Assembly: GCA_021108335.1 (NCBI GenBank) | Contig: JAIORC010000354.1 | Coordinates: 1-32,844, forward strand | Direction: 5' to 3' | DNA: 32,844 nt | From: Phycisphaerae bacterium | GTDB lineage: Bacteria > Planctomycetota > Phycisphaerae > SM23-33 | Shown here: in pieces, positions 1 through 32,844 of the stretch | How the letters are laid out: each line of letters starts with the position of its first letter | Position numbering within the stretch: the first letter of the stretch is position 1 | Program-made: the position numbers and the translations under genes | Notes under the pieces: model-generated | Databases searched by the model: none | What the model saw: the letters and a program-made list of their open reading frames with translations, nothing else | What the model was told of the DNA's origin: nothing

Positions 1-2
1 CG

Positions 3-2180
3 GTGATTACGGTTACAAACTACACCGGCAGGACCTGGAACCGCAGCAACGGCGATGGCCTGCTCTTGTATGCCGGCGATGACGATCCGATTGCCACCAT
101 GCGTCTTAAAGCCATCCGGGACGGGCTGGAGGATTACGAGTATCTCTGGCTGTTGCAGTACAAGGTCAACAGAATTGAAGCCGACCCGAGCCTGGAACCC
201 TATTCCGGCTGGCTGACCAAAGCCAACGCCGCCCTGGCGGTTAAACCGGAAGTGGCAAAAAGCCTGATCGATTTCGACAGGACCACCACGGGCTACAACC
301 TCGAAATCGCCCGCCAGGAAATCGCCACGCTGCTTACCGAAGCCTCCGCTGTTACGTATTCGGCACTGAGCAGCGGTTTGATGGCCCATTGGAAGATGGA
401 TAAGACTCTGCCGATTACAACCAGCGACGGAGAAGGTGCCGACGCTTTCGTTCGTGGTGGTAGTTATGTGAACAGCAATTACGGCAGTAATGGCTATCTG
501 ACCGTAAAACAGGCTGGCTCCGCTAACTATCATCGTTCGGCATATTTACGGTTTGATATCTCGAAGCTGAATTTTACCGGCACTTCGGCTACGCTGACCT
601 TGAAAAGATATTCTGGAACGATAACTCCCACAACTGTCCGGGTCTATGCCTTGAACGATGGCTCCAGTTACGGTAGCGGCCAGCTTGACGAATCATGGGC
701 CGAGGGCAGCATCAAGGCTGCCAATGCGCCGGGTGGTGATGGAAATACCGGGATAAATTCAAGTTACACGACGTATTTGGGCAATCTCAGTTGGAATGGC
801 GATACCGCTTCGTTGACGTTCACTAACATGGATTTCATCAACAACGACACCAACGGCAAGGTTACCCTTATCCTTTATAAGAACGACACTGTAAATGAGG
901 ATTTGAACTTTGCGTCCAAAGAGCACGCCACGCTGGCTGCGCCGACACTGACGATTCATAATAATAGCGTTCGCGACAGTGTTGGCGGGCACGATGGTAC
1001 GCTGCATGGATCGGGTTCCTGGGTTAGTGGCCGTCTCAACAGTGCATTGAGGCTGCCCAGCAGTACTAGTGTCGTAACAGTTCCTCACTCGACGGATTTG
1101 AACCCGGGAGGTTCAAATTTCACGATCTCAGCCTGGGTTAAGACAACAGACGGCGCGGGGATAATTGTCTACAAAGACCGCGTTGGCAGTAGCCACGATC
1201 GTTATTATTTGCATATAACAGGCGGCAAGGCGCAGTTTGTGTTCGATTCAGGAGGCAGTACTTCTACTCTAACGTTGACAAACCCCGCGACGATTAACGA
1301 TGGGCAATGGCATCATATAGCGGCAGTGCGTACTGGCGTGAAGACCGGAGCGTTGTATGTGGATGGTGGTACTCCCGTAACCGGTGCGTATAGCGGCTCG
1401 TTGGGCGGTGTTGATACAAACGGGACACTCTATATCGGCCGCAATAGTTCGGGCAGTCATCAGTTGAACAGCACCATAGACGACGTGCGTTTTTACAAAC
1501 GCGCACTTTCAGCCGACAACGTCGCCGCTCTCAGCCTGTCGGAGATGAAGGGTCATTGGCAGTTGAACGAGACCGGCGGCACTACCGCTACGGATAGTGC
1601 AAAAGGGCACAACGGTACGCTGCAGGGTTCGGGTACTTCCTGGATCAGCGGCCGCCTAGCCAATGCGTTGAAGCTGATCAACACTACCAGTGTTACTGCT
1701 GCCGTGTCTGTTCCCCATACGACGGATCTGAACCCGGGAGGTTCGAGTTTCACACTCTCCGCCTGGGTTAAAACAACAGATGGCGAGGGGATAATTGTCT
1801 ACAAAGGCCGCAATGGCACTACACACGATCGTTATTATTTGCAGATAACAGGAGGCAAGCCGCAGTTTGTGTTCGATTCGGGAGACACTGCTTCTACTTT
1901 AACGTTGACAGGTCTTGCGATGATTAACGACGGGCAGTGGCATCATATATCGGCAGTGCGTACGGGCCTGAAAACCGGAGCGTTGTACGTGGATGGTGCC
2001 ACTCCCGTAACCGGTACGCATAATGGTCAATGGGCCGGTGTTGATACAAACGGGACATTCTATATTGGCCGGGATAGCGGGACAGCCAATTATCTGAACG
2101 GCACCATAGACGACGTGCGTTATTACAAACGCGCAATCTCATTGGACGAAGCCGCCGCTCTCGCACAACCCGAGCCGTAA
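3..2180 (+). CDS. DUF4091 glycoside hydrolase-like protein with DNRLRE and two LamG domains (3' part)
   Basis: This is the C-terminal part of a large, probably secreted carbohydrate-active protein. The frame is open at the left edge, so the real start lies outside the window. Residues about 15-55 contain GDGLLLYAG and RDGLEDYEYLWLL, the usual end of the DUF4091 glycosidase-like domain. A LamG-type jelly roll begins at residue 126 (LMAHWKMDKT) but is interrupted at about 137-321 by a DNRLRE domain (YLRFDIS, YALNDGSSYGSGQLDESW), then resumes and runs to about residue 510. A second LamG occupies about 513-720. DNRLRE domains are related to CBM96, a carbohydrate-binding family; LamG modules bind glycans or proteins. 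There is no PEP-CTERM or other sorting tail. The exact enzyme activity cannot be told because the catalytic part is missing. Confidence 0.85.
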   Translation: MITVTNYTGRTWNRSNGDGLLLYAGDDDPIATMRLKAIRDGLEDYEYLWLLQYKVNRIEADPSLEPYSGWLTKANAALAVKPEVAKSLIDFDRTTTGYNLEIARQEIATLLTEASAVTYSALSSGLMAHWKMDKTLPITTSDGEGADAFVRGGSYVNSNYGSNGYLTVKQAGSANYHRSAYLRFDISKLNFTGTSATLTLKRYSGTITPTTVRVYALNDGSSYGSGQLDESWAEGSIKAANAPGGDGNTGINSSYTTYLGNLSWNGDTASLTFTNMDFINNDTNGKVTLILYKNDTVNEDLNFASKEHATLAAPTLTIHNNSVRDSVGGHDGTLHGSGSWVSGRLNSALRLPSSTSVVTVPHSTDLNPGGSNFTISAWVKTTDGAGIIVYKDRVGSSHDRYYLHITGGKAQFVFDSGGSTSTLTLTNPATINDGQWHHIAAVRTGVKTGALYVDGGTPVTGAYSGSLGGVDTNGTLYIGRNSSGSHQLNSTIDDVRFYKRALSADNVAALSLSEMKGHWQLNETGGTTATDSAKGHNGTLQGSGTSWISGRLANALKLINTTSVTAAVSVPHTTDLNPGGSSFTLSAWVKTTDGEGIIVYKGRNGTTHDRYYLQITGGKPQFVFDSGDTASTLTLTGLAMINDGQWHHISAVRTGLKTGALYVDGATPVTGTHNGQWAGVDTNGTFYIGRDSGTANYLNGTIDDVRYYKRAISLDEAAALAQPEP
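991..2148 (+). repeat. Tandem LamG-encoding duplication
   Basis: Two copies of a LamG-coding unit, about 991-1519 and 1611-2148, remain similar at the DNA level and not only in protein. Shared stretches include gaacccgggaggttc, cacgatcgttattatttgca, gcagtttgtgttcgattc and the end block ccatagacgacgtgcgt. The offset is about 620-630 bp. This suggests a fairly recent internal duplication or gene conversion. Confidence 0.8.
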
Positions 2181-2194
2181 CGACGGCACGACAC

Positions 2195-2233
2195 GGCACG
2201 GGGCACGGCGGCAGCATAAACCTGCCCCGTGCC
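2195..2233 (+). terminator. Hairpin after the DUF4091 gene
   Basis: A perfect 11-bp inverted repeat (ggcacggggca at 2195-2205, tgccccgtgcc at 2223-2233) with a 17-nt loop starts 14 nt after the stop codon. No T-run follows, so it is not a textbook Rho-independent terminator. It could end or stabilise the transcript. The CGGGGCA/TGCCCCG core is shared with the hairpins after both PEP-CTERM genes at 6091-6128 and 10950-10985. Confidence 0.45.
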
Positions 2234-2335
2234 CCGGCCGGACAATTTGAATGATCACTTATCCGATCTTCGCGGCAACAATTGCGGTTTGGAGCATGTT
2301 TCGTTCGGTGTAGACCAAAGTAGGTTGCTGTATAG

Positions 2336-2470
2336 CCGGATATTTCCGGCGATCTGGTCTGGAATATATCGAACCTCTACAACACCGGTGAAATTACTGT
2401 TACTCCCCTGCTGGCGACAATAACACTGCTGACCCTCGGCGGCCTGGCGTTGCTGCGGCGACGATGGACA
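2336..2470 (+). pseudogene. Decayed 3' end of a PEP-CTERM protein gene
   Basis: The 370-bp gap between the DUF4091 gene and the convergent lyase gene is not empty. In one plus frame it reads PDISGDLVWNISNLYNTGEI, then TVTPLLATITLLTLGG and LALLRRRW. This matches the closing part of many planctomycete PEP-CTERM proteins: a W-(D/N)-x-S-x-L-x-x-x-G-x-(I/L) strand, then P-E-P-A-T, a hydrophobic helix and an arginine cluster. Here the Pro-Glu-Pro has become Pro-Leu-Leu, the frame has a TAG at 2333 just upstream and another at 2321, and the normal stop after the arginines is gone. No start codon or upstream body is recognisable. It looks like the relic of a third PEP-CTERM gene. Confidence 0.55.
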
Positions 2471-2548
2471 ACAGCCCAAACAGCAATGTTGTGCGTATCG
2501 TATGCAACAAGTTTTACCCCACCTACCTTCAATTTTTTCGCCTGCGTA

Positions 2549-4507
2549 TTATTTTCCCCATTTGCTCAAGGGTTTGATCCCAGGGACAGGCAGTTGCTTC
2601 CAGTTTTTGCCGATCGGCGTCAGCAGCACGGCCAGGCGAAGTTGCTTGTCGGCTGGCTTGACGCGGAAGACGAGCATTGAGACGCCCTTGTTGGACCGCT
2701 CCTTTTTGCGAGTGGGCGGAGGAGGCGAAACGATCTCGAATTTGGCCCCGGCGGGTTCCAGTATCTCGACCCTCAGGCTCTTGCCGTCCTGCGTTAACGT
2801 GGCCTTTGCGCCGTCGAGCTTGATTTTCGCTTCCGTCGCCATGGCCCAGCGGACTTCGCCGGAAGGTGAGGTAATCTCGTCCTGAACGAAAACGGCGGAA
2901 CGGTCCAACATCGCGATACCGCGCAAGACTTTCTTCGCCTGGCCGCGGTATGCTTTTGTCATGTCCACTACCGCATGCACGCGAACGGGCGTAGAAAGGT
3001 ACTTGATAATTCTGCTTCTGCTGTTCTTGACGCGCTGAAATTTATCGCCGATGACCAGCGTGTTGTGACTCTTTGAATTACAACTGAAATAACTCCATCG
3101 TTTCCCGGTTTCCTTCCTCCAGTCCCAATAACCCGGAACGAGATAGTGTTCCGGCCCGATATCCAAAGCCCATTGGACGCCGTCGGCATCGAGCACAAAC
3201 GAACCGATGTCCATGTGCATATGCCCGCCCAGATCGTTCGCGCCACCCTTGAATCCAACGAACAGGGAATTTTTGTCATTCCAGGCGCTGCGCATGGTAA
3301 CGACGTCCACTTTCCCGCGGAAGAGCCTGTCCCTGGCCAGTTTGTTCCCGGTTGGCGCCCGGCCTTCATCGTCAAACCATATTATCGCCTGTACACTTCC
3401 AGAGTATTTCCCCTTTGACGCAGACTTAGCCAACCTTTGACGATAGAACCACGCATAGGCCGGCTGATCGAATTTCTTCCCCATCCAGAACAACACCGAA
3501 CTCAACCCAAGACATTTCGGCTTACAGTCCGAAAAATTGAAACTTCTCGTCCCGCCAAGCCGGAGCATGTATATGGGGAAAAATCCCGTTTTGTCGAAGC
3601 CCTTCACCTTGGAAAGTCCGAAATCCTTGCCAAGGGCGCTGTCCAACGCAGCCAGCATCAGGACATTATATCTACTCCCGAATCCCCAATACCCCGGGCC
3701 TTCATAACACCCGCCGTCGGGGCTGTATGAAGCCATCGCCCTGGGTATGGAACGTATGGCATGGTCCAGAACCTTCGCAGCGATTTCCGGGTAGTCCTCC
3801 GCCACGGCCAGCGCTCCGAGCGTCAAGCCGCCGTTGCATACCTGGTTCCAATTGTTATGACCCGTGTGCCACCCGCCCTTCCTCGCATACACCGCCAGGC
3901 CGGGCTTGAGACCCTTTTCAACAATAGCCTTGCGAATCGTCAAGCGATCCTGGGGGCTTAATGTGTCGTACAACCAGTCGTAACCGATCGCCATACCATT
4001 GACCATCGCCGCAACGTCAAGAAAATGGGCGGGATTCCACGCCTTAAATGCCGCAGCCGCGAGCATCTCCTTGCGTGCCCGCTCGGCGAAACGCTTATCG
4101 CCCGTAAACCGATACGCCAACGCCAGCGTATGGACGCGTTTGGTACAGTTCTGCCCCTGATGCAGCATGTAATATCTATATCTTCCCTTCTTCGGCTTGT
4201 ATTTGACTGTCGGTTCGGAAAGTTTCTTCTCGGCATTTCGTTTCAACTGCTCGATCATGCCGGCAAGGAGCTTGTTGCTCTTAGCCAGCTTTTCGATACG
4301 CCGCTGGTCGTCGCTGGTGAACAGTAGCCGCGGATGTTCTTTACGCAGGCTATCCAAAACTGCGGGACGGCTATGTGGTTTTTGTATTTGTGCTGAAGAT
4401 TTTTTAGGGGCGGAGGCCGAGCCAGTCTTATCTTTCGTCCCACCGATGCAATTTGTCGACAGCACCGACAGAAGCAATAAAGTTATCCAAATCGTTGTTT
4501 TATACAT
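2549..4507 (-). CDS. Heparinase II/III-like polysaccharide lyase, exported
   Basis: Probable exported lyase of about 652 residues that cleaves uronic-acid polysaccharides by beta-elimination. The start chosen is ATG at 4507, because it has a good ribosome site (AGGAAAGG, 5 nt spacing) and begins with the signal-like MYKTTIWITLLLLSVLSTNC. The longer frame to 4633 would overlap the upstream gene. The N-terminal half is an alpha-toroid region with HTGHNNWNQVCNGG around residues 214-227; His217 and the Asn residues are candidate catalytic residues. The C-terminal half is the heparinase II/III beta-sandwich, with GGHMHMDIGSFVLDADG (His429, His431, Asp433) and SHNTLVIG (His481). The Cys at the end of the signal could make it a lipoprotein, but Asn precedes it, which is not a standard lipobox. 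Heparinase-like proteins act on alginate, heparin or other uronans; the substrate is not decided here. Confidence 0.8.
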   Translation of the reverse strand: MYKTTIWITLLLLSVLSTNCIGGTKDKTGSASAPKKSSAQIQKPHSRPAVLDSLRKEHPRLLFTSDDQRRIEKLAKSNKLLAGMIEQLKRNAEKKLSEPTVKYKPKKGRYRYYMLHQGQNCTKRVHTLALAYRFTGDKRFAERARKEMLAAAAFKAWNPAHFLDVAAMVNGMAIGYDWLYDTLSPQDRLTIRKAIVEKGLKPGLAVYARKGGWHTGHNNWNQVCNGGLTLGALAVAEDYPEIAAKVLDHAIRSIPRAMASYSPDGGCYEGPGYWGFGSRYNVLMLAALDSALGKDFGLSKVKGFDKTGFFPIYMLRLGGTRSFNFSDCKPKCLGLSSVLFWMGKKFDQPAYAWFYRQRLAKSASKGKYSGSVQAIIWFDDEGRAPTGNKLARDRLFRGKVDVVTMRSAWNDKNSLFVGFKGGANDLGGHMHMDIGSFVLDADGVQWALDIGPEHYLVPGYWDWRKETGKRWSYFSCNSKSHNTLVIGDKFQRVKNSRSRIIKYLSTPVRVHAVVDMTKAYRGQAKKVLRGIAMLDRSAVFVQDEITSPSGEVRWAMATEAKIKLDGAKATLTQDGKSLRVEILEPAGAKFEIVSPPPPTRKKERSNKGVSMLVFRVKPADKQLRLAVLLTPIGKNWKQLPVPGIKPLSKWGK

Positions 4508-4562
4508 GTGTACCTTTCCTGTCTTTGTCATTCTGTTTAAAGGGAATCTGTCTGGACTTTTC

Positions 4563-5195
4563 TCAACTCCCGGAATTATACCAGACGAGTTCGCCCCCGT
4601 GAATAGCGTCGTCCCTGGTATAGGGAGCGACACAGCCGTCCATGCAAAGAATATTTGAAACCCCGTTATGACGCGTATCGTCCGGGAGTCCCCAATTCAA
4701 ACTCTCATTTTTGTAAACACCATAGCCGTGATAACCCAAAACGCACTCGTTGATCCCCTCGCCCATTAAAACCGTTCGAGCCGGATCCTCAATACCGTAG
4801 CTCAATTTCCCGCCCATGTACCACTCCATACCATAGGCCATCTTAAACGCGCCATTGGACTGGGGGCTATAAGTTCGCGTCGGCGCACTTGGGCAGTGAA
4901 AGATAGCGGTATTATCCAATGAGTTATCATAAAGCTTATCCGCCCACACGCCGGTGAGCAATGACGGTCCCGTTTCGCGAATTCGCGGAATCCGTCCCTT
5001 AAAGCTGTTACTGTACAGAACAAACGCCAATTTGATCTGATGCATATTACTCGAACAAGCCGCTCGCCTGGCAAGACACTTGGCCCGGTTCAGACCCGGC
5101 AGGAGAATTGACACAAGCAGCGAGATGACGGAGATTACAATCAGAAGTTCTATAAGCGTAAAACACCGAGATTGTGGACTGCGTATTACAGACAT
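4563..5195 (-). CDS. Prepilin-like protein with altered cleavage site
   Basis: A 210-residue protein with a type IV prepilin-type N-terminus: short basic leader, then CFTLIELLIVISVISLLVSI as the membrane helix. It belongs to the family common in planctomycetes and lentisphaeres that carries a C-terminal DG motif; here the motif reads HNGVSNILCMDGCV. Two points are odd. The residue before the Phe at the prepilin peptidase site is Cys instead of the near-invariant Gly, and the usual DGHV has become DGCV. It starts 22 nt after the preceding prepilin gene with a GGAG site 9 nt from the ATG, so it is probably co-transcribed. It may be a diverging paralogue that is processed poorly or not at all. 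A precise role for this family is not known; pseudopilin-like secretion or surface roles are assumed. Confidence 0.8.
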   Translation of the reverse strand: MSVIRSPQSRCFTLIELLIVISVISLLVSILLPGLNRAKCLARRAACSSNMHQIKLAFVLYSNSFKGRIPRIRETGPSLLTGVWADKLYDNSLDNTAIFHCPSAPTRTYSPQSNGAFKMAYGMEWYMGGKLSYGIEDPARTVLMGEGINECVLGYHGYGVYKNESLNWGLPDDTRHNGVSNILCMDGCVAPYTRDDAIHGGELVWYNSGS

Positions 5196-5217
5196 GTATA
5201 GTTACTCCGTCGGTGGA

Positions 5218-5919
5218 TCAGAACCAGAAATCCACTCCCGCCAGTTCGCGTCTTTCCTCGGTCTGGTTTTCATCTTTCCATTCAACGTGGCCGTCATTGA
5301 ACAGAACATTGCCGCCGTCAAAACAGTCCCCTTTTCTATGGCTGGTCCACGATGGAACATTTTTTGTCATTATATCGGAGGCCATCACCGAATCTCCCGG
5401 CGACTTCAGGCTACAGGCTACATCATCCTCGGTAAGAGTTCCTGTTCTATAGTTCGCCCAATAGCAGTAACCGGCGAGGGCTTTTTTGTCGTTGGAGATA
5501 TAAGGCCAATGGTACTCCGGCTTGAATTGCGTGTTGGTTGGGCAGAAGAACGTGTTTATTGCTGGGACGTAATTTGGAACCAACGCCAGAAAGCCCGGGC
5601 AGTAGGACGTGCCGGGAGGGCTGTGAGGCCCGAGGCAGAAATCTCCGAACGGCCAGTGGGCGGTCCACATGTAGGGATACTTTGCGCTATTGTCCCCGGC
5701 GTACATACTCATGCCCAGGCCAATCTGCTTGAGACTGCTTCCGCAGGTTACCCGCTTGGTCAATTCCCTGGCCCGGTTCAGGCTCGGTATGAGGATGCTC
5801 GCCAGCAGCGAGATGATGGCGATTACGACGAGAAGCTCGATCAGGGTAAATCCACGCGATTGACGATTGCCCGCCGTAAGCGAAGGCGAACGGTCGAATT
5901 TCGATAGATGGTTATTCAT
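5218..5919 (-). CDS. Prepilin-like protein (N-methylation motif, H-x9-DG type)
   Basis: A 233-residue protein with a canonical prepilin start, [20 protein letters not shown], cleaved between Gly and Phe by prepilin peptidase. It ends with the family motif [16 protein letters not shown]. The body is rich in Tyr, Trp and Cys, as usual for this secreted globular domain. The ribosome site AAGGAG lies 8 nt from the ATG. It is the closest relative in the window of the prepilin-like gene at 11127: both share the SLLxxILxPSLNRA block and the CGSxLxxIGL block. A conserved non-coding leader shared with that paralogue lies immediately upstream. It probably heads a unit with the next prepilin-like gene and perhaps the lyase further downstream. 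Confidence 0.88.
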
Positions 5920-6090
5920 AAAGCCAACTCCTTCAGACTCGTAATCCGAAGACAGGCCGACACTCGGCCATTATCAATTGCCAATCCAAACATACTCTTC
6001 TGGCGAAGGGCCTTACATATCACACTGTATCACAAATCATACCAAAAACACCTTTGCTGTTTGTCCCAGCCGTTTGCGACGGCAGGAGTA
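5920..6090 (-). repeat. Conserved leader, copy A, before a prepilin-like gene
   Basis: Read on the minus strand, this non-coding stretch aligns with 10986-11126 on the plus strand. Shared blocks, in order, are CTCCTGCCGT, GGGAC, CCCTTCGCCA, AAGAGTATGTTTG, TTGGCAATTGATAAT, GGCCTGT and GGAGTTGG before ATGAATAA. A small hairpin (GCCGT-cgcaa-ACGGC) sits near its 5' end. Both copies lie between a DNRLRE/PEP-CTERM gene and its prepilin-like gene. It may be a structured 5' leader or simply a duplicated promoter region; no known riboswitch class was recognised. Confidence 0.7.
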
Positions 6091-6128
6091 GTGTGCCGGG
6101 GCACGAAACTGCCCATGCCCCGACACAC
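6091..6128 (-). terminator. Hairpin after the minus-strand PEP-CTERM gene
   Basis: A 13-bp stem (6091-6103 with 6116-6128) begins 33 nt after the PEP-CTERM stop. On the plus strand it has one C-A mismatch, but in a minus-strand transcript the same position is a U-G wobble, so the RNA pairs fully. No U-run follows. It matches the hairpin at 10950-10985 in sequence (GTGTGCCGGGGCA core) and in distance from the stop codon. Transcription termination or 3'-end stabilisation is likely. Confidence 0.55.
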
Positions 6129-6161
6129 CAGCAAAATGAAAAAGAGAAACGGAAAATCTTT

Positions 6162-6881
6162 TTACTTCCTTCGTCGGCGAAGGGCAAGCGGCAGACCAAG
6201 CAGCAGCAGTGTCATCGTCGCCGGCTCGGGGGTAAGCGTCAGCTTCGGCGGGTCATAAGTCGCATTTTCCTTGGATGCGATATAACTTCTGGGTGTCCCG
6301 CTTCCTGATGTGCGACAGAGAATAATTGTAACCTTGTCATTGGTATCACCGGTAAGAAACGCCAATTGGTCAGCATCGGTAATAGTAAACGACAACAAGG
6401 TTCCTGCTGCCGGGACATTGGTGAAAGTATGCAGCAGGGTTGTGTAATCTCCCCATACGGTATCACTTGCTTCCCGGTTGGCAGGCGCATTGGCCCAGGT
6501 AATAGCTGTTTCGCCCCAAGACTCATCAAGGTCGCCACTTCCGTAAGGGTCAGTACCGGTTCCGTTGTTCAATGCATAAACGTGGAGCGGAACAGTCTCA
6601 GTAGAGCTTCTGTAACTTACGGTGAGATCAATTGTTGCAGAAGTTATATTACTTTTACCGGCGGTCCAACCTGAAATGTCAAAACGTATCCAGGATTTCA
6701 TTTTGTAGCTGGCGCTTCCGTTTCTTATCTGCAAAACGGTACTCGTTCCATAATTCGTGCCTGTAGCACCACCGGACACAGTCGAGTCCGCGTCGGAGGT
6801 AACCACAAGGTCCGCCTGCGCCGACGAGGCCAACAGGGCGACCATCGCAACCAACATTGTCATTACAATTGCATTTTTCAT
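6162..6881 (-). CDS. DNRLRE-domain PEP-CTERM surface protein
   Basis: A 239-residue exported protein. The start chosen is ATG at 6881, with AAGGAG 7 nt upstream and a clear signal peptide (MKNAIVMTMLVAMVALLASS, cut after AQA). The in-frame extension to 6980 lacks signal-peptide character. Residues about 25-213 form one DNRLRE domain (SWIRFDISG, YGSGDLDESWGETAITWANAP, SYIASKENATYDPPKL). The end, TPEPATMTLLLLGLPLALRR plus RRK, is a PEP-CTERM sorting tail, which exosortase would cut to fix the protein at the surface. No exosortase gene is in the window. DNRLRE is related to the carbohydrate-binding CBM96 family, so a role in holding polysaccharide near the cell is likely. It resembles the DNRLRE part of the first gene more than the one at 10246. 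Confidence 0.87.
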   Translation of the reverse strand: MKNAIVMTMLVAMVALLASSAQADLVVTSDADSTVSGGATGTNYGTSTVLQIRNGSASYKMKSWIRFDISGWTAGKSNITSATIDLTVSYRSSTETVPLHVYALNNGTGTDPYGSGDLDESWGETAITWANAPANREASDTVWGDYTTLLHTFTNVPAAGTLLSFTITDADQLAFLTGDTNDKVTIILCRTSGSGTPRSYIASKENATYDPPKLTLTPEPATMTLLLLGLPLALRRRRK

Positions 6882-7006
6882 CTTACATCTCCTTCTGTTA
6901 GAACCATTTAACTCCAATAACCAATTTCCTTTTGTCAAGCCGTTCACATCACACATGTTCTGTTCTTCATTCATCTTCACCTCACCTTTCTGGTAACCAT
7001 ACTCTC

Positions 7007-7035
7007 CTTAAAAGATATTCAATTTTTCCTGTCAA
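7007..7035 (-). promoter_or_regulatory. Candidate promoter for the minus-strand PEP-CTERM unit
   Basis: On the minus strand TTGACA (7035-7030) is followed after 17 nt by TTTAAG (7012-7007). The -35 box overlaps the TGA stop codon of the regulator gene. The -10 box is only a 4/6 match, so this is tentative. A Shine-Dalgarno-led 7-codon frame (MVTRKVR, 7000-6977) follows directly. Confidence 0.35.
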
Positions 7036-8201
7036 GTAATCGCCATTTGTTTGGCCTTTTGGCCCACGTACCCGCCGCCGCTTGACTCGCGTACAACCAA
7101 TTTTGTCGGCAGTGCGATGTGCCGCGGCGTGTTTCGCTCGCCGGAAATTTTCTCCAGCAGCAGCTTCATTGCCATGCGACCCATTTCGTGGGTATTCCTG
7201 TCCACCGATGTCAGCGGGGAAACGAGATATTGTCCCATTTCATAGTTGTCATAACCTGCGACGGCTATCTCTTGCGGTATAGAAACACCCTTCGCCATCA
7301 AGGCGTTCATCACCATCTCGGCTATTCTGTCATTGATGGCGAAGATGGCGTCGGGCTTGTCAGGCAATTTCACAAGCTTATCAACAATGTCCGCTATTTC
7401 CCGGGGATCGTATGACTCGATGAACCTGACCAAATCACCCCGAGAAACACTGTCGTGAGCCGCCATCGCCTTGCGGTAACCGACAATACGATTCTCGACG
7501 TTCGAATCCATAGGCCCGGAGATCAGGGCGACTGACTTTCTGCCGCTTTCGAGCAGATGCTCGACAAGTTCCATGCTTCCCATCACGTCGTCGGAATAAA
7601 CGCAGTCCAGGCCGAAGCCGAGAACTGCGTCGGGTATGTTCAGGAAGTTTCTGTCGCAGAGAACGACCTCTACGCCCGCAGCCTGGAGGCGGCGGATACG
7701 CGAGATGTTTTCCTCGTAATACCCTTTGCTGATGGCTGCCGGTACGTAAATTACCCCGTCCACCTTCTTCTTGAAGAACTTCTCCAGATAAGAGTCGATT
7801 TTGGACAGGTCATCCTCGGTATTGCAGAATAGTACGTCATATCCAGCCTGGTGGGCTGCATCTTCGATGTTCCATACAATATCGCGGTCATACGGTGCCC
7901 CCGGATAGGCCGGAATAAGAACCGCAATGGTGGACGGCTTGGATTTGGTGCGGTCGGCAACAAATGTTCCAAGCCCTTGCTTACGATAGATAATTCCCCG
8001 GGTGGTAAGCTCACGGATGGCGCGATCGACGGTGGCATTGCTGATTGACAGTTTCGAGATAAGTTCACGCTGGCTGGGCAACCGCTGGCCCGGCTTGAGG
8101 TGGTTGCTGTGAACGTGCTCCTCGATTATCTCCATAAGCCGATAATGACGCGGCTTGGGGGCACATTCGTCAAGCTGCCTTTTTACTGCTTGAAAATCCA
8201 T
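7032..8201 (-). CDS. GntR-type regulator with LacI-like sugar-binding domain
   Basis: A transcription factor of 389 residues. The start is ATG at 8201 (MDFQAVKRQ), with GGGAGG 10 nt upstream; an in-frame TTG at 8219 would overlap that ribosome site. Residues about 18-85 are a GntR winged helix (LKPGQRLPSQRELISKLSIS, GIIYRKQGLGTFVAD). From about residue 90 follows a periplasmic-binding-protein-like effector domain (TIAVLIPAYPG, GYDNYEMGQYLVSPLTSVDR). This AraR-like build is typical of repressors released by a sugar. It is the first gene of the minus-strand cassette and faces the LacI gene of the mirrored cassette. The downstream PEP-CTERM, prepilin and lyase genes are the natural targets, and inverted repeats in front of it suggest self-control. 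Confidence 0.88.
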   Translation of the reverse strand: MDFQAVKRQLDECAPKPRHYRLMEIIEEHVHSNHLKPGQRLPSQRELISKLSISNATVDRAIRELTTRGIIYRKQGLGTFVADRTKSKPSTIAVLIPAYPGAPYDRDIVWNIEDAAHQAGYDVLFCNTEDDLSKIDSYLEKFFKKKVDGVIYVPAAISKGYYEENISRIRRLQAAGVEVVLCDRNFLNIPDAVLGFGLDCVYSDDVMGSMELVEHLLESGRKSVALISGPMDSNVENRIVGYRKAMAAHDSVSRGDLVRFIESYDPREIADIVDKLVKLPDKPDAIFAINDRIAEMVMNALMAKGVSIPQEIAVAGYDNYEMGQYLVSPLTSVDRNTHEMGRMAMKLLLEKISGERNTPRHIALPTKLVVRESSGGGYVGQKAKQMAIT

Positions 8202-8229
8202 GCTTGTTTGGCCTCCCAATTAAACGGGA

Positions 8230-8253
8230 ACTGTATAGGTACACCACTACAGT
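8230..8253. promoter_or_regulatory. Candidate operator before the GntR-type regulator
   Basis: An inverted repeat ACTGTA (8230-8235) and TACAGT (8248-8253), separated by 12 bp, lies 29 bp before the regulator start. It overlaps a weak minus-strand promoter (TTGTGT, 17 nt, TATACA). Position and symmetry fit autoregulation, but the two 6-bp arms could be chance. Confidence 0.3.
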
Positions 8254-8367
8254 AACACAAAAACAGGAGTATGCAAGCCAAAAAATCCGAAATTCGTCTG
8301 TTTTTTTGGATTGGCGTAGAAGCGGCAAGTGATATTTTTTTTCTGCCGCGATGTTAATGCTTTGTTT

Positions 8368-8379
8368 ACAAGGACTTGT
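8368..8379. promoter_or_regulatory. Short inverted repeat in the divergent gap
   Basis: ACAAG-GA-CTTGT forms a 12-bp palindrome-like site 34 bp before the ATG at 8414. It may be an operator for the rightward frame or a second site for the GntR-type regulator. The rest of the gap from 8254 to 8413 shows nothing else clear. Confidence 0.2.
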
Positions 8380-8413
8380 GTCACCTTTATTCAATTACCT
8401 TTAGGAGCAAGTC

Positions 8414-8824
8414 ATGGAAGACAAAAAGATATCACCGCAAGAGCTGAAAGCAGCATTGAATGGAGACATTGATTGCCTGGTTGAACAAGTGGCTGCAGCG
8501 ATGAACTCGGCCCAGCCGGGGCGGATCATCAATGACTCCGAAGACGTCAGCCCTGACGATTATCCGAAGTTTCGCGGCTCAATCACACACAGCCTATGCA
8601 CCCGCTGTCTACGCTTCGCAGTGCGGATTACTCCTGCCAATATCAGGCAAACACCACGCAAGACTCGCTTCCGGCCGTCGGGACACCTACCGGGTGGAAT
8701 TCTTCCTTCCACAGGGTTTCAACTTGAGGTTTCATGTTATGTTAATTTTACATTTTCAATCCTCCTTAATGGAACTTTACTGTCGCACCTGGAGTTTTCG
8801 GCAGGCACACCACCTGCGTATTAA
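8414..8824 (+). pseudogene. Broken gene with intact 5' end, possibly a transposase start
   Basis: The first 50 or so codons look real: an AGGAG ribosome site precedes ATG, and the frame gives acidic, ordinary protein sequence with AAAMNSAQPGRIINDSED. After about codon 55 the composition changes abruptly (SITHSLCTRCLRFAVRI and onward) and none of the three frames continues convincingly, so a frameshift or deletion is likely. The GRIINDSE motif recalls the N-terminal part of some ISKra4-like transposases, but this is from memory and weak. It may equally be an unknown short gene. It lies directly beside an 18-bp repeat that recurs inverted at 19146. Confidence 0.3.
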
Positions 8825-8842
8825 CCGGATGAACCAAAAATC
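8825..8842. repeat. 18-bp repeat, left copy
   Basis: CCGGATGAACCAAAAATC is found again, exactly and inverted, at 19146-19163. The two copies enclose the LacI cassette, the GH130 gene and the IclR/FAD unit. The match does not extend at either end. Confidence 0.6.
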
Positions 8843-8855
8843 GAAGATTTTAGCC

Positions 8856-8883
8856 TTGACAAAATCATGAAAATGTGCACAAT
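8856..8883 (+). promoter_or_regulatory. Candidate promoter of the LacI gene
   Basis: A perfect -35 box TTGACA (8856-8861) is followed after 16 bp by CACAAT (8878-8883, 4/6 match to TATAAT). The predicted start of transcription, near 8890, falls just before the first LacI operator, which suits repression. Confidence 0.5.
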
Positions 8884-8892
8884 CGATTGCGA

Positions 8893-8940
8893 GCGGAAAC
8901 GTTTGTGCAATGATTACATGGCAAGCAACAACGTTTGTGC
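8893..8940. promoter_or_regulatory. Two LacI-family operators in tandem
   Basis: GCGGAAACGTTTGTGC (8893-8908) and GCAACAACGTTTGTGC (8925-8940) are two 16-bp near-palindromes with the central CG typical of LacI-family operators. Their right halves are identical (AACGTTTGTGC). The ideal form would be GCACAAACGTTTGTGC. They are 32 bp apart, about three helical turns, and lie between the promoter and the LacI gene, so autoregulation with cooperative binding is likely. Confidence 0.6.
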
Positions 8941-8977
8941 AGTATATTTAGCGTGAAATATTGGAAATGGAAAACAA

Positions 8978-10042
8978 ATGAGAGTTACACTCAAACATAT
9001 CGCAAAAGAGGCCGGTGTTGATGTTTCCACGGTTTCTCGCGTGCTCAACAAAAAAGGCCGCGAAACCCGAATCAGCCCTAAACGCGAAAGCCAGATTCTC
9101 GAAGCGGCGCGGCAATTGCGGTATATCCCCAACAGTTCAGCCCGGGCAGTCCGCACGGGCCGTTTCGACTGTGCCGCGCTGTTGTTGAGTACTCACCTCG
9201 CATGCAGCTACATGCCGTCTTTCCTTCTTGAGGGTATACACGACGAACTAGCCAAGCGGGACATGCATCTGACACTGGCCAAGCTACCTGATGAAAAGCT
9301 GTCCAGTGAGGGTTACGTTCCCAAAATATTGCGGTCTATGATGGCTGATGGCCTGCTGATCGATTACACGCACCAGCTTCCTGCCCAACTCGAAGATATC
9401 ATCAAACGCCGCAGTATCCCCGCGGTGTGGCTCAACACGAAGCACGAGATGGATTGCGTGTATCCAGACAATCTGGAGGCGGGTCGTCGGGCGACTCAAT
9501 ACCTGCTGAAGATGGGCCATCGTCGTATCGCTTATGCGGATTATTTTTTCGGATATGAAGATGTCGCCGCAGCCCACTACAGCGCGGTGGACCGCTGCAG
9601 GGGATACGAGCAGGCGATGCGTCAGGCCGGGCTGGAACCCCGGACGATTCGTGCGGACGCCGGACGCGTACCAGCCGGCCTGGAAGAAGTTGAGTTCACC
9701 AAACGCTGGATGTCCGAACCGAACCGGCCGACGGCGGTAATAGCTTACTGGATGACCATCGCCCTTCCGATACGTCAGGCTGCGCTTGAGATGGGGTTGA
9801 GCGTCCCGAAGAACCTGTCGATTCTAACTTTCGCAAGCGAGTCGTCCGGAAACGGTGTTTTGCTCGATTCCGGATTTAATATCACCGCAATGGTCGAACC
9901 TGAACAGGAAATGGGTCGGACCGCCGTGCAGATGCTCCTGGAAAAAATCGAGAAGCCATCCAATGCGTTGGCTTCAAAAGTGTTGAATTTCAAACTCGAA
10001 GAAGTCGGAAGCTGCTGCCCGCCGAGCGGCAAAGAACATTAA
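8978..10042 (+). CDS. LacI-family transcriptional regulator
   Basis: A 354-residue repressor. Residues 1-50 are a LacI helix-turn-helix (TLKHIAKEAGVDVSTVSRVL) with the hinge region at about 50-60. From about residue 65 a sugar-binding effector domain follows (FLLEGIHDELAKRDMHLTLA, VYPDNLEAGRRATQYLLKMG, HRRIAYADYFFGYED). The conserved C-terminal block is VEPEQEMGRTAVQMLLEKIE. GGAAAATGGAAA-like purines precede the ATG. It opens the plus-strand cassette with PEP-CTERM, prepilin, lyase-like and GH130 genes, so it probably controls them in response to a sugar derived from the target polysaccharide. Two operators in its own leader point to self-control. The ligand cannot be read from the sequence. 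Confidence 0.92.
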   Translation: MRVTLKHIAKEAGVDVSTVSRVLNKKGRETRISPKRESQILEAARQLRYIPNSSARAVRTGRFDCAALLLSTHLACSYMPSFLLEGIHDELAKRDMHLTLAKLPDEKLSSEGYVPKILRSMMADGLLIDYTHQLPAQLEDIIKRRSIPAVWLNTKHEMDCVYPDNLEAGRRATQYLLKMGHRRIAYADYFFGYEDVAAAHYSAVDRCRGYEQAMRQAGLEPRTIRADAGRVPAGLEEVEFTKRWMSEPNRPTAVIAYWMTIALPIRQAALEMGLSVPKNLSILTFASESSGNGVLLDSGFNITAMVEPEQEMGRTAVQMLLEKIEKPSNALASKVLNFKLEEVGSCCPPSGKEH

Positions 10043-10245
10043 CACTTTAGTTACAGGGAGAAAGCGTATGAAAAGGAAAAAGAGAACGACAACAGAGGAA
10101 ATCATGGGCTTCGGGTGAAGCATGGGAGAATAAAATGACAATGAAAACAGGAAAGGAGTAGTAGAGGTGGAAGAGTTCAAAGGTTTCAAACAAGGAAAAA
10201 GGTTTGACCAGGTAAAAACTTTTCAAACAGTGAAAGGAAAGAAAA
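10043..10245 (+). other. Purine-rich leader with small frames
   Basis: This 203-bp gap is strikingly rich in purines on the plus strand. It contains several Shine-Dalgarno-like sites and short frames. The best is ATG at 10068 after AGGGAGAAAGCGT, encoding 16 residues (MKRKKRTTTEEIMGFG) and ending at 10118. No clear promoter or terminator was found. Whether any of these frames is translated is unknown. Confidence 0.3.
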
Positions 10246-10917
10246 ATGAAGACTAGTAAAACAATTATTGTAGGAATCGTAATGTTGAGTCTGCTGGCCG
10301 GGCCGGCACTGGCGGCTATCATTACCATCCAGCCGGATGCAGCTGCCGGTAAGGACACCTATGTTCGAATCAGCCAACCTGACACCAACTTCGCAACAGA
10401 TACAACTCTGCGCATTCAGCATGGTGACGACTCTAATCGATATCGAACCTATTTGCAGTTTGATATTTCCGGGATACCGATGGGCCAGACAATCGACAGT
10501 GCAACACTGTCTTTATACATGTTTGGCGGATGGGGTACTGCCACTCTTGATAATAATGTTTATGGAGTAACCGAAAGCTGGGGCGAAACCGGTCCCACAT
10601 GGAACAATCCCCCAGCTTGGAACACTACTGTAAGGGCAACGCGACAGATGACCGGAACTGAGGCCGTCGGATGGAAACCTTGGGATATTACAAGTCTGGT
10701 CCAGGACTGGTATGACGGTACGTCTACCAATTACGGCATGCTGATTTATTCCCCGACTTATGCCAACAGCCACACAGCGTTCTACAGTAGCGACGAGGCT
10801 ACTGAGACGACTTTGCGTCCCAAGCTTGATATTACCTATACCCCCGAGCCGGCGACGATGACGTTGCTGGGCCTTGGCGGTATCGGCCTGTTGATCCGCC
10901 GGCGTCGAAGGAAATAA
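10246..10917 (+). CDS. DNRLRE-domain PEP-CTERM surface protein
   Basis: A 223-residue exported protein with signal peptide MKTSKTIIVGIVMLSLLAGP (cut after ALA, about residue 23). Residues about 26-198 form one DNRLRE domain (RTYLQFDISGIPMGQTIDSA, VTESWGETGPTWNNPP, WDITSLVQDWYDG, FYSSDEATETTLRPKLDITY). The tail TPEPATMTLLGLGGIGLLIR plus RRRRK is a textbook PEP-CTERM sorting signal. This copy keeps the WDITSLVQDW strand typical of full DNRLRE domains, which the copy at 6162 lacks, so the two are distant paralogues. It stands between the LacI gene and a prepilin-like gene, the same place as its counterpart in the minus-strand cassette. The likely job is binding polysaccharide at the cell surface. 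Confidence 0.9.
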   Translation: MKTSKTIIVGIVMLSLLAGPALAAIITIQPDAAAGKDTYVRISQPDTNFATDTTLRIQHGDDSNRYRTYLQFDISGIPMGQTIDSATLSLYMFGGWGTATLDNNVYGVTESWGETGPTWNNPPAWNTTVRATRQMTGTEAVGWKPWDITSLVQDWYDGTSTNYGMLIYSPTYANSHTAFYSSDEATETTLRPKLDITYTPEPATMTLLGLGGIGLLIRRRRRK

Positions 10918-10949
10918 AAGACTATTGACGCAGTATGTTTTTTCATCTT

Positions 10950-10985
10950 GTGTGCCGGGGCAATGATTGTTTTGCCCCGGCACAC
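10950..10985 (+). terminator. Hairpin after the plus-strand PEP-CTERM gene
   Basis: A perfect 14-bp stem (GTGTGCCGGGGCAA at 10950-10963 with 10972-10985) and an 8-nt loop begin 33 nt after the stop, exactly as at 6091-6128. No U-run follows. It may stop part of the transcription or protect the upstream message so that the surface protein is made in excess over the genes that follow. Confidence 0.6.
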
Positions 10986-11126
10986 TGCTCCTGCCGTTGC
11001 AGGCAGCCGGGACTTGTTTGTATGTTCCCTGTAAGCCCTTCGCCAAAAGAGTATGTTTGAGTTGGCAATTGATAATCACCGGGTGGTGGCCTGTTTTCGG
11101 GTTACCGGCTTGATGGAGTTGGTATT
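10986..11126 (+). repeat. Conserved leader, copy B, before a prepilin-like gene
   Basis: This is the plus-strand partner of 5920-6090. It shares CTCCTGCCGT, CCGGGAC, CCCTTCGCCA, AAGAGTATGTTTG and TTGGCAATTGATAAT, plus the GGAGTTGG ribosome region before ATGAATAA. Its 5' hairpin is CTGCC-gttgca-GGCAG, a stem at the equivalent place but with different bases from copy A, which hints at conserved structure. Confidence 0.7.
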
Positions 11127-11810
11127 ATGAATAATCGTCAATCATGCGGTTTTACGTTGATCGAGCTTTTAGTCGTGATCGCTATCGTTTCGTTGTTGAC
11201 GGCGATACTGTTGCCGTCGCTGAACCGGGCAAAGGAATTTGCCAGGCGCGCTGTCTGCGGAAGTAATCTGCATGCAATCGGCTTGGCGACTGCCATTTAT
11301 GCCGGAGAAAACGCCAACAATCTGCCGCCGACGTATAGTGACGAGAAATACCAGTACTGGTTCTATGCGGGATGGGAATCGGCCAGGGGATGGAAAAATC
11401 TGGGTTATTTCGCAAAGGCCAATCTCTTAGAACCGCATGGCGATACTATTTTTTGTCCTAGCCAGAAGAATGAATCGTATATGAATGCATACGGAATGCC
11501 CACACATAAAAATTATTGTGGCGCATCGAATATGTGCCCGGAAGATCAGCAGTTGGGATGGATTAACACACGAGCCGGATATTACCGCCGCCTGTTTGAC
11601 GAATCCGATAAGAAAATAGAGCAAATGAGAGATATTGATTCCAGGTCGTGGCTGGCGGATTTATGTCATTGGGGGCTGTATTATATCGCTTCTGGACATG
11701 TCGTGGGCGTCAACGTCTGGTACGGTGATGGTCATGTGGAATTCAGGCAGGTCGACAATTCCATGTTTGATGAAAATCAGGACATGATGTGGGACGTAGC
11801 TTTTGAGTAA
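11127..11810 (+). CDS. Prepilin-like protein (N-methylation motif, H-x9-DG type)
   Basis: A 227-residue protein with canonical prepilin start [20 protein letters not shown] (cleavage between Gly and Phe) and the C-terminal family motif [19 protein letters not shown] lies 8 nt before the ATG. It is paralogous to the gene at 5218 and sits at the same place relative to its PEP-CTERM neighbour. Unlike the other cassette, only one prepilin-like gene follows here. Proteins of this family are numerous in planctomycete genomes. They are likely inserted by the type II/type IV pilus machinery, and their occurrence beside glycan-degradation genes suggests a role at the cell surface. No pilus assembly genes are in the window. 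Confidence 0.88.
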
Positions 11811-11963
11811 AGCTTAATCACCCTCCCGCCCCAACGTATCCATCCTGACAGGAATCCCCGGCTGTGTAAAAACAGTATCCGTTCCAACCTTTGCAAACGG
11901 GAAAACACGAATTACGCAAATTCATATTATGACTTCATGTAAAATAGCCGGAAAGGATACAAC

Positions 11964-14900
11964 ATGAAATATACCATAACGGTAACGGCTTTGTTATTCA
12001 CGATTACCATGCCTGTTTTTTCGGCTGATCCTGCGAAAAAGGATGTTGCGAAGACGGTCCGGCGGAAAACCGTCAATGAGGTATTCAACAGGCCTTTCGT
12101 TCGACACAATCGCAACTTAAAGTTTCAGCCCTACGAAACTCCGCATCGTTATCTGAACATGGGTAGCGGGTTTTTCATTTACGGTTATAACAGGGAATAC
12201 CGCACTTCAACGGCTGCCATGATCCTCGGATGTCTGAAATCTCCCGGGAAAGACTTGCGAGGGCGGCACAGCAATAGAAATGGATTTGGTCGCCACTCCT
12301 GGGGCGGGTTTGAAATGCAAAGCAACGAAAAAATGACCATCAACCTGAACTACAGGTGGAAGTTTTCGGAAGACACGCTTGAAATAACCAATGAGAAGGA
12401 TTGCCTTCGCGTCGTTCAGAAAACCCGCTTCCTCAAGACGACTTCTCTGCGTGCGATTGGAGCAATGATAAAGCTGCCGACAAAATACTGGGATGGCGGC
12501 AGATGGACAGTCGGCAACAAGTCTGGCACGTTCCATAAGGGACTCGATAAAAGCATTGTCCTTCCGTCGGCAAAAACGCTTGTGTTCAACCTTGCCGGCA
12601 GTGATTTCAGTATTGAAATAAACCTGCACGAGAAGGTTAAGGAGATTGTAATCAACAGGCATGATTTTGCATTGGGAAATTACGAGATATATATAGTCAG
12701 CGAGGGATCGCTGGCGAAAAAGCCAAGGGTTTTCAAAGCCGGCAGCGATTACAGTTTGTCCTACGACATAAAAACGGCTGGTAGATTCCCCGATCCGCTA
12801 ATTGATGAAAAGGGTTGGGAGACGCGGGGGCGTTCCTGGATATTGCGTAGACCTCTTAAAGAATTCGCCGCGGATACCAGATTTAACGATGAACGCGTAA
12901 AGAGGGAAATCGCATACCAGATTCTGGATAAGAATTCGGAATTCTATGGAATGTGCAATACGCCGTACCCGAAAGGGGTATCGGGACGGGCTGACCATTT
13001 CGATCGTCCGGTGTTGCGTACCCGGGACATTCTGAAGCAAATCTGCCCTGCCTACTGCAATCGAAAATCTAAATATTATCACAATAAGGAGATGGGCAAC
13101 CGTCTGTCTGCCTGCCTGGACTACCTTAGTGCGGCGATAAACAGGCAATCGGCACAATTCGGGGATATAAGACGAAGAGGATGGTCCAAGGCACCGTGTA
13201 CTCTCCGTAATTTGCCAATGGCACAGGCAATAGTCGCCCTCGCACGGCATCACGACGTGCCTGACAGGAAAATCGCGTATTGGGTAAGAAGCTATGAATA
13301 TCGCTGGAAAAATTCCGATTTACAGGATGCCCTTGTCGGAATCAAAAAAAAGGCTATCGGATTCAACGCCGTTACGAAAATATTCAACGCAGCCAGAGGC
13401 GCGAAATTCCTGGAAAAGAATAGCTTCATGCCGGAATTTGCCAAGGGAATGTCTGTCGCATTTGGTATAAACACGAATCCCGTATTTGGGGTGAAGTCCG
13501 ATTTCAGCCATCGTGAGCATCATCCGAATTTCTTCGATACGACATATTATCTCTATATGCTCAATTATATCTGTGACTATTACCGCTTGACCCGCGGCAC
13601 GGAATTTGAATTTCGAGGTAAAAACAAAAAAACACTTGAAGGTATTCTCGACGCGGCGATCTGGCTGCACGACAATGCCCTGGTTACGCCGATCACAAGC
13701 GACGCCAGGGCAAGGCTGCTCGGCGGACATCACTACAAACGCGCGTTCGAAATACTGAGAAACGAATATCCAGCCGCGATGACGGTTTATCACCAAATCA
13801 AGGTTCGCAATCACAAGACCGGAAAGAAGGCCGTCGCGAGTTCCAAACGCCGGCTACCGGCAGGTTTCAAGTGGTTTTATAATCCCGGGATGCTGGTCGC
13901 ACGCACCGACGATTATTATTGCGCCGTAGTGGCAAAGCCAAGAATTATCGCCATGTGCGTAAACTCATGGGGCTTCAACGCCAAAATGCCAATGGGCGGG
14001 TTCTATATGCGTACGATGGGCCAACCCAGAGAGTGCGTAGTGCCGACGGATAATGCGTTTTTCTCCGGCGTAACGCTTGTTGACGGCATGCAGCATAAAG
14101 CGGATGCGGATGACGAATTCATGAACAACGACGGTTCGCGATTCGTCGATTCGATCCAGTTGGGCAAAGACGCCGCGCTGTTCGGCATGGATGCCGTCGA
14201 GGCCACCAAAGCCGCCCCGAAGGATAAACTACACTTCCAGAAAACGTACTTCTTCCTCAAGGACAGAGTCATAACGATGCAGCATGTCCCCGCCCAGAAA
14301 ACAAAACGAAAAACCTGGGCATATCCATTTATTATGACCACCCCGCATAAGAAGAAAGTTTCTACTCCGCGAGGGAGTTTCGATGTCCTCCCGGACAACA
14401 AGAAACATAAAATTACGAAACTGGGATTCCCGAAATGGATCATGCTGGAAACCATGGGAATCGTTCCGATTCAAACGTCAACGCCGATTGAGTTTTGTGA
14501 TCTCGGTGCCAAGGGATACAGGCTGGAAAGGGTCGGCAAGGGGTGGACTCCCAAAAAAGACATGAAACAATTAGCCACGGTGAGAATCCCTCTCGACCCG
14601 GCCAAAGGCGGGCAGTATGTGATTGCTTATCTTCCGACAGCCGACGTCGAGGCTGTAAAAAAGGAGGCCCTTGACGGTAAAAAGGTCAAGATTCTATCAA
14701 GCGGGCTTGTCCACGCGTTGAAGGCTGGGAACTGCCTGATGGTGGCAAATTATCAGTCGGACAAACAGGTAGTCGTAGACAGCGTCAAAATCAAAGGAAG
14801 AGCATTTCTGATAGTAAAAAAATCCCCCACTCAATTGAGTGTTGTCGTCAGTGCCTGGGAAAATGTGAAAATCGAAATCCCGGCTTCGGAATTTGCGCCG

Positions 14901-15098
14901 AAGGTTTCCATCCTCGAAGGCTCAGGAAAAGCTGAGCACCGTAATGGAATCCTTACAATCACAACCAAACCGCAAGTTCGTTATTACCAGGACAGAAAAC
15001 CCCTGGAAAATTTCAAGTGGAGAAATAAGAGCTTCCCCGTGGAAGATATAATAGATAAACGAAAAGTACCCCTTCAAATTATGTTAGAAAGGAAATAA
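11964..15098 (+). CDS. Large secreted protein, possibly a polysaccharide lyase
   Basis: A 1044-residue protein with signal peptide [20 protein letters not shown] (cut near Ala21). I do not recognise a named family. The N-terminal 270 residues look beta-rich. Residues about 290-610 are helix-rich with Trp/Tyr/His clusters ([20 protein letters not shown]), as in the alpha-toroid of lyases. The remainder is beta-rich, with [33 protein letters not shown] and [15 protein letters not shown]. An alpha-toroid followed by beta-sandwich layers would fit PL8-like or heparinase-like lyases, and the position mirrors the lyase of the other cassette. The catalytic assignment is inference. A ribosome site GGAAAGG precedes the ATG. 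The 153-bp gap before it shows no clear terminator or promoter. The stop lies 2 nt from an alternative start of the next gene, so the two are co-transcribed. Confidence 0.7.
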
Positions 15099-15145
15099 TT
15101 ATGCAAAATATTTTATTGAAAGAAACAAACAAGGAGAGCATTCAT

Positions 15146-16156
15146 ATGTCAGGCAATAAGCCGCAAACTATCATAGGGCCGAATCTGCCGAACATTCCAT
15201 GGGAGGACAAGCCCACCGGTTGTGACGAAGTACTCTGGCGGTATAGCCGCAACCCGGTTATCCCACGCGATTTGATTCCGTGTTCCAACAGCATTTTCAA
15301 CAGTGCGGTGGTTCCCTTCGAAGGCAAGTTCGCCGGCGTATTCCGCGTGGACGACAAATGCCGGCACATGAGGCTTCACAAAGGAACGAGCGAAGATGGC
15401 GTAAACTGGCGGATTGATAACGATCCCATCGAGTTCATCTGCGATGATCCGGAAATCGCACCTTTCATATGTGGCTACGATCCCCGCGTCTGCTGGATTG
15501 AAGATCGGTATTATGTCACCTGGTGCAACGCTTATCACGGCTATCCGACAATCGGCGTGGCATATACTCACGATTTTAAAGAATTTCATCAGCTTGAAAA
15601 TGCTTTTTTGCCATTCAACCGTAACGGCGTAATGTTCCCGCGTAAGATCAACGACAAGTTCGCCATGCTGTCCCGTCCCAGCGACAACGGCCATACACCC
15701 TTCGGCGATATTTTTTACAGTGAAAGCCCGAACATGTGCCACTGGGGCAAACATCGTTTTGCGATGGGTACTGTGAACAATCATAGCTGGCAGACTACCA
15801 AGATAGGTGCCGGGCCGATTCCCATCGAAACCACGGAAGGTTGGCTGCTGATTTACCACGGAGTGCTGACGTCATGTAATGGATTCGTTTACAGCGCCGG
15901 TGCGGCCCTGCTGGATATAGATAAACCGTGGAAAGTAATCGCCCGAACAGAACCCTACATTCTCAATCCACGCGAGATGTACGAATGCGTCGGCGACGTT
16001 CCGAACGTAGCCTTTCCGTGCGCCGCTCTGGCCGATGCAGCCACCGGTCGCATCGCAATGTACTACGGAGCCGCCGACACGGTTGTCGCCATGGCCTTTA
16101 CGCAGGTCGATGAATTGATTACCTTTATCAAGGCAAACACAATTACCCATGGTTGA
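15146..16156 (+). CDS. GH130-like glycoside phosphorylase or hydrolase
   Basis: A five-bladed beta-propeller enzyme of about 336 residues, related to GH130 beta-mannoside phosphorylases. Visible family features are [26 protein letters not shown], the [17 protein letters not shown] block (Asp112 is the candidate proton donor), [20 protein letters not shown] and the closing [12 protein letters not shown]. There is no signal peptide, so it acts in the cytoplasm on imported oligosaccharides, by phosphorolysis if it is a phosphorylase. The start at 15146 has AAGGAG 9 nt upstream. An ATG at 15101, also with a purine-rich site, would add 15 residues ([15 protein letters not shown]) and remains possible. 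It follows the large lyase-like gene closely. The natural substrate, mannoside or other, cannot be fixed from sequence alone. Confidence 0.82.
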
Positions 16157-16169
16157 AAGATATGTCCTC

Positions 16170-17903
16170 TTATCGAACATCAAAAGCGAATATATGTGCT
16201 TTTTCGCCCCCCCACGTTTCTTCCGGCACAAACCGGATGGCGCTGGTTTTCACGTTCAGCGGCACACGCACAAGTCGCTGATAGTTATTCTCCATGCGAA
16301 ACACGCTTGCCCATGTGCCATCCGTGCTTTTGGCGTCTATGCGGAACGCCTTTATCATAGTTTCGGGTACGCTGCATGATTGTTGAGCAAGCGGGTAGTT
16401 ACAGCGTTGGCCGAGGTGAACCCGGTTCAGGTTACTGTCGAAAATCAGACGGACCTGTTGAATAACCTCCAACTGGGCAAAAGTGTACTCCACCCACTCG
16501 CCAGGAGCAGCCACAAAGCCGTTATCGCTGTCGGCAATCGGCCGGTCCAGACCGTTGCGTAAAGGTTCCGGAGCACCCTCAGGCGCAGAGGTCGTGAGTG
16601 TCGCCTTTTTCGTCAGTTCTGGAATCTCGCGGGTGTTCCACGGCAGATAGCAGTCATCCGCCATCAGTGTTTGCTTCAGTTCGACCATTTTCTTCTCATA
16701 GACACCGCGCGGCGTTATCCTTTCTCGAACGGCAATCGCCGCAGCAGTGCCTACGACCTGGCCCAGTGTGGCGCAGGTACCCATGACACGGGTAGCACTC
16801 ATAGCCGCATGCGTTGCACTGATATTGCGACCGGCAAAAAGAAGGTTTCCTATATTCCGTGAATACAAACAGCGATACGGAATCCCGAATGGCGATGGTG
16901 CAGGATGGAAAATCGTTGGCTCGCCGGGATGGCGAAAGCCCGCTGGGTGGTGATCGTCCATGGGCCAGCCGCCATAGGCAACCAGATCGTCGAAGTGCCC
17001 TTCGGCTCGGATATCGTTCTGTGTAAGTGTGTAGTCGCCGATGAGGCGGCGGCTTTCGCGTTTGCCCGGCAAAAATCCCACCCATTCCAGAGTCCAGTTT
17101 TCCGCCTTTTGGCAGCAGTGATTTTTGATATGATCCCATACGCCAAAGGCGATCTTCAGCAACTCGTCTCGCAATGTTTCGGCGTCATGGATGGAATCAT
17201 CCTCGCCACCGAGTTCAATCCACCAGAAATTATTAGTAGGATGAATGTCGTGATCGCGATTGGGCAAATCGGCACATCTCGGATAAGTGTACGCCCATCG
17301 CGGCGGGACGAACGGCTGCGGTCTGTCGGTTTCACGGGCCTGGATTAAGCAGCTCATGCCCATTGTTTTCTTGTCTGCAACCGGCGGTTCGATGTCTTCG
17401 TCGAACTCGCCGGCCGCCTCGCGACCAATGCGGAATTCCGCACCTGACAGTGGCGCAAGGATGGAGTCCCCGGAACAGTCGGCAAAGAGATCGGCTTCGA
17501 TATAATGCCATGTTTCGGTAGTAAGCTGCCAGGCTTTGACGGCCTTGATTCGATTGCCGTCCATTTCTATATCGTTGCAGGTACAGTTCAGCAGCAGCGT
17601 GATGTTCGGCTCGAAGCGAACTTTTTCATAGAGCACGCTGTCCCAAATCGAATAGTTTTGCAAGGGATTGCGATAGAGGTTTTCCAGGTTGATTTCTTCA
17701 ATAATACCTGCTTCACGGTTGTTCTCGCCATGAGCACCACAAACCCACATGCGGATTTCGCTGGAGGCGTTACCGCCGAGTACGGGGCGGTCCTGAACCA
17801 GTATCACCTTGGCACCATGACGCGCCGCGGCGATGGCCGCACACAGGCCGGCGAGACCACCGCCGACTACGCAAAAATCGGCACGATGTTTTTTACGATG
17901 CAT
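16170..17903 (-). CDS. FAD-dependent oxidoreductase with C-terminal carbohydrate-type domain
   Basis: A 577-residue flavoprotein of the FAD_oxidored type found in sugar clusters of planctomycetes and lentisphaeres. Residues 10-35 hold the dinucleotide fold (CVVGGGLAGLCAAIAAARHG), followed by GGNASSEIRMWVCGAHG. The second FAD motif is ADLFADCSGDSILAPLSGAE. The C-terminal FAD region is NLLFAGRNISATHAAMSATR followed by VMGTCATLGQVVG. Residues about 430-577 form an added beta-rich domain (GEWVEYTFAQLEVIQQVRLI) similar to discoidin-like modules. No signal peptide is visible. It is the last gene of the IclR unit and converges on the GH130 gene with 13 bp between the stops. It may oxidise a sugar or an uronic acid derivative; the substrate is unknown. 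Confidence 0.85.
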   Translation of the reverse strand: MHRKKHRADFCVVGGGLAGLCAAIAAARHGAKVILVQDRPVLGGNASSEIRMWVCGAHGENNREAGIIEEINLENLYRNPLQNYSIWDSVLYEKVRFEPNITLLLNCTCNDIEMDGNRIKAVKAWQLTTETWHYIEADLFADCSGDSILAPLSGAEFRIGREAAGEFDEDIEPPVADKKTMGMSCLIQARETDRPQPFVPPRWAYTYPRCADLPNRDHDIHPTNNFWWIELGGEDDSIHDAETLRDELLKIAFGVWDHIKNHCCQKAENWTLEWVGFLPGKRESRRLIGDYTLTQNDIRAEGHFDDLVAYGGWPMDDHHPAGFRHPGEPTIFHPAPSPFGIPYRCLYSRNIGNLLFAGRNISATHAAMSATRVMGTCATLGQVVGTAAAIAVRERITPRGVYEKKMVELKQTLMADDCYLPWNTREIPELTKKATLTTSAPEGAPEPLRNGLDRPIADSDNGFVAAPGEWVEYTFAQLEVIQQVRLIFDSNLNRVHLGQRCNYPLAQQSCSVPETMIKAFRIDAKSTDGTWASVFRMENNYQRLVRVPLNVKTSAIRFVPEETWGGEKAHIFAFDVR

Positions 17904-17932
17904 TGGAACACCTTTCGTTTAGAGGCTCTCAA

Positions 17933-18239
17933 TTAGCTGGCGTTTACCTCGGCGATATCATTCTCGTCGAGAATACAGTCCTGACGGTGGAGTTCCGCTT
18001 GTAGGGTTCTCGCTTCTACTTTGCGTGCAACCACACCGTCCTTGAGCGAAAGCGCCGAAGCTACACCCGCCGGCTGTGGCTACGCCGCCAAGACAGTTGA
18101 ACTGTTCGACAATCAAGGTTTTCATGCCCATACGCGAGGCAGAAAACCCCGCCGCCACTCCAGCCGGTCCGCCACCTACTACCAATATGTCCACCTCGTC
18201 CGCCGTCGGGACAGTACGCACATCACTCAACGTAAGCAT
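17933..18239 (-). pseudogene. FAD-dependent oxidoreductase with large internal deletion
   Basis: The start is intact: AGGAAGGA ribosome site, then MLTLSDVRTVPTADEVDILV, the flavin-binding GGGPAGVAAGFSASRMGMKT and NCLGGVATAG. Directly after this, in another frame, the sequence reads GVASALSLKDGVVARKVEAR and TLQAELHRQDCIL, which is the normal C-terminus of the same family, ending in TAA at 17933. So the whole middle of the gene, on the order of 1 kb, is missing. The join lies at acagccggcgggtgtagc, where GVATAG (start) and a TAAGVA-like motif (end) could have recombined over a short similarity. The original frame runs on out of phase to a stop at 17958. It is 12 nt after the IclR gene and was evidently part of that operon. 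Confidence 0.85.
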
Positions 18240-18251
18240 GACAATTCCTTC

Positions 18252-19001
18252 CTATTTTTGCAGATTTTTCATATCAACGAGAATTCCGTCAGCCGTTTCA
18301 TGCAATTGTTTCACCAGCAATGGAATCTCCTCTTTCGTAATCATATCTGTCGCAACAGCAAGAGCAGCCATCGGTGGCGAGCCTATTGCCACCGCCAGTG
18401 AGGTATTGTCGTTCAAACCATAACCCTGCGTGCGAACCTCTAAAAGCTGTTGTAACAACGCGTTAACATTGATTTCTCCGCCCATGTCTTTTTCCTGTTC
18501 CTGATAAAGCGATTTTACGTATTCCTTTGTACGTTGGGCCAACATGATCATCCCAATACTTGATCGTTCGGCTGGGTAAAGGTCACTGCCAACAATCGCG
18601 GCTTCCATCGATTTTTCCGGCCCCCCATGATACAGGTAGCACACCTGTCTGCGCCAGAGCACTCCCAGAGCCACTATCATGCCTGTTTTCTCAATCAATG
18701 TACGAATGCGGGGCAAAGCAGAGGTGAGCAAATGCGATCCGCGAAGACTCATGGCACTCAGCACGTGAATACCGGGACCGACAATATATTTTCGATCTGA
18801 TGTTCGCTCCGCCAATCCCAAATAAGCCAATGTCCCCAGAAGGCGATTAACGTGTGTGTGTTCTCGTTTGAGTTCGCGCGCCATCTCGCGACTTCCTATC
18901 GGCCGTCCCGCCGATACGAGTTGCAACAGGCACTCAGTTCCGTATTGCAAGCTTTGATTGGGTTGTGCCGGAGCACGCGTGGTATATGTTTGTTCATCCA
19001 T
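18252..19001 (-). CDS. IclR-family transcriptional regulator
   Basis: A 249-residue regulator. Residues about 17-75 form the IclR winged helix (GTECLLQLVSAGRPIGSREM, VNRLLGTLAYLGLAER). The effector domain follows (LPRIRTLIEKTGMIVALGVL, PAERSSIGMIMLAQRT, NVNALLQQLLEVRTQGYGLN). The ATG at 19001 follows AGGACAGACAC. It heads the minus-strand unit with the deleted and the intact FAD oxidoreductase, which are its likely targets. IclR proteins often sense small acids or sugar-acid breakdown products, which would suit uronate metabolism, but no ligand can be named. A palindrome at 19071-19083 is a candidate binding site. Confidence 0.88.
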   Translation of the reverse strand: MDEQTYTTRAPAQPNQSLQYGTECLLQLVSAGRPIGSREMARELKREHTHVNRLLGTLAYLGLAERTSDRKYIVGPGIHVLSAMSLRGSHLLTSALPRIRTLIEKTGMIVALGVLWRRQVCYLYHGGPEKSMEAAIVGSDLYPAERSSIGMIMLAQRTKEYVKSLYQEQEKDMGGEINVNALLQQLLEVRTQGYGLNDNTSLAVAIGSPPMAALAVATDMITKEEIPLLVKQLHETADGILVDMKNLQK

Positions 19002-19070
19002 GTGTCTGTCCTATTACGATAAATGAGCCGATTGCCCTCTTTACCGTGCTTTCCTTTGTTTGAATAATAG

Positions 19071-19083
19071 TGCTAATATAGCA
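19071..19083. promoter_or_regulatory. Candidate IclR operator
   Basis: TGCTA-ATA-TAGCA is a perfect 5+3+5 palindrome 70 bp before the IclR start. It lies in an AT-rich stretch that also repeats ATAATAG (twice within 35 bp). Position suits autoregulation of the IclR unit. Confidence 0.4.
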
Positions 19084-19526
19084 TCAAATGTGATAATAGC
19101 GTCAGTTCGGTTTGTTGTCAACCGCCATTTTACTCAAATTTGGAAGATTTTTGGTTCATCCGGATTGACAAAAATGGACACCCAACGACGCAATTTTTCG
19201 TAAGCCCCGTCATAAGCAACCAAAAACGACATGCTGAAGATTTCAAGTCCGGTTCCTCCTCGGGTATCCGGGTGTCGGTGGCTGGCCGTGTCTACCGAAA
19301 AACCGCCGCTACGTCAAATTGCGTCAGGTTAAAACAAGCCATGCAATTTCTACTGACAATTCTGTGAAATTACCCTGTTTTTTTCTTCTTTCATTCCGAA
19401 TATTTAATATAAGGTTGCGAAAATTGGGAAGTTTGAATCAATATTCCCTTAGACCCAGCCGATATCGGAGGGTCGAGGGGTTGAAGTGGGTGTCTTTGGG
19501 GCCGCCGCGTATTTTCGAGGCTGTCG
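19084..19526. other. Intergenic region between IclR unit and signalling operon
   Basis: About 440 bp without a credible gene; the short frames have no ribosome site or protein-like character. It contains the right copy of the 18-bp repeat (19146-19163). A weak plus-strand promoter candidate lies near 19415 (TTGCGA, 18 nt, CAATAT). GAGG sits 6 nt before the start of the next gene. Confidence 0.4.
19146..19163. repeat. 18-bp repeat, right copy (inverted)
   Basis: GATTTTTGGTTCATCCGG is the exact reverse complement of 8825-8842. The copies are 10.3 kb apart and both are intergenic. Confidence 0.6.
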
Positions 19527-20693
19527 ATGTCATATAGGAAAAAGCGGATACTGTTCGTGGACGACGAATTCCACTTCCTGGAAGGGCTGCGGCGTAGGCT
19601 TCGCCCATATCGTCGGGAGTGGGAGATAGTATTTGTCCAAAACGGCAAAGAAGCCCTGGGAGAAATGCAAAAGGCGGCGTTCGATGCCGTTGTCCTGGAC
19701 CTCTATATGCCCGGGATGAACGGTTTTGATCTGCTGGGAGCGATACTGGAAGACGAGCGGACAAAAGATATTCCCGTTATCGTTTTGACGGGTGGGAAAG
19801 ATCAAGATCTCAAACGGCGTGCTCTGGATCTGGGGGCGACCGACCTTCTGGGCAAACCTGTTGAGTTGGAGGATTTGTTAGCCCGGCTTCGCAGCGTGCT
19901 TCGTTTGAAAGCATACCAGGACGAAATCAAGGCCATGAATGCGGAACTGGAGCAGAGAATCGAAGAGCACACCCGGTACCTCATGCAGGCCCGAGTTATC
20001 CAGTCCTTGTCCCTGCAGGAAGAATTGCCTGTAGACGATCATATCGTGTTTACCACACACTATATTCCACACGATCTTATTGGTGGAGATTACTACGCCA
20101 TCGCGCAACTGGATATTGGCTGCTATGGTTTTTTTCTGGCTGACATTACCGGTCACGGCATCCCGGCGGCCCTGTATACCATGCACCTCCGTTCGCTCTG
20201 GAATCAGAATCGCCACTTGATCGTAAGCCCCTCTGTTTTTGCCGAGGTGATGAACGACAGCCTGTGTCGTCTCATCGAGGGAGGCGGACATTTCGCCGCC
20301 GCCATTTGTGGAATGTTTGATCTGAGGCAGGAAACGCTGACGCTCTGCAGCGCCGGCAATCCGCCGCCGCTTGTAATCCACAGCAACGACGAGTTCGAAC
20401 ACGTAAACTGCGCCGGATTGCCTCTGGGGTGTATTGAGGGCACAAGCTACGAAGAAACCGTGGTGGAGACGCGTGCCGGAGACTGTGTACTCCTGTTCAC
20501 GGATGGGGCTGTGGAAATCCGCCATGCTGCCGGAGAGTATCTCAACGCGGACGGGCTTGTGGAGATACTCCGGGAGCTGGGCTACCCTCGTTCGGATGCC
20601 GGCTTCCAGGACATCGAGGATCAGTTGCTCAAATATTCCAACCAGATAGGCTTCGACGACGACCTGACATTCATTGAAGCGCGTTTGACATAG
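19527..20693 (+). CDS. Response regulator with PP2C (RsbU/SpoIIE-like) phosphatase output
   Basis: A 388-residue protein. Residues 1-125 are a receiver domain: acidic pair Asp12-Asp13, phosphoacceptor Asp58 (VVLDLYMPGMNG), LTGG, and Lys110 (LLGKPVE). A coiled-coil linker (about 130-155) leads to a PP2C-type Ser/Thr phosphatase at about 160-388. Metal-binding acidic residues are all present: Asp188 (IGGDYY), Asp206 (ADITGHGIPAAL), Asp326 (LFTDGAVE) and Asp377-379 (DDDLTF). Such proteins usually dephosphorylate an anti-sigma antagonist in partner-switching systems, under control of a histidine kinase. No STAS antagonist or anti-sigma kinase gene is in the window, so the target is elsewhere or different. 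It is first in the signalling operon. Confidence 0.92.
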   Translation: MSYRKKRILFVDDEFHFLEGLRRRLRPYRREWEIVFVQNGKEALGEMQKAAFDAVVLDLYMPGMNGFDLLGAILEDERTKDIPVIVLTGGKDQDLKRRALDLGATDLLGKPVELEDLLARLRSVLRLKAYQDEIKAMNAELEQRIEEHTRYLMQARVIQSLSLQEELPVDDHIVFTTHYIPHDLIGGDYYAIAQLDIGCYGFFLADITGHGIPAALYTMHLRSLWNQNRHLIVSPSVFAEVMNDSLCRLIEGGGHFAAAICGMFDLRQETLTLCSAGNPPPLVIHSNDEFEHVNCAGLPLGCIEGTSYEETVVETRAGDCVLLFTDGAVEIRHAAGEYLNADGLVEILRELGYPRSDAGFQDIEDQLLKYSNQIGFDDDLTFIEARLT

Positions 20694-20732
20694 ACCCCTG
20701 AAAATAAATTGGCACCAAACAAGGAGAACGTC

Positions 20733-21527
20733 ATGGAATGGATAAGACATCGTTGGATACGTATTCCGCTCATTCTGCTAATGGCTGTTTTTGTATTTAC
20801 GGGCGGCTGCGGGCAGACGAAAAAGCAACCGAAGAAAGAACTGCTCATCTATTGCGGTATTACAATGATTAAGCCGATGACCGACATCGCGGAAATCATT
20901 GAAGAACAGGAAAATTGCAAAATTATTATTATAAAAGGCGGTTCCGGTAATCTTCTCAAGTCGATCAAAACCAACAAGGTTGGCGATTTGTATTTGCCGG
21001 GGTCGGATTTCTACATCAAAACCTGTTTGCGGGAAGGCCTTGTTACCGAAACGGTTCATGTTGGACACAACAAGGCTGCGATGATGGTGCAGAAGGGCAA
21101 TCCGAAGGGGATTACCGCTGACCTCAATAATCTCGCGTCGAAGGAATACTACGTCGTGATTTGCAATCCAAACAGCGGCAGTATCGGCAGGGAGACAAAA
21201 AAGATTCTTGATAAAAAAGGCATTTTTCAGAAAGTCCAGGATAACGCCCGCGACATAACAACAGACTCAAAAGACCTGAGCCTTGCACTGATCAACAAGC
21301 AGGCCGATATTGTCATTAACTGGTATGCGACATCCACCTGGCCGGCAAACGAACCTTACGTCGAAGTGCTGCCGATTGACGAGAAATATGCCGCAAAGAA
21401 GAAGCTGGTTATCGGTCTGCTCAAGACGGCGGAGCATCCTGAAATCGCCCGCAAGTTCATGGAATACGCCGCTTCTGGCAAAGGCCATGAATTGTTCAGA
21501 AAATACGGTTTATACGACGTAAAGTAA
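20733..21527 (+). CDS. Periplasmic substrate-binding lipoprotein (ModA/PstS-like fold)
   Basis: A 264-residue binding protein. The start is ATG at 20733 with AAGGAG 6 nt upstream; a TTG at 20709 is in frame but lies before the ribosome site. The signal IPLILLMAVFVFTGGC places the lipid on Cys26. The mature part starts LLIYCGITMIKPM and contains GGSGNLLKSI, GDLYLPGSDFYI, NPNSGSIGRETKKIL and AASGKGHELFRKYGLYDV, typical of class II binding proteins for oxyanions. No permease or ATPase gene accompanies it. It lies 20 nt before the histidine kinase gene, so it more likely presents its ligand to the kinase sensor domain than feeds a transporter. The ligand might be molybdate, phosphate or another anion; not determined. 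Confidence 0.85.
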   Translation: MEWIRHRWIRIPLILLMAVFVFTGGCGQTKKQPKKELLIYCGITMIKPMTDIAEIIEEQENCKIIIIKGGSGNLLKSIKTNKVGDLYLPGSDFYIKTCLREGLVTETVHVGHNKAAMMVQKGNPKGITADLNNLASKEYYVVICNPNSGSIGRETKKILDKKGIFQKVQDNARDITTDSKDLSLALINKQADIVINWYATSTWPANEPYVEVLPIDEKYAAKKKLVIGLLKTAEHPEIARKFMEYAASGKGHELFRKYGLYDVK

Positions 21528-21547
21528 CCCTGAAGGAGTAGCCTGCA

Positions 21548-24118
21548 ATGAATGGTATTCTGAAAGAGCCTATACAGCGAAAGGTATTGTTTCTGGCGAT
21601 TGTCTTCGTCGCTACATTTGTCGTCTTGCTCACGTCGGAGGGATACATGAATCGCCTTTCGCGGGATCGCGACTCGGCAATTCACAATCAACAGGCCCGT
21701 CGCGCCATCGGGAAAGTCATCCTCAGAAAACTGATCCTGATAGAATTTAATCTTGGCAGACTTGCAACGACAAATGACCGCAGGGACGTCGACGCTTTCG
21801 ACAAAAAGATATCGTCTTCCATCGGGGACATCGAATCGGCGCTGAGTGTCCTGCGAAACGGCGGGGACTACGAAGACGTTTTGCCCGCCAATTTTGCCGA
21901 CGTGAACGAAATTCGGGAGCATATGTCGTTCGTTGTGGACAAAAACAGTGGATACGTTATCGAGGTCATCGAGTTGACCCCCAGAATTCTCGATATCAAG
22001 CAGGCCTCCGCTGACCTTCTTAGGGCTGTCAACGAGAAGCTCATCGCCTCAAACAACAGCGAAAAGATCGCCTCTCAGAAACAAATCGACCTGCTCCAGA
22101 AACAGGCCCATGCGTTCCTCCTGCGTTCCCGTGAATTCGCGAACAGGATATTCTATGACACCAATCTGAAAATCCAGCATCTTGAACTGGAGCAAGCCGA
22201 ATCAATTCGTCACTTTGCCTTGGCCCGTTACATCATTATCGCAATTTTCGGACTTGGAATGATTTGCATATGTGTCCTCACAATTCGTCAGACAGGAAGT
22301 ATTATCGAAGAACGTCAGTGTGCATGGGAAGAAGTCGCCATGCACCGGAATCACCTTACGCAACTTGTGGAGGAGCGTACTGCAGAACTGACAAGGACCA
22401 ACGAGGAACTCAGTGCCGAGATTGACGAGCGCGAACGGATGGAGGAAGCCTTAAGGACAGAGAGAGACAAGTTACTGGTTCTTATGGCCGGTTTGGCTGA
22501 TATGGGAATCGGCATTGACATTGTGGGAACGGATCACAAGATATTGTTTCAAAATCGAACACGGGAGGAGAGATTCGGCGATCTCGTGGGAAAGGCGTGC
22601 TACGAGGGATACATGGGACGCGACAAGCCTTGCGATGCCTGTCCCATGTTACAGGCCGTAACCAGCGGCAATACCGAAAGTACGGAAGTTGCGACTCCCG
22701 ACGGCAGGCAGTATGAAGTAGTCGCCGCTCCCCTGATCAACGCCGAAGGAACCATTGACAGTGTTGTGGAAGTCGTCAGCGATATTACAAATCGCAGACG
22801 CGCGGATGAGCAACTGCGATTTGCCAAGGAAGCTAGCGAAAAAACCGGCTTTGAATTGGCCCAGACAAATGAGCAGTTGGAACGGTTATTCACTGCCATT
22901 CCGTCCATCCTGATAGGCCTGTCTGCCGACCATAAGGTTATCCGATGGAATAAAGAGGCTGAGGACATATTTCAAATCCCTCAAAACCAGGCAATGGGGC
23001 AACAGTTCGGGTACTGCGGGGGGTTCCGCGAATTGGAGAAGATCAACGACGGGCTGTCCAGGTGCGTAGAGAACCGCCAGGTTGTTACCCTGGAGGAAGT
23101 CCGATTCCAGTGTTCCGACGGGAGTGAGGCTTTTCTCGGATTGACGTTGAATCCGTTCGGGGCGGACGACGATGGAGACGGGGACGGCGGCGTCCTGATT
23201 CTCGGCTCGGACCTTACTGAACGGAGGATACTCCAAAGTCAACTTACCCAGGCACAGAAGCTTGAATCAATCGGTCAACTCGCAGCCGGTATCGCCCACG
23301 AAATCAACACGCCGACACAATACGTCGGAGACAATACGCGGTTCCTCCAGGACAGCGTTACGGATGTATTCGACCTGCTGGAGCAATACGACCGCCTGTT
23401 CCTGGCGGCTAAAGAAGATAGTGTCAATCACGAAATAATAACGGAAACGGAAGCCGTCGCGCAGAAAGCCGATGTAGAATATCTCCGCGAAGAAATTCCC
23501 AACGCGATCCGGCAATCACTGGAGGGGTTGTCTCGCGTATCCTCGATTGTTGCCGCCATGAAGAACTTCTCGCATATCCATGGGGAAGAAAAGACTTCCG
23601 TCGATCTTAACCAGGCTATTGAGAATACCGTTACGATTGCCAGAAACGAGTGGAAATACGTCGCCGAAGTTAACATGAACTTTGCCCCGGACCTTCCGCT
23701 GGTGTCTTGCCTGCAAGACGAACTCAACCAGGTCTTCATGAACCTGATCATCAACGCCGCCCACGCCATCGGCGATACGACGGATGAAGCCAACGGCGAA
23801 AAGGGAACCATTACGATTGACACGCGTTACGACGACGGCTGGGTGGAAGTGCGCGTCAGCGATACCGGGTCGGGGATTCCGGAGGAAATACGGAACAAAA
23901 TTTTCGACCCGTTCTTCACCACCAAGGAAGTGGGTAAAGGAACGGGGCAGGGATTGGCTATTTCGCATTCCATCGTGGAGAAAAAGCACAGTGGCAAAAT
24001 CAGCTTTGAAACGGAATCCGGCAAAGGCACGACGTTTATTGTCCGCCTGCCCCGGCATAACGAGTCGCAGGAGAATGAACCCGAACCAACGAAGACGGAA
24101 GAAATGTCCGTGGCGTAA
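21548..24118 (+). CDS. Membrane sensor histidine kinase with two PAS domains
   Basis: An 856-residue kinase. TM1 is at about 14-32 and TM2 at about 228-247 (YIIIAIFGLGMICICVLTI). They enclose a mostly helical periplasmic sensor region of about 195 residues. A coiled coil (about 255-305) follows. PAS1 (about 310-415) contains three cysteines, Cys351, Cys362 and Cys365, in CYEGYMGRDKPCDACP. PAS2 is at about 440-565. The H-box is IGQLAAGIAHEINTPTQYVG with His584 as phosphoacceptor. The ATP-binding part has NLIINAAHAI (N box), DTGSGIP (G1) and GKGTGQGLAIS (G2). There is no fused receiver, so the phosphate probably goes to the REC proteins of the same operon. GGAG lies 9 nt before the ATG. Confidence 0.93.
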   Translation: MNGILKEPIQRKVLFLAIVFVATFVVLLTSEGYMNRLSRDRDSAIHNQQARRAIGKVILRKLILIEFNLGRLATTNDRRDVDAFDKKISSSIGDIESALSVLRNGGDYEDVLPANFADVNEIREHMSFVVDKNSGYVIEVIELTPRILDIKQASADLLRAVNEKLIASNNSEKIASQKQIDLLQKQAHAFLLRSREFANRIFYDTNLKIQHLELEQAESIRHFALARYIIIAIFGLGMICICVLTIRQTGSIIEERQCAWEEVAMHRNHLTQLVEERTAELTRTNEELSAEIDERERMEEALRTERDKLLVLMAGLADMGIGIDIVGTDHKILFQNRTREERFGDLVGKACYEGYMGRDKPCDACPMLQAVTSGNTESTEVATPDGRQYEVVAAPLINAEGTIDSVVEVVSDITNRRRADEQLRFAKEASEKTGFELAQTNEQLERLFTAIPSILIGLSADHKVIRWNKEAEDIFQIPQNQAMGQQFGYCGGFRELEKINDGLSRCVENRQVVTLEEVRFQCSDGSEAFLGLTLNPFGADDDGDGDGGVLILGSDLTERRILQSQLTQAQKLESIGQLAAGIAHEINTPTQYVGDNTRFLQDSVTDVFDLLEQYDRLFLAAKEDSVNHEIITETEAVAQKADVEYLREEIPNAIRQSLEGLSRVSSIVAAMKNFSHIHGEEKTSVDLNQAIENTVTIARNEWKYVAEVNMNFAPDLPLVSCLQDELNQVFMNLIINAAHAIGDTTDEANGEKGTITIDTRYDDGWVEVRVSDTGSGIPEEIRNKIFDPFFTTKEVGKGTGQGLAISHSIVEKKHSGKISFETESGKGTTFIVRLPRHNESQENEPEPTKTEEMSVA

Positions 24119-24142
24119 CCCTCAAGACAGGGAGAACAAAAA

Positions 24143-24610
24143 ATGATAGTGAAAAAACCCGTTACCGCGATCATCAAGGAAGGTCACGGCGTCCTCTCCG
24201 TAGATGCCGACGCCACGGTCTTGATGGCATGCAAAAAAATGCGATATCACAACGTCGGCAGCCTGGTTGTGATAAGCGAGAAGGGTGCGCCGTCGGGCAT
24301 TGTTACCGAGCGCGACCTGCTCAACAAAGTGCTCGCCGAGGAGAAAGACCCCAGAGACATGATCGTGAGGGACGTAATGACCGACGGGGTGGTTTCCATA
24401 GACTCGCTGGTTTCCATTCCCGAGGCACAGATAGTTATGGCCAGGCATAGCATCCGCCATCTGCCGATTATTGAAGACGGGCTTCTGCTGGGAATGATAT
24501 CCATACGGGATATTTTTGCGCATCAGCTTGCCGCGGTGAAATCGCTGTTGAGGCAGCAGGCAAACCCGCCGGAAAACCTGGACGAGGAGTTTCCTGACTT
24601 GCCGGAGTAA
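24143..24610 (+). CDS. CBS-domain pair protein
   Basis: A 155-residue soluble protein made of two CBS motifs. The first is at about 8-68 (GVLSVDADATVLMACKKMRY, NVGSLVVISEKGAPSGIVTE, ending RDLL). The second is at about 75-130 (VRDVMTDGVVSIDSLVSIPE, HSIRHLPIIEDG, GMISIRDIF). The last 25 residues form a short charged tail. CBS pairs commonly bind adenine nucleotides or S-adenosylmethionine and report energy state. It begins 24 nt after the kinase gene, with GGGAG before the start. Its place between kinase and response regulators suggests it adds a nucleotide input to the same pathway, although a partner is not shown by sequence. Confidence 0.92.
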   Translation: MIVKKPVTAIIKEGHGVLSVDADATVLMACKKMRYHNVGSLVVISEKGAPSGIVTERDLLNKVLAEEKDPRDMIVRDVMTDGVVSIDSLVSIPEAQIVMARHSIRHLPIIEDGLLLGMISIRDIFAHQLAAVKSLLRQQANPPENLDEEFPDLPE

Positions 24611-24666
24611 TACCAGATTCAGTCCGGGAAAAGCCGGCAACGCTCCGGCTGTGGAGAATGTGATCA

Positions 24667-25863
24667 ATGCAAAACAGGATACGGATAATTTTTGTCGATG
24701 ACGAGCGTAACATCCTGCAGGGCCTGCGGCGTATGTTAAGGCCCATGCGGGACAAATGGGACCTGGCATTCGCAAACGGCGGCAACGAGGCCCTGGAACA
24801 CCTCGCGGCGGAACCTTGCGACGTTATCATCTCCGACATACGCATGCCTCAAATGACCGGTGTGGAATTGCTGGAGAACGTTCGCCGCCGACATCCGCAC
24901 ATGATCCGCTTTGTCCTGTCCGGCCAGGCAGCCAGGGAAACCATCATCGACGCGGTCGGCCCAACGCATCAATACCTCGCCAAGCCCTGCGATGCCGAAA
25001 CGCTGAAAGCCGCCATCGGCAGGCTGGAAATGCTCCGGGATTTGCTGCCGGTCGAAAAACTCAGGGAGGCAATCTCGGCTTTGGAGTCTCTGCCGTCCAT
25101 GCCAAGTCTGTATGACGAACTGACGCGGCAACTCCGCGGGCCGGAGGTATCGGTCAAATCTGTCTGCCGGATCATATCGGCGGACATCGGGATGAGCGGC
25201 AAACTCCTGCAACTGGTTGGTTCGGGATTTTTCGGCCCGCCGCGGCACGTATCCACACCGGCTGAGGCGGCCAAGGTGCTGGGCATAGATATCATCAAAT
25301 CGCTGGCCCTTTCGCTCAATGTCCTGACGCCGTTCGACCCCGTCAAAATGGAGGGTTTTGCGATGGGGACATTGTGGAAGCACAGCACCACCGTAGCCGA
25401 CCACGCCAGGAAAATCGCCGAGTCCCAAGGCGCGGACAAAAAAACCGCCGACGCAGCCTTCATAGCGGGAATGCTCCACGACGTCGGGAAAATCGTACTG
25501 GCGGAACAATTGGCGGAGGATTATCGCTCGGCGGTCGCTTTGGCCCGGGCCGAGGGCGTTGACTCGTTGGAAGCCGAGCGGAGAATCTTCGGAGCCACCC
25601 ACGCGCAGGTTGGGGCGTATCTGCTTGGAATATGGGGGCTTGAAGATTCTACCGTCGAGGCGACAGCGTATCATCACTGTCCGTCGGCCGCCTCAAACTT
25701 CACAGACTTCACCGCACTGACAGCCGTCCACGTCGCCTACTGCCTGGACGAAGGCCGTGCCGTCGATACGGAATACCTCGCCAGGCTCGGCCTGGCCGAT
25801 AGCATGACCAAATGGCGGGATATCCGCCCGAAAGAAATACACAAGGAGCCAGCCAATGTCTGA
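24667..25863 (+). CDS. Response regulator with HDOD output domain
   Basis: A 398-residue protein. The receiver (1-120) has Asp11-Asp12, phosphoacceptor Asp57 (VIISDIRMPQMTGVELL) and Lys106 (YLAKPC). Residues about 138-335 are an HDOD domain (LPSMPSLYDELTRQL, AKVLGIDIIKSLALSL, FAMGTLWKHS). Unlike many HDOD proteins it keeps an HD pair, His271-Asp272, in MLHDVGKIVLAEQL, so hydrolase activity is not excluded. HDOD proteins usually act in signalling linked to cyclic di-GMP or cell behaviour. It overlaps the next gene by 8 nt (ATGTCTGA), implying translational coupling. Its receiver resembles that of the PP2C protein (LQGLRRMLRPMRDKWDLAF versus LEGLRRRLRPYRREWEIVF), so the two may share the same kinase. 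Confidence 0.92.
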   Translation: MQNRIRIIFVDDERNILQGLRRMLRPMRDKWDLAFANGGNEALEHLAAEPCDVIISDIRMPQMTGVELLENVRRRHPHMIRFVLSGQAARETIIDAVGPTHQYLAKPCDAETLKAAIGRLEMLRDLLPVEKLREAISALESLPSMPSLYDELTRQLRGPEVSVKSVCRIISADIGMSGKLLQLVGSGFFGPPRHVSTPAEAAKVLGIDIIKSLALSLNVLTPFDPVKMEGFAMGTLWKHSTTVADHARKIAESQGADKKTADAAFIAGMLHDVGKIVLAEQLAEDYRSAVALARAEGVDSLEAERRIFGATHAQVGAYLLGIWGLEDSTVEATAYHHCPSAASNFTDFTALTAVHVAYCLDEGRAVDTEYLARLGLADSMTKWRDIRPKEIHKEPANV

Positions 25864-26998
25864 GAGAATACTATTTGTGGACGATGACGCGAATCTTCTG
25901 GCGGGGTGCAGACGCACGCTGCGAGGCCTGTTTCACGTGGAAACCGCCGAGGGCGGCCAGGCCGGACTGGAACTGCTGACCAGCCAGGAACCCTTCGCCG
26001 TCATCCTGGCGGATATGCGTATGCCCGGTATGGACGGCGTGCAGTTCCTTTCAAAGGCTGCGCAAATTGCTCCCGACAGCGTCCGCATGATGCTCACGGG
26101 CAACGCCGACCAGGCCACAGCCATCGATGCCGTCAACGAAGGACATATCTTCCGGTTCCTCAACAAACCCTGCCCGAAAGAAACGCTCATCAAATCCATC
26201 GAAGCCGCCGTCGAACAACACAACCTCATCATCGCCGAGAAACAACTCCTGGAAGAGACTCTCAACGGCAGCGTCAAGGTTATGGTCGATATCCTTTCTC
26301 TGGTAAGCCCGATGGCGTTTGGCCGGGCCAGCCGGGTAAGGCGATACGTCCGGCATATCGCCGAGGCGCTTTCGTTGCCGAATGTATGGCAGATCGAGGT
26401 CGCGGCGATGCTTTCGCAGATCGGCTGCGTCTCCATGCCGGGCGACATTCTGGAAAAAGTATATGCCGATCAGGAGTTAACCGCGGAAGAACAAAAACTC
26501 TTCGCCTCGCATCCCGACGTCGGCGGACGGCTGATTGTCAACATCCCGCGGCTGAAGGAAGCCGCCCATATGATCGCCCGCCAGCAGGAGCCATTCTCGT
26601 GGGACAGCTCAGACCAGCAGCCGCACGAGCGCGATGCCGTCGCGGTCGGCGGGCACGTTTTGAAAATAGCCCTCGATTTCGACCAGCTTCTTGCCCGGGG
26701 AGTGGAACCGAAACTGGCCATCGCCAAACTTCGCGAACACACGGAAGTCTACGACACGGATATCGTCAATGCCCTGGCGAATCTGAATGTTAGCCCGGAC
26801 AAAACTCGCTTGCTTGCTCTGAAGGTCGAGGAACTCAATATTCACATGATCCTGGAACAGGATGTCCGTGCCGGCAACGGCAGTTTGCTGGTTACGAAAG
26901 GCCAGGAAGTAACCATCGCCATCCTGGAACACCTCCGCCGCTGGGCGCAGGGCATTGGCGTACAAGAGCCGATACGCGTGTTGGCTCCGAATTATTAG
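25856..26998 (+). CDS. Response regulator with degenerate HD-GYP domain
   Basis: A 380-residue protein. The receiver (1-120) has Asp9-Asp11, phosphoacceptor Asp53 (VILADMRMPGMDGVQFL) and Lys104 (FLNKPCP). Residues about 135-300 align with HD-GYP phosphodiesterases (AFGRASRVRRYVRHIAEALS, ELTAEEQKLFASHPDVGGRL). The metal-binding HD of the family is replaced: where LHDIGK is expected it has LSQIGC (Ser187, Gln188), and the GYP loop is replaced by EPFSWDSSDQQPHERDA. It therefore should not cleave cyclic di-GMP, and may bind a ligand or a protein partner instead. A C-terminal extension (about 315-380) contains EQDVRAGNGSLLVTKGQEVT. It is the last gene of the signalling operon. Confidence 0.88.
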   Translation: MSERILFVDDDANLLAGCRRTLRGLFHVETAEGGQAGLELLTSQEPFAVILADMRMPGMDGVQFLSKAAQIAPDSVRMMLTGNADQATAIDAVNEGHIFRFLNKPCPKETLIKSIEAAVEQHNLIIAEKQLLEETLNGSVKVMVDILSLVSPMAFGRASRVRRYVRHIAEALSLPNVWQIEVAAMLSQIGCVSMPGDILEKVYADQELTAEEQKLFASHPDVGGRLIVNIPRLKEAAHMIARQQEPFSWDSSDQQPHERDAVAVGGHVLKIALDFDQLLARGVEPKLAIAKLREHTEVYDTDIVNALANLNVSPDKTRLLALKVEELNIHMILEQDVRAGNGSLLVTKGQEVTIAILEHLRRWAQGIGVQEPIRVLAPNY

Positions 26999-27162
26999 CC
27001 CGGTGACGATTCTCGTGCGGCAATGCATCTTATTGCTCACAAGTATATGCGTCTCCGACCCACTTTCGCCTGGTCATTGTCAAACACGCTACCGACCGCC
27101 TCGGCGGAAAAGTAACGCTCGAAAGCATTCACTCCCAATTTAGCTGACGTTGAACAATCACC

Positions 27163-27303
27163 GCCGGATTTTGTCTCTTCATCAATCTGGTTTTCCAGTT
27201 TCCCATCGCAGACAGAATTTTCGGCAGAGACAGCCAGATTTTGTTTCTTCATCAATCCGAATTTTCCGGTTTTTCATCGCAGATGAGTTTTCGGCAGGCA
27301 CAG
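27163..27303. repeat. Imperfect tandem repeat, two 70-bp units
   Basis: Unit 1 (27163-27232) and unit 2 (27233-27303) share GATTTTGT-TCTTCATCAATC, TTTTCC-GTTT, CATCGCAGA and TTTTCGGCAG with a few substitutions and two 1-nt gaps. They lie in the 464-bp convergent gap between the signalling operon and the minus-strand operon. No known repeat family was recognised. The rest of the gap holds no convincing gene; a 16-codon frame at 27360-27410 has a ribosome-like site but no other support. Confidence 0.7.
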
Positions 27304-27462
27304 GTGTCACCATGCCACCCGCTGGTGTTTTGACAGTCTATCGGCAGAAAGGATTTGCCATGAGAAAGCCAACCATGCAAACCATCGCCGCCGGTGAAGC
27401 TTTCGTGTGATATGGTGCTATAAAATCCGCCCTACCGTTGTCGGCGACGACAGCAATAAGAA

Positions 27463-29592
27463 TCACCAACCGCCGGGGGCTTTGGATTTTTCTTTATCCT
27501 TTTTCCACTTCGGCAGATTTTTGTTCTTGTCGTCCTTCTTGCCGGACTTCTTGCCCTTGCCAGCCTTGCCTTTAACTGGCTTTTTCTTAGCTCGCTTCGG
27601 CTTGGGCATTGTGATTTTGCTGTGGGCGGTAACCAGGCCGGCCTTGGCAAATGTCTCGCCTGGCTCAGCCGTGAGTATGAACTTCACAAAATCCATTGTC
27701 GCTTCGTCGGCATTGGGCGAGACGTACATAACCACTTGCCGGGCCAATGAATACTTGCCAACCAATAGATTTTTCGGCGTCGGTAGAGCAGCCTTGCCAG
27801 CCGGGCCGATAGCCAGTACCTTTACGCCGGCCTGGGCAGTCTTCTTTGCCAGGTCGTTGACGTCGATAACGCCAATGCCGCCGGGGTTGCTGGCCACGAA
27901 ACCAATCACCGAATCTGCCGTCTTGCGATACTGCACGCCGCGGCATTTGTTGGCCTGCAGAATCTCGCGATGAAAATACTTAACCGCCGCATCCTTGGTC
28001 GGGTCCGGCGAATAGCGAACGATCTGGCTATTTTTGTCATTCTTGTTATTTTTGGTATTCTTGCCACCCGCCGTCTTGCCACCTTTGGCCGTTTTGCCGC
28101 CGGCCGTCTTGCCGGTCTGCCCCGCCCCAGCCACGTCAGCCCAGCTTTTCGCCTTGCCCCTGAAAACCTCCACAACCTGCTCAGCCGTGATGGATTTCAG
28201 CGGATTCTTCGGATTAACAATCACCGCCACGCCGCGGGCACCAAGAACATGCCGCACCGGCTTAGCCGCCGCCAGCTTCTCGCGGTAGGCGTCGCGGGTC
28301 TTTTCGCTCATAGCCCCGTCCAGCACAAGCAACTGCGGGCTGTTAGCCGAAACCTTCTCGCCAGCCGCCGCCTTCGCCCCAGCCGTAGCAAACCGCCCAA
28401 CCACCGCCCGCTCATCCCCAGCCGAATACTTCATCTGAATCACAGCCTCAGCCATCACATAATCCACCGCCAAACCATCCAGCAGTTTCTCACACCCCTT
28501 AGCCCCAACAACCCGAACCAGCGGCCCCTTGCCGGCCTTCATCTCCCGAAGGCGTTTTTTGCCGACTTCCTGCTTCTCAGCCCACGGCGTAATCAGACCA
28601 TGCTTAGCCGCAATCTTCGCACCCTCTTCACTAACGCAAAACTCGCAAAACTTCTTAGCCAGCGGCGGAGCCTTCGGGTGCAGATAAAGAATCAGCGGCT
28701 CAGCCAGCGGATAATCCTCCTGGATCGCCGGCTCCAACTTCGGCATAACAAACGGCCCCTTGTCCGTCTTGCCAATAGCCAGAACTTTAACATTCTTCAG
28801 CCCCTTAATCTTCCCACCACTATAAAGAAAAAATCCGATACCTTTGGGGTCTCCCCGAACTTTTCTGACAATTTCCTCAGCATTCTTGCATGGGACAAGA
28901 TCATCGCGATAGGAATGGCGGCGCATTTGCCTTGAAGTTTCCGACTCGCGCTGCCAATAGGTCATGCATTCCTGCTGAATAAAGTCTCTGCACCACGTTT
29001 TATCCAAAGGGCCATAGCATTGAATCGCAGCACCTGTACCACCAACGTCGGTCCACTTTTTCCCCTTGCCGTCCGGCCTGAATATGGTGCAGATTCCAAC
29101 ATAATCCAAATGGTCTATTGGATTGGAAGAGTTGACAATCACCACCACTTGTTTCTGGCCCAGGAGAAATTGCTGAGGTTGTACCGTCCCTGCGGGGAAA
29201 GTCCGACGTATGCATTGCTTGCCATGCCGCGTTGGTCTGGCATCATGAGCCAGAATAGCAAATGGATCGTCCCTGTCGCAGAAACGGCCAACACTGCCGT
29301 AATCATCGAAATTAACGTCCAGCTTCTCATTGTCAGAGAAAGCTTCCGCAAGTTCCTTAACGATACCAACAAAACGTTTACGATATTGGCCTCGGATTAC
29401 CACAGCCCCAGGCTTGGCAGGATTGGTCAATTTTGGGCCAGAACGAGAGAACGGCTTGTCTGGACTAACCCAGCCAACACACTTCTGCGCAATAGCATAC
29501 TCAGGATATACTGCCGTCTGTAACAAGACGACACCAAGTACCGTCATAAACAGGGAAGCTCTGTAAATATGGGGGCTTTTTACTCTTCTCAT
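27463..29592 (-). CDS. Exported protein with two PstS-like binding domains
   Basis: A 709-residue protein with a signal peptide (ASLFMTVLGVVLLQTAVYPE, cut after AIAQ or nearby). Two class II binding-protein domains are in tandem, about 40-345 and 355-670. Each carries the family block VVVIVNSSNP/VAVIVNPKNPLKSITAEQV, then W-x-DV-G, and a conserved segment before the end (PLILYLHPKAPPLAKKF, RQVVMYVSPNADEATMDF). In the second domain a Lys/Gly/Asn-rich insertion, about residues 489-520, sits after SWADVAGAG. The tail is strongly Lys-rich (about 675-709), which may bind nucleic acid, cell wall or polyanions. No ABC transporter genes are near. It is the last gene of the minus-strand operon. Ligand unknown; phosphate or another anion is the family expectation. 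Confidence 0.82.
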   Translation of the reverse strand: MRRVKSPHIYRASLFMTVLGVVLLQTAVYPEYAIAQKCVGWVSPDKPFSRSGPKLTNPAKPGAVVIRGQYRKRFVGIVKELAEAFSDNEKLDVNFDDYGSVGRFCDRDDPFAILAHDARPTRHGKQCIRRTFPAGTVQPQQFLLGQKQVVVIVNSSNPIDHLDYVGICTIFRPDGKGKKWTDVGGTGAAIQCYGPLDKTWCRDFIQQECMTYWQRESETSRQMRRHSYRDDLVPCKNAEEIVRKVRGDPKGIGFFLYSGGKIKGLKNVKVLAIGKTDKGPFVMPKLEPAIQEDYPLAEPLILYLHPKAPPLAKKFCEFCVSEEGAKIAAKHGLITPWAEKQEVGKKRLREMKAGKGPLVRVVGAKGCEKLLDGLAVDYVMAEAVIQMKYSAGDERAVVGRFATAGAKAAAGEKVSANSPQLLVLDGAMSEKTRDAYREKLAAAKPVRHVLGARGVAVIVNPKNPLKSITAEQVVEVFRGKAKSWADVAGAGQTGKTAGGKTAKGGKTAGGKNTKNNKNDKNSQIVRYSPDPTKDAAVKYFHREILQANKCRGVQYRKTADSVIGFVASNPGGIGVIDVNDLAKKTAQAGVKVLAIGPAGKAALPTPKNLLVGKYSLARQVVMYVSPNADEATMDFVKFILTAEPGETFAKAGLVTAHSKITMPKPKRAKKKPVKGKAGKGKKSGKKDDKNKNLPKWKKDKEKSKAPGGW

Positions 29593-29645
29593 TTACCTAT
29601 CTACCCTTGAGATTTAACAAATTGTCATTGGACAAGAGCATCTCT

Positions 29646-30587
29646 CTACTTCTTTTTAGTCTTTTTTGCCGGCTCCTTCTTTGCTGCCTTTTTCGCCGCA
29701 GCTTTCTTTGCCGCTGCCTGGGCTATCTGGAATAACTCCGAGCGAAGCTTTTTATCCGAGACATAGATACGCAAATATGCTTTCAGAACGTCGAGGTCGT
29801 CTGCTGTCGTCGGTCCCTTCTCATAATCATCGCCAATCGCTTTCTTCAGATTCGGCAAGCAGTTATCCCTAAGATCGCGGGCGGCTCTCTGTTCACTGTA
29901 TTTCTTGGACTTCTTGCGATTAGCTTCCAAGGCCGCTTCATACTTCTTGCGAATTTCTGGCTCCTTGATAGCCTCCGGGGCCACGCCAGCCGGATACCCA
30001 ACACCCCCCGGCATTAGATTCAAAAAAGGAACGTCTTTAGGATTCCACGAAGGGTCGATTATCTTGTTAATGCGTCGCCACAAGTGAAGCCTGTATTCTA
30101 CAAGCTGCTCGCGAAGGACTTGCCATTCTTTGCCAGAGACTTTTTTCCCGCTTGCATCCAGGTTCTTCCCCGATCCCAAGCGAATTTGGTTCACAAGTCC
30201 AAACTCGAAATCAAGACTCATCTTGTCCGCCAAAGGCAGGCAGTCCAACACCATTCGCTGGCACAAAACATCCTGTATTTGCTCGTCGCCAAACTCACAA
30301 GAAGTCAGCCAGTTCACGCAGGTCTGTATATCCTTAACGTAGCTCTTTAATTGTGCCGCTTGCGATGTCTGCGAGTAAGAAAGCCCATCGCCGATAGCCT
30401 TCAATATCCGCTGTCGCTCTGGTATAGGCACGTCGGCCATCTCCTCGATGGCTTTCAATCGTTGAGCAGCTTTGGATAGAATCTTCTGGTTTCCAGGGTT
30501 CTTTTTCTCTCCCGCAAACATAATATGACTCCCAAAACCAAGGGCCACAAGAGTCATGACCAGAACAACAAGTTTTTTGTGTTTCAT
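29646..30587 (-). CDS. Exported protein of unknown function with Lys/Ala tail
   Basis: A 313-residue protein that I do not recognise. The start is ATG at 30587 with AAGGAG 7 nt upstream; the frame to 30644 adds no signal character. The N-terminus MKHKKLVVLVMTLVALGFGS with cleavage near FAG indicates export. The body is charged and helical (ILSKAAQRLKAIEEMADVPI, QLVEYRLHLWRRINKIIDPS, KKYEAALEANRKKSKKYSEQ). The last 25 residues are an Ala/Lys repeat (AAAKKAAAKKAAKKEPAKKT). Similar Lys-rich ends occur in the downstream binding protein and in the TPR protein (NKKGKK), suggesting a shared site of action, perhaps on a negatively charged surface. It lies between the Ig-like gene and the double binding-protein gene. 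Confidence 0.72.
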   Translation of the reverse strand: MKHKKLVVLVMTLVALGFGSHIMFAGEKKNPGNQKILSKAAQRLKAIEEMADVPIPERQRILKAIGDGLSYSQTSQAAQLKSYVKDIQTCVNWLTSCEFGDEQIQDVLCQRMVLDCLPLADKMSLDFEFGLVNQIRLGSGKNLDASGKKVSGKEWQVLREQLVEYRLHLWRRINKIIDPSWNPKDVPFLNLMPGGVGYPAGVAPEAIKEPEIRKKYEAALEANRKKSKKYSEQRAARDLRDNCLPNLKKAIGDDYEKGPTTADDLDVLKAYLRIYVSDKKLRSELFQIAQAAAKKAAAKKAAKKEPAKKTKKK

Positions 30588-30721
30588 TGTATTACTCCTT
30601 GCATCGTTAAATGAACTACCTACCGGTAGTTTGGGTTGGATCATTCAGGGCCTCCGTTTTCGAAAGGCCATGATTGTCTCCTATATTGTCTAATACAAAT
30701 CAAACGATGGCAACTACATTC

Positions 30722-32122
30722 TTACGGCTTGGGATGCTCTGCGGTTACTCCGCCCTTCGACACGGTAGCCTTCTTGTTTCCGTCCACCACTATCCGATGC
30801 AGCAGACGCGTAAACTCCTCTGCAACAACCCCTCCGACGCTGTACAGCCATGGGATGTCCCACTCTAAAGTTCCAGCGGCGATATCCAATGGATATCTAC
30901 AGCCTACTGTATCGAGTTTGTCGAGTAAACATCCTTTGGTTATGCCCTTAGACTTAGACACGTCCGAGAGGAGAAACCCAGCCTTATGCGGCTCGTTGTA
31001 TTCATCTAGACTACCTTCTGTTTCAGCCTTGCATTCTCCCTCGTTCACCTTGATTTTCCAAAACGAAACATCTTTAGGAAGCAGATAAGTCTGGTTGATC
31101 ATGTAGACTCCGCAGAATCCGGGGAAATTGCCTTCCTTCGTTTTGACCTGATAGGCACCAGTGGGTTTTATCACAGCGATGGTTATCGTGAACTTGTTGC
31201 CATTTTTGTCTGTCAGAGATAGTGTAGCTTCGCCAGGCGTATCAGAGGCTGTGAATTCCGCCGTTCCCTTTTTCGGGTCGATATTCCTGAGTATCACCCC
31301 CCTGCCCGATACCCTCCACTTCAGATCTATCAAATCGCCAAGATTTGTACCCGGTGCCAGTTCGACGCCCAGGCTTCCCGTTTCTCCAACACCGAGTTTT
31401 TCCAGGCTTCTTCCAGCGAAATCATCGTCTGGTTTAATCTTGCCTCTAAAATTTTGTACTTTGACTTTTATGGAAGCGCTCAAATTCTTTCCATCAACTG
31501 TAGCTGTAGCAGTAATTGTTGGTTCGCCAACGGCCAACCCTTTGAGCGACACATCCTTCGTAGTACCTGCTACAACGGTAACTGAAGAGTAAGCAAGCTC
31601 GATTTCTCCGCTATGATTGGTTGAAAGCGTTACGCTGACATTTTCCGTAACGCCCAACACATTCACATGGAGTGTGCCTCCATTATCCCCAAGCAATACA
31701 ATGTCATCTCCCGTACCTGGCCCATTTACTTCCAAAGCAATGCGAGGCTCGTTTTTTTCTTCAAAAGTATTCCCCCACGTCGTAAGAGGTCCGTCGCCGC
31801 CGACGTATACCCCTGCGACGCTGTAGGTACACCCCCAACTCGTTGACCGACCGGAAAAAACGGCGGTCGCACCGTTCTTGGCGGTAAGTTTTACTCTACC
31901 CTGGTCGAAGGTCCGATCCGGTGCGCCGGAACCTCCTGTTACCTTCAAAACTTTACCAGGCTTCGTTGAGGTAAGGCTATCCGGAGCCGCAGTCCCGGCG
32001 GAATATTTGCCCGATTCGCCGCCAAGCTCATCCGTACTCGTTGCCGCAAAACCGTAACAGGCAACACCTAGTGCTACTGCAACCAATACTACTGACGCTA
32101 CTCGAAATCTTTTCTTACTCAT
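30722..32122 (-). CDS. Exported protein with bacterial Ig-like domains
   Basis: A 466-residue protein with signal peptide FRVASVVLVAVALGVACYGF (cut after AAT or nearby) and an AAAGGAAAG ribosome site. The central part contains Ig-like beta-sandwich sequence: about residues 145-225 (TLHVNVLGVTENVSVTLSTN, VVAGTTKDVSLKGLAVGEPT, ITATATVDGKNLSASIKVKV) resembles Big-type domains. A second such unit is at about 235-320 (KGTAEFTASDTPGEATLSLT). The C-terminal 140 residues have four cysteines and may form a separate disulfide-bonded domain. Its ATG overlaps the stop of the upstream TPR gene (TAATG), implying coupled translation. It is probably an extracellular structural or adhesive protein. After it, 30588-30721 shows nothing clear. 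Confidence 0.75.
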   Translation of the reverse strand: MSKKRFRVASVVLVAVALGVACYGFAATSTDELGGESGKYSAGTAAPDSLTSTKPGKVLKVTGGSGAPDRTFDQGRVKLTAKNGATAVFSGRSTSWGCTYSVAGVYVGGDGPLTTWGNTFEEKNEPRIALEVNGPGTGDDIVLLGDNGGTLHVNVLGVTENVSVTLSTNHSGEIELAYSSVTVVAGTTKDVSLKGLAVGEPTITATATVDGKNLSASIKVKVQNFRGKIKPDDDFAGRSLEKLGVGETGSLGVELAPGTNLGDLIDLKWRVSGRGVILRNIDPKKGTAEFTASDTPGEATLSLTDKNGNKFTITIAVIKPTGAYQVKTKEGNFPGFCGVYMINQTYLLPKDVSFWKIKVNEGECKAETEGSLDEYNEPHKAGFLLSDVSKSKGITKGCLLDKLDTVGCRYPLDIAAGTLEWDIPWLYSVGGVVAEEFTRLLHRIVVDGNKKATVSKGGVTAEHPKP

Positions 32123-32844
32123 TACTTCTTTCCTTTCTTGTTTGCCCGAAGTTTCGGGACTTCGTTATGCAACACTTTTTCGATATGTTTTCTCCACCCG
32201 CTATCACCTTGCGGATATCTACGGAGGAATTTCTTGCAGCTTTGTTCCGCCAGCGACTTGTTTTTCAATTCCACGGCCTCCAGAGCATAAAAGTACAACG
32301 CCCGCTCGGCTTCGCGGTGGTTGGGATATTTCATAAAGACGTATTTGTAGTGATCCATGGATTGGTGCGGATCCTGCGTGATATTGTAGATCAACACGCC
32401 GAGGCACATGATTGCGTCCGGCGTCCAGGGCAAACCGGCATACTTTTTGGCATAGAGACGTTTGTAGTATTCTATGGAGACATCCAGTTTTGTTTTCTGC
32501 TCAGAGTACGACAAGGCCAATCGCCACAGGCAGTAGCCCTTGACGGCCGCAGTTATCGGCTTCAACGCAGGATCGCCAGCCAGGAACCGCTCGTAGATAT
32601 CCACGGATATTTCCGGCCGTTGGGCGTGGAGATATGTGTCGGCAATTTTGATGGCCAGCTTCTGCCTGTCCGTTTTGGCAAGCCTGACGGCATCTACATG
32701 CCATGCGGGCACTTTTCGCCGGCAGCAAACTTTCATTATGTACAGACCGATTTTCTGCATATCGTAATTGGCGATTGCCCCTTCCACCGGACGAGCCGGG
32801 CCGCCGGCTTCGAACATCTTGCTGGCAACGTCATACTTCTCTTC
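32122..32844 (-). CDS. TPR-like protein (3' part, cut by window edge)
   Basis: The minus frame stays open to the window end (EEKYDVASK precedes the Met at 32817), so this is the C-terminal 240 residues of a longer protein. The sequence is a series of helical hairpins of tetratricopeptide type, for example YCLWRLALSYSEQKTKLDVS, DAIMCLGVLIYNITQDPHQS, HYKYVFMKYPNHREAERALY and AEQSCKKFLRRYPQGDSGWR. These are Sel1/TPR-like repeats used for protein contacts. It ends in a basic NKKGKK. It precedes and overlaps the Ig-like gene by one base. The N-terminal part, and so any signal or enzymatic domain, cannot be seen. Confidence 0.75.
   Translation of the reverse strand, partial: EEKYDVASKMFEAGGPARPVEGAIANYDMQKIGLYIMKVCCRRKVPAWHVDAVRLAKTDRQKLAIKIADTYLHAQRPEISVDIYERFLAGDPALKPITAAVKGYCLWRLALSYSEQKTKLDVSIEYYKRLYAKKYAGLPWTPDAIMCLGVLIYNITQDPHQSMDHYKYVFMKYPNHREAERALYFYALEAVELKNKSLAEQSCKKFLRRYPQGDSGWRKHIEKVLHNEVPKLRANKKGKK

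Follow-up and report, generated by a model that had tools for sequence, protein, structure and literature searches.

A regulator, glycan-binder, prepilin and lyase cassette repeated about 30-fold, with parts mixed between copies, looks like an undescribed organisation of complex-sugar eating in a Phycisphaerae bacterium

The window, a 32,844 nt stretch of DNA from a Phycisphaerae bacterium (contig JAIORC010000354.1, positions 1 to 32,844 of the forward strand, assembly GCA_021108335.1), contains two gene cassettes, referred to here as arms, that have a common gene order: a LacI-superfamily regulator, a PEP-CTERM protein with a CBM96/DNRLRE ectodomain, a hairpin, one or more H-X9-DG prepilins, and a lyase, putative in the right arm. 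The pattern extends beyond the window, with about 30 cassette copies in the genome. We propose that both arms belong to a large family of PUL-like operons, each under its own regulation, in which a glycan binder and a dedicated pilin are put on display along with an enzyme; we put the probability of this reading at about 0.6. Direct inspection and profile matches located every feature that an earlier note had placed in the two arms, including the two prepilins of the left arm, on the minus strand, and the added GH130 gene of the right arm, on the plus strand.

Gene content of the two arms

The left regulator (7032-8219, minus strand) has an AraR-like layout, with a GntR winged helix (PF00392, E = 1.4e-15) and a LacI-type sugar-binding domain (PF13377, E = 3e-32), and the right regulator (8978-10042, plus strand) belongs to the LacI family (LacI, E = 5.4e-13; Peripla_BP_3, E = 3.8e-22). 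Since the left GntR HTH carries a LacI-type Peripla_BP_3 effector domain, the two proteins differ in their DNA-binding part and not in their sensor part; the earlier description of them as different regulator families is correct for the former (GntR versus LacI HTH) but not for the latter (Peripla_BP_3 in both). A promoter-like TTGACA...CACAAT (8856-8883) lies just before two palindromes that resemble LacI operators in sequence pattern, with AACGTT centres 32 bp apart (8893-8941, plus strand). Paired palindromes are found in a similar place before the homologous regulator of cassette C109, which, with C48, is nearest to the right arm.

The PEP-CTERM proteins of the left arm (6162-6980, minus strand; CBM96, E = 2.9e-16; DNRLRE, E = 1.1e-18) and right arm (10246-10917, plus strand; CBM96, E = 3.2e-32; PEP-CTERM, PF07589, E = 2.6e-6) both end in a PEP motif, a transmembrane stretch and a basic cluster that are visible directly in the sequence, the left tail reading PEPATMTLLLLGLPLALRRRRK. 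A hairpin comes after the PEP stop in the left arm (about 6091-6128, minus strand; GTGTGTCGGGGCA/TGCCCCGGCACAC) and has a counterpart in the right arm (about 10950-10985, plus strand; GTGTGCCGGGGCA/TGCCCCGGCACAC). Next is a long prepilin leader, which the left arm (5920-6035, minus strand) has in common with the right arm and with C39 and C241, the nearest cassettes to the left arm (blastn 81-87%); the right leader lies at 11013-11126 (plus strand).

The first left prepilin (5218-5919, minus strand) is DUF1559-like (N_methyl, E = 1.8e-9; PF07596, E = 5.8e-6), and the right prepilin (11127-11810, plus strand) is of the H-X9-DG type (N_methyl, E = 1.7e-8; TIGR04294, E = 5.5e-5, 22.8 bits with a cut-off of 19); both score above cut-off for TIGR02532 and PF07963. 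The second left prepilin, in tandem with the first (4563-5195, minus strand), has a divergent N-terminus, CFTLIELLIV, and scores 21.0 bits for TIGR02532 in a genome-wide search. A structure model of the pilin was of moderate quality (pLDDT 68.5) and gave no match in the PDB.

Both arms had been credited with a probable polysaccharide lyase. For the left arm, sequence comparison goes further: the enzyme (2549-4633, minus strand; Hepar_II_III_C, DUF4962) is a PL35-type glycosaminoglycan lyase, with a predicted substrate. It matches the PL35 structures 8khv (E = 1.3e-115), 8khw (E = 2.1e-104) and 9o3q, a chondroitinase (E = 9e-99), and the match to 8khv spans residues 99-693, nearly the full mature length. 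Its NNWNQVCN and HxHMD segments are kept in the alignment, at the level of segments rather than mapped residue numbers; the roles of the N/Y/H catalytic residues of PL35 enzymes are taken from PMC12088678. The 5' end of the ORF overlaps the second prepilin; translation probably starts at an internal position. The right enzyme (11964-15098, plus strand) appears to be a very divergent PL8 relative and a putative lyase. Pfam and NCBIfam profiles, PL8 domains included, give no match, nor does phmmer against the PDB; the remote similarity consists of a blastp match to one of the genome's own PL8 lyases (E = 3e-10) and an hhalign match of residues 306-797 to PL8 (probability 96.5%, E = 8e-10). N468, H519, Y528 and R582 sit in invariant columns, in a part where the alignment is weak. 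An AlphaFold model built from five alignment rows reached a pLDDT of 32, and a search for relatives of this enzyme gave none in a set of genome contigs and only a trivial match across 34 further genomes of the family. The last gene of the right arm encodes a GH130 phosphorylase (15101-16156, plus strand) that is nearest to beta-1,4-mannooligosaccharide phosphorylases (4udg UHGB_MP, E = 1.7e-158). Gene spacing suggests that the genes of a cassette may be co-transcribed as one transcript.

A constant block joins the PEP-CTERM and prepilin genes

The DNA of the two arms has about 81% mean column identity over a stretch that begins at the PEP codons, takes in the stop, the hairpin and the leader, and runs into the prepilin start. 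Between cassettes, this block starts abruptly at the PEP codons, where DNA identity jumps from 0.26-0.35 to 0.81-0.95, covers the sorting tail, stop and hairpin, and resumes at the prepilin N-terminus (identity 0.84-0.88); third-position identity in the PEP tail is 0.77. The arms had been called mirror-image paralogues, which overstates their link: the constant block alone is common to them, and the closest paralogue of each arm is another cassette.

All 32 strict matches to the hairpin lie just after PEP-CTERM stops, with none in the control; because the hairpin is found exclusively in this position, we rejected the possibility that it is a dispersed repeat of the REP/REPIN type. Three of its ten pairs have changed on both sides, a level reached in 1 of 500 shuffles, and the hairpin pairs at the RNA level. 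The leaders of both arms also fold better than shuffled sequences (z = -3.5 and -4.0). We rejected a reading of the hairpin as an intrinsic terminator: after the consensus stem comes ACTCCTGC, no U-tract adjoins the stem, a T run appears only several nt further on in some copies, and a terminator scan did not call it. Partial termination at the hairpin could nevertheless occur. A further candidate function, in which a conserved CTCCT after the hairpin masks the pilin RBS, was also set aside, since folding agrees with it in only one CTCCT cassette (C46:17363). Rfam gave no match above gathering score in the window, and only chance matches in the leader.

The cassette family across the genome and in relatives

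The earlier note had made its case depend on conserved pairing of PEP-CTERM and prepilin genes. Such pairing is present: among the 52 prepilins of the genome, chosen by pilin and not by leader, 30 have a PEP-CTERM ORF directly upstream that ends 42-382 nt before them (random-position control 1.85%, P about 2e-38), and other genera of the family show it as well. Pilins and hairpins were counted over the whole genome, and the survey of PEP genes covers about 0.72 Mb of contigs. The gene before the pair encodes a Peripla_BP_3 regulator in 27 of 28 testable cases (17 with a LacI and seven with a GntR HTH), and a large carbohydrate-active protein is usually found downstream, mostly a PL35/Hepar_II_III or PL8 lyase; the first large downstream genes scanned included eight of Hepar_II_III type in addition to that of the left arm, and four PL8. 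Ectodomains of the 30 paired PEP proteins include CBM96 (11) and Laminin_G_3 (six), and the H-X9-DG motif (TIGR04294) is degenerate in part of the genome's prepilin family.

The variable parts on both sides of the constant block are shuffled between cassettes. For example, the lyases of C19 and C47 are 84% identical and their binders and pilins are unrelated; C19 and C57:6310 have regulator and pilin in common, but not binder or enzyme. The Mantel correlations between part types, given below, fit such shuffling. Together with the upstream regulator and the downstream CAZyme-like protein, this shuffling strengthens the earlier suggestion of a reusable module.

The genome encodes one exosortase (PF09721, E = 1e-50, on C112) and, in a search for assembly machinery that covered T2SSE ATPases, several ATPases of this type (T2SS/T4P), with no match to the TonB plug domain PF07715 at 91% completeness; the cassette is therefore not a SusCD locus. 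Neither cassette of the window has a recognised transporter or porin, which counts against our preferred explanation; a part of the pilin in glycan uptake is conjectural.

In G025, a genome that represents another genus of the family, pairing with a PEP gene holds for 14 of 20 pilins, and regulators and GH-type enzymes accompany the pairs; outside the family pairing is rare (1 of 61 distant loci). The survey of relatives selected pilins, because ranking PEP genes on PF07589 score sampled other PEP families and yielded few pairs. Three G025 loci (L178, L185 and L192) are pilin and enzyme units that lack a PEP gene. Conversely, 15 of 36 pattern-matched hairpin copies belong to PEP genes that have no pilin; since these carry the same tail and hairpin, the PEP-hairpin unit does not depend on the pilin. 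Given that both kinds of solitary unit exist, neither PEP gene nor pilin strictly needs its partner.

Discussion

We infer a joint function of binder, pilin and enzyme, as follows. The operator-like palindromes before the regulator suggest that it most likely keeps its own operon repressed in the absence of oligosaccharides derived from the target glycan. The PEP-CTERM protein, anchored by exosortase and displayed at the surface, would hold the glycan in the manner of a lectin. The prepilin, predicted to be assembled by the T2SS/T4P machinery of the genome, may assist in presenting or exporting the cognate enzyme, or else in capturing the glycan chain, and a secreted lyase or other CAZyme would cut the held glycan. 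The hairpin, which is stable and lacks a U-tract, most likely shields the message upstream of it or halts part of the transcription, such that more binder would be made than pilin and enzyme. Lastly, recombination in constant DNA (the signal peptide, the PEP tail and hairpin, and the pilin N-terminus) could give rise to new cassettes in which ectodomains, pilins, enzymes and regulators are swapped.

In the main alternative, the prepilin acts as a pseudopilin of the T2SS or as a minor pilin, solely to export or position the enzyme, and the PEP-CTERM protein is an unrelated adhesin under the same regulator. The T2SSE-type ATPases and the PEP-less units of G025 are consistent with this, as are the associations between part types: pilin and enzyme are correlated (Mantel r = 0.26, P = 0.006), more so than are the binder and the enzyme (r = 0.01, P = 0.35), no other pair of parts exceeds 0.31, and the weak binder-enzyme association argues against tight partner specificity. 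However, it is the junction between PEP and pilin genes that is conserved in DNA, and the PEP gene is directly upstream in 30 cases; we regard a purely exporting pilin as a real possibility, though not the favoured one. We think it unlikely that the repetition is mainly recombinational, with the tail, hairpin and pilin N-terminus forming a homogenising gene-conversion repeat and the gene order a by-product with little joint function. The sharp edges of the shared DNA and its high identity at third positions fit such a process, as do the remnant of a second PEP tail that C77 has between its hairpin and its pilin and pilin-like starts that have lost the prepilin motif in C90 and C268; by contrast, regulator and enzyme hold their places too, and gene order is kept in G025, a genome with diverse tails in which the hairpin motif was looked for and not found. 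Even less probable is that the cassettes serve not to feed the cell but to reshape its exopolysaccharide or fasten it to a matrix, with lyases trimming uronate-containing biofilm polymers: PEP-CTERM/exosortase systems do accompany exopolysaccharide production (PMC1569441) and these lyase families attack acidic polymers, but a LacI-type sensor comes with every cassette, the left lyase falls in a glycosaminoglycan-cleaving family (PMC12088678), and the GH130 protein in the right arm is a phosphorylase of a catabolic type.

The cassettes resemble the PEP-CTERM/exosortase system (Haft et al. 2006, PMC1569441) in the PEP motif, hydrophobic stretch and basic end, the genomic exosortase, the many paralogues, and tails that are closer within than between species. 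PEP-CTERM genes were described there as standing mostly in operons of one gene, preceded in Proteobacteria by a conserved sigma-54-type site, whereas many of those described here lie in a multi-gene cassette and have a common downstream hairpin. Similarly, the prepilins have the N-terminus, DUF1559 region and large paralogous family of the H-X9-DG/DUF1559 prepilins of Planctomycetes (TIGR04294, PF07596), but are tied to PEP-CTERM and CAZyme genes and a local regulator; DUF1559 genes of R. baltica have been interpreted as solute-binding and stress-responsive (PMC2754498). The cassettes connect PEP-CTERM proteins and H-X9-DG prepilins, both of them large orphan families, with specific lyases. 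Type IV pili aid chitin adhesion in Fimbriiglobus ruber, according to work cited in PMC11131199, a case of pili and biopolymer binding in a planctomycete; the passage describes no pilin that is specific to one locus and stands there with a lyase and a PEP-CTERM binder.

Planctomycetota CAZyme clusters are said, in PMC11131199, to be functionally uncharacterised, and a fixed architecture repeated about 30-fold offers a concrete unit for the study of polymer use in this phylum. Like SusCD-type PULs of Bacteroidota and CAZyme clusters, the cassettes combine a sugar-responsive regulator, a surface glycan binder and degradative enzymes in a single locus, and one locus per glycan is the likely logic. 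They differ from SusCD PULs in exosortase/PEP-CTERM anchoring, the prepilin in the locus, the LacI-superfamily regulator and the shuffling around constant DNA; the left lyase, similar in sequence to the PL35 GAGases (8khv, 8khw, 9o3q), likewise has a genomic context unlike a SusCD locus. We tentatively suggest, at somewhat below even odds, that they represent pilin-linked glycan capture and degradation, built combinatorially through joints of constant DNA, in dozens of autonomous operons without a SusCD transporter. The cassettes show swapping of parts at the level of whole operons.

A reusable module pairs PEP-CTERM and prepilin genes

We surveyed the genome for the pairing of a PEP-CTERM gene with a prepilin gene behind it. 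A DNA search with the block that joins the left arm's pair matched the genome 44 times; most of these matches comprise only the PEP tail and hairpin, and a few the entire block. To guard against the bias of a block-based search, we used all 52 prepilin-type N-termini of the genome as the survey set. For 30 of the 52, a same-strand PEP-CTERM ORF ends 42-382 nt upstream; given a pairing rate of 1.85% at random positions on the same PEP-rich contigs, this corresponds to P ~2e-38. The module is real and repeated, and its repetition is highly significant, in agreement with the reusable module proposed in the earlier note. Among the 22 unpaired prepilins, several on contigs C136 and C12 are grouped in T2SS/T4P operon-like arrangements that also include ATPase genes, two are second tandem pilins (C14, the window's contig, and C19), and one sits at a contig end. 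We also observed an unusual tandem arrangement at 893-4600 of contig C116 (locus L138), where a prepilin follows the last of four consecutive PEP-CTERM genes.

The genes around the pairs are similarly recurrent. A same-strand gene precedes the PEP gene in 28 of 30 pairs, and 27 of these 28 encode Peripla_BP_3, with a LacI helix in 17 and a GntR helix in 7. The PEP ectodomains include CBM96 (11 of the 30 pairs) and Laminin_G_3 (6), the rest mostly lacking a recognised family. Behind the pilin there is usually a large gene on the same strand; those scanned are of Hepar_II_III/DUF4962 type (eight, plus the left arm) or PL8 (four), and the remainder have CBM9, AGA-YXIM or DUF4838 domains, or no known domain.

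The two arms of the window

Contig C14 belongs to a 3.78 Mb draft genome, and ORF and family scans found all the ORFs and families that the earlier note had named in the window. That note assigned the divergent regulators (7032-8219, minus strand; 8978-10042, plus strand) to two families; the left helix is indeed GntR, but both regulators have a LacI-type sugar-binding domain. The left and right intergenic blocks can be aligned from the PEP codons through to the prepilin start, and folding gives strong hairpins in both. Similarity searches identify the left enzyme (2549-4633) as a PL35 lyase, a family that includes members cleaving hyaluronan, chondroitin sulfate and heparan sulfate (PMC12088678). 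The right enzyme (11964-15098) had no family match in profile scans or a PDB sequence search; it resembles PL8 lyases of the same genome (blastp; hhalign probability 96.5%). The nearest relatives of the right arm's GH130 (15101-16156) are beta-1,4-mannooligosaccharide phosphorylases.

Two AACGTT-centred palindromes, 32 bp apart, adjoin a promoter-like site ahead of the right regulator, and a homologous regulator on contig C109 has a similar arrangement with a spacing of 31 bp. No such palindrome site lies in the gap that separates the regulator from the PEP gene. This arrangement suggests an autoregulated operon that begins with the regulator.

Elsewhere in the window, a small ORF (8414-8824; 136 aa) flanked by the two regulators may be a gene remnant. 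A DNRLRE protein (3-2180) has two repeats whose DNA copies (1057-1356 and 1687-1986) are about 84% identical, a recent internal duplication. Judged by eye from translations, a plus-strand run (19527-26998) encodes response-regulator/phosphatase-like, substrate-binding-like, sensor-kinase-like, CBS and HDOD/HD-type proteins, and 27463-29592 a PstS-like protein.

A constant block between variable parts

We calculated mean pairwise DNA identity for 18 cassettes, anchored at either the PEP stop or the prepilin motif. With the former anchor, identity is 0.26-0.35 in the ectodomain versus 0.81-0.95 from 72 nt ahead of the stop; with the latter, it is 0.84-0.88 and declines across about 180 nt. Where residues are identical, third codon positions match at 0.77 in the tail and 0.61 in the pilin. 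Identity also climbs, to 0.65-0.78, at signal peptides with AQA. All 32 genome copies of the strict hairpin pattern lie immediately 3' of a PEP stop, with no adjacent U-tract. Pairing holds in 99.5% of cells across 20 distinct copies, and both sides have changed in 3 of 10 pairs, which was equalled by 1 of 500 shuffles. In RNA from the opposite strand, the frequent U-G pair would become a C-A mismatch, which makes the PEP-sense RNA the likely functional form.

We compared regulators, PEP ectodomains, pilin variable parts and enzymes, each all against all, and found frequent swaps. Contigs C19 and C47 have lyases that are 84% identical, with unrelated binders and pilins; C19 and C57:6310 have regulator and pilin types in common, with different binders and enzymes (Hepar_II_III-type versus PL8); and one pilin type occurs with differing binders on C35, C277 and C94. 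Mantel correlations between parts are at most 0.31 (binder versus enzyme, 0.01). Cassettes also turn over, as shown by a relic PEP tail and by pilin-like starts that have lost their motif behind two hairpins. The relic, a second tail (ATMTLLLFGLPLTLRRKRKY*) at 10045-10112 of contig C77 (L057), has a hairpin on one side and a pilin on the other; C14, C39 and C241 have long leaders that open with a similar stretch, GCCCTTCGCC, as if derived from a deleted PEP tail. At C90:12800 and C268:3392 (L034 and L043), the PEP-hairpin unit precedes a pilin-like start (ATGAATAAACGTCAAACGCAAATT or degenerate) without the prepilin motif, likely a pilin pseudogene.

Relatives and known systems

Related prepilins are present in all 31 genomes searched, and their pairing with PEP genes, whose conservation the earlier note proposed to check, extends to some relatives but hardly to distant ones. 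In G025, a genome from another genus of the same family, 14 of 20 pilins examined are paired, and they are frequently accompanied by regulators (LacI, GntR or ROK-like) and by enzymes that are GH-type or otherwise carbohydrate-related; at L177-L193, GH42M, DUF4838, DUF6259 or GH123-type enzymes replace the lyases in the same module, and twice the regulator is ROK-like. Four further genomes (G011, G026, G008 and G009) together have 9 of 23 paired, versus a control of 6%, whereas only 1 of 61 named distant loci is paired. Among named matches the best is a Sedimentisphaerales MAG, so the host probably belongs to Phycisphaerae. The relatives' loci examined showed no copy of the hairpin motif.

A literature search covering few subscription papers found no report of PEP-CTERM with a prepilin or DUF1559 in this setting, which is weak evidence of novelty. 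As an architecture, the module appears to be new. PEP-CTERM tails have been described as more alike within than between species, and PEP-CTERM genes mostly as single-gene operons (PMC1569441). Planctomycetota CAZyme clusters are said to be functionally uncharacterised (PMC11131199). The module probably has a PUL-like function, with a putative joint action of its parts.

Follow-up and report, generated by a model that had tools for sequence, protein, structure and literature searches.

The closest described system to the locus analysed here is NosP-NosK-NosR, encoded by nosRPK of Burkholderia. The auxiliary sensor of that system, NosP, is a FIST protein that binds heme and senses NO; its kinase, NosK, contains HEINN and is devoid of a membrane sensor, and its regulator, NosR, is of the degenerate HD-GYP type (PMC12570481). 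In Shewanella, the kinase HnoK branches to HnoB, HnoC and HnoD, the last of these being a degenerate HD-GYP protein that acts by protein binding (PMC6335343, PMC8846402). Two REC-HDOD proteins have been described as well: DVU0330 of Desulfovibrio, whose activity on bis-pNPP is weak and depends on Mn and which does not act on c-di-GMP, and GsmR of Xanthomonas, which does not contain the active-site His (PMC4114195). The text of PMC4114195 gives no multi-output context for either protein. In the literature that we searched, mostly without subscription papers, there is no account of the kinase-HDOD-degenerate HD-GYP core considered below or of its PP2C variant; no system joining HDOD with PP2C outputs came to light there, nor did experimental work on a member of the module.

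The locus lies in a 32,844-nucleotide stretch of a Phycisphaerae contig, referred to as the window. As a first-pass annotation of this DNA had proposed, six collinear genes run in one direction with short gaps (19527-26998, + strand; Table 1), and Pfam assigns the claimed domains to each of them, including a kinase without a fused receiver. The binding lipoprotein is indeed encoded directly before the kinase, with no transporter genes beside it. Gaps within the set measure 39 (counted from the likely start of the lipoprotein gene), 20, 24, 56 and -8 bp, the last being an 8-bp overlap of the REC-degenerate HD-GYP gene with the REC-HDOD gene before it. For the lipoprotein, the ATG at 20733 is preceded by the Shine-Dalgarno sequence AAGGAG and is a likelier start than the TTG at 20709.

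Table 1. Genes of the six-gene module in the window
Feature	Position	Strand	Domain evidence
REC-PP2C (SpoIIE/RsbU-type phosphatase) response regulator	19527..20693	+	Pfam PF00072 + PF07228
Solute-binding lipoprotein (SBP_bac_11, ModA-like)	20733..21527 (probable start ATG 20733)	+	PF13531, E 7.7e-52
Membrane histidine kinase, two PAS, without fused receiver	21548..24118	+	Pfam
Stand-alone paired CBS protein	24143..24610	+	PF00571, two stretches
REC-HDOD response regulator	24667..25863	+	PF08668, E 6.5e-50
REC-degenerate HD-GYP response regulator (HD_5/HD-GYP), conserved C-terminal extension	25856..26998	+	PF13487

Because a divergent IclR-type regulator (18252-19001) lies upstream across a 525-bp gap and a convergent PstS-like gene (27463-29592, - strand) lies downstream, the six-gene cluster forms a separate unit. 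Promoter and terminator scans of the region returned matches at chance level and were uninformative. The gap 3' of the module contains two imperfect direct copies of a ~65-bp sequence (27177-27305; GATTTTGTCTCTTCATCAATCTGG..., GATTTTGTTTCTTCATCAATCCG...). The convergent gene encodes a 709-residue protein with two PstS/PBP-like regions and a Lys-rich tail, which scores 125 bits against TIGR02136 (cut-off 206.6); several relatives from the class (L090, L091 and L096) likewise have solute-binding proteins in tandem copies. Elsewhere the contig carries carbohydrate-use genes (11964-16156, +; 8978-10042, +; 7032-8219, -; 2549-4633, -), among them a GH130 phosphorylase adjoining a 1044-residue protein without a Pfam match, LacI- and GntR-type sugar regulators, and a heparinase II/III-like protein. 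The genome is a draft, 91% complete in 409 contigs, and absences from it are correspondingly soft.

Much of this gene set recurs far beyond the window. In 79 loci retrieved solely through similarity to the kinase, drawn from the best 80 of 404 candidates and hence biased to close kinases, REC-HDOD follows the kinase in 69 and a degenerate REC-HD-GYP is also present in 53; several of the loci without the full core stop at a contig edge. These loci come from Desulfobacterota, Nitrospirota, Acidobacteriota, Chloroflexota, Planctomycetota, Armatimonadota and other phyla, and since the core order recurs across phyla, the genes are clustered more than chance would have it. The degenerate HD-GYP protein is detected at E < 1e-40 in 28 of the 397 genomes of the window's class, and when class loci were fetched with this protein alone, REC-HDOD lay upstream of it in 23 of 26, a few genomes duplicating loci of the kinase-fetched set. 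About one-third of the class loci also contain a canonical REC-HD-GYP, usually between the kinase and REC-HDOD. The nearest relative, G008 from the same family, has the order lipoprotein–kinase–REC-HD-GYP–CBS–REC-HDOD–REC-degenerate-HD-GYP, which is the gene set of the window save for the swapped third output; in another member of the family (G023; L139:1396-3584), two degenerate REC-HD-GYP genes stand in tandem at the module end. Checked against these loci, the expectation of a conserved six-gene order holds for the core, which recurs; the exact order of the window was found in no second genome among the module loci compared. The earlier remark that the unit was not recognised as a described system therefore needs correction: the kinase–REC-HDOD–degenerate HD-GYP core is widespread, which rules out a unique system, and among described systems NosK-NosR comes nearest to it. 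By these comparisons, it is only the gene combination that is lineage-specific and not the core.

The feature that sets the window apart from G008 is the REC-PP2C gene at the operon head; the window is without the canonical REC-HD-GYP of G008, and no full-length orthologue of that protein was found in the draft assembly. Across its receiver and coiled coil (residues 1-157), REC-PP2C shares 65% identity with the REC-HD-GYP of G008; beyond residue 157 the two no longer match. The PP2C domain scores 123 bits against PF07228 (cut-off 25), and its acidic motifs GGDYY, ADITGHG, FTDG and FDDD are present, with the metal-binding acidic residues kept. It is the sole REC-PP2C among the eight SpoIIE domains of the genome, and a set of viral contigs scanned with it gave no match. 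In a receiver tree, REC-PP2C nests among canonical REC-HD-GYP receivers (support 98/88). As read from these alignments, the third output of the window is thus a swap of canonical HD-GYP for PP2C on the same receiver.

A comparable arrangement is seen in modules from two Desulfobacterales (L037:3367-4509 and L041:10740-11885), in which a terminal REC-PP2C replaces the degenerate HD-GYP regulator. Their receivers fall inside the degenerate HD-GYP receivers (100/100), in a different clade from that of the window, and the PP2C domains of the two groups are only 25% identical; we consequently reject a common origin of the two kinds of REC-PP2C. The receiver tree forces at least two origins of module REC-PP2C, and the sequences point to two independent output swaps, one in the window and one in Desulfobacterales. 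In a more general form, the kinase would keep a fixed, co-inherited set of receivers while output domains are exchanged in evolution: one receiver bears a c-di-GMP-type HD-GYP in most relatives and a Ser/Thr phosphatase in the window, and another has gained an unrelated PP2C in Desulfobacterales. A single sensory pathway would then have been rewired from second-messenger output to protein dephosphorylation at least twice with the phosphotransfer wiring unchanged; we consider this generalization an even bet.

The same receivers bear on whether one kinase feeds all three regulators. The module receivers that were sampled, 62 in all, group in a single clade (100/98) that excludes 23 further receivers encoded in the window genome. 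Compared pairwise, the alpha-1 contact helices of the three operon receivers are identical at 6, 7 and 9 of 14 positions, whereas the other receiver pairs from that genome average 2.6 and never exceed 6. The branching from one kinase suggested by the first-pass annotation is accordingly well supported by inference from sequence, through conserved gene order, a single receiver clade and shared alpha-1 contact residues. The receiver similarity may instead stem from duplication of a common receiver. It is also conceivable that the kinase feeds one or two of the three receivers only, with REC-PP2C answering another kinase and recruited by position. REC-PP2C does sit first, upstream of the lipoprotein and outside the usual kinase/REC-HDOD interval, which is where the homologous receiver is found in G008; its receiver nevertheless falls within the module clade, with the common alpha-1 pattern intact, and we regard separate feeding as improbable.

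On the kinase side, two PAS domains are followed by a DHp domain with the sequence HEINTP and a HATPase domain; conservation of the DHp helix exceeds 80% in a set of 85 module kinases, and the HExxT phosphatase motif is present. PAS1 contains a cysteine motif, CYEGYMGRDKPCDACP, which is kept in G008 and could allow redox or metal sensing; by the pattern used it occurs in 4 of the 85 module kinases, and we rejected it as a trait of the module. The extracytoplasmic sensor spans about residues 30-225, with hydrophobic segments near residues 8 and 222, and is modelled as a helical bundle (pLDDT 79, built on two sequences). A fold search with this two-sequence model gave no match at E < 0.001, on which ground a TorS-like sensor was rejected; the best match of sensor type, 4k0d, is a periplasmic kinase sensor with an E value not below 0.001.

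The distribution of this sensor links it to the lipoprotein. Among the 397 class genomes, a matching sensor occurs in the window genome and G008 only, and a phylum sample of 392 yielded no further genome; it is also found in L009, a Phycisphaerales contig. In all three cases the lipoprotein gene is directly upstream of the matching kinase, the G008 orthologue being 82% identical and next to its kinase, and the confinement of lipoprotein and sensor to the same three genomes fits the expectation for a co-sensor pair. Because the lipoprotein co-occurs only with this sensor, a role as co-sensor of the kinase is plausible and, on three genomes, the best reading. Alternatively, the lipoprotein could share the operon simply as a nutrient-binding orphan or a surplus transporter part, leaving the kinase to detect its signal by itself with the helical domain or the PAS domains. 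Such a protein would suit the closeness to molybdate-binding ModA (57.2 bits against TIGR01256, below the cut-off of 62.5), the potential of the PAS1 motif C-x(n)-CxxCP to sense redox state or metal, and the absence of a lipoprotein partner from most module kinases. Against it stand the exclusive pairing with this sensor type, directly upstream in three of three cases, and the draft genome, in which no ModB permease scores above the TIGR02141 cut-off; the latter also led us to reject the lipoprotein as part of a molybdate transporter. We judge an orphan protein unlikely and retain the co-sensor as the preferred reading.

The two regulators of the core differ in what remains of their active sites. 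Loss of HD catalytic residues is often given as typical for HDOD domains. The window REC-HDOD (PF08668, 169.8 bits against a cut-off of 22.9) departs from this, retaining H239, H271-D272, H312 and H336-H337, each present in more than 90% of 71 relatives. A plainly non-catalytic HDOD is thus not supported, and, because these residues are retained, the protein does not look obviously non-catalytic. The last protein, modelled with a pLDDT of 88, has MLSQIG in place of the HD site and so does not have the intact HD and GYP motifs of an HD-GYP c-di-GMP phosphodiesterase. It is degenerate, as had been claimed, and the whole family is likewise: the HD position is occupied by S in 50 and by Q in 45 of 63 relatives. 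As the HD site is lost across the family, this regulator should, by analogy with HnoD (PMC6335343), work by binding. The window genome encodes three GGDEF proteins, and for that reason c-di-GMP is probably made in this organism. Among module loci, the CBS protein is conserved only in G008.

Where the function of a SpoIIE-type PP2C domain is known, its substrate is a STAS antagonist. No partner-switching antagonist had been noticed nearby, and this is borne out on the module contig, which has neither a STAS nor an RsbW-like gene; the locus is thus not one in which a STAS antagonist and an RsbW-type kinase are encoded together. Elsewhere the genome contains ten STAS matches and RsbW-like kinases, which makes sigma-factor partner switching by the PP2C protein in trans possible. 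The phosphatase might alternatively have nothing to do with partner switching and act on other proteins phosphorylated on Ser/Thr, such as those modified by Hanks-type kinases or the two regulators encoded nearby. Consistent with that alternative are the lack of STAS and RsbW genes on the contig and the pairing of at least two of the other SpoIIE genes with RsbW-like genes (contigs C29 and C104, one also with STAS); the known functions of SpoIIE-type domains and the existence in this genome of STAS proteins without an adjacent phosphatase speak against it, and we think it rather unlikely.

Domains, motifs, gene order, conservation and the replacement of canonical HD-GYP by PP2C behind the same receiver, all read from sequence, can be assembled into a two-component system that has several outputs and an extracytoplasmic co-sensor, a model to which we give a probability of about 0.55 as a whole. 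The lipoprotein, with its ModA-like fold, would bind a small solute and dock on the helical extracytoplasmic sensor of the kinase, thereby shifting its kinase/phosphatase balance; the kinase would then phosphorylate or dephosphorylate all three co-encoded receivers. Downstream, the degenerate HD-GYP protein would act through binding without catalysis, the HDOD protein through binding or as a weak metal-dependent phosphohydrolase, and the PP2C protein by removing phosphate from Ser or Thr of a partner, for which a STAS antagonist with its gene elsewhere is the likeliest candidate. An adenine-nucleotide or energy input may come from the CBS pair. Of these steps, we infer the lipoprotein-kinase docking, the phosphotransfer and the PP2C target.

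More interesting than the list of genes, in our view, is that output domains are exchanged while the set of receivers is conserved. The core with HDOD and degenerate HD-GYP outputs is found in many phyla, and for neither output is there a general mechanism. The two natural swaps provide a clean comparison, in which the same kinase and receiver family is joined to different effectors, and they render two questions testable: whether a receiver stays specific for its kinase when its output domain is replaced, and whether a second-messenger output and a partner-switching output can stand in for each other behind a single signal.

Set against known systems, the module resembles several in part. As in TorT-TorS and LevQRST, a binding protein would regulate a membrane kinase; TorS, however, is a hybrid kinase and the window kinase is not, scoring 79.8 against the TorS model, far below the cut-off of 676.5. 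REC-PP2C shares PP2C catalytic motifs and receiver control with RsbU/SpoIIE phosphatases, but no antagonist or anti-sigma gene lies alongside. The window REC-HDOD resembles DVU0330 in keeping the HD residues and differs from GsmR, in which the active-site His is missing. The nearest network analogue is that of HnoK, with one kinase and three regulators, one of them a degenerate HD-GYP protein; there, however, an EAL phosphodiesterase and a transcription factor make up the remaining outputs, and H-NOX provides the input. Like NosP-NosK-NosR, the module has an auxiliary sensor protein next to a kinase that carries the HExxN/T phosphatase motif, and it includes a REC-degenerate HD-GYP regulator. 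No FIST protein is encoded in the operon, in which the adjacent partner of the kinase is the SBP_bac_11 protein, and the HDOD, PP2C and CBS partners of the window have no counterparts reported for nosRPK (PMC12570481). The last protein has the NosR trait of a degenerate HD-GYP site behind a receiver, with SQ at the HD position, and matches the NosR model NF053512 over two stretches (236.3 bits, E 6.5e-70); since this score is below the cut-off of 400, its sequence identifies it as a relative of NosR and not a member of that family.
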